A DNA stretch of 64,000 nucleotides from Cymodocea nodosa (Eukaryota > Streptophyta > Magnoliopsida > Alismatales > Cymodoceaceae). The notes under the pieces are model-generated. The model was not told the DNA's origin and did not search any database. It was given only the letters and a program-made list of their open reading frames with translations. The stretch covers positions 9,550,501 through 9,614,500 of the forward strand of contig CM072347.1 in NCBI GenBank assembly GCA_036874045.1, in the 5' to 3' direction. This document shows, piece after piece, positions 1 to 64,000 of this stretch. Position numbers and translations under genes: made by a program. The number at the start of each line of letters is the position of its first letter. The stretch's first letter is position 1.

Positions 1-87
1 ATGAGTGTTAAATGTAGTAAACAGTTTACAGAAAATTTTTGGTAACAAATTACAATACATAAATCATGTAATACATAATTTGTATAA

Positions 88-2679
88 TCACAAGCCTCTT
101 TATCTTCGAAAAATACTGATCAGTGTCTGAAATTTTCTTTGCAATTTCTGTACTTACTTTGTTTATCTGATCAATTACTACTTGATCTAAATTATTTTGT
201 GAAACTTGTGATGGTTGTTGTAAAAATTCAGTATGGATGTCTGTATGTATACCTGTATTTGTATCTGTTTGTGTACTTGTATTTATATCTGTATGTATAC
301 TGGTATTTATATCTGTATGTTGCTATTGTGAAAATTGTGTTGATTGCTGTTGTTGCTGTTGTGACTGTGTTTACCTATCTTGTTGTTGTCAGACTATAGG
401 TGTATTTGTTTCCTGGTATTTTTGGAGTTCCTTTGCAGAGAAAGATCTTGATTTTAATCTTTCCTGTGGCCAAGGTGTAATATCTATTTGACTTGCCACA
501 ATTCTCAAAATCGTATCACCATAAAATAATTTACTCTGCAAATGTAAGATATGAGAAATAAAAATATCATATCAGTTCACCTGTATATGGTTAATTAATG
601 CATATGTAGCATAAAGACAACATTTGCCAACTTCTACACCATGACCAAACCTCTGAAACAATAAAACATGTAGTATTTTTGCAATAAAATGTGCTTGGCC
701 ATTTAAGTCATTTACTAACCTCAATGGTTTGTTGGTAGTGGATCTTTGGCTAAAGTTTGAATGTCCCATCCCAAATGATAAACATGTTTTCTTTTTGATA
801 ATTTAACTCCATTTTTCAGACCAAGTACTTGATAAAGTAAATCTAGAGTTAAATATGTCATTTTCTTGTATATTGGAAACAGGAATACCTTCTTCCACTG
901 TTAAGTTTGAGTAAAAACAACTGATAAGTTTGGGTATAACAAGATGGCCTGGCTGTTGTGGAAGTAGAGTCAACAAGTCTTGAAATTCAAACATTTCTCG
1001 TATATGTGCCATCCCTTCAAACTTAACTAGTCTTGAATATAAAACTGTAAAAGTTTTATATTTTTGAAATTTGTCATAACAGGAACTATTTCTAAACCAT
1101 AATAATGAATTTTCATCTAAACTTTGTTTAGGATTATGTATTTTCCTGTCATGATGTTCTGATTTGGGACTTGTTTCAATATTATCAGCAGCATCTATAT
1201 TTTCAGATCGTTTAGAACTAATGGAATTTCTATCAAAACTAGTATAAATGTTTGAAATATCTGTTATTGTCGTATTAATAATCTGCTGAAATTCTTCTAT
1301 TTGATCTTCTAGAAACATTTCAGTAGCAATAGTATCTATATCAATCTATCTATCAGCAACATTTATGTCTATAATTCATCTATACAACAACTGTCTCTAT
1401 ATGAAAGAATGTTCTATATCTGTTTGTATAATAGAATCATCCTGTATTTTTGAAATTTCTATTCTTGAGACATAGTGTGATATTCAATCTGTAACTGTGT
1501 ATGTTGTTGATTATATACATTTATCAACAAGTATATTATATACTGTAATAGACATAACCATATGTATAAACTATAGTATAAGCAACTATACCAAAAATCA
1601 AAATTTTCTATCCGTGATACAGTTAAAAGAAGAATATCTGTACATTCCTCTTCAGATGAAATATCTTCAAAATTCATAGACTCAATGTCTATATCATCAA
1701 AAATATCATCAAAATTGATGTCATCTGTATATGTATCATCAAAATTTCCTACATGTTCTCTTTCGGTAGGAAAAGAATGTGTGCTTGCAGCATGATGTGA
1801 AAAACTATCCATTGTATTAAAAGATACATTATGCACTAATGTGACACAATACCTTAGAGTGTATGCTTGTAATCTAATATTTGTCACATCGGTTGGGATT
1901 CCTGACATAAATGTCTGTCCAGCTTCTATAATGGAACATAGTTTTCCATTTTTCAATGATTCTTCTTTTTGTTGCATTATTCTTTCTATACCTGTAGTTA
2001 GTCCAAAATATTCTAATGCCTTTTTCTTTTTTCGACTATTTGTCTATAGTGTTTCTTGTTGTTCAGGAGGTTCTAAAATTTTCTTAATTTCTCCTGTTAA
2101 AGGCACTTGGGGTCTTGATGGTCCTTCACCATGATGCCTAGGTGGTAATAATGGAATATAGAGTTTTAAGCTCTCCACCTCTACCATTTTAAGTTGATAA
2201 ACTCTTTGTCCTTCACTTCGAAGGCCAATTTTGCTAATGGCAATTTTCTGTTCATTTATATACTGTTGAATGTCATCTAAAATAGCCGGGGGAAAATAAT
2301 ATTGGGAATACAATGATTCTAATTCCCTATTTGCATATTCTATCATTGGTCCCCATTTCTTTCCATAATAAGTGATAGACTATACTGATTTTTCAGGTAT
2401 CTGTCTAGAACTTGTAACAACCGCAGGGTTAGGTTGTAAAGTTCATTTCCATAGTTGTAATGCGGAAAGTTCAGTTTATTTTAGTCTAAACTGTGTTTCA
2501 GCATAATTGCGAATAAACTTCCAACATAAATTTTTCTCATCTTGAACAGCTTTTCTAATTTCATGTAGTATTTCATTTGAAAAAGTGTACCTTGAATAGA
2601 TGTCGTTGATTTCATTCTGCATTTTCTGAAGTTCCAGCTCTCTTTTTTGCACTTTTGTCATTCTACCACATCCTGACAT
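88..2679 (-). pseudogene. Extra ORF of Copia B1 with putative plant transposon protein domain
   Basis: Decayed coding region downstream of pol in the same sense, with several breaks. It starts at a Met followed by a Gly/Arg-rich N terminus (MSGCGR), then a basic charged helix region. An acidic middle part follows, then a domain whose motifs (IREMFEFQDLLTLLPQQPG, SCFYSNLTVEEG, and a segment around GVEVGKCCLYATYALINHIQ) match the 'putative plant transposon protein' domain found in many plant repeat ORFs (Transposase_32 in Pfam, from memory). The C-terminal part is Gln/Thr/Ile-rich with a short repeated unit encoded by the CTGTAT-rich stretch at 230-330. The same architecture occurs at 27,966-30,566 and, more diverged, at 56,542-58,835. 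No signal peptide or membrane segment is evident, so I do not call it env. Its function is unknown. Confidence 0.75.
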
Positions 2680-4414
2680 TGTTGATCAAGCTTCGCTGTA
2701 GAACTTAGTGGAAGTAAAGATTACGAAACTAGGGTTTTACCAAGGTAGAAACACGAAAGGTTGTTAGTAAAACATTTATAACTCTTTGAGTTTATAAACG
2801 GATTCAATCATTGAAATCATAAATATAAGATCCGTTACTGATAAATAACTCGAGTGCTTACAATAACTGTATGAGTTTTACAACTAACAAAAGCAGAATA
2901 CTTAGCGTAACTATTCGTGTAAAGAAAATAACTTCTGGCTAAGTGAAAAAGTGAGAAAACTCGAAGACTTATGATAACTATTCGAGTTTTGTGAGCAGTA
3001 AAGCACATAACTATACGACAAACATGAATAGTTATCGTTAGAGTTTAAGTCTTTCAAAAAATATAATATTATTAAGTTAACTATTCGAGTTTCTCGAATG
3101 GATAGGTGTGAAAGTCGAAGAGTTAAACATAACTGTTCGAGTTTCAACTAAGACATTATAAAGCAATGAAATTCAACACATGCATAATTCTAACTTAAGG
3201 TGTTCAGATATTTTCGGATACTTATAAACCTAACTATCCGATGCTTAGATGCATTTCAGAGAGTTACTAGATAACTTACCGAACATTCACTTAAGATATG
3301 CATTTAGGCTTTGACACGTGTATTTCAGGAAATAATAAAATATTTTATTGATCATTTAAAACATAACTATCCAATATATATACAATATAGTCTTCCCAAA
3401 TCACAGAAAATTTGGATACTTAAGAATTAAAAAGCTTGTATTTTACCGATAGTTCAGAAATGTACTGAATTAATGTTAATTTCCTGAAATTATGCAGATT
3501 CTTTCATGAAAACATATAATAGTTCATAAGTGTTAAATTATTATATGAGAAATTGCTCCCCCTACATAAATGTAGTCTAAAGAATCTATGGTGTACTTAA
3601 ACTGCGTTGCCAAGCCCTAAGTAGATTTGGCTTTAAAAGGTCAAATAGCTTATTTAGAAAGGATGCTAAGCCTTAAATAGATTTGAGTCTCTCTATTTTT
3701 TTTATTTTTTTTAAAATATAAATTAAATACAGAAATAAGTAGTAGATTTAACAATTTAGACTTTCTGGCTTTTATCTTATTCAGTTTACAAAAGATAATT
3801 CATAAAGATATTACCTTCAGGAACTTAAAAGAATTCAATAATGAGTACACGAACTTAAGATAATAAATATTGTACATTATGTGTAAAGAGTAGATAATAC
3901 CAAAAAAATAACAAAGATTATATGCACAGATTATGACAGGATTGTTATAACACCTTGAAAAATAAATTAAGCTTGAGTACATTGCCCCCTTTTCCCTTTT
4001 TTTTTATATTCATATATATATTTTATGTATTACCTCCCACAATATCATCTTTTTACGTGATCAGAATCCCTTGCTTAGGGGAAAGATAACCAGTTACTCA
4101 ATGACAAGTGAGAACGGGTAAATTTTTTTTTAATTTTTTTTTTTTAAATTGTAATTTGAATTACTTGCAAAATGAGTTTTCAGTCAACACATCCCAAACC
4201 AGTTCGTTTAAGTGACTAGGGTTTAAGATCCCCAACGGACTTAATTACTTAAGTAATTGCAGACAAACAAAAATAAAACAAGATAGTAAATTAAATTAGA
4301 GGCAACTGCAAGACTTAATTTTTTTAACAGAATGTTAATAACTTTCCTTTAATAAAAAGTACATACTTTCTATGTATTTTCTTGTTAAAATCTCTGTAAT
4401 AGCATATACATAAG
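2680..4414 (-). other. Noncoding spacer between pol and extra ORF of Copia B1
   Basis: No gene seen. On the minus strand it contains a long AT-rich part (3,600-4,414), a purine tract near 3,556, a stretch related to the Gypsy LTR U3 (3,165-3,545), and then, between 2,690 and 3,160, about six variants of a dyad of the form AACTCGAAnAGTTA directly upstream of the extra ORF. The dyad cluster resembles the one in the B LTR and could be a promoter region, which is inference. Confidence 0.6.
3165..3562 (-). repeat. Gypsy-LTR-U3-like segment with purine tract, inside Copia B1
   Basis: The reverse strand from 3,545 to about 3,165 aligns by eye with the U3 of the Gypsy LTR at 21,349 (about 21,470-21,800). 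Shared blocks include AATCTGCATAATTTCAGGAA, TATTTTATTATTTCCTG, GCATCGGATAGTTAGGTTT and GAATTATGCATGTGTT. A GGGGGAG purine tract lies just upstream at 3,556-3,562, as a PPT would. I estimate 80-85% identity. Confidence 0.7.
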
Positions 4415-6597
4415 TGTAAAGTATCAATTTGTGCATTTTATATATGTTAATTTATGCATATTAAGGATTATAAGTCATCATTATATATGTTCTTATGAAA
4501 GATTACATGAAAATCATATTTTAGAACTATGCATGTTTTATTGGTTAAATAGTCAATAATGCACAAATTTATCCTTTATTAAATTAATGCCTAGTCAATT
4601 AGCCCATTGTAGATATAAGTAATTTATATATTGATTTCATGCATATCTTCAAAGAATTATCATTAAGATATGAAATCAAATAATCCTCAATTGAGCAAGC
4701 AATATATTATGCACATTTCATTTTTTGCTTTATAATTGAGTAGCAATTTATGTGTAATGTGCATATGCATTTAATGTTATCTTTTGAGTTGTCGTAGGTG
4801 AGGACGTAGACCCTTGGATTAAATAATGGGAAATCAACAACTCATGGTCGTCCAATTCAAACTCCAAATCAATCCACCAATCAATCAATCAATGATTAAA
4901 GCTTGCCTAAATTAGAGGCCACAAATTGGAAGGTGTTTGAATTCTTTCCATAGATGGATGACAATGGAAAGTAAAAGAGGATGGTTGGCCAAAGGAAAGA
5001 TCATCTCCTCTTTCTCCTCCATGCAAGGGCAAGAACTCCAACTCCAATTTTCGTCCATCCTCTTCCACCCAAGATTTTGGAAGAGTTTTCCTCCAAGATT
5101 GGTGAGCTTAGGCACCTTCCCCCTCATACTAGAAGACCTCCTTCTCTCCACTCTAAGCAGACATACGGAAGGACCTCTATGGGTGAAATCAATGGTATTG
5201 GAGGCACGTGTGCAGCATTGGAAGAGCTTGGGACGTGATCTTCAAGATGAGGTAATAGGAAGCATCAAAATTGAGAGGAAAGTCAACAAATCTGTATATC
5301 TTGGAAGTGGATTGAGGACGTGCAACCCATTTTCTCCAAAGCAAACATAGGCGGTTCCCCTTTGGACGTGATTTGCAAGTGGTGACAGCCTTGTAGAGGA
5401 GCAGACAAAGTGGTTCATCATCAAATAGGGATCAAATGCTTGAAGAGAAGTGGATGAATTAAAGGTAAAAGAGAAGGGAGAGATCCTCATACTTGAATAT
5501 CGAATTTTCATATCATATGTGTATGAGTATTTAGGTTTTTAATTCATTTGTTATGTGCACATGTAGTATGTTATTTAAATGATGATTTTGTTTATGAATA
5601 TTAGTTGTCTTACAATATATTTCGTAGAAAATGGTTACTTCATGTGAATGTGTGAATGTTGTGCATAAAACTAACTCTTAACTCTTGTGAATGCGTGTAT
5701 ACCCTGTTTGCTGTAAATTCCAGTGCATGTTCCATTTTGTGGTATGTTGTACGATTTGATTTCTCAGAGTTATATGTCGTGTTATAGCTTTTTTGTAAGT
5801 AATTGAAGTGTACAATACGTATGTAGAGTTTTTGGAATTTTTTAGAATGCATTTCTTCGGTTTTTCGATTATCCTTTTGAAGGTAGCATCTGCTCTGTTT
5901 TACTGGTCGAGTGACAGAAATTATGCTCGACGCCTTCGTGTTGCCTTGCTTTTGTACGTTCCGAAATATTTTCCTGTAAATTTTCCTGGTTATAGAAACG
6001 AGTTATCTTTCAAGGCACGGTGATTTCGTGGTGTTTCATGAAGAGTTGGTTAAGTTATGATTTTTACACCAACGACGCGTTTTTGGAAAGTTTTCAGAAT
6101 CATTTTGCGCACTGTTTTTATATCCGACTTTGGCAGTAATCTAGAGTGAATTAGTCCTGGAAATCACTCTCATTTTAAAGATAACTTGATGAAATTTCCA
6201 ACCAATATTTTCTCTGGATTTTTCAATGTCCAGCTTGGAAGGAAGAAGAGTTAGAATTCGGACAAATTTCTGTGATTCCAGAAATGTGAACTTAAGATTT
6301 TCTTGAGTTTTCTACCTATTAGCTTTAGGAATTAACAAGTTTTATGTTACCTTTGAAATCTTTATTGTATTTTTGTAAATTGTAACTTAATTGCATGTAA
6401 TTAGAGTTTTAATTGTGGATTTAATAGAATGGATGTTTTATCAAACAATCATTTTAATAAAATTATTTAAGACAAACTTCTTGTGGATTCGACCCGTACT
6501 TGCACATGCTTATTACAATGGGCACCATGTGCTTGCGGTTATAAATGTAAAATTTGTGCTTTTGCCGTTAATTTAACAATACATAAAAGCGTTTACT
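4415..6597 (+). repeat. Probable solo Gypsy (Athila/Tat-like) LTR of another family
   Basis: About 2.2 kb with no gene. It begins TGTAAAGTATCAATTTGTGC. Near its end it has the text GACCCGTACTTGCACA followed by GTGCTTGCGGTT, the same arrangement as at the ends of the other Gypsy LTRs here (GACCTGTACTTGCACA near 34,966 and 44,338). It interrupts the Copia B1 spacer, and no Gypsy internal sequence adjoins it. The edges are uncertain: ATAAG flanks 4,415-6,597, but the right end is then not CA; an alternative pair of ATACA flanks would give 4,411-6,578. A longer open frame inside it (about 4,937-5,350) has no recognisable product. Confidence 0.55.
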
Positions 6598-6835
6598 ATA
6601 AGTAACAAAAATATAGTTGGCACTCACATTAAATCAATTTAACTTTCCTTAAGTAATCTTTTCTGAATTTTTCTTAAATAAATTGACTTCAATAAAAATC
6701 AGAATTTCATAAATTCTTAACTACTAGAAAATTGTAATACAAAAATAGATATATATATATATTTTTTTTAATAATAAAGACATTAAATTCTAAAACTACC
6801 TTTATAACAAACCAAAATGCAATGAATAGGACAAT

Positions 6836-8265
6836 TTAAACATCAGATAACCTACAGATACCAAGTTCTAATCGTAATTTTGAAAAAGTATTTTCATCTA
6901 AAGGTTTTGTAAATAGATCTACTAATTGTTCTGTGGTAGGAACAAAATTTAATACTATTTTTCCTTTTATAACATTATCCCTTAGAAAATGATGTCGAAC
7001 TTCTATATGTTTTGCTCGTGAATGTAAGACAGGATTTTTGGATAAACTTATTGTAGAACTACTATCATAGAAAATCTTAGTTGGTTCATAGTCTAAATTA
7101 AAATCTTTTAAAGTTTGTTTGATCCACAGGATTTGAACACAACAAAGTGCGGCAGTTATATATTCAGCTTTAGTTGTAGATAATGCTACACAATTTTGCT
7201 TTTTGCTAAATCATGCACTAAAGAATTTCCTAATAATTGACAAGTGCCACTAGTGCTTTTTCTTTTAGACTTACATCTTGCGAAATCAACATCACTATAA
7301 CCTACTAAGTTTAAAGAACTGTGTTTAAAGTAAAATAATCTGAAATTAATGGTTCCTAATAGATATTTAAAAATTCATTTAATAGCAAGTAGGTGTGATT
7401 CCTTAGGATTAGATTGATATCTAGCACAAATACACACACTAAACATAATATCTGGTCGGCTAGCTATTAAATAAAGTAATGAACCAATCATACTTCTATA
7501 TTGTTTTACATTTACAGTTTTTCCAGAGTCATCTTTATCCAACTTGGTGATAGTACTCATTGGTGTATTCTTTGTTTTAGTGTTGTCTAAACCAAACCTC
7601 TTTAATAAATCTTGAGTATATTTTTCTTGTGAAATAAAAGTACACTGATCTAAATGCTTAATTTGTAAGCCTAGAAAAAATGATAGTTCACCCATCATAC
7701 TCATTTCAAATTGATTAGTCATGTCTTTCGAAAAGGACTCAACTAATTTATCATTTGTTGCTCCAAATATGATGTCATCTACATAGATTTGAACTACCAA
7801 TATATATTTTTCGATCTTCTTGATAAAAAGAGTGTGATCTGCCTTTCCCATAGAATACCCTTTTTCCATAAGGAATTTAGATAATCTCTCATACCAAGAT
7901 CTAGGAGCTTGTTTAAGGCCATATAGTGCCTTCTTAAGCTTATAAACATACTCAAGATGTTTTGAATCTTCAAAACCTAGAGGTTGTTTTACATACACTT
8001 CTTCTTTTATATATCCATTTAAAAAAGCAGTATTAACATCCATTTGATATAATTTGAAATCCATATGACAAGCATAAGCTAACAAAATTCGTATTAATTC
8101 TAGTCTAGCAATAGGAGCAAATGTTTCATCATAGTCAATTCCTTCCTCTTGCTTGTAAACTTGAGCAAATTGTAATTTGTATTAATTTTCTCAGTCATGT
8201 GGCTGGATGCTCCAATGTCCATTATCCATTTTGATTTGTGTACCTACAAAATAGTCAAAGAGAGA
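6836..8265 (-). pseudogene. Copia B1 Pol remnant: protease start, RT and RNase H
   Basis: Minus-strand remnant of the Copia polyprotein. Recognisable motifs are a protease-like start near 8,190-8,250 (GASSHMT), RT blocks ([24 protein letters not shown], and the catalytic YVDDIIFGA near 7,750-7,790), the end of RT ([20 protein letters not shown]) and RNase H down to the terminal stop near 6,836. RT and RNase H copy the element RNA into DNA in cytoplasmic particles. Integrase is not recognisable. The region is broken and should be read as a fossil. Confidence 0.85.
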
Positions 8266-10249
8266 TTTTATCTCTTGGAACCCATTTTTGAGTGGGTCCA
8301 AGAATTTTAGAGAGAGTCATATCAAAATAATCCGTATTTTTAGACTTCAACTTATCTATTTTCTGATAATTATTTTTGCATTTCTTTCTCTTAGTGTTAT
8401 AGTTATCAAAACATTTATCTCTATGTAAACTAGAGTTGAAATTTTCATTTCTGACATTATTTGATTTCCAATATTCGGTATTCTTTAAATATGAAGAAAA
8501 TTGATCAAGAATATTAAGATTCTCAAATGACTTAGCTTGATCTTTCTGAAAATTTCTTTTGACATTCTTGCATCGTGTGCTATCATTTATATGCTACATT
8601 TTATCAACTTGCACATATTTTTCTCCCTTTTTAATTACACACGGAATAACTTTTCTTTTACTATTCTTAGTATTGGAAATAAAGACATTATTTTTAGCAG
8701 TACCATCATGCAATATATAATTTTCAGAAGATGCATCGTGTAAACCAATACCATATTTTTCTACATTTGATATTTTACTACTAAGTTCATTTGTTATAGT
8801 TTAACTATTATTCCATTTACTTAGTATAGCATTCTGATCGCAAACCTTAATCTTTAGCATATCAATTTCTGAATTTAAATCAGTAATAGTCAGTTCTAGT
8901 TTTTCAATTTCATAGATCAATTTCTTCTTATCAGCAATTAAATTTTCACAATTAGCATGCAATTTTCTTTCTATTGCAGTAAATTTTAAAATTTCCTGTG
9001 CATGCCTTTGATTTTCTTCTTTAAATTTATTCAACGTAGAGTTCAGAAAATCAACCTTATTTTTAGATTCATCTAGCATTTTCCTAGTATTCTTTCCTTC
9101 TATTTTTACTTTCTTATATTTTTTGGCCAATCTATTGTATTCAACAAGTAATCCATCAAAACTATCAAAGTTAGCATTTTAATCAAAGGATACCTCGCTG
9201 GATTTTGCCAGATTTTCTTCTGAATCTGATATTGATGAGGATTCATTGTCTGATGTTGAATCCTTTGTTTCTTCACTTTGTGAAGTTGAAGAGTCATCCC
9301 ATGTCACTTTAAGTGTCTTTCTCTTTCTGAATTTCTTACTCCTAAAATTCCTCCTGGAATTCTTCTTATCTTTGTTGAGTGGACAATTAGTTTGAAAGTG
9401 ACCCAATCTATTGCACTTGTAACATATGATTTTGTCTTTCGTGAATGACTTCTTCTCCATATCTCTAGATGTCTTTGCTGACCTGAAGTTCCTACGTTTC
9501 TTCAACAGATTTCTAAATTTTCTGGTCAACAATAGTAAATCATCGTTAGAATCACTAGTGACTTCTAAGACTTTATCAGCCTCAAAAGCCAGATCCCTTT
9601 TAGGATTTTTCCCTTTTGGATCTAAATGTTGTACTTCATTGGCTGTCAGATTTCCTATGAGATCATCGAGAGTATATGTATTTAAATCTTTGGACTCTTC
9701 AATAGATGTTGTCTTTTGAGCCCAAATTTTAGTTAAAGATCTAAGGATCTTTCTTACCAAGTTTTTTTCCTCGAATTTCTTGCCTAAAGATTTTAATGAA
9801 TTTACAATCTCAAGAAAAAAGGAAAACATGTCAGAGATACATTCATTTTCGTGCATTTTAAAAAGCTCATATTTATGTATTAACATATTAATCTTAGATT
9901 CCTTGACCTGGTTAGTACCTTCATTGACAACTTCTAATGCATGTCATATCTCATATGCAGTTTGATATGTAGAAACTTTATTAAATTGATCATGAGATAA
10001 AGCACAAAACAAGATGTTTAAACCTTTAGCACTTAGTATCATTCGCTCCTTTTCATCAAAAGTCCAAGTATCATATGGAGTCATAACTAACACTATAGGA
10101 TTGCTAATTATATGCCATAATTTGAAATCGATTGACTGAAAGAATACTTTCATCCTATATTTCTAGTAGTCATAATTGCTACCTTCGAACATAAGAGGAC
10201 GATTAGTGGTCTGTCCCTCAGTCATAACTAAGATTTTAGTATTATCCAT
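8266..10249 (-). pseudogene. Copia B1 gag and gag-pol linker remnant
   Basis: The minus-strand start codon at 10,249 is followed by a UBN2-type Copia gag: SIDFKLWHII, AKGLNILFCALSHDQFNKVS, and INMLIHKYELFKMHENE at about 9,840-9,890. A CCHC zinc knuckle (CYKCNRLGHFQTNC) lies near 9,380-9,430, then a Lys/Arg-rich and Ser-rich acidic tail, then a coiled-coil-like stretch at about 8,801-9,130. The final part carries the linker motif LGPTQKWVPR just before protease, the equivalent of LGPQQHWVPR in Copia A. Gag forms the particle and binds RNA. Broken in a few places. Confidence 0.8.
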
Positions 10250-10329
10250 TTTAAATAGATGATCCTGAGAAAATAATAGGAAAAATCGATTCCTAAATAG
10301 AGAAATAAAAGCTCTTAATCAAAATTTAT

Positions 10330-10343
10330 GCTCTGATACTAGT
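10330..10343 (-). other. Primer binding site of Copia B1 (tRNA-iMet type)
   Basis: On the minus strand the bases after the LTR end (TCCTACA) read ACTAGTATCAGAGC, a slight variant of TGGTATCAGAGC, which pairs with the 3' end of initiator tRNA-Met and is usual for Copia elements. Confidence 0.8.
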
Positions 10344-13300
10344 TGTAGGATCGTCTGTATCACAAGAGGGGGGGTGAATTGTGTCTTTAATAATTAAATA
10401 CTAGCGGATAAAACAAGAGCACAAAACACTTGTAAATGAAATTCTATTCTTTTATTTAAAGACAGAATTTACAATATCTTTTTAGCTCAATTCCCTTCTT
10501 GAAGGTTTTGATACAGTAATGTTCGATATACAATTCAAATAGAAAAACAAAGCTCTTATTCAAAACTAATTTTGAATTGTATAAAACCTGATCTTTATGC
10601 ACACAACTTCTTTCTTTCTCTTTGCTCATGTTGAGTATTTTGTTTTGATGATGTGTGCTAAATGGAAATAATCATATTTGCTCAATTACTATTGCTTGTG
10701 AAAAGAAATTAAAATCATCAATGAATATAGAAAAAGTTTATTGATATAAATACTTGTCTATATTGGATTTGAAATTATATTGTTAAATAACTAGTCGTTT
10801 CATTGCATTAATTTCTCATGTAACTAAACGTTACGTTAACGTGTGTTTTTTTTTTGAAAAGCATGATATATTTTAAAGTTATATCTTCTATATCATGTAC
10901 AATGCATGTTTAGATAACTCGTTAAGTTAGAGTTTTGTTTGTATAGAGGTCACGTGAGAACTCGTTAAGTTAGAGGCTTAAAGGTTAAAATAGGTCACGT
11001 GAGAACTCGTTAAGTTAGTGAGTAAAAGAAGAGATGAACTCGTTAAGTTAGTGTTATACATGTAGTGAAATTATAAGTTACGAATGTTGTATTGTATCAC
11101 GTGAGGTGCACATGTTTAACTCGTTAAGTTAGCATAACTAAACGCGTTGAGTTGCTATATTGAATACTAAGGCAACGCGTTAGGTTAGTGTTATAAACTT
11201 AAGTTGTTATTTTTGCACGTGGTAAAATTCTTATTATAAAAACATTTGTTTATTACTGAATCAGTGAGTTAAAGTTTTTTTTTCGGAGACTTACAGTCGT
11301 AACTATCCGAAAGGTAACTTAAGTCATGTTTTCAGGTCTTGACATGTGTCTCACTAGTTTTATGGTAAAAAGAGTTTTTCGGAGACTTACAACCGTAACT
11401 ATCCGAAACTTAAACTGTTTTCGGTGAGTTATCGTTTAACCTTCCAAAAGAAAGGATAAGTTATTTCAGTGAGTTAGCTATAGTACTTGTCACGTGAAAT
11501 GGCACATGAGGAACTCGTTAAGTTGGAAACGTTAAGTTATATATACTTGTGTTACTCGTTTAGTTAACATTAAAGTAACGACTTCTTATTACACTTGATG
11601 GAAAATTCTTTGGATGAGAAAGTTTATTTTGTAGGAAATTTTTCAGAGATCCAGGACTGATGATTAAAGAAAATTCGAAATGTAAATGTAGGTCAGAACG
11701 TGTGTATTTCGATGAAGGAGAAAGAAAAGACATGGAAAACTGGTAGTGGTTAAACGTGAAGGATATGCATGAAATGAAGATACAATATAAAATGCATAGA
11801 ATTCTCGTTGATCAATTTATCCTTGCACACAAAACGAAAAATCTTTTCAAGGATCAAACCATCCCTGCACACCAAAAGAAAAATCTTTTTCAGGGATCAA
11901 AAACACCTCTTTAGGAAAAATCTCTCAAGTAGAAGAAAGTTCAGTGAAGCATAAAAAGGTAAGATTTTCGTCACTAAAGATTTGAAGTATCAAGTGGAAG
12001 AAAATTCAGTGAAGCGGAAAAGGTTAAATTTATGTCGCTAAAGATTTGAAGTATCAATTGGAAGAAAATTCAGTGAAGCAAAAAAGGTATTATTTATGTC
12101 ACTGAAGATTTAAAGTATTAGAAGAAAGCAAATTCGGTGAAGCAGAGAAAGACAAGATATTCGTCACTGAAGAATTGTTGAAGAAGAAAAAGAAGAAGAA
12201 GAAAAATCTCAAATAGGGAGAAATGTTTTAAATTCTGCAAATTAGTTTTCTCTATTTGTAGTTATGAAATTGTTTAGATGATACATGATATCGAATTATA
12301 ATTGCATCTACAATTTCTGAGGAGAATTGAATTGTATATTGTAATTGAAACCTTGAATAAAAATGATTTTATGAAAACAATGTCTCGACTTGTTTTTGAG
12401 TTTTAAAGTTTCAATTATATTTCAGAAAATATTAAAAATACACAATTCACCCCCCTCTTGTGTAGCCATATGATCCTACAGCTCAGCTTCTATATCTCTT
12501 CTTCTCTAGTTGTCGAATTTCTAGACTTTTTGCGTTTGCAGCTCCTTTTCTGAAATTGCTTGGAATTTCGAACTTCTTTTGATGTTGGAGAATTTTTCAG
12601 AATATGAATATTCAAACTTAACTTTTCAGTTAGGGATCTAGATTGAATATTCAAACTTGGTTTTTGAGATTGGGATCCTCTGTTGTAATGTAGCTTGCAC
12701 TTTCTATTAGTAGTCGAACTCTGTTGTCTTTCACGTTTAGCGTGTTCATCCACTTAATCCACAATCCATAATCCATAATCCACGTACTAATTTTTTCTTT
12801 AATCCAAATTACTATCTTTTTGATTTTCCACTTTCTCCACTATCATTTTGAATTTTCACGATCTCCACTCGTAGATTCATCGAGACTTTTATCTTCCTGG
12901 AGTCTTGTAGAATATCTTTTAAGTCTTCGATTTAGTCGAACACTTATCCTTTAAGTCCTATAAAAACTCAAACACTTATCTGTAACTCTTCGAGTTTTTG
13001 CACCTGCAAAACACGTGACTAAACATAGCAAATTTATCTGTTTGTTAGTTATTGTATAAAACTCGACTAGTTATCTATCCATGCGTATAAAAACTCAAAC
13101 AGTTATCTAACTATTTGATTTTCATTACCGAACACACATGAAAAACACGTGACAACTTAAAACATTAAAAACACACGTGCAGATAACTTAACTATACGAG
13201 TTTTTAACCTAAACTATTTGACAAAAATGAAACGTTAACTATCTGAAAGTTTAACTATCAAAAATCTAACTCTTCAGAAATCTTTAACTTATCCAACATA

Positions 13301-13422
13301 AAAATGAAACTTTCTGATAATCCGTTAACTATTGTACTTAGAGAAATATACTTAGAGAATATTATTTAGACTTATTTAAAAACTTTAATAAAGAATATAT
13401 CATCAAAACAAAATTCCTAACA
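10344..13422 (-). repeat. 5' LTR of Copia B1, split by a solo Copia A LTR
   Basis: Minus-strand LTR running from TGTTAGGAATTTTG at 13,422 to TCCTACA at 10,344. It is interrupted at 10,629-12,485 by another LTR plus one target repeat, so about 1.22 kb belongs to it. The inner end carries the Sirevirus-like text GTGTCACAATTCACCCCCC in variant form. The outer half (12,900-13,350) is full of short dyads of the type AACTCGAnnAGTTA and AACTATCCGA variants. The outer edge abuts the AthF1 gag tail. A fragment of the same LTR lies at 27,350-27,639. Confidence 0.8.
10629..12480 (+). mobile_element. Solo LTR of Copia family A, with 5-bp target repeat GCTCA
   Basis: Begins TGTTGAGTATTTTG and ends GATCCTACA; both ends match the 5' LTR of Copia A1 at 47,468-49,083. 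GCTCA flanks it at 10,624-10,628 and 12,481-12,485. No internal element sequence adjoins, so it is a solo LTR left by recombination between LTRs. The U3 has at least five CACGTG (G-box) cores and six copies of AACTCGTTAAGTTAG between about 10,915 and 11,525. A TATA box is at 11,786-11,792 and an AATAAA signal near 12,356. At 1,852 bp it is about 240 bp longer than the A1 LTR, mainly because of a different segment at 11,255-11,480. Confidence 0.92.
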
Positions 13423-13494
13423 CAAGCAATACCTAACCTTGTCAACAGAATTGTTAATGAAATTGATACCTCCTATGGGAGGGAAGCTGAATGA
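13423..13494 (+). pseudogene. AthF1 gag C-terminal tail
   Basis: The last codons of the Athila-type gag, matching the AthF2 gag end (AIPNPVNRTVNEIDTSSGR in that copy), followed by a stop at about 13,494. The upstream part of gag is separated by the Copia B1 insertion. Confidence 0.75.
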
Positions 13495-13595
13495 AGTAGT
13501 AGAACTAAAGTAACTATGTATAATATAGTATGTATAAAAAAATAAAATAAAATGTATGTTTAATTATAGTTAGTAATATCGTAGAGTAGTTACTT

Positions 13596-13622
13596 AACTC
13601 AACGAACTTAGTTCGTTGAGTT
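13596..13622. repeat. 27-nt palindrome upstream of the F-box gene
   Basis: Perfect inverted repeat: arm AACTCAACGAACT, one central T, then AGTTCGTTGAGTT. It lies about 90 bases before the F-box start codon. A near-perfect version is at the same place in AthF2 (39,667-39,693), in the AthF2 3' LTR (44,219-44,245) and, with changes, near 15,245-15,271. Confidence 0.85.
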
Positions 13623-13709
13623 ATGACCTAACTCTACGAGGGTGTGTAAGTAGCTATGTTAATTTTGTCTTTGTTAAATTTTTGTTTATGTTATATAGAA
13701 TCACAACAA

Positions 13710-14848
13710 ATGGAATTGATGAAATTACCACTAGATGCATTGAGGGAAGTACTGAGTAACCTATCAGCTAAAGATCTATGTAGATAGTGTTGTGTATCAA
13801 AGGAAATCAAAGACTGTGTTAAAGAAAAATATTTCATGGACTAGAAACTGCAAAAATGACTAAGATTAGAGATGGATTTTTATGGAAGTCATTTAATCGT
13901 AGTTCAATCTGCTATGAATATTTGAATATGGAAGAAATTGTTGGAATTCCACCCAATACTTTAGAAGGAATAGATCATATTATGGGGATGGATGAAGGAT
14001 TAATTATATACAGAACCAAACCAAGGTATGCAATTCTATTACCCAACATTTTGATTAGAAATCTTATCAGAAGAGAAGAATGGAATATAGGAAGGCCTAA
14101 TAGATTTGAAGTACCAACGGAAAATTGTGGGTCAGCTTTAATATTTTCTAATAAAAATTCGACCATTCCTGAAAAATTGTATTATTGGAGACCAACGAGA
14201 AATTGGGATGAAGATTTATGCTTAAGTGTGTATAATTTTCTAAATAGATCTTGGATTGAAAATACTATGATATATCTAGGACAGAAAGCATTAATTAACA
14301 GCATGCATGTCATACTTGATGGATATATATATCTAATCACAGATATATCAGTTGCATTTAGATTTCATTTATACATAGTAAGCATAGATAGTTATGATGA
14401 TGATTTTATAGAAATATTACCTATACCGAGTGATATAGCTAAACCACCGTCTTCAGAATATGATAAAATTCAATTAGGAATGTGGTATAATGAATATCAT
14501 GATCCTACTTTATGTCTAATAAGATGGTAGGATGAATTGAGGAAATTTCAAATATGGATTATGAAAGACCTAAATGAATGGAAGTGGGAAGAAGAATATA
14601 TTGAAATAGATGTAGAAATTGAAACAGCTACATTATCTTGGAATAGAAGAGGATCCTCTTCTACATTTCATTTCATTAATGGTAATACACTTATATTTAG
14701 TATTGATAACATACTGCAAATTTACAAGCTAAAAAGGAAAATAGACTGCATTAAAATAGAATTAATAGCAAGAAGAATTATGCCTAAAAGGTTTGCATGG
14801 ACTAACACATTTATTCCATTTGTTACTACTTTTCAATCATGTTCTTAA
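13710..14848 (+). pseudogene. Captured F-box protein gene, copy 1 (in AthF1), broken
   Basis: A decayed copy of the gene at 39,779-40,914, aligned from the start codon to the stop. The N terminus shows the F-box signature of Leu-Pro-Leu-Asp, a Leu-Ser-Asn-Leu-Ser segment, AKDLC and CVSKEIKD. The rest resembles the beta-rich F-box-associated region typical of plant F-box proteins, with Trp/Tyr-rich strands (LYYWRPTRNWDEDL, MWYNEYHDPTLCLIRW). F-box proteins recruit substrates to SCF E3 ubiquitin ligases. No intron is apparent. An AG acceptor-like site lies at 13,697-13,698, 11 bases before the ATG. It has a few breaks and is unlikely to be functional. What it shares with copy 2 extends far beyond the coding region on both sides. 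Confidence 0.8.
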
Positions 14849-15574
14849 ATTATAATTCTATGTTTTTAATGTTGTGTGTATTTTGCATTTATTTTTAGAA
14901 AAAAAGAAAAAGAAAAGAAAAAATTTTAGTTTTAGTTTTATTTTATAAGAAAAAAGAAAAAAAAAATAAAATATCAATCTAGTTTGTTGGTATCTGTTAT
15001 GGGAAACCAACTGGCTTGCTTGTGAGCCACCAAAGGCATAGGAGTCTGGGTTCCACACAAGACATTGATTTAACAATTTATGTTTTGTTACTTTATTATA
15101 TATTCTACTTTTATTTGTGAATTAAAAGTTTTTCAGAATCAAAAGTCGAAAGATATTGAAGGAGATACAAAAGGGCAAGGTATGTAATTGATTACTTATC
15201 CTGAATTTATATTTAAACTCAGTTCGTGGAGTTATTCATTAACTCAACGAATTAAGTTCGTTGAGTTAGGTGCTAAGTCAGCGAAATAATATTCATGCCT
15301 ACTACAATTACTGTATTTATCGTAAAATCTTTTACATTGAGGACAATGCAAAATATAGGTATGAGGGGAGGTAATTAGAGTAACAACCATGTAAATTTGT
15401 TAATTAGAAGAATTAGAATGGTACTGCAAAAGTTCTATGGAAATTGAAAATTTTTTTTTTTATGAATTTGTTGTAACTATCCGATAATTGAAATTGTAAA
15501 ATTTTTAAGAATTGCAACTACTTGAATGTTATATAAGATGCTATAGAATTTTACTATTCATACAAATCTAGATA
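14849..15574 (+). other. AthF1 noncoding region after the F-box gene
   Basis: No gene. A potential stem region at about 14,978-15,064 (CCAGTTTGTTGG, then AACCAACTGG, then CCACCAAAGGCATAGGAG) is almost unchanged in AthF2 at 41,037-41,120. The motif CATTGAGGACAATG at 15,335-15,348, followed by a G-rich tract at 15,364-15,371, is well known from the 3' part of Athila/Tat elements. An imperfect copy of the 27-nt palindrome is near 15,245-15,271. Confidence 0.7.
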
Positions 15575-16470
15575 TAGTATCTTATGTGTTTGCTGAATTT
15601 TATGAGTTTAACAATTTCACGACTTTAAAAAGAAATCAGAATGCTTAACTGAAACTCAATAAATTATCTGAAATCCTAGAAGAACTTAAATGTTGATTTT
15701 TGGATTAAATGAAATACATATGATCAATCATACATTTAATTTGATTGATTAAACTTGTAGGATGATTTATGTGTAGATCTTATTAAACTATAGAAAAAGT
15801 ATGAGCTTATTGATATGAATTTATATTTTTAGTAAATAATAGAAGTAGGACTATATGAGATTTGTGTTTTATTGCATCTATATTAATGAAATATGTATAT
15901 ATATTATGTTGAAAAGAAAAAAAAAAGGAAAAAAGAGAAAAACTTTGAGAGTTTATTGACTTGTTTGATCACGAGCCTTTTGTACTTGAGCAGATAGGTA
16001 TGTAAGGATTGTTGACCTGAAAAGGACTCTTTAAATCTGCCAACCTAAGATCCTGATCAGATCTAGGTTGTTGACCGAAAGTTTGATACATGGGTACACT
16101 AGAAAGCTATTGTATGATTTAAGCTTTTCAAATTAACTTTTACAGTACAAATATGCATATACTGTTCTGAAAAGATAAAAGTGTTTTGTGAAATACAGAT
16201 ATCTTTTGAATCGAGTATATTTTCTGTTATCTAAGATTGCTGAAGTATGAATCTAGAATAAACTTTTGAAGTTGTTTATCTGAGATACAATTCTTTATTC
16301 TACTTGTTTTAATCATATTGAATTGGATTATGTTTTGATTCGTATGTAGTTGAAATTTATTTTGGAAATCATATTGGAAAATTCAGGATGACAGATGCTG
16401 AAAAGAAGAAAAAAAAATGATAATATAATTAACACCTATATGATGCTAATATATTTTGTATGTAATTTAC
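15575..16470 (+). other. Shared Copia/Gypsy noncoding module, copy 1
   Basis: About 0.9 kb without coding potential, aligned by eye with 41,575-42,510 (AthF2), 54,765-55,640 (Copia A1) and the reverse strand of 59,370-60,265 (Copia A2). The best conserved core is 15,942-16,145, with blocks GATCACGAGCCTT, TACTTGAGCAGATAGGTATG and GAAAGCT. Function unknown. Confidence 0.85.
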
Positions 16471-16664
16471 ATATGTTTTAAATATATTTGCAGGTTGAAG
16501 AGGAGAAAACAATGTTAAAACATATTACTAAAAAATACAGAATATCTATATAGTAATCTAAATTTATGTATTCTGAAGAAGAACAAAATGAAGAATTAAA
16601 TCTAGCACTTTAGAAAGACCAACTAGTTAGATCTTAGTTTGCTAAGGGACTAGCAAAATTTAAG

Positions 16665-16675
16665 TATGGGGGAAG
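16665..16675 (+). other. Polypurine tract of AthF1
   Basis: TATGGGGGAAG immediately before the LTR start TGTTTAGAATG; identical in AthF2 at 42,666-42,676. It primes plus-strand DNA synthesis in the family. Confidence 0.85.
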
Positions 16676-18719
16676 TGTTTAGAATGAAAAAGTGCATAAT
16701 ATTAAGGGTTAATTGATGGTTAATTGCATAATATTTAGCTTATCATATAAGAATTAAGCCATTATGTTATAATTGCACTATTATATGCTTTAATGAAAGA
16801 ATCTACATAATTTTAGGGAATTAATGTTAATTTAGTACATTTTTGAACTGTTGGTAAATTGCAGGCTGTGAAATTCTTAAGTATCTGAATTTTCTATTAT
16901 TTTGGAGAGTTATATTACATGTACCAGACAATTATGTTTTTAACGATAGAAGAATATTTTATTATTTCCTAGAGTACACGTGTTGAAACCTTAATGCATG
17001 ACTTAAGTGGATTTTCGATAAGTTATTTGTTAACTATCCAAAATGCATCTAGGCATTAGATAGTTAGGTTTGTAAGTGTCTGAAATATCTGAACTTGTTA
17101 AGTTAGAATTATGCACGTGTTGAATTTAAATGTTTTAGTATATCACGTGAGATGCACATGTTTAACTTGTTAAGTTAGCATAATTGTACGTGTTGAGTTA
17201 CATGAATACACACTAAGGTAACGCGTTATGTTAGCAGCTTATTTCTTTATTGCACGTGTTTTATAGTTAAATCAACGAAGTAAGTCCATTGAGTTATCTG
17301 TAACTCCACAGACCATTTATTTTCTAATATGCCACTATAGTGGTTATAGAAACAAGACATTTGAAGGAAAACCATGATTGCACATATCACATAGGAATTC
17401 ACTCGTGGAAGGAAGAAGAAATCACCATCGTTGATATAAATGAAGGAAATCCAACCGATCATCTAAGCAGAAGTAGTTACTATTGAAGAAATATAAAAGA
17501 AGAGGAGAAAAAATAAAGAAAGTGTGGTTGGTAGTATGTGCAGAGGTGGAGGACCGCACTAACTCCAAACAGCGTCGGAAGTTCACTAAAGCTCCACACC
17601 ATCACCAAAATCACCAACACCACCATAATCACCAACCATCGGAGGTCTGTGAGGATACTTTCCTAATGTCGGGTCGATTCTGAGCCAAACATGCTGCTTG
17701 ACGACCACTATGAGGAGTGATCGCGTTGCAAGAAGGGAAGCCATTTTCACCAAGCAACGACTCATATCTCAGGAGATCGTAAAACTTCTAGCCTTGGTTT
17801 CGGATTGATGCTAGTATGCTGAAAAGGAGATTATCTTGCAATTCTAGACTCGCGATTCTATAGGGAGAGGAGGTAGGATTGTAAGTGATTAAGTTTTCAG
17901 TGGTGTAATCGTGTCGCATGTAGTGACAAAAGTTTTTACTATCGATAGAGATTTTTACATTTCACCTTTCATTCATCTTCATGAACATATCAAAACAAAA
18001 ATACCAAAAGCAACAACTTATTTGTGTTTATATTTAGTATTTAAGTGTTGTATTGTTTGTTTTGTATCGTGAGTAATGTTATCATTGTCAGTATTGTGAA
18101 TGTTTTATGTTTATTTGATTCAAAAAATAGAAAATAGTTTTACAATTTACTGAAATTGATTTGTTCCAAATACTTAAAGATTTTAATGGTTACTATTTGA
18201 AATATCTGAATGTTAGTGTTGCTTAATGATAAATCTAATATTAACTAGCATTAAATAGCTTAATTAATGTTATTTACAATCTATGGAACCGCCCAATGGT
18301 TGACCGAATTCCTTTGTAAATAGTAGTATTTAACTGGAAAGATAGGCTCATGGAGTTAACTTAAGTCCATGAGGTTAGTCCATTGATTTAGCCATAACTC
18401 CACGAACTTGGTCCGTTATCCTAACTGTAACTCAACGGAGTGCTTATTGAACACATAAACTCCAATATAAAAATCAGAACAGTACACAATTCTTACTCAA
18501 TCTATGTGAGATTGACCTGTACTTGTACACATACAATATACACTGTGCACTTGTAGTTAAAATACAAATTGGAATTAATATCTAATTTGTGTGAAATGTT
18601 ATTTGTTTACTTCTAAAACTAATTATTGATATAAGCATCAAGACAAATTAAACAAGTTTAAAAATAGAAGTTAACAACCCCAAACCAAATTTCTAATCTA
18701 ACCTTTCACACCAATACAC
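16676..18719 (+). repeat. 3' LTR of AthF1 (right edge lost)
   Basis: Begins TGTTTAGAATG after the PPT and aligns over almost its full length with the LTR at 21,349-23,372. TATA box TATAAAA at 17,492-17,498, in the same context as in the other Gypsy LTRs here. The R/U5 part has a CCACCA-rich stretch near 17,600. The U3 (17,140-17,266) contains the segment also present in Copia A LTRs. Its right end is not canonical; it meets a Copia A LTR fragment near 18,720. A short open frame at 17,483-17,683 is not a gene. Confidence 0.8.
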
Positions 18720-19244
18720 AACTCAACGCATGCAATTATGTTAACTTAACGAGTTAAACATGTGCAACTCACGTGATACAATATAACATTCGTAACCTTT
18801 AATTTCACCACGTGTACAACACTAACTTAATGAGTTTGTCTCTTCTTTTACTCACTAACTTAATGAGTTCTCATGTGACCTATTTTAACCTTTAAGCCTC
18901 TAACTTAATAAGTTCTCACATGACCTCTATACAAATAACACTCTAACTTAACGAGTTGTCTCAACGTGCACTATTCATGATACAGAAAATATAACTTTAA
19001 AACATATCATGCTTTTCAATAAAAACACACGTTAACTTAATGCTTAGTTAAATGAGAAATTAATGCAACGAAACGACTAATTATTTAACTTAGTATAATT
19101 TTAGATCCAATATAGACACGTATTTATATCAGTAAACTTTTTCTGTATTAATTGATGTTCTTAATTTCCTTTCACAAGTAATAGTAATTGAGCAAATATG
19201 ATTACTTTCATTCAGCACACATCATCAAAACAAAATACTCAACA
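18720..19244 (-). repeat. Copia A LTR fragment, minus strand
   Basis: Reverse complement of about the first 530 bases of the Copia A LTR, with its outer end (TGTTGAGTATTTTG on the minus strand) at 19,244. It contains several CTAACTTAAtGAGTT units and CACGTG variants. It lies between two Gypsy LTRs. Confidence 0.85.
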
Positions 19245-20648
19245 CTAAGGTAACGTGTTGTATTAGTGTTATAAGCTCATAAGTTATTTTTTTATTGCAC
19301 GTGTTTCATAGATAAGTCAACGAAGTCCATTGAGTTACACTAACTCCACAGACCATTTATTTTCTAACATACCACTATAGCAATTACAGAAATAGGAAAT
19401 TCGAAAGACAACCACGTTTGCATATATCACGCATGAATTAACTTGTGGAATGAAGAAGAAATCACCATCGTTGATATGAATGAAGGAAATCCAATCGATC
19501 ATTTAAGCATAAATAGTTACTACTGAAAGAAATATAAAAGAAGAGGAGAAAGACGAAGAAAGTGTGTTGTGTGTGTGGAGGACCGCACTAACTGCAAGAA
19601 GCGTCGGAAGTTCCTTGAAGCTCCACAACACCACCAAAATCACCAACCATCAAAGGTTTGTGAGGATACTTTCTGAACGTCAGGTTGATTCCAAGCTAAA
19701 CATGGTGACTAACAACCATTATGAGGAGTGATCGCATCACAAGAAGGGAAGCGATTTTCACTAAGCACCGACTCATATCTTAGGAGATCGTAAAGCTTCT
19801 AGCCTTGGTTTCAGGTTGATGCCAGTATATTAAAGAGGAGATCAAGTTACAAGTCTTGGCTTGCGATTCTATAGGGAGAGGAGGCAAGATTGTAAGTGAT
19901 TAAGTTTTCAATGGTGTAATCACATCGAATGTAGTGACGAAAGTTTTTGCTATCGATAGAGATTTTTACATTTCACCTTTTGCTCATCTTCAAGAACATA
20001 TCAAAACAAAATACCAAAAATAACTAATTATCTATGTTTACATTTAGTATTAAAGTGTTGTATTATTTGTTTTGTGTCGTGATTAATGTTATCATTGTTA
20101 GTAGTGTGAATGTTTTATGTTTGTTTGATTCAGAAAATAGAAAATAGTTTTCTTGTTTACTAAAATTGATTCATCTAGGATACTTAAAAATCTTAGTTGT
20201 GTTGCTTAATGACAAATCTCAGATTAACTAACATTAAAAAGCTTAATTGATGTTATTTATACTCTGTGCAACTACCTAATGGATGGTCGAATTCCTCTAT
20301 GAATAGTAAAATTTAACTAGAAAAGTAGGCTCATTGAGTTAACTTAAGTCCATGAGGTTAGTCTATTAAGTTAGCTATAACTCCACGAACTAAGTACGTT
20401 GAGTTAACTATAACTCAATGAAGTGCTTAATTGAATATATACAAACTCTAGCATAAAAATGAAAATAGTACACAATTCTTACTTAATCTTTGTGGGATTG
20501 ACTTGTACTTGTACATAAATATAATATACACTATGCACTTGTAGTTAAAGTTACACATTGGACTTAATATCTAATTTTTTTGTTTACTTCTAAAATTTAT
20601 TAATATAAGCATAAAAACAAATCAAACTAGTTTTACAACACCAAGACA
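19245..20648 (+). repeat. Partial Gypsy LTR (Athila-like family)
   Basis: Corresponds to the LTR at 21,349-23,372 from the block CTAAGGTAACG onward, lacking the first part of U3. TATA box at 19,533-19,539; ends near CCAAGACA at 20,648, followed by the primer site. Diverged from the other LTRs, so old. Confidence 0.8.
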
Positions 20649-21348
20649 AGTTTTCTAACGCTGTTGTCGGGGATTGAGAAGCTTAGAAACTGTGAGTGCT
20701 GTTTTGTTTTAATATCAGAAGGAGTGTTGTGTGTTTTATTTTATAATTGAGAATATGACATATGCTTATGCTCAAAGATTTCTGAAACCTATAGTTAGCG
20801 TATGTGAATTCTACAATTTGGAAGGTCATGACATCTCTGATTGTTTGAAACTGAGATGATTGCAGATGGTTAGATCACATGAACAACAAATGAATTATAT
20901 TCAATATAATAGAGCAGAGTATGAGAATCCTATAGTTTACCCAACTAATGGTTAGTTTAGAACAGGTAATTTGTTGAGAGACAAAGAAGTTTAAGATAGG
21001 TATGATAGACTTGAGCGTAGTTTAGAGCAAAACATGAACAAATTGGAATAATACATGTGTCAACAATAAGAAGTCAACCAATTAAATTATAGGGAAGAAT
21101 ATTCAGAACCTAAAATTGATATCATATACGAAACTAAAAAAACCATAATGAAAATTGATCAAAACTTAAATGTAATGAGACTAGATGATTTTAAAAGAAA
21201 GCTAAAAGCATTGGATGAATTAACAATGAAATTACAAGTTATGAAATAGGAAAATACAAATGAAAACTTTAATGTTACAGATCTACATAATTTGCAAGAC
21301 ATATAGACAAAAGAAAATAACAAAGAAATAGAATTTAAAGAATGTAAG
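20649..21348 (+). pseudogene. Gypsy primer site and 5' zinc-knuckle ORF remnant
   Basis: A tRNA-Asp-type primer site in decayed form lies at 20,656-20,673. A start codon at 20,755 begins the same protein as at 23,496 and 35,282 (AYAQRFLKP, LEGHDISDCLKLR). The copy is broken and ends at 21,348 where the LTR of Ath2 begins. There is no capsid-type gag between primer site and this ORF, as in the other two copies. Confidence 0.75.
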
Positions 21349-23372
21349 TGTTTAGAATGAAAAAGTGCATAATATTAATAGTTAAATAATGGTTAATTGT
21401 AGAATATTTAGCTTATCATATGAGAATTAAGCCATTATGTTATAATTGCACTGTTATATGCTTTAATGAAGGAATCTGCATAATTTCAGGAAATTAACAT
21501 TAATTTAGTACATTTCTGAATTGTTAGATAATTACAAGCTGTGAAATTCTTAAGTATCCGAATTTTTTGGTATTTCAGAGAGTTATATTACATGTACTAG
21601 ACAATTATGTTTTAAACAATTGATGAATATTTTATTATTTCCTGGAGTACATATGTTGAAACCATAATGCATAACTTAAGTGAATTTTCAGTAAGTTATC
21701 TGGTAACTATCTGAAATGCATGTGAGCATCGGATAGTTAGGTTTGTAAGTATCCGAAATATCTGAACTCGTTAAGTTAGAATTATGCATGTGTTAAATTT
21801 AAATGCTTTAGTATATCATGTGAGCTGCACATGTATAACTTGTTAAGTTAGCATAACTATATGCATTGAGTTACTTGAATATACACTAAGGTAACACGTT
21901 GTGTTAGTAGCTTATAAGCTATTTCTTTATTGCACGTGTTTTATAGTTAAATCAACGAAGTAAGTCCATTGATTTATTTTCTAATATGCCATTGTAGTAG
22001 TTGCAGAAACAAGATAGTTGAAGGAAAACTACGATTACACGTATCACGTAGGAATTCACTCGTGGAAGGAAGAAGCAATCACCATCGTTGATATGAATGA
22101 AGGAAATCCAACCGATCATTTAAGCAAAAGCAGTTACCATTGAAAGAAATATAAAAGAATAGGAGAAAGACGAAAAAGGTGTGTGTGCGCAAAGGTGGAG
22201 GACCACGCTAACTGTAGGAAGCATCGAAAATTCCCTGAAGCTCCACACCACCACCACCAACATCACCAACCATCGAAGGTCTGTGAGGATACTTTCCTAA
22301 TGTCGGGTCGATTCTGATCCAAACACGGTGACTGACAACCACTATGAGTAGTGATCGCGTCATAGGAAGGGAAGCCATTTTCACCAAGCACCGACTCATA
22401 TCTCAGGAGATCGTAAAGCTTCTAGCCTTGGTTTCAGGTTGATGCTAGTATGCTAAAGAGGAGATCATCTTATAATTCTGGATTCGTGATTTTATAGGGA
22501 GAGGAGGCAGGATTGTAAGTGATTAACTTTTTAGTGGTGTAATCGCGTCACATGTAGTGACAGAAGTTTTTACTATCGATAGAGATTTTTACATTTCACC
22601 TTTCATTCATCTTCAAGAACATATCAAAACAAAAATACCAAAAACAACAAATTATTTGTGTTTACATTTAGTATTAAAGTGTTGTATTGTTTGTTTTGTA
22701 TTATGATTAATGTTATTATTGTTAGTATTGTGAATATTTTATGTTTGTTTGATTTAGAAAATAGAAAATAGTTTTACAGTTTACCAAAATTGATTCATTC
22801 TAGATACTTAAAGAGTTTAATGGTTAATGTTTGAAATATCTGAATGTTAGTGTTGCTTAATGATAAATCTAATATTAACTAACATTAAAGAGCTTAATTG
22901 ATGTTATTTACAATCTGTGGAACCGCCCAATGATTGTCCGAATTCCTCTATAAATAGCAGTATTTAATTGGAAAGATAGGCTCGTGGAGTTAACTTGAGT
23001 CCACGAGATCAGTCCGTTTAGTTAACCATAACTCAACAAACTAAATCCGTTGTGTTAACTATAACTCAACGGAGTACTTAACTGAACACATATAAACCCC
23101 AATGTAAAAATCAGAACAGTACACAATTCTTCTCAATCTCTATGGGATCAACCTGTACTTGCACATAAATACAATATACACTATGCACTTGCAGTTAAAT
23201 GCACAAATTGGAATTAATATCTAATTTGTGTGAAAGGTTGTTTGTTTACTTCTAAAAAAAAGGGTAATTATTGATATAAGCATAAAAATAGAAGTTGACA
23301 AATACAAGTTTTCTAGCACTGTTATCAAAAAACTAATAAAAGTTCTCTGGTGCTGCCTAAAAACACCAAACA
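21349..23372 (+). repeat. 5' LTR of Ath2
   Basis: 2,024 bp, TGTTTAGAATG at the start and CCAAACA at the end, with a TATA box at 22,150-22,156. It carries the G-box-rich U3 segment, and the dyads TAACTCAACAAACTAAATCCG and its inverse near 23,030 in variant form. The end is confirmed by the primer site 8 bases further on. Confidence 0.85.
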
Positions 23373-23379
23373 AGTCTTC

Positions 23380-23397
23380 TAGCGTAGTTGCTAGGGA
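23380..23397 (+). other. Primer binding site of Ath2 (decayed tRNA-Asp type)
   Basis: The sequence matches TGGCGCCGTTGCCGGGGA of AthF2 (35,155-35,172) in most positions, and sits just after the LTR end. Confidence 0.7.
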
Positions 23398-23495
23398 TTG
23401 AGAAGCTAAGCAACTATGAGTGCTATTTTGTTTTAATAGTAGATTGTGTGTTTTATTCTATAATTGAGAATGTGTTTTATTCTATAATTGAGAAT

Positions 23496-24380
23496 ATGGC
23501 ATATGCTTATGCTCAAAGATTTCTGAAACCTATAGTTATCATATGTGAATTTTGCAATTTGGAAGGTCATGACATCTCTGATTGTTTGAAACTGAGATGA
23601 TTGTAGATGGTTAGATCACATGAACAACAAATGAATTATATTCAATATAATAGAGTTGAGTATGAGAATCCTATAGTTTACCCAACTAATGGTCAGTTTA
23701 GAATATGTAATATGTTGAGAGACAAGGAAGTTTGGGAGAGGTATGACAGACTAAAGCGTAGCCTAGAGAAAAACATGGACAAACTAGAACATACATGTGT
23801 CAACAACAAGAGGTCAACCAATTAAACTATAAGGAAGAATATACAAAACCTAAAATTGATATCATATACGAAACTAAAAAAACCATAATGAAAATTGATC
23901 AAAAGTTGAATGCAATGAGATTAGATGATCTAGAAAGAAAACTAAAAGCATTGGATGAATATACAATGAAACTACAAGTTATGCAACAGGAAAACACAAA
24001 TGAAAACTTTAATGTTATAGATTTGCATAATTTCCAAGATATACAGACAAAAGAAAATACCAATGCAATAGAATTTAAAGAATGCAATTTAAAACTAAAA
24101 ACAGTTGAAGATCATAATCATGAAAATGAAATACACAAACATCATGAAAGTAATGAAAATCTAGAAGATGTATGTATAACATTAAGATATGAAACTGATA
24201 TACCACCAAGAATTCAAAAAGAAAATAACATGAAGGTGGATAAGAACAAAAATCAAAATGATAATGAAAATGTAAGATTTGAAAACTTAGAAATCAATGA
24301 AGAAAAATCTAAATATAAAAATGAAACTAAAAATGATCAAACGAATGAAATGAAAGAAAAAGAATCTTTTAAATCATAAT
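23496..24380 (+). pseudogene. Ath2 5' ORF: zinc-knuckle (nucleocapsid-like) and coiled-coil protein
   Basis: It starts 99 bases after the primer site with MAYAYAQRFLKP. Within the first 40 residues it has a C-x2-C-x4-H-x4-C knuckle (CEFCNLEGHDISDC), which in Gypsy gags binds RNA. A long charged region with heptad-like spacing and many Glu, Lys and Asn follows (about 23,800-24,380). No capsid domain precedes the knuckle, which is odd for Athila, where capsid normally comes first. The copy has a few breaks. Confidence 0.7.
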
Positions 24381-26800
24381 CATTAACACCCTATCCTGAA
24401 AGATTATAACAAACATTTCCTGAAAAATAAGAAAAAATTAGAGAAATTTTTGAAAAAGTACAAGTTAACATTCCTTTGTTAGACTTATTATAGAAAATGC
24501 CACCTTGTGCAAAATTTCTTAAGGATTGGTGTACTAAGAAAAGAGAGTGAAAAGTTTTAAGGAAAGTTTTTTTAATTGAGCAAAGTAGTTTCCTATTTCT
24601 ACCACAAATTCCTAAAATGTTATCTGATCTTGGAATCTCTGTTATATCATGCACCATAGGAAATACCATTCTAGAAAGAACCTTAATATACCTAGGTGTA
24701 GGTATAAATGTTATGCTGAGCGATATATTTGCATCTTTAGGATTAGAAGGCTTAATCCCTACTAAGACTATTATTCAATTAGTTGATAGAAGTATAAGAT
24801 ACCTTAGAGGAAAAATAGAGGATGTCTTAATTAAAATCAAAAACTTAATATATCCTATTGATATTGTGATTTTGGATTCCCAACAAATTAAGCATCAGAA
24901 TCATGATACATCTTTAATTTTGGGAAGACCATTCTTAGCAACATCAGGGGATGTTATAAATTGTAAAACTAGAGTAATGAAGTTAGCATATGGTAATGAG
25001 GATACTCAAGTAAACATTTTCAAACCAGAAAAGTTTGAGGAGTTAGAAATGTCCTTACATACTATAGACTTTTTAGAGGATGAATGAGATATGCTAGATG
25101 ATGTGATTCAAGAAGAACTGAATAGGCAACTAAATTCTGAAACTTTAGAAGAAAGTGAAAGCATAAATGCAGAAGGAGATCAAGAAGAGATTTACAAAGA
25201 AAATGAAAATGTTCAATTAGGAGCTCTAGCTTCTAGTGGTCAACATTTAGATTTAAAACATTTACCTCCTAAATTAACCTATATATTTCTGGAATAAAAA
25301 CGAACATGTCCAATAATTATTACTTCAAATTTAAAAGAGGATCAAATTTCTAAATTAAAAGATGTAGTAAAAACTTATAAAGAGGCCATAGGATGGACTA
25401 TGACTGATATAAAAGGGTTAAGTGCAACTTTATGTTGTCACCACATATATTTAGAAGAGAATGCTAAACTAATTAGAATTCTTGAGAGGAGATTAAATCC
25501 AAACCTTAAAGAAGTAGTTAGGAAGGAAATAGTGAAATGGTTAGATAATGACATAATTTATCCGATTTCTAATAACTCATGGGTTAGTCCAATCCATGTA
25601 GTTCCCAAGAAATCAAAATTAACAGTTATTAGGAATGAAAGTCAGGACTTGATACCTACTAGAATTCAATCAAGTTGGAGAGTGTGTATAGACTATAGAA
25701 AGTTGAATGTTGTGACTAGAAAAGATCATTTTCCCTTACCTTTTATAGATCAAATGCTAGAAGAATTAGCAGGGCAAGAATATTATTATTTCCTAGATAG
25801 GTATTTAGGATATAACCAAGTTCCAGTAGCATTAGAGGATCAAGAGAAAATAACTTTTACCTGTCCTAATGGAACTTATGCTTTTAAGAGAATGCCATTC
25901 GGATTGTGCAATGTACTAGCTACCTTTCAAAGGTGTATGTAGGACATATTCACTAGAATGATTGAAGATTTTTTAGAAATATTTATGGATGATTTTACTA
26001 TTTATGGAGCTTCATATGAAGTGTGTTTAAACAATTTAGACCAAGTATTAAAACAATGTGTGGAAAAAAGTCTAGTTCTAAATTGGGAAAAAAGTCACTT
26101 CATGGTTAAACAAGGAATAGTCTTGGGACATGTTGTTTCAAAGAAAGGGTTGGAAGTAGATAAAGCTAAAATAAAAGTAATTCCTAATCTACTAGAACCT
26201 AAATCAGTAAAAGATATTAGATCATTTCTAGGACATGCTGGATTTTATAGAAGATTTATTAAAGATTTCGGCAAAATAACTAGACCTTTAACCAATCTAT
26301 TAAAAGATGTCCCATTCAACTATGATAAAAATTGCAAAGAAGCATTTTTCAAGCTTAAAACTAGCTTAATTTCAACTCTTATAATACAAGCACCTAATTG
26401 GAGCCATCCATTTGAATTAATGTGCGATGCATCTGATTTTACTGTAGGAGTAGTGCTAGGACAAAAGATAGAAAAAATCTCCTAGAGTGATTCATTATGC
26501 AAGCAAAACTTTAAATGATACTCAAGTTAATTATACAACTACTAAAAAGAGCTATTAGCTATTGTGTTTGCCTTAGAAAAATTTAGATCATATCTAATTA
26601 GAGCTAAAGTGATAGTATACATGGATCATTCATCTTTAAAACACTTAATAGCAAAGAAAGAGACTAAACCTAGATTAATCTGATGGATATTATTATTACA
26701 AGAATTTGATCTAGAAATTAAAGATAAAAAAGGTTGTGAGAATGTAATAGCAGATCATTTATCAGGATTACAAATAGAAAAATCAAATATTGAAATTAAG
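24381..26800 (+). pseudogene. Ath2 Pol remnant: protease, reverse transcriptase, RNase H
   Basis: Athila/Tat-type Pol. Protease region at about 24,610-25,087, with LVDRSIRYLRG, VIDVVILD-like text and LILGRPFLATSGDV. RT at about 25,390-26,480, with the lineage mark GWTMTDIKG, SWVSPIHVVPKK, WRVCIDYRKLN, the substrate-pocket block FKRMPFGLCN, the catalytic block around FMDDFTIYG, and GHAGFYRRFIKDF in the connection region. RNase H lies at about 26,490-26,790 ([18 protein letters not shown]). RT copies element RNA and RNase H removes the template. Fossil with several breaks. Confidence 0.85.
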
Positions 26801-27350
26801 GATAATTTTCCTAATGAACAATTAATGACCATAAACACAATGCCTTGGTATGTAGACATAGTTAATTACTTATTTATTGGTTTAACACCTAAGGATTGGA
26901 ATAGACAGGATAAGAAATTGTTCTTTCAAGAGTAAAATATCACTATTGGGAAGACCCATACTTATTTAAGAAATGTCCTGATCTGATTTTAAGGAGGTGT
27001 GTTCTAGAAACTGAATATCAAAGCATATTGTCTTTCTACCATGACCAAACATGTGGAGGGCATTTTGGTTTAGGGAAAACTACTGCCAAAATTCTACAAG
27101 GTGGTTTTTATTGGCCAACACTATTCAAAGATGCTCATAAATATTGTTTAAGTTGTTTAAGATATCAACAAATAGGAAGAATATCCAAGAGGAATATGAT
27201 GCCTCTTAATCCTATTATTGAGGTTGAAATGTTTGATGTGTGGGGAATAAACTTTATGGGTCCATTTCCTATGTCTAAGAAATTTAATTATATATTGTTA
27301 GGGGTAGATTATGTATCTAAATGGATAGAAGCTATTCCTACAAAAACTAT
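26801..27350 (+). pseudogene. Ath2 integrase remnant
   Basis: The N-terminal zinc-binding part is visible (HDQTCGGHFGLGKTTA, then YCLSCLRYQQ), followed by the start of the catalytic core (FDVWGINFMGPFP, YVSKWIEAIPTK). Homology ends near 27,350 at the border with the Copia B fragment. Integrase inserts the DNA copy into the host genome. Confidence 0.8.
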
Positions 27351-27639
27351 TAAAAGCACACGTGTAGATAACTTAACTATACGAGTTTTTAACATAAAGT
27401 ATTCGACAAAAATGAAACGTTAACTATCCAAAAGTTTAACTATCTGAAACATTAACTATCCGAAAGTTTAACTATTGCAAATCTAACTCTTCGGAAATCT
27501 TTAATTTATTCGACATAAAAATGAAACTTTCTGATAATTTGTTAACTATTATACTTAGATAAATATACTTAGAGAATATTATGTAGACATATTTAAATAC
27601 GTTAATAAAGCATATATCATCAAAATTAAATACCTAACA
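27350..27639 (-). repeat. 3' LTR piece of Copia B2
   Basis: Minus strand, starting at 27,639 with TGTTAGGTATTTAATTTTG, and similar to the outer part of the B1 LTR (about 13,160-13,422), including GATAACTTAACTATACGAG. It holds AACTATCCGAAAG dyads. A left border near 27,350 is estimated from loss of similarity. Confidence 0.8.
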
Positions 27640-27740
27640 ATTCCCCCTTTTTTGATGATGTCAAAACCTAATAAGTCACATAATTTATATCTCCCCCTTT
27701 TTGGCATTATAAAAAAGTAAACAAATTATTTTCTCCCCCG
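27640..27740 (-). other. Three polypurine tracts upstream of the Copia B2 3' LTR
   Basis: On the minus strand, AAAAAAGGGGGAAT abuts the LTR (27,640-27,652), with further tracts at 27,690-27,703 (AAAAAGGGGGAGAT) and 27,731-27,740 (CGGGGGAGAA). Repeated PPTs are known from Sireviruses. The 225 bases from 27,741 to the extra ORF hold nothing else I recognise. Confidence 0.8.
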
Positions 27741-27965
27741 TTAGAAAGTTAAGTTTTATAAATGTAAGGAAGGATATATTACTAAGTATATATTAATCAA
27801 AATGATAGTTTCAAACATACATAGGATTTATGGATTAAGCATAAACTATTTAATATCATAAACTGTGAAAAATAATCACATAACATTAAAATCAGTAAAT
27901 AGTTTACATAATAGTTTTGGTTACAAATTACAAAAAATAAATCCTGTAATACATAATTTGTATAA

Positions 27966-30566
27966 TCACAAGCCTCTTTGTCTTCGAAAAATATCAATTA
28001 GAGTATCTGAAATTTTCTTTGCAATATCTGTACTAACTTTGTTTATCTGATCAAGTACTGCTTGATCTAAATCATTTTGAGAAACTTGTGATGGTTGCTG
28101 TAAAAATTCAGTATGTATCTCTATATCTATACCTGTATGTATTTCTCTATGTATACCTTGTTGTATATCTGTATGTATATCTTGTTGTATATCTGTATAT
28201 TGCTGTATTTCTATAAATTGTGTAGATTGTTGTTGTGTTTGCCGATCCTGTTGTTGTTGTTTGAGGACAGGTGTATTTGCTTCCTAGTATTTTTGGAGTT
28301 CCTTTGCAGAGAAAGATCTTGACTTTAATCTTTTCTATGGCCAAGGTGTAATATTTGTTTGACTTGCCACAATTCTCAAAATTGTATCACCATAAAATAA
28401 TTTACTCTACAAATGTAAGATATGAGAAACAAAAATATCATACTAGTTCACCTATATATGGTTTATTAATGCGTATGTAGCATAAAGACAACATCTGCCA
28501 ACTTCTGCCCCATGACCAAACCTCTAAAACAATGTAGCATGCAATATTTTTGCAATAAAACGTGCTTGGCCATTTAAGTCATTTAGTAATGTTAATGGTT
28601 TATTGGCAGTTGGATCTTTGGCTAAACTTGTAATGTCCCATCCCAATCGATAAACCTGTTTTCTTTCTGATAATTTTAACTCCTTCATTTTTCAAACCAA
28701 GTACTTGATGAAGTAAATCTAGAGTTAAATATATGTCATTGTCTTGTATATTAGAAACAGGAATACCTTCTTCCACTATTAAGTTTGAGTAAAAACAACT
28801 AAGAAGTTCGGGTATAGCAAGATGGCCTGGCTGTTGTGGAAGTAGAGTCAACAAGCCTTGAAATTCAAATAGTTCACGTATGTGTGCCATCCCTTCAAAC
28901 TTAACTGGTCTTGAATATATAACTGTAAAAGTTTTATATGTCTGAAATTTGTCATAACAGGAATTATTTCTGAACCATAATAGTGTATGTTCATCTAAAC
29001 TCTATTCAGGATTAGGTATTTTCCTGTCATGATGTTCTGAGCTGGGACTTGTTTCAATATTATCAGTAGCATCTATATTTTAGATCTTTCAGAACTGGTG
29101 GAATTTCTATCAAAACTAGTATAAATGCCTGAAATATCTGTTATTGTCGTATCAATAATCTACTAAATTTCTTCTGTTTGTTCTTCTGGAAACATTTCAG
29201 TAGTAACAATCTCTGTAACAATCTGTATATCAGCAACATGTATATCTATATTTGATCTATACAACTGTCTCTGTATGAAAGAATATTCTATATCTGTCTG
29301 TGGAATAGAATCATCTTGTATTTCTGAAATTTGTATATGTGAGACATTGGTAGTATCATATTCTATTTGTAACTATGTATGTTGTTGTTTATATACATTG
29401 ATCAACAAGTATACTATATACTGTAACAAACATAACCATACATATAAAGTGTAGTATAAGCAATTGTACCAAAATTCAAAAGTCTCTATTCGAGATACAG
29501 TAAGAGGAAGAATATCTGTACATTCCTCTTCAGATGAAATATCTTCAAAATTCATAGACTCAATGTCTATGTCATCAATAATATCATCAAATTTGATATC
29601 ATCTGTATATGTATCATCAAAATTTCCTACATGCTCTCTTTCCGTAGGAAAAGAATGTGTGCTTGTAGCATTGTGTGAAAAAATGTCCATTGTATTAAAA
29701 GATACATTATGCACTAATGTGACACAATACCTTAGAGTATATGCTTGTAAGCCAATATTTGTCACATCTGCTGGGATTCCTAACAAAAATGTCTGTCCAG
29801 CTTCTGCAATGGAGCATAGTTTTCCATTTTTCACTAATTCTTCTTTTTGATGCAATATTCATTGTTCACCTGTAGTTAGTCCAAAATATTCAATTATCTT
29901 TTTCTTTTTCCGACTATATGTCTATAGTGTTTCAGGTTGTTCAGGAGGTTCTAAAATTGTCTTAATTTCTCTTGTTAAAGGCACCTGTTGTCTTGATGGT
30001 CCTTCACCATGATGCCTAGGTGGTAATAATGGAATATAGAGTTTTAAGCTCTCCACCTCTACCATTTTGAGTTGATAAACTCTTTGTCCTTCACTTCGAA
30101 GGCCCATTTTGCTAATGGCAGTTTTCTGTTCATCTATATACTATTTAATATCATCTAAAACAACTAAGGGAAAATAATGTTGGGAATACAAGGATTGTAA
30201 TTCCTTGTTTGCATTTTCGATCATCGGTCCCCACTTCTTTCCATAATAGGTGATAGACTGTACCGATGTCTTTGGTACATGTCCAGAACTTACAACCGCA
30301 GGGTTAGGTAGTAAATTTCTTTTCCATAAATGCAATGCGGAAAGTTCAGTTTGTTTTAGTCGAAACTGTGTTTCTGCATAATTTTGAATAAATTTCCAAC
30401 AGAAATTTTTCTCATCTTGAACAACTTTTCTTATTTCGTGTAGTACTTCATTTGAAAAAGTGTACCTAGAGTAAATGTCGTTGATTTCACTTTGAATTTT
30501 CTGAATTTCCAGCTCTCTTTTCTGCACTTTGGTCATTCTACCACGTCCTCTTCCACATCCTGACAT
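27966..30566 (-). pseudogene. Extra ORF of Copia B2 with putative plant transposon protein domain
   Basis: Best-kept copy of the B-family extra ORF, about 2.6 kb, with several breaks. Parts in order: Gly/Arg-rich start (MSGCGRGRGRMTK), charged helical region (QKIQSEINDIYSRYTFSNEV), Pro-rich and His-rich link (PPRHHGEGPSR), acidic stretch (about 29,550-29,600), the plant transposon protein domain (HIRELFEFQGLLTLLPQQPG, LLSCFYSNLIVEEG, LLHQVLGLKNEGV), and a Gln-rich tail ending KISDTLIDIFRRQRGL. The C-terminal helix is conserved with Copia A (AISDILRRGR), so it may matter to the protein. Known only as a domain linked to plant retroelements; molecular role unknown. Confidence 0.8.
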
Positions 30567-30656
30567 TGTCGATTAATCTTTGCTTTGAACTATAGAACTT
30601 AGTGGAAGTAAAGATTGTGAAGCTAGGGTTTTACCAAGGTAGAAACATGAAAGGTT

Positions 30657-33290
30657 AAATTTGGCCTAAGGTAAGCTATACCATAGGAAACTCCTTACTG
30701 TGGTGGAAAAATTAGATCTTACAGAGATGGCACAATTGTTTTTGTCATTAAAAGAAGATCTACTCATATATGGCTACCAAAAGGCAACAGGTTTAATATG
30801 CAAAGGACTAACACTAATGGACCCAAAAAAATATGGGTACCAAAAGTCTTAATTTCAACATGATTTGCAGGATTGCAAGGACAAGGAAGCTCAAACGTCT
30901 AAGTGGATTATTGATAGTGGATGCTTAAAGCACATGATAGGTAAGAAAAGATTTCTAGAATCTGTTAAGTCCATAAATTCAAGATCTGTTAAGTTTGGTA
31001 ATAATGAAAAATGTAAAATTACTACCGTAGGAAATGTTGCATCTAAAAATGGAAAAATAGAAAATGTCTTGCATGTAAATGGTTTAAAACAAAATCTGGT
31101 AAGTGTAGGTCAATTATATGACAAAGGTTGCAATATACTTTTTACTGTTGAAAATTATTTTATATTACAACAAGATACACATGAAATCAAATTTACTAGA
31201 TATAGAGACAATTTAATTTATGCATTGGAATTTCCATTTGATAATATGTCTAGTAATGCATGTTCAGTTGCTTCTAATGAAGATGAATGGTTATGGCATA
31301 AGAGACTAAATCATGTGAATATCAGAATCTTAAGAAAATTGACCAAACATGATCTTGTTAGAGGTGTGTCTACACTCAAATTCAAAAGGGATAAACTCTG
31401 TAGTGACTGTACGATTGGAAAACAAAAGAAATCAGTACACAAGAGTATTGAAGATATTGCCACAAGTCAGCCACTAGATCTACTGCATATGGACCTATTT
31501 GATCCTACACAGACAGCCAGTTTAGGAGGAAAAAAATATACCTTAGTGGTAGTTGATGATTATACAAGATTCACTTGGGTTATTTTCTTAGCACACAAGA
31601 ATGAAGCTTGCTATGAATTCAAACATCTCTATATTAGAATTCAGAATGAAAAAGAATCAACTGTGAAGAAAATCAGAAGTGATCATGGAGGTGAATTTGA
31701 AGACTTATGTAATTCCTTTGGTATATTACATGAGTTTTCATGTCCAAGAACTCCTGCATAGAATGGAGTTGTAGAAAGGAAAAATAGATCAGTACAAGAA
31801 ATGGCAAGAACAATCCTTAATGCATCTAATCTACCAAAGTTCTTATGGGCTGAAGCTATAAATACTACATGTTATTCAATAAACAGAACTCATCTTAGGC
31901 CTATCTTGCATAAGACACCATTTGAATTATGGTATGGTAAAACACCAAATGTTGGATATTTTAAAGTTTTTGGATCAAGATGTTTTGTGCTTAATACAAG
32001 GGATCGAAAGGACAAATTTGATGCAAAGTCTGATCCTGCTCTACTTGTTGGATACTCTTCGAGAAGTAAAGCTTACAGAGTCTATTTTGAATATGAAAGA
32101 AGAGTAGAAGAATCAATAAATGTATCATTTGATGAAGATCTAGTAGGAAAATTAAAGCAACTAAAGATAGATAGTGAAAGTGAAAATGAATCAGTGAATC
32201 AGAAAATTCTTTAGAAAAAGGATAGTTCAACATTGCCTACACCTACTATGATAGAAAAAGCATGGAAGACAAAGTCTAGACATCCCATTGCACAAATTAT
32301 TGGGAATATAAATCAAGGTGCTCAAACAAGAAGCAAAATTTAGAATATTTGTAATTACTGTGCTTTTGTATCTGAACTTGAACCTACAATAGTTGAAGAA
32401 GCTTGCAATGATGAATACTAGATTATGGCCATGTAAGAGGTACTGAATCAGTTCAAGAAAAATGAAGTCTAGGATTTAATTGAAAGGCCCATTGAAAAAT
32501 CAATTATTGAAACTAGATGGGTGTTTAAGAATAAATTAGATAATAATGGCAGTATTATCAGAAAAAAAGCTAGACTTGTTGCTCAGGGATACAACCAGCA
32601 AGAAGGAATCAATTATGAAGAAACTTTTGCACCTATGGCAAGATTTGAAGCAATTAGAATGTTCCTTGCCTTTGCAAGTAGTATGAAAATAAAGCTTTAT
32701 CAAATGGATGTTAAAAATGCTTTTCTTAATGGCATTTTGCAAGAGGAAGTATATGTAGAATAGCCACCAAGTTTTGAAGATGAAGAAAGACCAGACCATG
32801 TATACAAACTGAATAAAGCTCTTTATGGTCTGAAGCAAGCACCACGTGCATGGTATGATAAACTAAAGGGTTTCCTTATTGAAAATCAGTTTAACATAGG
32901 AACTGTAGACAACACTCTTTTTATCAAGTCAGAAAATTCTCATATGTTGATCATTCAAATTTATGTTGATGATATTATTTTTGGTGCCACAAATGAGAAA
33001 CTATGTCATGACTTTCAAATCTTAATGAAGAATGAATTTGAAATGAGTCTTATGGGAGAATTAAAATTCTTTCTAGGATTACAAATTCATCAATTACAGC
33101 ATGGCATCTTTCTGTATCAAGAAAAATTCTGCAAAGAAATTCTCTTAAAGTTTGGTATGGAAAAATCAAAAGAAGCAAATAAACCTATGAACTCAAATGA
33201 AAAGCTTGATAAAGATATCTCTAGCTCTTCGGTAGATCAAAAGAAATACAGAGGCATGATTGGATCACTTCTGTATTTAACAACTAGTAG
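30657..33290 (+). pseudogene. Copia C Pol remnant, left part: protease, integrase, RT
   Basis: Protease start at about 30,900 (WIIDSGC). The GAG-pre-integrase block WLWHKRLNHVN is at about 31,290, followed by integrase zinc and core blocks (CSDCTIGKQKK, LLHMDLFDPTQ, VVDDYTRFTWV, IRSDHGGEFE). A C-terminal integrase block FKVFGSRCFVLN lies near 31,960. RT has [25 protein letters not shown], the catalytic [11 protein letters not shown] near 32,960 and GELKFFLGLQIH. The frame reaches LLYLTTSRP at 33,290, where AthF2 begins. Fossil with several breaks. Confidence 0.88.
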
Positions 33291-33295
33291 ACCAG

Positions 33296-35147
33296 TGTTT
33301 AAAATGAAAAAGTGCATATTATTAACGGTTAAATGATGGTTAATTGCATAATATTTAGCTTATCATTTGAGAATTAAGCCATTATGTTATAATTGCACTG
33401 TTATATGCTTTAATTGAAGAATCTGCTTAATTTTGGGGAATTAATGTTAATTTAGTACATTTATGAACTGTCGGTAAATTGCAGGCTGTGAAATTCTTAA
33501 GTATCCGAAAATGCATCTGAACATCAGATAGTTATTCCTGTAACTCTTCGAAATGTTATTTTATGTTTAAACTGCTGCTAACACGTGTTGAGAGCTGGTA
33601 GATTTACTTACGTTATAACTCGTTAAGTTAGTATAACTGCACGCGTTGAGTTACATGAAAATGCACTAAGGCAACGCGTTAGGTTAGCGTTATAAACTTA
33701 AGTTGTTATTTTTGCACGTGTTTTATAGTTAAATCAACGAAGGAAGTCCATTGAGTTATCTGTAACTCCACGGACTATATATTTTCTAATATACCACTAT
33801 AGCGGTTGCAGGAACAAACAGTTGGAAGGAAAAACCACGTTTGCACGTATCACGCAGGAATTCAATCGTGCAGGGAGAAAGAAATCATCGTCGTTGATCT
33901 GAAGGAAGGAAATCCAACCAACCATTCAAGTAGAAGCAGTTACTACTAAAGAAATATAAAAGAAAAGAAGAAAAAAAGAAGAAGGGTGTGTGATCAATGG
34001 ACGATCAGTGTATACAGAGGAGGAGCACCGAGCTTTCTGTAGACAATATTGGCGATTCTCCGAAGTATCACACCAACCATCGTTATCACCACCATAATCA
34101 CCAATCAACGGAGGTCTGTGAGGATACTTGCCTGATGTCGGGTCGATTCTGAGCCAAACATAGTGCCTGACAACCACTGTGAGGAGTGATCGCGTCGCGG
34201 GAAGGAAAGACATTTTCACCAAGTGCTGACTCATAATTTAGGAGATCGTAAAGCTTTTAGCCTTGGCTTCGGGTTGATGCCTGTATGCTGAAGAGAAGAT
34301 CATCTTGCAATTCTGGACTCACGATTCTATAGGGAGAGTAGATAGAATTGTAAGTGGTTAAATTTTCAGTGGTGTAATCACGTTGCAAGTAGTGTCGGAA
34401 GTATTTACTGTCAAATAAGATTACTTTACATTTCACCTTTCGCCCATCACATCAAAACAAAAATACCAAAAACAATTTATCTTTGTTTGTATGTTGTATT
34501 TGAGTGTTGTATTGTTTGTGTTGTATCGTGATTAATGTTATCTGTATCAGTTTTATGATTGTTTTATGTTAGTTTTAATTTTACAGTTTACTGTAATTGG
34601 TTCGTACAAAAAACTTAAAGATTTTAATGGTTACTGTTTGAATCATCTGAATGTTAGTATTGCTTAATGATAAATCCAATGTTAACTAGCATTAAAAAGC
34701 TTAATTGATGTTATTTACAATCTGTGGAATCGCCCAATGGTTGGCCGAATTCCTTTGTAAATAGCAGTATTATAAAGAAGAGATAGGCTCGTGGAGTTAA
34801 TTTAAGTCCACGAGGATAGTCCGTTGAGTTAGCCATAACTCAACAAACTTAGTTCGTTAAGTTAACTATAACTCAATGGAGTGCTTATTGAATATAAATT
34901 TGAATTGTTCAGAATCAAACATTTCTTAAATTCGTCAGCAATTCCCTATGGGATCGACCTGTACTTGCACATTGATACAATAGACATTGTGCACTTGTAG
35001 TTAAAGTACAAATTGGAATTAATATCTAAATTGTATTAAAGGTTGTTTGTTTACTTCTAAAAGAAAGAATAGGCATAAAGATAAATTAACTAAGTAAAAA
35101 TAGAAGTAACAAATCCAAGTTTTTCTAGTGCTGGGAAAACCCAAACA
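33296..35147 (+). repeat. 5' LTR of AthF2
   Basis: 1,852 bp, from TGTTTAAAATG to CCCAAACA. TATA box at 33,955-33,961, and the U3 block shared with Copia A LTRs at about 33,615-33,722. The U5-side dyads around 34,795-34,880 are variants of the 27-nt palindrome. The open frame on the minus strand at 33,926-34,234 is not a gene. Confidence 0.92.
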
Positions 35148-35154
35148 AGTTTTA

Positions 35155-35172
35155 TGGCGCCGTTGCCGGGGA
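35155..35172 (+). other. Primer binding site of AthF2 (tRNA-Asp)
   Basis: TGGCGCCGTTGCCGGGGA, 7 bases after the LTR end; this is the standard Athila/Tat primer site, complementary to the 3' end of tRNA-Asp. Confidence 0.95.
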
Positions 35173-35281
35173 ATTGAATTGAGTCAAAGTAAATTGAATT
35201 GAATTGAATTAATATAAGTAATTGATAGAGCTATTTCATTTTAATAGTCAGAGTTGTGTGTTTTCTTCTATAATTGAGAAT

Positions 35282-36650
35282 ATGGCATATGCTTATGCTC
35301 AAAGATTTCTGAAACCTTTAATTAGCATATGTGAATTCTGCAATTCTGAAGGACACGACATTTCTGATTGTTTGAAATTGAGACATTTACAGATTGTTAG
35401 ATCCCATGAACAACAAATGAATTATCCTCAATATAATAGAGCCGAGTATGAGAATCCTATAGTTTACCCAACTGATGGTCAGTATAGAATGTGCAATATG
35501 ATGAGAGACACAGAAGTTTGGGATAGCTATGACAGACTGGAGCATAGTATAGAGCAAAATCTGGACAAACTGGAATACTTTGTGTGTCAACAACAAGAAG
35601 TCAACCGGTTAAACTATAAGGAGGCATATTCAGAACCTAAACAGGATATAATTTACGAAACTGAAAAAGCCATAAAAAAAATTGATAAAAAATTGAATGC
35701 AATGAAATTAGATGATCTGGAAACAAAATTAAAAGCATTAGACAAAAATGCAATGAAAATACAAGTTTTGCAACAGGACAATGAAAATTATAATGTTATA
35801 AACCTGCACAACTTGCAAAATATACAACAAACTATTCCTACAAAAACTAATGATAACAAAGTGCTAATACAATTTATAAGAATAAATATATTTGCCAGAT
35901 TTGGAATACCTAAAGCTATTATCAGTGATAGAGGAACTCATTTTTGTAATTGAAGTTTTGAAGCCTTAATGAAGAAATATGGAGTAAACCACAAAATTGC
36001 AATATCATATCATCCGCAAACAAGTGGACAAGTAGAAAGTGCAAACAAACAAATTAAATTAATCTTGGAAAAAGTAGTAAATCCTACTAGAACAGATTGG
36101 GCTAATAGATTGATAGATGCACTTTGGGCTTATAGAACTGCTTATAAAACGAGCTTAGGTTTTCACCTTTTAGGCTAGTATATGGAAAAAGTTGTCATTT
36201 ATCTACTGAAATAGAACATAAAGCTTATTGGGCATTAAAAACTCTGAACACTAATTTAAATCAAGCTGCTAAAAATAGGAAAATGCAACTAATTGAATTA
36301 GAAGAATTTAGAAATGAAGCTTATTCGAAGACTGTAAGAGAAAAAGAGAAAATTAAATTCTGGCATGATAGAAAAATTATTCCTAAAAGCTTTGAAATAG
36401 GACAAGAAGTATATCTTTATCTGGCTAGACTCTATAACCATCCAGGAAATTAAGATCTAGATGGGTAAGACCTTACATAGTTCGAAATGTTTATCGTTAT
36501 GGAGCTATTGAAATTGAAAATCCTAAAAATCAGAATATATTTAAAGTAAATGGACAAAGACTTAAACCTATTCTGAAAACACCAAAAAGCTCATTTGGAA
36601 TTATAGAAGAAGTTAGAGTAGAGGACTACTCGAGCTTTACTTAGTAAGAA
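35282..36650 (+). pseudogene. AthF2 5' ORF (zinc knuckle) and integrase C-terminal part
   Basis: It starts 110 bases after the primer site with MAYAYAQRFLKP, and has a knuckle CEFCNSEGHDISDC near residue 20 and a charged coiled-coil-like region to about 35,830. After that, integrase core motifs appear ([49 protein letters not shown]), then the C-terminal part with DVxL-like and GPY/F-like text (EIGQEVYLYLARL, NIFKVNGQRLKPIL) ending near 36,650. This copy alone could not have supplied enzymes. Broken in a few places. Confidence 0.82.
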
Positions 36651-38403
36651 ATCAATTTTTATGTTTATATATATATGTTTATCTTAAAAATAAATAAAAA
36701 AACAAAAAAACAAAAAAAATATATATATATATAAAACATAAAAATAGTTGTGGTTCAACCGATTCGATCCATCGGTATGACCGAAAAATTAAAAAAATAT
36801 TTAGGTCTAACCAAAGCGTAGCATCGGTATGACTGGAACATTAAAAAAATATTGGTTTTACCGAAACATAGTATCGGTTTGACCGAAAGAAAAATAAAAA
36901 AATAAAAAATATTTAGGTCTGACCGAAGTATAGTATCTGTTAAATCATAAAAAAAATTGTATATTAATTTTCAGAAAAAATATTGGTTTTACCAAAACAT
37001 AGTATCGGTTCAACCAAAAGAAAAATAAAAAAATAAAAAATATTTAGGTCTGACCGAAGCATAGTATCGGTTAAACCTGTAAAAAAATAGAAAAACTATT
37101 CTCTGTAATATTTTTATTATTATAATTGCTTGTACGAGGAGTCCGTTGAGTTACGCTTAACTCAACGAGCTCACTTCGTTGAGTCTTGAGTTGGTCAACG
37201 ATCTTATTCCATTGTGTTAACTGTAACTCAACAGAGTACTGTAGCTAAGATCTAAAATTAGAAAAACTCCAGAAGGAAGTAGATGAATTTTGGCATAAAG
37301 ATTAAATTGTATTGTTCGTCTACTTGTGTAGAATTGTATGAAATTGTATGATGTACTTGTAATGTAATTGATTCATATTAATGAATATAATTTTTCAGAT
37401 GCAATTTTCATATGTATTTGGATGTGAAATGAATGGAATTTATTGAATATTATGTAATTTGTGGAACTTTATGAATATGTAATAGATTTACAATTTGTTG
37501 AATGATAGGATAACTGCTTAAAAATTTCTGCATTTTATAAGGTAAAATGTAAATTCTACATAACATAAAATGACCTACAAGTTAAATCTTTATATAATGT
37601 TCAGATTTAAATATATTTTAATCAAAATGATGCATTAATGACATAGATTTAACTTTATTACAATTAGCAGAATGACAAAAAAAAAAAAAACAGAATAGAA
37701 ACTTACGAGAGTGAAACTTAGAAGTTGTCAAGTGTTAACTCAACAAAGTAAGTCCATTGAGTTAACTGTAACTCCACGAGGTCAGTAATATAATATAAGG
37801 TCACTCCGTTGAGTTATCTGTAACTCAACGAAGTTAGTCCGTGGAGTTAGCAACAGTAACCGACTATGTTCTGTTGAGTAATCTGTAACTCAACGAGGTT
37901 AGTTCGTGGATTAAGCAGAATGGTTATTCTTTTAACCATAAACGAAACTTCGTCGGTTTAGCGGTTACCAAAATTTGAAATTAGTAGTAGTACACATACC
38001 CATAAAAATAGGAACCACGATGCACGTTGCAAGACACGTTCTTACAACGAGAGTTATTCACTTTATGGATGCGCAGTATATATATGAAACAGAATGTTAT
38101 TTACGAGTTACCAGCACTTTTAAGAGAAAGGAGAAAGCGTTGGAAGAACTGGAAGGAGAAGCAGCTGATTCAACCTTCATCTGACAACAAATATTTATAG
38201 AATGGAAAGCTTCAGACTGGTATGTAATTAATCTTCTGCTATTTGTTTATGAGCACATGGACTCGTTCTCTAGCACTAAACGATTAGTAAGAACACCTAT
38301 CCAGGAATTTTCATTGTAGAGGAGTACTGAAAAATTTTCTAAACTGAACTTTAACGAAATTCTTTGGGGTGTAGCTAACCTTTCTTTAAAAGAGAACGTA
38401 GAG
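36651..38403 (+). other. AthF2 spacer between integrase and gag, with repeats
   Basis: No gene supported. 36,745-37,080 holds direct repeats built on ATAGTATCGGTT and GACCGAAG with A-rich links, period roughly 140 bases for the larger unit. 37,130-37,260 and 37,735-37,920 hold clusters of the dyad TAACTCAACGA / TCGTTGAGTTA. A short open frame at 37,975-38,184 has no recognisable product; 38,190-38,403 is probably the gag leader. The same spacer start is seen on the minus strand at 46,601-47,030. Confidence 0.65.
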
Positions 38404-39590
38404 ATGGCTGCTTTAGTAGAAAAACCATTAGGAGAGATTCTGTATCCTGAATTAATTGATGAACCTTCATGTATTCGATTGCCAAACTTTGAGGGAGATA
38501 GGTTTGAACTGAAATCTAATTATATTAGTCAATTGCCACATTTTCATGGATTAGAAAGAGAGGATGCCTATTATTTCCTTAGAGAATTTAACGAAGTTTG
38601 TCAAATGATAAGAATGCCGAACATAAGTATAGATGCTATTAAACTTAGATATATCCCTTTTGCTTTAAAAGATATAGCTAAGAGATGGTTATATACTCTG
38701 TCGCCTGATTCAATTTCTACATGGACTGAATTTTGCTCTGTTTTTCTGGAAAAATACTATCCAACACATCAAACAATTAAAAAGAAGAAAGAAATATTAA
38801 TGTGTAGCCAAAAACAGGGTGAATCATTCTAGAAATATTTTGAAAGACTTAAAGATTTACTGACTCAATGTCCACATCATGCAATGAGTAAAGCACAATT
38901 AATAGGCATAATTTATGAAGGCATAGATGTTTCAATGAAATCTTTATTAGAATCTACTTGTCAAAATGGATTTTTAAAATTATGTAGTGAAGAAGCATGG
39001 GCATATTTAGAAAATTTTGCAAAAAGAACTACACAGTGGGAAAATTCGGTTGAAGCTATTGCAGATAAAAAATTATTGCCAAGAGGAATGCATAAAATAG
39101 ATTCCAATACTATGCTTGAGGTGAAATTAAATGAATTAACGAAGAAAATAGAAGAGTTATCATTAAATCAAAAGCTAGTAGAAAAGAATACAAACATAAA
39201 TGACTTAGATATTATTTATGCTAGAAACCAGAGAGATAACTTGGGAAATTTTTATAATCCTAATTGGAGAAATCACCCGAATTTATCTAGGAGAAACAAC
39301 AATTTCCAGGGAGGAGAAAATATAAATGAGAAGAACATAAGTTATGAAGTATTAATTGAACAAGGAGCTAGAATAGAGAAATTAGAAAAGATAATCCAAC
39401 AAGTAAACAATCTATAGAATTTATATTTGGAAATGCTGCAAATCAAAATCAGAATAGAAATATATCACTTAGACAGAAGGAACCAATAGAAGTTAGAGCT
39501 ATTGGAGGATTGCCAATACAAGCTATACCTAATCCTGTCAATAGAACAGTTAATGAAATTGATACCTCTTCTGGGAGGGCAGTTGAATGA
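38404..39590 (+). pseudogene. AthF2 gag: capsid-type protein of Athila/Tat elements
   Basis: Starts MAALVEKPLGEILYPEL. The capsid (retrotransposon gag) domain spans about residues 30-200: FELKSNYISQLPHFHGLERE, AYYFLREFNEVCQMIRM, IKLRYIPFALKDIAKRWLY and FLEKYYPTHQTIKKKKEI, the standard Athila/Tat pattern. The later part has FYNPNWRNHPNLS and the conserved tail IEVRAIGGLPIQAIPNP, then the stop at 39,590. There is no zinc knuckle between capsid and tail, where relatives have one; the knuckle is on the separate ORF at 35,282. Gag builds the virus-like particle. The position downstream of integrase is unusual. Nearly whole, about two breaks. Confidence 0.85.
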
Positions 39591-39666
39591 AGCAGCATAT
39601 CTGAAGTAACTATCTATATGTATATATGTTTTATTTTAAGTTAATAGTATCGTAGAGTTAATTTTT

Positions 39667-39693
39667 AACTTAACGAACTTAGTCCGTTGAGTT
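39667..39693. repeat. Near-perfect 27-nt palindrome before the F-box gene (AthF2)
   Basis: AACTTAACGAACT, central T, AGTCCGTTGAGTT: two positions differ from the perfect copy at 13,596. It sits about 85 bases before the F-box start. Confidence 0.8.
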
Positions 39694-39750
39694 ATGCCTT
39701 AACTCCACGAGGGTGTGCAGTAGTTATGTTAATTTTTGTCTTTGCTAAAT

Positions 39751-39769
39751 TTTTGTTTTTATTTTACAG
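39751..39769 (+). promoter_or_regulatory. Possible 3' splice site before the F-box start
   Basis: A T-rich run ending ATTTTACAG, nine bases before the ATG at 39,779. The same place in AthF1 has TTATATAG. A spliced subgenomic RNA is known for env-like ORFs of some LTR elements, so this could be how the F-box ORF was expressed; inferred from sequence only. Confidence 0.4.
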
Positions 39770-39778
39770 AATCGACAA

Positions 39779-40914
39779 ATGGAATTAATGCAATTACCGT
39801 TAGATGCACAAAGGGAAATACTAAGTAACTTGTCAGCTAAAGATCTGTGTAGGTTGTGTTGTGTATCAAAGGAAATTAAAGACTGTATTGAAGAAAAATA
39901 TTTTCAAGAACTACAAGCTGCAAAAATGACTAAGATTAGAGATGGATTCATATGGATGTCATTTAATCGTAGTTCAAATACCCATGAATATCTTGCTATG
40001 GAAGAAACTACTGGAATTCCACCCAATGCATTAGAAGGAATGAGTCATATTATGGGGATAGATAAAGGATTAATCATATACAAGACGAGACCAAGGTATG
40101 CAAGTTTATCATTACCTGATATTTTGATAAGAAATCCTATAATAGGAGAAGAATGTAATATAGGAAGACCTAATATATTTGAAGCACCAATTGAAAATTG
40201 TGGGTTAGCTTTAATATTTTCTGATAAAAATTCTACAATTCTTGAAAAATTATATTATTGGAGACCTATAGGAAATTGGGGTGAAGATTTACGCTTAAGT
40301 GTGTATAATTTTTTGAACAGATCTTGGAATGAAAACATTATAATATATATAGGACAGAAATCATTAATTAACCAAACGCATGTCATACTTGATGGTTATA
40401 TCTATTTAGTCATGGAGATATCAATAGCATATAGATCTGATTTATACATAGTGAGCATAGACAGTTATGATGATTATATAGAAATTTTACCTATACCGAG
40501 TGAAATAGCTAAACCACCATCTGAAAAATTTAATGAAATTCAAATAGGAATGTGGTATAATGAAGAAGATGATCCTACTTTATGTCTGATAAGATGGTGG
40601 GATGAACTGATGAAATTTCAAATATGGATTATGGAAGACATGAATGAATGGAAGTGGAAGCGGAGTATATTGAAATAGATGTAGAAATAGAAACTACTAC
40701 ATTACCTTGGAACCAAAAAGGATCCCTTTCTGCATTACATATCATTAATGGTAATACACTCGTATTTGGAATTTGTAATATATTGCATGTTTACAAATTA
40801 AAAAGGAACAAGAACTGCATTAAAACAGAATTAATAGAAAGAACTATACCTAAAAAGTTTGCTTGGACTGATACATTTATTCCATTTGTTTCTACTTTTC
40901 AATCATGTTCTTAA
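39779..40914 (+). pseudogene. Captured F-box protein gene, copy 2 (in AthF2), nearly whole
   Basis: About 378 codons without introns. Residues 5-45 form an F-box (LPLDAQREILSNLSAKDL, then RLCCVSKEIKD), the part that binds SKP1 in SCF ubiquitin ligases. The rest resembles the F-box-associated beta-rich domain of plant F-box proteins (YYWRPIGNWGEDLRLSVYNF, LDGYIYLV, MWYNEEDDPTLCLIRWWDEL, and a final strand ending FIPFVSTFQSCS). These domains usually choose the ubiquitination substrate. It lies between element gag (189 bases upstream) and the 3' noncoding region, in the same sense. About one break; otherwise well kept and much better kept than copy 1. Which host F-box gene it came from cannot be told here. 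Function in the element is unknown; an attractive guess is removal of a host defence protein. Confidence 0.85.
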
Positions 40915-41574
40915 GCTGTGATTTTGTGTGTTTAAGTTGTGTATTCTGCATTTATTTTTAGAGAAAAAAAAAGAATTTTGAAGTTTTCATGTTCATTTTA
41001 AGAAAAAAAAAAAAAACAAACAAAACAAAATATCAATCCAGTTTGTTGGTATCTGTTCTAGGAAACCAACTGGCTTGCTTGTGAGCCACCAAAGGCATAG
41101 GAGCCTGGGTTCCACACAAGACACTGATTTATTAATATCTGTTAAATGTTATTTTGTTTTATATTCTGTGTTTATCTGGGAATGAAAAGTTTTTCAGAAT
41201 CAAAAATCGGAATATGCAGAAAGAGATACAAATGGAAAAAGGTTTGTAACCAATTACTTATCCTGAATTTTAAATCAAACAAAACTTTATTCATGCCTGC
41301 TACAATTACTGTACTTATTGTCAAATCTTTTACATTGAGGACAATGCAAAATGTAGGTATGGGGGGGAGGTAATTAAAGTAACATCCATGTAAGTTTGTT
41401 AATTAAAGGAATTAAAATGGTACTGGAAAGTTCTGAGGAAATTGAAAATTTTTATGAACTTGCTGTAACTATTCGATAATTGAGACTGTAAAATTTTTAT
41501 AAACTGCTTGAATGTTATATTTAGAAGGCTATAGAAGATGCTATAGAATTTATTATTTATGTAAATCTAGATAT
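40915..41574 (+). other. AthF2 noncoding region after the F-box gene
   Basis: No gene. A possible stem (CCAGTTTGTTGG with AACCAACTGG) and the block TGTGAGCCACCAAAGGCATA at 41,037-41,120 are nearly identical to AthF1. CATTGAGGACAATG at 41,333-41,346 plus a GGGGGGGAGG tract at 41,361-41,370 is the well-known Athila/Tat 3' motif and looks like an older PPT. Confidence 0.7.
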
Positions 41575-42510
41575 AGTATCTTATGATTTTTCTAAATTTC
41601 ATGAGTTTAACAGTTTCACGATTTTAAAATGAAATCAGAATATTTAATGCTTAATCAAAAAATTATCTAAAGTCCTAAAGGAGCTGAGATGTGAATTCTA
41701 GATTAAATGAAACACATATGATGAAAGATACATTTACTTTGACTGATTGAACTTGTAGAATGATTTATGTGTAGATCTTATTACACTACAGATAAAGTAT
41801 GAGCTTATTGTTATGGATTCATATTTTTAGTAAATGATAGAAGCAGGATTATATGAGATTGGTGTTTTACTACATCTGTATTAATGAAACACGTGCATAT
41901 ACAGTATGTGATTAATGCTTTGTTTTGTGTGTGCATTTATTTTTAGAAAAAAAAAAACTTTGAGAGTTTATTGACTTGTTTGATCACGAGCCTTTTGTAC
42001 TTGAGCAGATAGGTATGTAAGGATTGTTGACCTGAAAAAGGACTCTGAAAATCTGGCAACCTAAGATCCTAATCAGATTTGGGATTGTTGATTGAAAGCT
42101 CATTACATGGGTACATTAGAAAGCTCTTGTATGATTGAAGCTTGTCAAATTAACTTTTAAAGTACACAAAAAAAAGAAAAAAAAAGAAAAAGAAAAAAGC
42201 ATATACTATTCTGAAAAGATACAAGTGTTTTGTGAAATATAGATATCTTATGAATCAAGTATATTTTCTGTTATCTAGAATTGCTGAAATATGAATCTGG
42301 AATTGACTTTTGAAGTTGTTTAATGGAAATACAATTCTTTATTCTACTTGTCTTAATCAGATTGAATTGGATTGTACTTTAATTTGTATGTTGTTGAAAT
42401 TTCTTCTAGAAAAACTTATTGGAAAATTCAGGATTACAGATGATGAAAAGAAGAACAAACGATAATATAATTAACACCTATATGAAGATGATATACTTTG
42501 TATGTAATTT
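41575..42510 (+). other. Shared Copia/Gypsy noncoding module, copy 2
   Basis: Homologous to 15,575-16,470, 54,765-55,640 and the reverse strand of 59,370-60,265. Core at 41,957-42,162. It lies between the older PPT-like tract (41,361) and the working PPT (42,666). An A-rich insertion near 42,170-42,200 is private to this copy. No coding potential. Confidence 0.88.
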
Positions 42511-42665
42511 ACATATATTCTAAATATCTTTGCAAGTTGATTATAGAATATATGTTTATGCTGAACAGAAGAAAAAAAAAACAAAAGGAGAAGAATTAAT
42601 TCTAGCACTTTTTGAAAGACCAATTAATTAGATCTTAGTTTGCTAAGGGACTAGCAAAATTTAGT

Positions 42666-42676
42666 TATGGGGGAAG
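42666..42676 (+). other. Polypurine tract of AthF2
   Basis: TATGGGGGAAG immediately before the 3' LTR start TGTTTAG; same as in AthF1. Confidence 0.9.
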
Positions 42677-44533
42677 TGTTTAGAATGAAAAAGTGCATAT
42701 TATTAACGGTTAAATGATGGTTAATTGCATAATATTTAGCTTATCATATGAGAATTAAGCCATTATGTTATAATTGCACTATTATATGCTTTAATTGAAG
42801 AATCTGCTTAATTTTGGGAATTAATGTTAATTTAGTACATTTATGAACTGTCGGTAAATTGCAGGCTGTGAAATTCTTAAGTATCCGAAAATGCATCTGA
42901 GCATCGGATAGTTATACCTGTAACTCTCCGAAATGTTATTTTATGTTTAAACTACTGCTAACACGTGTTGAGAGCTGGTAGATTTACTTACGTTATAACT
43001 CGTTAAGTTAGTATAACTGCACGCGTTGAGTTACATGAAAATACACTAAGGCAACGCGTTAGGTTAGCGTTATAAACTTAAGTTGTTATTTTTGCACGTG
43101 TTTTATAGTTAAATCAACGAAGGAAGTCCGTTGAGTTATCTGTAACTCCACGGACTATATATTTTCTAATATACCACTGTAGCGGTTGCAGGAACAGACA
43201 GTTGGAAGGAAAAACCACGTTTGCACGTATCACGCAGGAATTCAATCGCTTAGGGAGAAAGATATCATCGCCGTTGATCTAAAGGAAGGAAATCCAACCA
43301 ACCATTCAAGCAGAAGCAGTTACTACTGAAGAAATATAAAAGAAAAGAAGAAAAAAAGAAGAAGGGTGTGTGATCGATGGACGGCCAACGTATACAGAGG
43401 AGGAGCACCGAGCTTTCTACAGATAGTATCGGCAATTCTCCGAAGTATCACACCAACCATCGTTATCACCACCATAATCACCAATCATCGGAGGTCTGTG
43501 AGGATACTTGCCTAATGTCGGGTCGATTCCGAGTCAAACACAGTGCTTGACAACCACTATGAGGAGTGATCGCGTCGCGGGAAGGGAAGACATTTTCACC
43601 AAGCGCCGACTCATATTTCCAGAGATCGTAAAGCTTTTAGCCTTGGCTTCAGGTTGATGCCTGTATGCTGAAGAGGAGATCATCTTACAATTCTGGACTT
43701 GCGATTCTATAGGGAGAGGAGACAAAATTGTAAGTGGTTAAATTTTCAGTGGTGTAATCACATTGCAAGTAGTGTCGAAAGTATTTACTGTCAAGTGAGA
43801 TTACTTTACATTTCACCTTTCACTCATCACATCAAAACAAAAATACCAAAAACAATTTATCTTTATTTGTATGTTGTATTTGAGTGTTGTATTGTTTTGT
43901 GTTGTATCGTGATTAATGTTATCTGTATCAATTTTATAATTGTTTTATGTTAGTTTTAATTTTATAGTTTACTGCAATTGGTTCGTACAAAAAACTTAAA
44001 GATTTTAGTGGTTACTGTTTGAATCATCTGAATGTTAGTATTGCTTAATGATAAATCCAATGTTAACTAGCATTAAAAAGCTTAATTGATATTATTTACA
44101 ATCTGTGGAATCGCCCAATGGTTGACCGAATTCCTCTGTAAATAGCAGTATTATAAAGAAGAGACAGGCTCGTGGAGTTAACTTAAGTCCACGGGGATAG
44201 TCCGTTGAGTTAGCCATAACTCAACGAACTTAGTCCGTTGAGTTAACTGTAACTCAACGGAGTGCTTATTGAATATAAATTTGAATTGTTCAGAATCAAA
44301 CATTTCTTAAATTCGTCAGCAATTCCTTGTGGGATTGACCTGTACTTGCACACTGATACAATAGACACTATGCACTTACAGTTAAAGTACAAATTGGAAT
44401 TAATATCTAAATTGTATTAAAGGTTGTTTGTTTACTTCTAAAAGAAAGAATAGGCATAAAGATAAATTAACTAAGTAAAAATAGAAGTAACAAATCCAAG
44501 TTTTTCTAGTGTAGTGATGGGAAAACCCAAACA
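42677..44533 (+). repeat. 3' LTR of AthF2
   Basis: 1,857 bp, TGTTTAGAATG to CCCAAACA, nearly identical to the 5' LTR. TATA box at 43,335-43,341. Near its right end (44,219-44,245) is a 27-nt palindrome with one arm mismatch. Followed by the target repeat ACCAG at 44,534-44,538. Confidence 0.92.
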
Positions 44534-45155
44534 ACCAGATATAATGTTTAGTGTATGTGCTTGTGCAAGATATCAAGCTTCTCTAAAAGCATCACATTTA
44601 AAAGCAGTCAAACGTATCTTTAAATATTTACAAGGTACAAAAGACTTTGGCTTATTTTATTCTTCACAAAATCATCTAATATTAGCAGGTTACAGTGATG
44701 CAGATTATGTAGGATGCAAATCAGATAGAAAAAGGACCAGTTGTACATGCCAGCTACTTGGTCACTCTCTTGTTTCATGGTTCAGTAGAAAAAAAAATTC
44801 TATAGCACTCTCTACAATTGAAGCTGAATACATGGCAGTAGGATTATGTTGTGCACAGATTCTATTGATGCAACAAACATTGGCTGATTATAAACTTAAA
44901 TTTCAGAATACAATCATTTACTATGACAATAGCAGTGCCATAAATCTCTCCAAAAATACAGTCTTACACTCTAGAGCATAACATATCAAGATTAGGCACC
45001 ACTTTCTAAGAGACCATGTTGAAAAGGGTCATATTTCTTTAGAATATGTCTCTACTAAAGAACAACTAGCAGATATTTTCACCAAACCATTATCTAAATC
45101 TGCATTTAATCATATTAGACGAAACTTAGGGATTTATTCTTTATATGAGTTATAA
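44534..45155 (+). pseudogene. Copia C Pol remnant, right part: end of RT and RNase H
   Basis: Continues the Copia C frame that AthF2 interrupts: DIMFSVCACARYQASLKASH, then RNase H motifs AGYSDADYVGC, STIEAEYMAVG and a DNSSAINLSKN block, and the terminal QLADIFTKPL before the stop at 45,155. The open stretch at 45,145-45,372 is not supported as a gene; it runs into the purine tracts. Confidence 0.88.
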
Positions 45156-45288
45156 TTCCATATCTCTCTACTCTCCAAGCTCACAACTAGAAGCTTGTTC
45201 TACTAACATTTTTGTCTTGCAACAACTTAGCCAATTAAAATTGCTCCATAAAGTAAGTATCCTACTTCTCACTCCTTTTGACAAATGG

Positions 45289-45500
45289 CAAAAAAGGGGG
45301 AGAAAAACTATATCCTTTTTAGCAGGCTACAACAAAATAGGGGGAGTAATTTCAAACTATTTAGACAAATAGGGGGAGCTTTTCATTTTCAAATTCTATA
45401 TCCTACTCCTTTCTTTGTGTGATTATCTGTATAGATATATAGGGAGAGAAATACATGTAATATATTGTATGGTTTTTGCCATTATCAAAAAGGGGGAGAT
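45289..45500 (+). other. Row of five polypurine tracts before the Copia C 3' LTR
   Basis: AAAAAAGGGGGAGAAAAA at about 45,289-45,306, then AGGGGGAG near 45,338 and 45,371, AGGGAGAG near 45,441, and AAAAAGGGGGAGAT at 45,487-45,500 next to the LTR. Multiple PPT copies are a Sirevirus hallmark; only the last one adjoins the LTR. Confidence 0.88.
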
Positions 45501-46598
45501 TGAAAAGACCTCAAGATTTTAATAATGCAAAAATCAATGTAAGGTATTAAATTGTATTTCTTAAGTATAACAGTTCAACAAAAGAGCAAAAGATGATACA
45601 GATAGCTCAGAGTTTGCTGCAAATGATAAAAAAGATTTCAGAAGGTTACCAGGCTTAACTATCTGGAAGAGACAGAATTTCGGTAAGTTACCAAGACTTA
45701 AGTATCCGATGAATTAATCTTTAAGCAGTAGAATCACCATTAGATAGTTAGAAGAGTAACTATCTGAAATTACAAAACCTTGAAATAAAGAAAGTAGTCG
45801 GAAGCTTAAAGAAGGAAATCAGAGGGTTACTATAGCTAACTATCCGATAGTCAAGAACATTTCGATGAGTTACAATTACAAGTATCTGATCTTATGACAC
45901 CTCATGTGTACGACTTGAAGTCCTACGTGGCAAAAGGACTTAAGTGACTCTTCGGTAAGTTACAGGTATTCTTTGGAGAGTTACATAGCTAAACCTCCAA
46001 AAACCCCAAAAAATCGGAAGGTATCTTAAAATACCTCCCTGAATGGTAACTTACCAAATTTGGGTCTGAAACTTTAGCAAGTACAGCAGAATACATCCGT
46101 TGGGAGAGAATATGATCGTTACACATAATGGTATATATACAAGCACCAAACAACGAAAATAGATAGCTTTTTGCTCATATAAATCTATACACCAAGCTCA
46201 ACAATAGAAAGTTCTCAAGATTAAATCATCAACAAAAACAGATTCAAACTTAGAAGCCTTTCATGCAATATACACTGAGTTCCTCAAGCAACTGTTTATT
46301 GAAGTACACAAATTGAAAACTTTAGTGAAAGGTTGGTTGGAGCTACGACTTGAAAGCTCAATTAGGTTGGTTGGTTCTTGCTTTGACCTTAAAGCAAGTG
46401 TTTGTAAGTTTGTGAAAGATTAGTGAAGCCTAATATCCCTTGGGGGGTGGACTAGCCGTTAGTGGTGAACCACCTAAAATCCTTGTATGCATTATTTGTT
46501 ATTGTGTGCTTGCTAATTTTCATTATCAATTAGTCATTTATTGTTAAGAAACAAAATATTACCATTCACCCCCCCTCTAGTAAGCCATCAAGTCCTAA
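45501..46598 (+). repeat. 3' LTR of Copia C
   Basis: About 1.1 kb from TGAAAAGACCTCAAG, directly after the PPT, to a Sirevirus-like end (CATTCACCCCCCCTCTAGTAAG, then AAGTCCTAA). TATA-like TATATATA near 46,132. The U3 contains AACTATCCGAT and GGTAAGTTAC units also found in the B and Gypsy LTRs. The exact last base is uncertain. Confidence 0.8.
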
Positions 46599-46600
46599 TA

Positions 46601-47467
46601 GAGTTAAGCCTAACTCAACAGACTTTCCGTAAAGTTATAACTAATAAAAATACTTATAATAATAATTTTTACTTCGGTCAAGACTGAAGAATTTCTAGTC
46701 TAACCAACTCTTAATTTTTCAACATTTTAAAACTTTTGGTCAAACCATTATATTCCTTAGTTGAATTGAAATTAAATACTCTCTCTTTTTCTTCTATTGG
46801 TTGAACTAATACTATGCTTCGGTAAAATTGACATTTTTACTTAATATAATATATAGATTTTTTTTCCCCTATTTTTAATGTTTCGGTCAGACTGATGGAT
46901 CCTGTTGGTTGAACCGCAACAATTTTTTCTTTTAATATATGTTTCGGTAAAACTGATAATTTCTTTCGATTGAACCGTGACTATGTTTAAATAAGGTTTT
47001 TTTTTATTATATGTAACAAACTTAGATAATTTCTTACTAAGTAAAGCTCGAGTAGTCCTCTACTCTTACTTCTTCTATAATTCCAAAGGAACTTTTTGGT
47101 ATCTTCAAAATAGGTCTAAGTCTTTGCCCATTTACTTTAAATATATTCTGATTTTTAGGATTTTCAATTTCAATAGCTCCATAGGAATAAATATTTCAAA
47201 TTATGTAAGGTCCTACCCACCTAGATCTTAATTTCCCTAGATGATTATGGAGTCTAGTCATGTAAAGATATACTTCTTGTCCTATTTTAAAGGTTTTTTG
47301 AATAATTTTCTTGTCATGCCTAAACTTCATTTTCCCTTTTTCTCTTACAGTTTTCGAATAAGCTTCATTCCTAAATTCTTCTAGTTCAATCAATTACATT
47401 TTCCTATTTTCAGCAACTTGATTTAAATTAGTGTTCAAAGTTTTTAATGCCCAATAAGCTTTATGTT
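46601..47467 (-). mobile_element. Athila-like Gypsy remnant, minus strand: integrase end and spacer
   Basis: On the minus strand, integrase C-terminal motifs at about 47,040-47,460 (MQLIELEEF-like text, KIGQEVYLYMTRL, GKLRSRWVGPYII) are followed by the same spacer as in AthF2 with its TCGGT-type repeats (46,660-46,990). It is cut at 47,467 by Copia A1 and bounded on the left by the Copia C LTR. It supports the order integrase then spacer independently of AthF2. Confidence 0.8.
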
Positions 47468-49083
47468 TGTTGAGTATTTTGTTTTGATGATGTGTGCTGA
47501 ATGAAATTAATCATATTTGCTCAATTACTATTGCTTGTGAAAGGAAATTAAAATCATTAATTAATACAGAAAAAGCTTACTGATATAAATACTTGTCTGT
47601 ATTAGATCTGAAATTATACTAAGTTAATAACTAGTCATTTCATTGCATTAATTTTTCATTTAAACTAAACGTTAAGTTAACGTGTGTTTTTATTGAAAAG
47701 CATGATATGTTTTAAAGTTATATTTTCTGTATTATTTATAGTGCACATTTGGAAAACTTGTTAAGTTAGAGTTTTAGTCGTATAGAGATCACGTGAGAAC
47801 TCGTTAAGTTAGAGGGTTAAAGGTTAAAATATGTCACGTGAGAACTCGTTAAGTTAGTGAGTAAAAGTTTAGACAACTTGTTAAGTTAGTGTTATACACG
47901 TGGTGAAATTATAAGTTACGAATGTTATATTATATCACGTGAGGTGCACATGTTTAACTCGTTAAGTTAACATAACTAAACACATTAAGTTGCTATATTG
48001 AACACTAAGGCAATGCGTTAGGTTAGTGTTATAAACTTAAGTTGTTATTTTTTACACGTGGTAAAATTCTTATTATAAAAACATTTGTATATTACTAGTT
48101 CGTTAAGTTATTGTAACACAACGGAGATAGTTCGTTGAGTTATCCATAACACAATGGAGTTAGTTCGTTGAGTTAGTTACAGTACTTGTCACGTGAATTG
48201 GCACATGAGAAACTCGTTAAGTTGGAAACATTAAGTTATATATATACTTGTGTTACTCATTTAGTTAATATTAAAGTAACGACTTCTTATTATACTTGAT
48301 GAAAAATTTTGGACGAGAAAGCTTATTTTGCTGGAAATTTTTTAGAGATCTAGGATTGATGATTAAAGAAAATTCGAAATGTAAACGTGGGTCAGAATGT
48401 GTGTATTTCGATGAAGGAAAAAGAAAAGACGTGAAGAAGTGGAAAACTGGTAGTGATTAAACCTGGAGGATATGCATGAAATGAAGATACAATATAAAAG
48501 GCATAGAATTCTCGTTGATCAAATTATCCCTGCACATCAAACGAAAAATCTTTTCAAGGATCAAAAACACCTCTTCGGGGAAAATCTCTCAGGTGGAAGA
48601 AAATTCAGTGAAGCATAAAAGGAAAGATATATATCACTAAAGATTTGAAGTATCAGGTGGAAGAAAATTCAGTGAAGCATAAAAAGGTAAGATTTACGTC
48701 ATTGAAGAGTTAAAGTATCAAAAGAAAGCAAATTTAGTGAAGTATAAAAAGACAAGATATTCATCATTGAAGAATTGCTGAAGAAGAAAGAGAAGAAGAA
48801 GAAGAAGAAAGATCTCAAATAGGGAGAAATGTTTTAAATTCCATAAATTAGTTATCTCTGTTTGTAGTTATGAAATTGTTTAGATGATACATGGTATCGA
48901 GATATAATTGCATCTACAATTTCTAAGCAGAATTGAATTGTATATTGTAATTGAAACCTTGAATAAAAATGATTTTATGAAAACAATGTCTCAACTTGGT
49001 TTTGAGTTTTAAAGTTTCAATTATATTCGAAAATATTGAAAAACACAATTCACTCCCCTCTTGTGTAGCCATACGATCCTACA
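47468..49083 (+). repeat. 5' LTR of Copia A1
   Basis: 1,616 bp, TGTTGAGTATTTTG to GATCCTACA. TATA box at 48,493-48,499. G-box CACGTG cores and AACTCGTTAAGTTAG units crowd the U3 (47,750-48,200). The stretch 48,095-48,175 has Gypsy-type TTCGTTGAGTTA dyads where the solo LTR at 10,629 has CGGAGACTTACA units instead. Confidence 0.92.
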
Positions 49084-49085
49084 AG

Positions 49086-49097
49086 TGGTATCAGAGC
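49086..49097 (+). other. Primer binding site of Copia A1 (tRNA-iMet)
   Basis: TGGTATCAGAGC two bases after the LTR end; perfect match to the classical Copia primer site. Confidence 0.95.
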
Positions 49098-49283
49098 TTT
49101 GTTAATAACCTTTGATATAAAATCGATACCAACTTATTTAATATCATTGCTTATTCTGCCTTCCTTGTTTTTAAATAGACATTAATATCTGAGCATACGT
49201 TTAACTTTCTTGAATTAAGGCTCAAGTTGTTTTAAAGTTTTTAGACTGTTTAAAATCAAATAGGTTGAAAAATCTAAGGTAAG

Positions 49284-51540
49284 ATGGCAACTGGAAATGG
49301 AAATTTTTCTTTATATGAAGGCCAAAATCTTAATCGTCCTCCTTTATTTGATGGAATACATTTTGAATATTGGAAATATAGGATGACTATTTTTCTTCAA
49401 AGTATAGATCATAAGTTGTGGTTCATGATATCTAAACCATATACTCCGTTATCTACCCCTTATAATACTTGGACAATTACTGAAAAAGAAAATGAAACTC
49501 TAAATACTAAGGGCTTAAATATTTTATTTTGTACATTGAGTTATGAATAGTTTAGTAAGGTATCGGCAGATAAATCTGCTTATGAGGTGTGGCATGCATT
49601 AGAAGTTTCACATGAAGGTACTTCTCAAGTTAAAGAGACTAAGATAAACATGTTAATTCATAAGTATGAACTCTTTATGATGCATGAAGATGAAAGTATT
49701 TTTGAGATGTTTTCCAGATTCTTGATATCATAAACTCTTTAAAATGCTAAGGAAAGAATTTTGAACAGAAGGATTTGGTGAGGAAAATTCTCAGATCCCT
49801 AAGTTCTAAATGGTCTTAGAAAGTAACATCAATTGAGGAATCACGAGATTTAAATGTTTATACCATGAATGAACTTATAGGAAACTTAACAGCTTATGAA
49901 GTTCAATTAAATGAATCACTAAGTCACAACAAAACAAAAATGAAGAAAGAAATAGCCTTCGAAATTAATTTAGATTTTGATATATCTACTAATTCTAACG
50001 AGGATTTGATTTTACTGACTAGGAAATTCAAGAAAGCATGGAAAGCTTGGAAACAGCAAAGGAACAGAAATGACAAACCCTCAACGTCAAAATCACTAAA
50101 TGACAAGAATTCTTCATCCAGAAAGTATGTATGTTACAACTATAAGAAACCTGGACATCTTTCTCCAGATTGTCCTATAAGGAAAAATGAAAAGCAAAGT
50201 AGGACAAATCAGAAGAAGACGGCTCAGAAAACTCAGAAAAAGTTTTACAAGAAAAAGGCTTTGAATGTCACTTGGGATGACACATCTAAAGAGTCTAAAT
50301 CTGAGGAATCATCATCAAAATCTTCACATTCAGAAGGAGAACAAGAGTTAGAAGACGTTGCTCATGTGTGCTTCATGGTAGATGAGTCTGAGGTAATATC
50401 TGATCATGAAAGTCATTCAGATTTTAACTTTGATGAATTATTATGTGCTTATCATGCATTATTACAAAAACTTAAAGTTTGTAAACTGGAAAATAAGAAT
50501 ATTAGAAACTCTTTATCCATTGTGAAAGAAGAAAATTGTTTCTTATCTACTACTTTAGAAAAGTTTAAATGTGATAATGAAAATCATGCTAGAGATTTGC
50601 ATAAATTTAGATTTAATGAATGTGTCTTGCATGAACAAATACAGAATACAAATGCTGAAAAATTAAAGATAGAATCTGAAAATGAAATATTGAGAAAAAA
50701 TATAAATGAACTTGAATTAGAGATAGATAAATTAAAACTAAGAGAGCTAGATTTAAATTCTACCATTTAGAAATGGAATTTAAGTCAAATTAAGTTAGAC
50801 AAACTAACTAGTACCCCTGCAGTGTCATATAAATTTGGCCTAGGATTTGATTTTCCTGAATATCCTGAATCTCAAGCCAATAAAGGATTTATTAGTTGCA
50901 GTTCAAGTAAATCTAAGACTAAAATTCCTTTTATCATGAAACAAGGTAATAAATATGTAGAAGTAGGTACTTCAAGGGATGAATCATGTAGTAATAATAT
51001 AAATCAATGTGATTTGTCAAATTGTACTTCTAACATGACTATTAATGTTTGTAAAAATCTTGTTTCTTGTTCTGGAAATTTAGTTTCTAATGTCCCTAAA
51101 ATTTCAGACAATTGTAGTAAACTGAAAATTCAGAAACCCGAGCATGTAATTCAAAACATTGGTGTTAGACCAATTACTCATTCTACATGTGATAAATCTG
51201 AAAATTCTTGTGCAGAAAAAGATTTTGTATGTACGGAAAATGTTAATACTAGTACAAAATCTTGGTATGAACTTACTGAAATGTATGAGCATGACCAAAA
51301 TAAATTAACATCTGATAAAAATTGGTTTGGTCTTGGTTATACTACATCTGAAAACAAAAAGAATGATTATAAGAGCAATAATGCTATAAGTAAGTATGAT
51401 GCTAAAAATAAGTCTATAGTACTTACAACTAATAAGAATGTAAATGATAATGTTACACTATTTTTAAACAAAAAGAAGAAATATGCATTTAATGAACTTG
51501 GTCCTCAACAACATTGGGTACCAAGAAAAAGTTTTTCTTA
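49284..51540 (+). pseudogene. Copia A1 gag and gag-pol linker remnant
   Basis: Start MATGNGNFSLYEGQNLNRPP, about 190 bases after the primer site. UBN2-type gag blocks (HFEYWKYRMTIFLQSIDHKL, TKGLNILFCTL, INMLIHKYELFMM) are followed by a zinc-knuckle-type region near 50,125-50,175, a Lys-rich then Ser/Glu-rich tract with VTWDD, a long coiled coil (about 50,440-50,770), and a Cys/Ser/Asn-rich linker ending LGPQQHWVPR at 51,510-51,540. Gag forms particles; the coiled coil and linker are longer than in simple Copia elements, as in Sireviruses. Broken in several places. Confidence 0.82.
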
Positions 51541-54500
51541 ATTTGTTTTGTAGGAGGAAACAACATCAAAATGGATCTTGGATAGTGGAGCGTCAAGTCA
51601 CATGACTGGACAAAAAAGTATACTACAAAATTTTACAAATACCATGAATGGAAGTGTAACATTTGGAAACAAAAGTAAAGATAAAAGCATAGGTATGGGC
51701 AATGTTCAAATAACTCCGACTTGTGTTATTTCGAATGTACTATATGTAGAAATCTAGGATTTAATTTGTTGAGTGTTATAAAACTAACTGAAAATGGATA
51801 TTATGTAGTGTTTGAAGATAATGTATGTAAAATTATTGATAAAAATACAAATGAAATTAAGTTTATTGCTAAAAGAAAAGGTTCTTTATGTATTTTATCT
51901 TTACCTTCTAGTGCAGTTGATTTAAATTCATGTTTGCTAGTTGAAACTAGTGATGCATATCTGTGGCATAGAAGGATTACATAAACTATCTAGAAAACAT
52001 TTTGTGAGAGGTTTACAAAAGATTAAATACTCGAAGGACTTTATGTGTGATGCATGTGAGTTAGGTAAACTTCATAAAAACTCTTTTAAATCCAAAACTG
52101 ATATTTCAAGCTAGAGAGTCTTAGAACTTATACATATGGATCTATTTGGACCAACAAGAATCATAAGTCTTGGTGGTAAACGGTATGTATTTGTTTTAGT
52201 AGATGACTTCTCTAGATACACTTGGGTATATTTTCTAGCATCTAAGACAGAAGTTTTTGAAAAGTTTAAAATATTTTGCAATCTTATTCAAAATGAACAA
52301 AGTGTCTCTATTCAAAAACTTAGGAGTGATCATGGTACTAAATTTGATAATGATCAAATGGATAATTATTGTAATAAGCATGGCATTGATCATAGATTTT
52401 CTTTTCCAAGAGCACCATGTCAAAATGGTGTTGTTGAGAAAAAGAATAGATCACTTCTAGAAATGGCCAAAACTATGTTGAGTGAACATAAGTTACCTCA
52501 AAATCTTTGGGCTGAAGCAGCGAATACAGCTTGTTATGTTATTAACAGAAGTCATTTAAGACCTCGTGTTAATTTGAAATTAAGTTTAATAGGGTTCCAA
52601 AAATTTCCTATATGAAACCATTTGGCTGCAAGTGTTTTATTCTTAATACTAAGGATAAAAGAGATAAATTTCAAGCCAAAGTAGATGAAGGAATTTTTGT
52701 AGGTTACTCTACTAGAAGTAAAGCCTACAAAGTATATAACAAGACTTCTAGAACTACTGAAGAAACCCTCCATGTAAGCTTCAATGAAAATTCCTTTAGA
52801 GAATCTCAATCTAAAGCTGATAATGATGATATGATAAATCTCCCAAAAGAGTTAGAGATCAATAGAGAAATTGAAGATTTATCTGAGAAAATCAAAAATA
52901 TGAACTTAAATGATCAAACTAACAATGAAAGTGATGGACCTTAAGATGTTGATGAGAATATTGAGGAAAATCAGAGAAATTGGCGTTATTCTTCATCACA
53001 TCCCATTACTCAAGTCATTGGTAATATTAATGAGGGAGTTAAAACTAGAGTTTCAGTAAATTTAAATAGTATGTGTATGTTTGTTTCTATGGTAGAACCA
53101 AGGAATATACAAAAAGCATTATTTGATGAAAATTGGATAGTGGCAATGCAAGAAGAACTAAATCAATTCATTAGAAATAATGTTTGGGAATTAGTCTCTC
53201 CACTAGAAAATCAGTCCATAATAGGTACAAAGTGGATCTTTAGAAACAAAACTAACGAAACTAGTCAAGTTATAAAGAACAAAGCTAGATTAGTTGCACA
53301 AGGGTATACATAGGAAGAATGACTAGATTATGATGAAACATTTGCTCCTGTGGCTATGTTAGAAAGTATTAGAATATTATTGGCCTATGCTTGTTATATG
53401 GATTTTAAATTATTTCAAATGGATGTAAAGAGTGCATTTCTAAATGGTTTAATTAATGAAGAAGTCTATGTAGAACAACCACCTGGATTTGAAGATATTA
53501 AAAATCCTGACTTTGTGTATAAATTGAAGAAAGCCTTATATGGTTTGAAGCAAACACCTAGATCATGGTATGAAAAATTATCTACTTTTTTAATAGAAAA
53601 AGGCTATATCATGGGAAAAGTGGATCATACTCTATTTATCAAGAGAGATGGTAAAGATCAGATTGTTGTTCAAATATACGTGGATGATATAATCTTTAGA
53701 GCAACCACTAGTAAGTTAATAAAAATATTCTCTGAAGAGATGACTAATTAGTTTGAAATGAGTATGATAGGAGAACTTTCATATTTTCTAGGACTTCAAA
53801 TTAAGCAAATGGATGAAGGTATATTTTTAAATCAAGAAAAATATGCAAATGAAATGCTTAAGAAATTTAATTTTAATGATACAAGGATTCGAGGAACTCC
53901 TATGAGTACTTCTTTAAAGTTAGATATTGATGACATAGGAAAATCAATAGATCGAAGAAAATACAGAAGTATGATTGGTTCTTTACTTTATTTGACTGCT
54001 AGTAGACCTGATATTATGTTTGCTGTGTGTGTGTGCTTGATTTCAATCTAATCCTAAAGAATCACACTCAATAGCAGTTAAAAGAATATTTAGATATATA
54101 CAAGGAACTAAAAATTTCAAATTGTATTATTCTAAGGATAGTTCAATAGATCTTATAGGATATATTGATGCTAATTATGTAGGATCTAAATCTGATAGAA
54201 AAAGTACAAGTGGCACATGTTAATTATTGGGAAATAATTTGGTGTCATGGTTTAGTAAAAAGCAAAACTGTGTAGCACTTTCTACTACCGAAGCTAAATA
54301 TGTTGCTGTTGCACTATGTTGCACTCAGATTCTGTGGATAAGGAAAACCTTAGAAGATTTTGGATTATCTTATAATACAATTGAGATTTATTGTGACAGT
54401 AATTTTGTAATAAATCTTTCCAAAAATCTTGTATTACATTGTAGAGCAAAGCATATAGAGGTTAGACATCATTTTCTAAGAGATAATGTAATTAAAGGAA

Positions 54501-54625
54501 AAATTAAATTAGAATTTGTGTCTAGTAAAAATCAATTAGCTGATATATTTACAAAACCTCTAGACGAAAATACATTCTACAACATTAGATGAAATTTGGG
54601 TATTTGTAGGCTATGTGATGTGTAA
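51541..54625 (+). pseudogene. Copia A1 Pol remnant: protease, integrase, RT, RNase H
   Basis: Protease start near 51,575 (WILDSGASSHMTG). GAG-pre-integrase block near 51,955 (AYLWHRR). Integrase core with HMDLFGPTRI, LVDDFSRYTWV, LRSDHGTKFDN and the C-terminal MKPFGCKCFILNTKDKRDKF. RT with [37 protein letters not shown] and the catalytic YVDDIIF near 53,690. RNase H (YIDANYVGSKS, STTEAKYVAVAL) and the end QLADIFTKPLDEN, with the final stop at 54,623-54,625. Same order as Copia A2, on the opposite strand. Several breaks. Confidence 0.88.
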
Positions 54626-54764
54626 AATGCTTAAACTCAACATAAAAAGATAAATAGTATTGATGATGTTGTTCACCTCATAGATATTATATACTTATCA
54701 TAAATATCTAAAGTAAGATCTAAACTGCTGTTTAAGATACTATGTATTTATTGTAAAATCATAG

Positions 54765-55640
54765 TAGTATCTTATTGATTTTAACGGTTTTTACGATTTT
54801 AAGTGGAAGTGTAAATGAAAAACATTAAATACTTCTGACATTATGAAATTTTGAGTAAGTGTTTTCTTTGAATCAAGGAAAGTGCATATGATCATGCATG
54901 AATTTGACTTAATTGATTAAACTTGTAGAATAAGTTATATGTAACTCATCTTAAACTGTTAATCAAAAGTATAAGCTTATTGAAACTGATTCATATTCTC
55001 AATAAAATCATAGAAGTAAAAATTGTATGAGATTTGTGTTTTATTGCATCTATATTAATGGAATACATATATACTGTGCTTAAAATGAAAAGTGCTTACA
55101 AAGTGAAAATCTTTGAGAGTTTATTAATCAGTTTGATCACGAGCCTTCTGTACTTGAGCAGATAGGTATGTAAGGATTCTTGTCCTGAAGAAGGATTCTT
55201 TAAATTTGGCAACCTAAGGTCTTGATCAAATATGGGATTGTTGACTGAAAGCTCATTACACGGGTACATTAGAAAGCTCTTGTATGATTCAAGCTTTTCA
55301 AACTAACTTTTAAAGAAAATTATCAATAATTACTGTTTTAAAAAGAAAAAGTTGTTTCATTAATTACAGATATCTTTGAATCAAATATAGTTTCTACCAA
55401 TATGACTACTGAGTTATTGAATCAACATTTGTACTTTTGAAAATGTTTATTTGAAATACATTCTTTTATTCTCCTTGAATTAATCATATTGAGTTCAAAG
55501 TTGTGTTTTGATTCATATACAGTAGGAATTGATTCTGTAAATCATTTTTGATGAAGTCAAAATAACGAAAGTTTCTAAAAAGAAAATTTAACATAGTTAT
55601 ACTTAACATCTATTGTTATACAAGTATATTTTGTATTTGG
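54765..55640 (+). other. Shared Copia/Gypsy noncoding module, copy 3
   Basis: Follows RNase H of Copia A1 by about 140 bases. Core 55,111-55,315 has the same blocks as the Gypsy copies (TTTGATCACGAGCCTT, GAGCAGATAGGTATGTAAGG, GGCAACCTAAGGTC, GGGTACATTAGAAAGCTC). Same sense as the element. No coding potential. Confidence 0.88.
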
Positions 55641-55664
55641 ACTGAATATATATATAAAGTATAT

Positions 55665-56041
55665 TTTTAACGAGTTATCACGTGACCTATTTTAACCTTT
55701 AAGCCTCTAACTTAACGAGTTCTCACGTGACCTCTATACAAACAAAACTCTAACTTAACGAGTTGTTTAAACGTGCACTGTTCATGATACAGAAGATATA
55801 ACATTAAAATATATCATGCTTTTCAATAAAAACACACGTTAGCTTAACGTTTAGCTAAATGAGAAATTAATGCAACGAAACGACAAGTTATTAACTTCAG
55901 ATCCAATACAGACAAGTATTTATATCAGTAAGTTTTTGCTGTATTAATTGATGATTTTAATTTCTTTTCACAAGCAATAGTAATTGAGCAAATATGATTA
56001 TTTTCATTCAGCACACATCATCAAAACAAAAATACTCAACA
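55665..56041 (-). repeat. 3' LTR piece of Copia A2
   Basis: First ~380 bases of the A LTR on the minus strand: TGTTGAGTATTTTTG at 56,041 down to GTCACGTGATAACTCGTT near 55,665, where similarity stops and A1 sequence begins. Confidence 0.87.
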
Positions 56042-56362
56042 ATCTCCCCCTTTTTGATGATGACAAAATCATATTAAATCAATTATGAAATATGTATAAC
56101 TCAACAAAGCACCTTCGTTGGGTTAACTTTTAATTCAACAAACTTGTTTGTTGACTTAAGTTCACTTAAGCTTATTTCTATTGTTTGTGTAAATTTTACC
56201 TCTCAGAACTAAAACTCTCAAATGTCAATAATTATATAAGTATCAATTTTCTAATTATCATCTGTCAGATTACAATAACCATTTAAATAGCATCTCCTTT
56301 TATAATATATATATGCAATTAAGATCATAATCATCTTTTTATAATATGTCTCCCCCTTTTTA
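56042..56362 (-). other. Polypurine tracts of Copia A2
   Basis: AAAAAGGGGGAGAT at 56,042-56,055 adjoins the LTR; a second tract (AAAAAGGGGGAGA) is at 56,349-56,362. A third purine-rich tract (GGGGGGAGC) lies upstream of the extra ORF at 59,327-59,334. The rest of 56,056-56,541 is AT-rich with nothing else recognised. Confidence 0.85.
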
Positions 56363-56541
56363 TCATTAATCAAAAAGATAATTACAAAGAATATATATAC
56401 ATATATAAGAGATATAATTACAACAACTCTTTCTGTAAACAAGAATAATAATTGAAGACATTTACAGAAAAATGTATTGTTCAATGAATCAAACAAGTAA
56501 TACAAACATTACATTTTGTATTCAGAAACAAACAAAAACAG

Positions 56542-58835
56542 TTAGCGACCCCTCCTAAGTATATCACTTATAGCAGTACATATTTTATCTCCTAGATGCC
56601 TAATATCATTTCTAATGTCGTTAAGCAATGCATCTAAGTCAGGAGGTAGCTGAGTTTGCTGTTCTGCTTGATCTGAATAACTTTGTTGTTGTTGTTGTTG
56701 TATATGGTCTGTATCAGGTTGTTGTTGTTGTTGTCGTTGAGGTTTATGCATGGCCTGGAATTTTTGCAAATCTTTGACACTAAATGCTCTCATGCCTTTA
56801 GTTTTAGAGGGCTAGTCGGATAAATTCAATTGGCTTGCAATGAGTCTACATATACCATCACCATAAAATAACTTTGAACTCATATGTTGTAGTTGAGAAG
56901 TGAAAACATCAAACCAATTGATTTGAATTCTATTCAGCAAGCTATAAGTTGCATATAAACAACTTCTGCTGACTTCCATATTGTGTCCAACTCTCTGAAA
57001 TAAATTTGCATGCAATATATTTGCAATAAACCTTGCCTCTGCATTCAGATTTTCCATTAATCTCATTTCAGAATATACATCTGGAATTTTTGATAAAGAC
57101 TGAATGTTCCATTCCAGTTGTCTTATCATGTCAAATCTGTTGGTAACAACAACACCTTCATTCTTTAATCCTAAAACTTCAAAAATTAATTCAAGAGACA
57201 ATATAAACTCCTATTCACTTATTTGAGTTTTCAAAAAATTTCCATTCTTGACCAGATTGCTATAAAAAGCTGCAATAAGCTCTATGTATTGCTTCCATTT
57301 CGTTCCTACTGGCAAGAATTTAATGAGGCCTTGAAACTGAAACAGATCTCTTATGTCTATCAAATTTCTGAATTTTATTGGACGAGCATGCAGAATCTGA
57401 CATGTAATCAGATTATTGTATTTCTGCAATGCTTCTTCAGATCTAAAATGAATTATATTACCTTGAATGTTTAACATTGTACACAAAGAAGGTGATACCT
57501 GAAGCCGTGATTCAGAGATTAATTCATCTTCAGGAACCTCTTCTTAAAAATGAATGTCATGTTGTTCCTCTTCCAAAATATTATCTTGAAGCTGCTTAGG
57601 TAAGCTTGATTCTTCAGCTTCAACAGTGTTAGGAACATTGTCAATATGCTCAACATTCATCTGTTCAATCTCTATAGAATGTTCAAAGTACAATTTTTCT
57701 ACAAATTCTACAGCCCGTGTATCTGTCTGTAATTGTTCATTTTTTTCAATAGATATTTCCATTGATTCATGCTGTGAATTCTCAGACTCTGCTTCTATAG
57801 ATTCCGTAGAAGGCTGGTTAACTTTTAGCTCTTCTGGAGTCTTAACAATTTCAATATCTGCTACTCTAAACAATTCAGCCTTTGAACTAGTTACTGCCTC
57901 AACATTGTCAACTATATCTGCAATAACTTGTTCAATGTCAGGTGCCTAATGCTCTGATTTGTCAATTTCTACATCATCAGGACTGTATTAATAGAAAAAC
58001 TTGAGCTTATATTTGACATGGATTTCTTCTCAAGCTTTCTAGCAAGGTAAAATAAAGTCTCATTATCTTCATCAGTTTCAGTGTGTTCGGAACTGATGAG
58101 TTTACCAGATGCACAATAAGGTACAATGTCTAGACATACATTGTCCTTTGAAAATAAATTTTCATCTGATTTTCCTTTTTCAATAGACTTTGTTTCCTTA
58201 GACATAATTTTTCTGACTTTCCTTCTTCTATAACATTTTTGTTTCTCCTTTTCAAGTATTGCTGTTTTCTTTTCAAATTGCTCCATAAAAGTTTTCTGCT
58301 TTAATTCTTCTAGGGCACTTTCTATTGCAACGGCCTTCCGAAGACTATCAACTTTTGTTTCGTCTACAGCAATATCTGATTCTACTTGTTTTGAATATAA
58401 AGGAGTAGGGATAGCTGATTCATGCTCTTCCTCAAATGCATGTAGTCTTGTACCGTTTATAGGAGTTTGAGGAGTTCTATTTGATGAACCTACACCTTTT
58501 TCCAAATATTTTGCATACTGTTCCAAAAATGCAATCTCAGCACATTTCATTCTGTATTCTCTATCATATTTACTTCGAATACCCATGTATGTAATACTTG
58601 CATCAGTATGTTGAAGTTCTTGTCTAACTTCATCTAATATATCCTGAGAAAAGAAGTAATCTCTATAAAGTTCTTCTAACCTTTTGTCCACTCGAAATAT
58701 TTTCTTGAACCAAGTACGTGGAACTTCATCATTCTCTATTTCTTTTCCTTTTGCATCTCTTCTGCTTTTGCCTTTTCCTCTGCCACGACCTTGGTAGAAC
58801 TTGGAGACCATCGTTGCAGGTTGTAACAGCAACAA
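56542..58835 (-). pseudogene. Extra ORF of Copia A2 with putative plant transposon protein domain
   Basis: Starts at 58,835 (or the Met at 58,811 before VSKFYQGRGRGKGKSRR). Parts in order: Gly/Arg/Lys-rich basic N terminus that could bind nucleic acid; helical charged region (KRLEELYRDYFFSQDILDEV); coiled-coil and basic stretch; an acidic Glu/Ser-rich middle (57,544-57,873). Then comes the plant transposon protein domain (LIDIRDLFQFQGLIKFLPVG, IAAFYSNLVKNGNF, EARFIANILHANLFQRVGHN, SKLFYGDGICRLIASQL), a poly-Gln tail and a final amphipathic helix (CTAISDILRRGR). No signal peptide or transmembrane segment. It matches the B-family ORF in architecture with low sequence identity, so the ORF predates the split of the families. 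Few breaks. Confidence 0.82.
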
Positions 58836-59369
58836 GCGGGAAAGATTTTCTTGACAAAGTTTACAAATAACCTAAGTCCCCGTGTTATAAGTGTTTAAAT
58901 AGGGTTTTTAGGCGTATAACTCAACGTAAAGATAAGTCGGGTTTAGAAATTAAATAAATATTGAATAAAGTTTATTCAATCAAGGTACCCGAAATATTCA
59001 AGTATAACTCGTTGAGTTAACTAACATAACGAGTAAAACGCTGTCTAGAGGCAGTTTTACACGTTACCTTATCTAATATAACGTCTAGTTAGTACACTTA
59101 AACAAGCTTCGGATGCTTCTAACTAAAACCTTCCGAAAACAACACACATGCTAAACTTAACATTATCTTGAGACATTGTAAACTATTTGAACATTTTGTC
59201 TTTTGAATCTAGAATAGTTTATTTGTCTTTTTAAATTATTTCATCAAGATTTTAAGAGGACATTAATTCAGATTAACTAAGATTTGTATTTTAAATTATA
59301 TTAATCTGTTTTTGACATTGTTAATGCTCCCCCCACAAATATACTTCAAATATATTCAATCAAAATACA
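58836..59369 (-). other. Leader upstream of the Copia A2 extra ORF
   Basis: No gene. On the minus strand a purine tract (59,334-59,327) is followed by AT-rich sequence, a CGGAAGG / CATCCGAAG pair near 59,105-59,140 and TAACTCGTTGAG-type dyads near 59,000. It is the counterpart of 2,680-3,560 in Copia B1 and may hold a promoter or splice signals for the extra ORF (inference). Confidence 0.5.
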
Positions 59370-60265
59370 AAATATACTTGTAGTGACAATAGATGTTAAG
59401 TATAACTATACTTTTACATTTTATTTTCAGAGACTTCCGTTATCCTGACATCATCAAAAATGATTTCCAGAATCAATTCCTACTGTATATGAATCAAAAC
59501 ACAACTTTGAACTCAATTCGATTAATTCAAGGAGAATAAAAGAATGTATCTCAAATAAATGTTTTCAAAAGTACTAATGTTGATTCAATAAATTAGTAGT
59601 CATATTGGTATAAACTATATGCGATTCAAAGATATCTGTAATTAATGAAACAACTTTTTCTTTTCAAAACAGTAAATATTGATAATTTTCTTTAAAAGTT
59701 AGTTTGAGAAGCTTGAATCATACAAGAGCTTTCTAATGTACCCGTGTAATGAGCTTTTAGTCAACAATCCCAGATCTGATCAGGACCTTAGGTTGCCAGA
59801 TTTAAAGAATCCTTTTTCAGGACAACAATCCTTACATACCTATCTGCTCAAGTACAAAAGGCTCGTGATCAAACTGATCAATAAACTCTCAAAGATTTTC
59901 ACTTTGTAAGCACTTTTCATTTTAAGCATAGTATATATGTATTCCATTAATATAGATGCAATAAAACACAAATCTCATACAATTTTTACTTCTATGATTG
60001 TATTGAGAATATGAATTAGTTTCAATAAGCTTATACTTTTGATTAACAGTTTAAGATGAGTTACATATAACTTATTCTACAAGTTTAATCAATTAAGTCA
60101 AATTTATGCATGATCATATGCACTTTCCTTGATTCAAAGAAAACATTTAATCAAAATTTCAGAATGTCAGAAGTATTTAATGTTTTTCATTTACACTTCC
60201 ACTTAAAATCGTAAAAACCATTAAAATTGATAAACTACTTAAAATCAATAAGATACTACTATGAT
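59370..60265 (-). other. Shared Copia/Gypsy noncoding module, copy 4
   Basis: Reverse complement of the module found at 15,575, 41,575 and 54,765; core 59,690-59,894. In this copy the module lies between RNase H and the extra ORF of Copia A2, in the element's sense. Confidence 0.88.
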
Positions 60266-60397
60266 TTTATAATAAATACATAGTATCTTAAGCAGCAGTT
60301 TGGATATCACTTTAGATATTTATAATAAGTATATAATATCTATGAGGTGAACAACATCATCAATAATATTTATCTTTTTATGTGGAGTTTAAGCATT

Positions 60398-63300
60398 TTA
60401 CACATCACATAGCCTACAAATACCTAAATTTAATCTAATGTTGCATAATGTATTTTCGTCCAGAGGTTTTGTAAATATATCAGCTAATTGATTTTTACTA
60501 GACACAAATTCTAATTTAATTTTTCCTTTAATTATGTTATCTCTTAGAAAATGATGTCTAACCTCTATATGCTTTGCTCTTGAATGTAATACAGGATTTT
60601 TGGAAAAATTTGTTGCAAAACTACTGTCACAATAAATCTCAGTTGTATCATAAGATAATCCAAAATCTTCTAAAGTTTGCCTTATCCATAGAATCTGAGT
60701 GCAACATAGTGTAGCAGCAACATATTCAGCTTCTGTAGTAGAAAGTGGTACACAGTTTTGCTTTTTACTAAACCATGACACCAAATTATTTCCCAATAAT
60801 TGACATGTGCCACTGGTACTCTTTCTATCAGATTTAAATCCTGCATAATCAGCATTAGTATATCCTATAAGATCTATTGAACTATCCTTAGAATAATACA
60901 GTCTGAAACTTTTAGTTCCTTGTATATATCTAAATATTCTTTTAACTGCAATTAAGTGTGATTCTTTAGGATTAGATTGAAATCTAGCACAAACACACAG
61001 TAAACATAATATCAGGTGTACTAGCAGTCAAATAAAGTAAAGAACCAATCATACTTCTGTATTTACTTTGATCTATAGATTTTCCTATGTCATCAATATC
61101 TAACTTTAAAGTAGTACTCATAGGAGTTCCTCGAATCCTTGTATCATTAAAATTAAATTTCTTAAGCATTTCATCTGCATATTTTTCCTGATTTAAAAAT
61201 ATACCTTTATCCATTTGCTTAATTTGAAGTCCTAGAAAATATGAAAGTTCTACTATCATACTCATTTCAAACTGATTAGTCATCTCTTTAGAGAATATTT
61301 CTATCAACTTATTAGAGGTTGCTCCAAAGATTATATCATCCACGTATATTTGAACAACAATCTGATCTTTACCATCTCTCTTAATAAATAGAGTATGATC
61401 CACTTTTCCCATGATATAGTCTTTTTCTATTAAAAAAGTAGACAATCTTTCATATCAAGATCTAGGTGCTTGCTTCAAACCATATAAGGCTTTCTTCAAT
61501 TTATACACAAAGTTAGGATTTTTAATATCTTCAAATCCAGGTGGTTGTTTTACATAAACTTCTTCATTAATTAAATCATTTAGAAATGCACTCTTTACAT
61601 CCATTTGATATAATTTAAAATCCATATAACAAGCATAGGCCAATAATATTCTAATACTTTCTAACCTAGCCACAGGAGCAAATGTTTCATCATAATCTAA
61701 TCCTTCTTCCTGTGTATACCCTTGTGGAACTAATCTAGCTTTATTCCTTATAATTTGACCAGTTTCATTAGTTTTGTTTCCAAAGATCCACTTTGTACCT
61801 ATTATGGACTAATTTTCTGGTGGAGAGACTAATTCCCATACATCATTTCTGATGAATTGATTTAGTTCTTCTTGCATTGCCACTATCCTATTTTCATCAA
61901 ATAATGCTTCTTGTATATTCCTTGGTTCCACCATAGAAACAAACATACACATACTATTTAAATTTATTGAAGCTCTAGTTTTAACTCCCTCATTAATATT
62001 ACCAATGACTTGAGTAATGGGATGTGATGAAGAATAACGCCAATTTCTCTGATTTTCCTCAATATTCTCATCAACATCTGAAAGTCCACTTTCATCATTA
62101 GTTTGATCATTTAAGTTCATATTTTTGATTTTCTCAGATAAATCTTCAATCTCTCTATTGATCTCTAACTCATTTGGAAAATCGATCAAGTCATCATTAT
62201 CAGCTTTAGATTGAGATTCTCTAAGAGAATTTTCATTGAAGCTTACATGGAGGGTTTCTTCAGTAGTCCTAGAAGTCTTATTATATACTCTATAGGCTTT
62301 ACTTCTAGTAGAGTAACCTACAAAAATTCCTTCATCCGATTTGGTTTGAAATTTATCCCTTTTATCCTTAGTATTAAGAATAAAACACTTGCAGCCAAAT
62401 GGTTTCATATAGGAAATTTTTGGAACCCTATTAAACATAGTTTCAAAAGGAGTTTTATTAACATGAGGTCTTAAATGACTTCTGTTAATAACATAACAAG
62501 CTGTATTTACTGCTTTAGCCCAAAGATTTTGAGGTAACTTATGTTCATTCAACATAGTTCTAGCCATTTCTTGAAGTGATATATTCTCTCTCAACAACAC
62601 CATTTTGACACGGTGCTCTTGGAAAAGAAAATTTGTGATCAATGCCATGCTCATTACAATAGTTATCCATTTGATTGTTATCAAATTCAGTTCCATGATC
62701 ACTCCTAAGTTTTTGAATAGAGACACTTTGCTCATTTTGAACAAAATTGCAAAACATTTTAAATTTTTCAAAAACTTTTGTCTTAGATGCTAGAAAATAT
62801 ACCCAAGTGTATCTAGAGAAGTCATCTACTAAAACAAATACATACCGTTTACCACCAAGACTCATGATTCTTGTTGGTCCAAATAGATCCATATGTTTAA
62901 GTTCTAGGACTCTCTTGCTTGAAATATCTGTTTTGGATTTAAAAGAGTTTTTGTGAAGTTTACCTAACTCACATGCATCACACATAAAGTTCTTTAAGTA
63001 TTTAATCTTTGGTAAACCTCTCACTAAATGTTTTCTAGATAGTTTATGTAACAGTCTCATATTTATATGCCCAATCCTTCTATGCCATAGATATGCATCA
63101 CTAGTTTCAACTAGCAAACATGAATTTAAATCAACTACACTAGAAGGTAAAGATAAAATACATACAGAACCTTTTCTTTTAGCAATAAACTTAATTTCAT
63201 CTGTATTTTTATCAATTATTTTGCATACATTATCTTCAAACACTACATAATATCCATTTTTAGTTAGTTTTATGACACTAAGAAAATTAAATCCTAGGTT

Positions 63301-63507
63301 TTCTACATATAGTACATTCAAAATAACACAAGTAGAAGTTATTTGAACATTGCCCATACCTATGATTTTATCTTTGCTTTTGTTTCCAAATGTTACACTT
63401 CCTTTCATGGTATTTGTAAAATTTTGTAATAGACTTTTTTGTCTGGTCATGTGACTTGACGCTCCACTGTCCAAGATCCATTTTGATGTTGTTTCCTCCT
63501 GCAACAC
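60398..63507 (-). pseudogene. Copia A2 Pol remnant: protease, integrase, RT, RNase H
   Basis: Better kept than A1. Reading leftward from 63,507: WILDSGASSHMT (protease), AYLWHRRIGHINMRLLHKL and CDACELGKLHK (integrase zinc part), HMDLFGPTRIMSLGG, LVDDFSRYTWV, LRSDHGTEFDN (integrase core), FPRAPCQNGVV, MKPFGCKCFILN, then RT blocks ([32 protein letters not shown]) and RNase H (STTEAEYVAATL) with the end QLADIFTKPLDENTL and CRLCDV at 60,398. A few breaks. Confidence 0.88.
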
Positions 63508-64000
63508 AAATTAAGAAAAACTTTTTCTTGGTACCCAATGTTGTTGAGGACCAAGTTCATTAAACGCATATTTCTTCTTTTTGTTTAAAAATAGTTTAAC
63601 ATTATCATTTATATTCTTATTAGTTGTAAGTACTATTGATTTATCATTAGCTTCATACTCACATATAGCATTATTACTTTTGCAATCATTCTTTTTGTTT
63701 TCAGATGTAGTATAATCAAAACCAAACATATTTTTATCAGATGTTAATTTATTTTGGTCATGCTTATACATTTCTGTAAGTTCATACCAAGATTTTGTAC
63801 TTGTATTAACACTTTCCGTACATACAAAATCTTTTTCTGCACAAGAATTTTTTGTTTTATCACATGTAGAATGAGTAATTGGTCTAATACCAGTGTATTG
63901 AATTACATGCTCAAGTTTCTGAATTTTCAGTTTACTACAATTGTCTGAAATTTTAGAAACATTAGAAACTGAATTTCCAGAACAAGAAACAAGATTTTTA
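63508..64000 (-). pseudogene. Copia A2 gag-pol linker, partial at window edge
   Basis: Matches the A1 linker at 51,090-51,540: MYKHDQNKLTSDKN, NINDNVKLFLNKKKKYAF and the end LGPQQHWVPRKSFS. The element continues to the right of the window. Confidence 0.82.

Follow-up and report, generated by a model that had tools for sequence, protein, structure and literature searches.

The window, by which we mean the whole 64-kb stretch of DNA analysed, is AT-rich (30% GC) and full of decayed LTR retrotransposons. It contains four copies of a noncoding module of about 1 kb, two of them in Gypsy elements (F1 and F2) and two in Copia elements of Sirevirus type (A1 and A2). A1 and A2 belong to one family and F1 and F2 to another, so these copies represent two families, not four independent events.

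Gypsy element F2 occupies positions 33296–44533 on the plus strand, with a 5' LTR at 33296–35147 and a 3' LTR at 42677–44533 that is preceded by a polypurine tract. The LTRs are 95.05% identical, 5-bp target repeats (ACCAG) are found at 33291 and 44534, and a primer site, TGGCGCC, lies at 35155. The element interrupts the pol of a Sirevirus-like Copia. Its interior is rearranged and contains a gag domain (PF03732); no reverse transcriptase was identified there, short of a systematic search. Two places elsewhere in the genome with the same module (L009 and L015) match Gypsy reverse transcriptase and integrase. F1 and F2 are putatively of Athila type.

Upstream of the module, F2 has an F-box ORF (39779–40675, plus strand; Pfam F-box E 2e-10). 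Its counterpart in F1 is broken (13710–14845, plus strand): the F-box end at 13710–13841 is 82% identical to that of F2, and neither of the two later pieces matches a Pfam family. dN/dS between the F1 and F2 sequences is 0.51 over 234 codons. A search for homologues in the protein collection gave 372 word-sharing candidates, none of which reached E 1e-3. The Gypsy element may have captured this F-box gene from the host and retained it. The 3' LTR of F1 (16676–18690, plus strand, the end being approximate) follows the polypurine tract TATGGGGGAAG, and the order of the 3' half is thus the same in F1 and F2, namely F-box ORF, module, polypurine tract and LTR, with no long ORF between module and LTR in either.

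The two Copia elements are 93% identical over 4671 columns by self-BLAST, and both match the Ty1/copia reverse transcriptase (Pfam RVT_2; E 1e-43 in A1 and 2.2e-20 in A2). The 5' LTR of A1 (47468–49083, plus strand) is followed at 49086 by TGGTATCAGAGC, which we take to be an initiator-Met primer site. The Sirevirus features are seen in parts, as the 5' end of A2 lies outside the window and A1 has no 3' LTR. In A2, which lies on the minus strand, the Sirevirus polypurine octamer AGGGGGAG at 56044–56051 is separated by two bases from the start of the LTR at 56041. The octamer occurs more than once in this linker (56044 and 56350), the LTR junction reads AT/TG, and an inverted repeat spans the junction, with CATCATCAAAA before the polypurine tract and TTTTGATGATG in the LTR. 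A2 pol ends in an open frame (60401–61027, minus strand), and about 60 nt separate it from the point where homology to the module sets in. The module is followed, after about 500 nt, by a broken third frame (56545–58811, minus strand, ATG at 58811), then by the two octamers and the LTR. This frame is called env-like by its position, and the two pieces of it that were tested gave no Pfam match above the cut-off.

A1 and A2 are inverted copies that abut at 55666/55667, and the 3' LTR of A2 is truncated after 375 bases exactly at the A1 cut, which makes an odd junction. Two env-like regions of another Sirevirus-like family, 88% identical to each other, lie on the minus strand at 16–2762 and 27894–30656. 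Open frames at about 4915–5540 resemble a chloroplast-derived insertion and may belong to one.

The module copies lie at 15521–16498 in F1, 41522–42540 in F2 and 54720–55664 in A1 (all plus strand), and at 59328–60301 in A2 (minus strand), between pol and the env-like frame. They were located with an nhmmer profile of the four copies, which recovered each of them at E 1e-267 or better (F1, 5.5e-284); the next match in the window has E of only 0.76. Self-BLAST matches F1 to A2 at 78% over 830 columns and to A1 at 79% over 682, and the core of F2 to A1 at 89% and to A2 at 92% over 210, with E values from 8e-70 to 7e-135. Profiles built from one family only recover the other at E 1e-111 to 1e-136, the Copia profile matching F1 at 15575–16668 (E 1.8e-136) and the Gypsy profile matching A2 at 60340–59252. 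Neither self-BLAST nor the four-copy and cross-family profiles found a further stretch of comparable strength in the window. The Gypsy and Copia copies are homologous, far beyond the likeness that AT-rich DNA gives by chance.

The first-pass annotation had proposed such a module in two superfamilies, always in the sense of its element, and both points were borne out at all four copies. It had given the length as about 0.9 kb; the locations agree, and the module is slightly longer at each of them. It had also placed the module 3' of the last main ORF. This holds in F1 and F2 but not in A2, where the env-like frame follows; A1 itself is truncated at 55666, directly behind its module.

Two other Copia elements in the window bear on how constant the module is. 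It is absent from the Copia split by F2 (44.5–45.5 kb), whose pol the Copia-only profile matches up to its end, stopping at 45137; the linker there is about 360 nt long, with four octamers (LTR start placed by eye). In a third Copia (minus strand, 6832), there is no sign of the module in the roughly 240 nt before what, judged by eye, may be another insertion.

The window's own genome (374.6 Mb) was surveyed with the conserved core of the module. The F1 core gave 2787 first-look candidates and the A2 core 993, which are the totals of a loose first look and not copy counts; the best 40 scored places were at least 94% identical to the F1 query, on many contigs, and 98–100% identical to the A2 query. 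From the F-type places, 20 of the 39 other than F1 itself were fetched with about 5 kb on each side, all of them among the 40 most F1-like. Every one is Gypsy by its LTR or genes. In 18 of the 20 the LTR starts 727–737 nt after the start of the core; of the other two, L012 lacks the LTR start and L028 has an intervening Copia LTR. An F-box match lies upstream in sense in 15. L015 has a reverse transcriptase piece, integrase and the F-box, and L009 has reverse transcriptase and integrase matches at the same core–LTR spacing with no F-box match. A repeated Gypsy family carries the F1-like core as a constant component, independently of the F-box. On the Copia side, module placement rests on the two copies in the window. 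An extra core at L018 (200–414) is A-type by sequence, and its upstream side lies outside the fetched stretch. Elsewhere in the genome, several A-type cores match that of A2 at 99–100% identity, which suggests that the A2-type Copia family was active fairly recently.

These results leave little room for an independent repeat, SINE-like or derived from a host noncoding RNA, that happened to insert at four sites. Nothing favours this reading beyond the repetition itself and some A-box-like matches with two mismatches, which we take, with no control, to be chance in AT-rich DNA. The module has a fixed place in 18 of the 20 fetched Gypsy places, its flanks are homologous too, there is no B box with fewer than three mismatches, and the repeats at the module edges are only 6–8 bp long. 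We therefore regard it as scarcely credible. Rfam covariance models gave no match in the window at threshold (weak matches on two copies are to other families, below gathering scores), which also makes the earlier suggestion of a hijacked host RNA unlikely as far as known host RNAs go. A SINE or known host RNA origin was rejected on the fixed Gypsy place and the lack of an Rfam match, target repeats or a B box. The core had no match in viral contigs, where exact patterns were used, nor in prokaryote genome contigs or plasmids, and of two pattern matches of the Copia reverse transcriptase in viral contigs neither was confirmed.

Within the module there is a core of about 207 nt, at 15942–16147 in F1, 41957–42163 in F2, 55110–55316 in A1 (plus strand) and 59689–59895 in A2 (minus strand). 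Counted over 207 structure columns, it is 86% identical between F1 and A1, 89% between F1 and A2, 88% between F2 and A1 and 91% between F2 and A2, compared with 92% and 95% within the families (F1–F2 and A1–A2). This agrees with the roughly 205 bases at about 90% that had been read by eye. The flanks are mostly 55–80% identical between families in 50-column windows. Fixed differences between the families, that is, columns where F1 equals F2, A1 equals A2 and the families differ, omit most decay after insertion, and they occur in 12 of 208 core columns against 79 of 381 in the left flank and 72 of 332 in the right (p=3e-8 for the core against 151 of 713 in the flanks together). Differences between F1 and F2 are also rarer in the core (15/208 vs 104/713, p=0.005). 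Those between A1 and A2 are not (8/208 vs 32/713, p=0.85), which is what dead copies should show. It is concluded that the core changes slowly and that the flanks are less alike, as first described. Outside the core, BLAST-level homology of A2 to 17 of the 20 fetched Gypsy places stops at 59335–59339, directly before a polypurine-like run of A2; for L009, L012 and L022 it stops earlier.

The core has 3 to 7 stops per sense frame in each of its four copies, and a coding function in sense was ruled out for this reason. The longest antisense open stretch is 66 codons, in A1 and A2, and its frame is not kept in F1 and F2.

We consider it almost certain that the module was exchanged between Gypsy and Copia, or captured by both, as had been proposed. 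In the four-copy alignment, 163 columns separate F1 and F2 from A1 and A2 and only 4 favour another two-two split. In an unrooted tree of 26 modules, a long branch (0.50) unites A1, A2 and the L018 copy at 200 in a single clade, and the Gypsy copies are shallower, with F2 and another L018 copy (9092) as a subgroup. Given the column counts and the single A-type clade, the simplest reading is one old transfer before the spread of both families. The tree is unrooted, so the direction of transfer is not readable from it.

The likely basis for the slow change of the core is RNA structure. The ends of the core are the ends of an outer 12-bp helix that closes the predicted fold, whose consensus shape is a long interrupted stem with this closing helix and two inner hairpin arms. 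MFE folds of F2 and A2, computed separately, have this same architecture (z −4.6 and −2.7, the other strand of A2 giving −1.1); A1 has z −2.0, and the best fold of F1 differs from the consensus, with z of only −1.0. On the sense strand the MFE z at the core averages −2.6, the lowest of nine windows, compared with −1.1 on the antisense strand. A window about 500 nt upstream also folds above chance (mean z −1.7). The RNAalifold energy is −46.9, against a mean of −29.0 for shuffled alignments (z −4.4), and none of 300 shuffles was as low; the column shuffles preserve conservation classes, not dinucleotides.

The distribution of changes over the fold is consistent with selection on pairing. In the four copies, 15 of 132 paired columns vary against 23 of 85 unpaired (p=0.0055), and fixed differences between the families inside the structure fall at 3 of 132 paired and 7 of 75 unpaired columns (p=0.04). 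All three of the paired ones keep the pair, as a compensatory A-U/U-A change and an A-U/G-U change. Covariation in the four cores is not significant (76 of 500 shuffles). The alignment was extended to 26 cores (A6), 4 from the window and 22 from the rest of the genome; F1, which is also L001, was entered once, and a partial core at L018 (2013–2066, 41 bits) was omitted. Here, pairing is kept by 12 of 13 pair variants present in at least three copies, against 12 of 32 variants limited to one or two copies (p=8e-4); because the copies are related, a variant that several of them share may go back to a single change or to decay that recurred. With a threshold of two copies the contrast is 16/20 vs 8/25 (p=0.0015), and for transitions only it is 11/12 vs 11/19 at threshold three (p=0.05) and 15/16 vs 7/15 at threshold two (p=0.005). 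Paired positions are not significantly poorer than unpaired ones in columns with shared variants (15/132 vs 14/75, p=0.15). Columns with private changes only are as common at paired as at unpaired positions (27/132 and 16/75), which is the picture of unconstrained decay. The covariation score of the 26 cores was matched by 2 of 500 shuffles and the share of paired cells by 3 of 500, scores that are inflated by kinship of the sequences; pairs changed on both sides are not above chance (189 of 500).

The strongest argument for a fold that mattered during the active life of the elements is this contrast between shared and rare pair variants. The fold of the core is fairly well supported, and the core is probably a selected RNA fold. 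The RNA role first suggested for it gains from the conservation and folding tests, and the covariation remains weak. A core without function, kept slow through later gene conversion between the families, would account for its fairly sharp boundaries, for the close match of the F2 and A2 cores (91%, near the 92% of F1 and F2), and for the fact that F2 has some Copia core states in comparison with F1 and most Gypsy cores. It is nevertheless very improbable: fixed differences between the families persist in the core, other two-two splits are nearly absent over the module, and conversion leaves both the position of the core ends at helix ends and the pair-keeping variants unexplained.

The module is not the only noncoding sequence common to the two superfamilies. 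A stretch in the U3 region of the Copia LTR (47853–48156, plus strand, and also in the Copia LTR at 11004–11189) has counterparts in Gypsy LTRs at 17072–17311, 21718–21938, 33615–33775 and 42995–43155. Positions 409–560 of the Copia LTR match positions 420–562 of the Gypsy LTR at 76%. The shared stretch is 110–150 bp long, contains CACGTG and AACTCGTTAAGTTAG motifs, lies at a nearly equal offset in the F1-type LTR and, in 11 of the 20 fetched F-type places, also appears in the LTR that follows the core. That a structured RNA element usable by either superfamily was traded together with U3, as a cis-regulatory package, is an idea we hold to be on the doubtful side. In an observation apart from this, the motif CGTTRAGTTA was counted 45 times in the window without a shuffled control; LTRs of the two superfamilies contain many of these copies, and two precede the env-like frame of A2.

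The common U3 stretch with CACGTG and CGTTRAGTTA, and its presence in those 11 places, would suit a core that acts as DNA or in small-RNA biology, for example as an enhancer, an insulator or a means of escape from silencing, with an incidental fold. On the other hand, the folding signal is on the sense strand, shared variants keep pairs, and the core is in sense orientation in all four window copies and in the LTR-followed Gypsy places. Such a role is distinctly unlikely.

The covariance model points to a candidate fifth core, strongly diverged, at 4137–4273 on the minus strand (19.9 bits, E 7.5e-4). It is marginal by other measures: the nhmmer E value is only 0.76, a spurious AT-rich hairpin in the same stretch scores 17.4 bits, and its own fold is unstable (z 0.1). 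In a sequence-only alignment it keeps 35 of 54 pairs, against 22–28 when slid, and 1 of 5000 shuffles kept as many, while changes on both sides of a pair are not above shuffles (839/5000). An alignment fitted to the model, which leans to structure, gives 35 of 40 pairs (2/5000). The candidate is upstream of another Sirevirus env-like gene (4.3–2.7 kb), and downstream of it are a AGGGGGAG tract (3556) and a piece of Gypsy LTR (3551–3153, within 3153–3563, minus strand) that lacks the first 67 or so bases. If real, this core suggests either that Gypsy 3' ends entered Sirevirus linkers or that a Gypsy remnant lies here, and its position beside the LTR piece hints at Gypsy 3' ends as the donor.

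Our preferred explanation is that the module is the noncoding 3' domain of one Athila-like Gypsy family and part of the pol–env linker in one Sirevirus family of Copia, and that a single old event brought it from one family into the other. Template switching by reverse transcriptase between the two RNAs would be the simplest route. The core of about 207 nt would then fold and act in cis within the unspliced genomic RNA, serving its nuclear export or its handling in the cytoplasm, and the carriers of the core would mostly be elements with a third ORF after pol. We put the probability of this explanation as a whole at roughly 0.4. The template switch, the direction of transfer and the export role are what we infer. 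An export-type role, taken on its own, is put forward tentatively, by analogy with known systems. F1, F2 and A2 carry a third ORF, and the module-free Copia has only its linker of about 360 nt; this tie is correlative and drawn from few elements, and in L009 the F-box is absent. Moreover, the module comes before the third ORF in A2 and after it in F1 and F2, so that splicing would treat it differently in the two families. Retroelements export unspliced genomic RNA despite nuclear retention, according to the accessible parts of PMC10309623 and PMC4829213. The main mRNA export machinery of plants is TREX rather than TAP/NXF1, as given in the accessible part of PMC12786077, and this counts against export.

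The main rival to the export reading is a packaging or dimerisation signal, which would give entry into the other family's particles, or bring a non-autonomous RNA into those of its helper. Shared packaging would also account for the exchange, the evidence for the fold counts equally here, and 11 of the 20 fetched F-type places look non-autonomous, with gag and then the F-box and no reverse transcriptase or integrase match between them, yet keep the core. Packaging signals usually lie near the 5' end, however, and the gag proteins of Gypsy and Copia are unrelated. We judge this role unlikely. That the core serves the third ORF as a 3'-end, stability or internal translation element is a slimmer prospect: it is near that ORF in F1, F2 and A2, but it precedes it by about 500 nt in A2, L009 has the core and no F-box match, and there is no long ORF between core and LTR in the Gypsy elements, which weakens in particular the idea of an IRES for env.

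On the reading of a traded cis-regulatory package, the core could be the first RNA transport or packaging element of a plant retrotransposon. It is kept by two superfamilies and has at least 40 near-identical scored copies of each type, which makes it a testable candidate of about 207 nt. A slow, probably folded core in both suggests that one superfamily took a working RNA signal, for export or packaging, from the other. Superfamilies set by protein phylogeny can thus have noncoding parts in common, and a classification based on noncoding similarity would mix Gypsy and Copia here. A keyword search of the literature, with most subscription papers outside its reach, found no earlier noncoding domain shared by the two.

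The closest known systems are the CTE of type D retroviruses, the RTE of IAP and the MTE of MusD, each a folded cis-acting RNA of an LTR element, as the core here probably is; the CTE is located downstream of env and upstream of the 3' LTR. According to the accessible part of PMC12786077, RTE and MTE act in export that does not depend on splicing. Unlike these, the present module has no Rfam match at threshold, comes from a plant host and is common to Gypsy and Copia, and its export role is put forward by inference. The Sirevirus linker after pol has conserved noncoding motifs (Bousios et al. 2010, PMC2829016), and A2 resembles the Sireviruses described in the accessible part of that paper in its AGGGGGAG octamer, AT/TG attachment site and inverted repeat at the polypurine tract and LTR. 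The motifs described in that part are short (polypurine tract, inverted repeat and LTR box), and it mentions no module of about 1 kb, folded core or sharing with Gypsy. Template switching in reverse transcription makes mosaics (Sabot and Schulman 2007, PMC1950507); the cases in the accessible part of that report are three-LTR complexes of Copia, and none is a transfer of a noncoding block across superfamilies. In bdelloid rotifers, one module is found in unrelated classes of retroelement (Rodriguez et al. 2017, PMC5408684). The shared modules in the accessible part of that study are protein-coding, whereas the module described here is noncoding.
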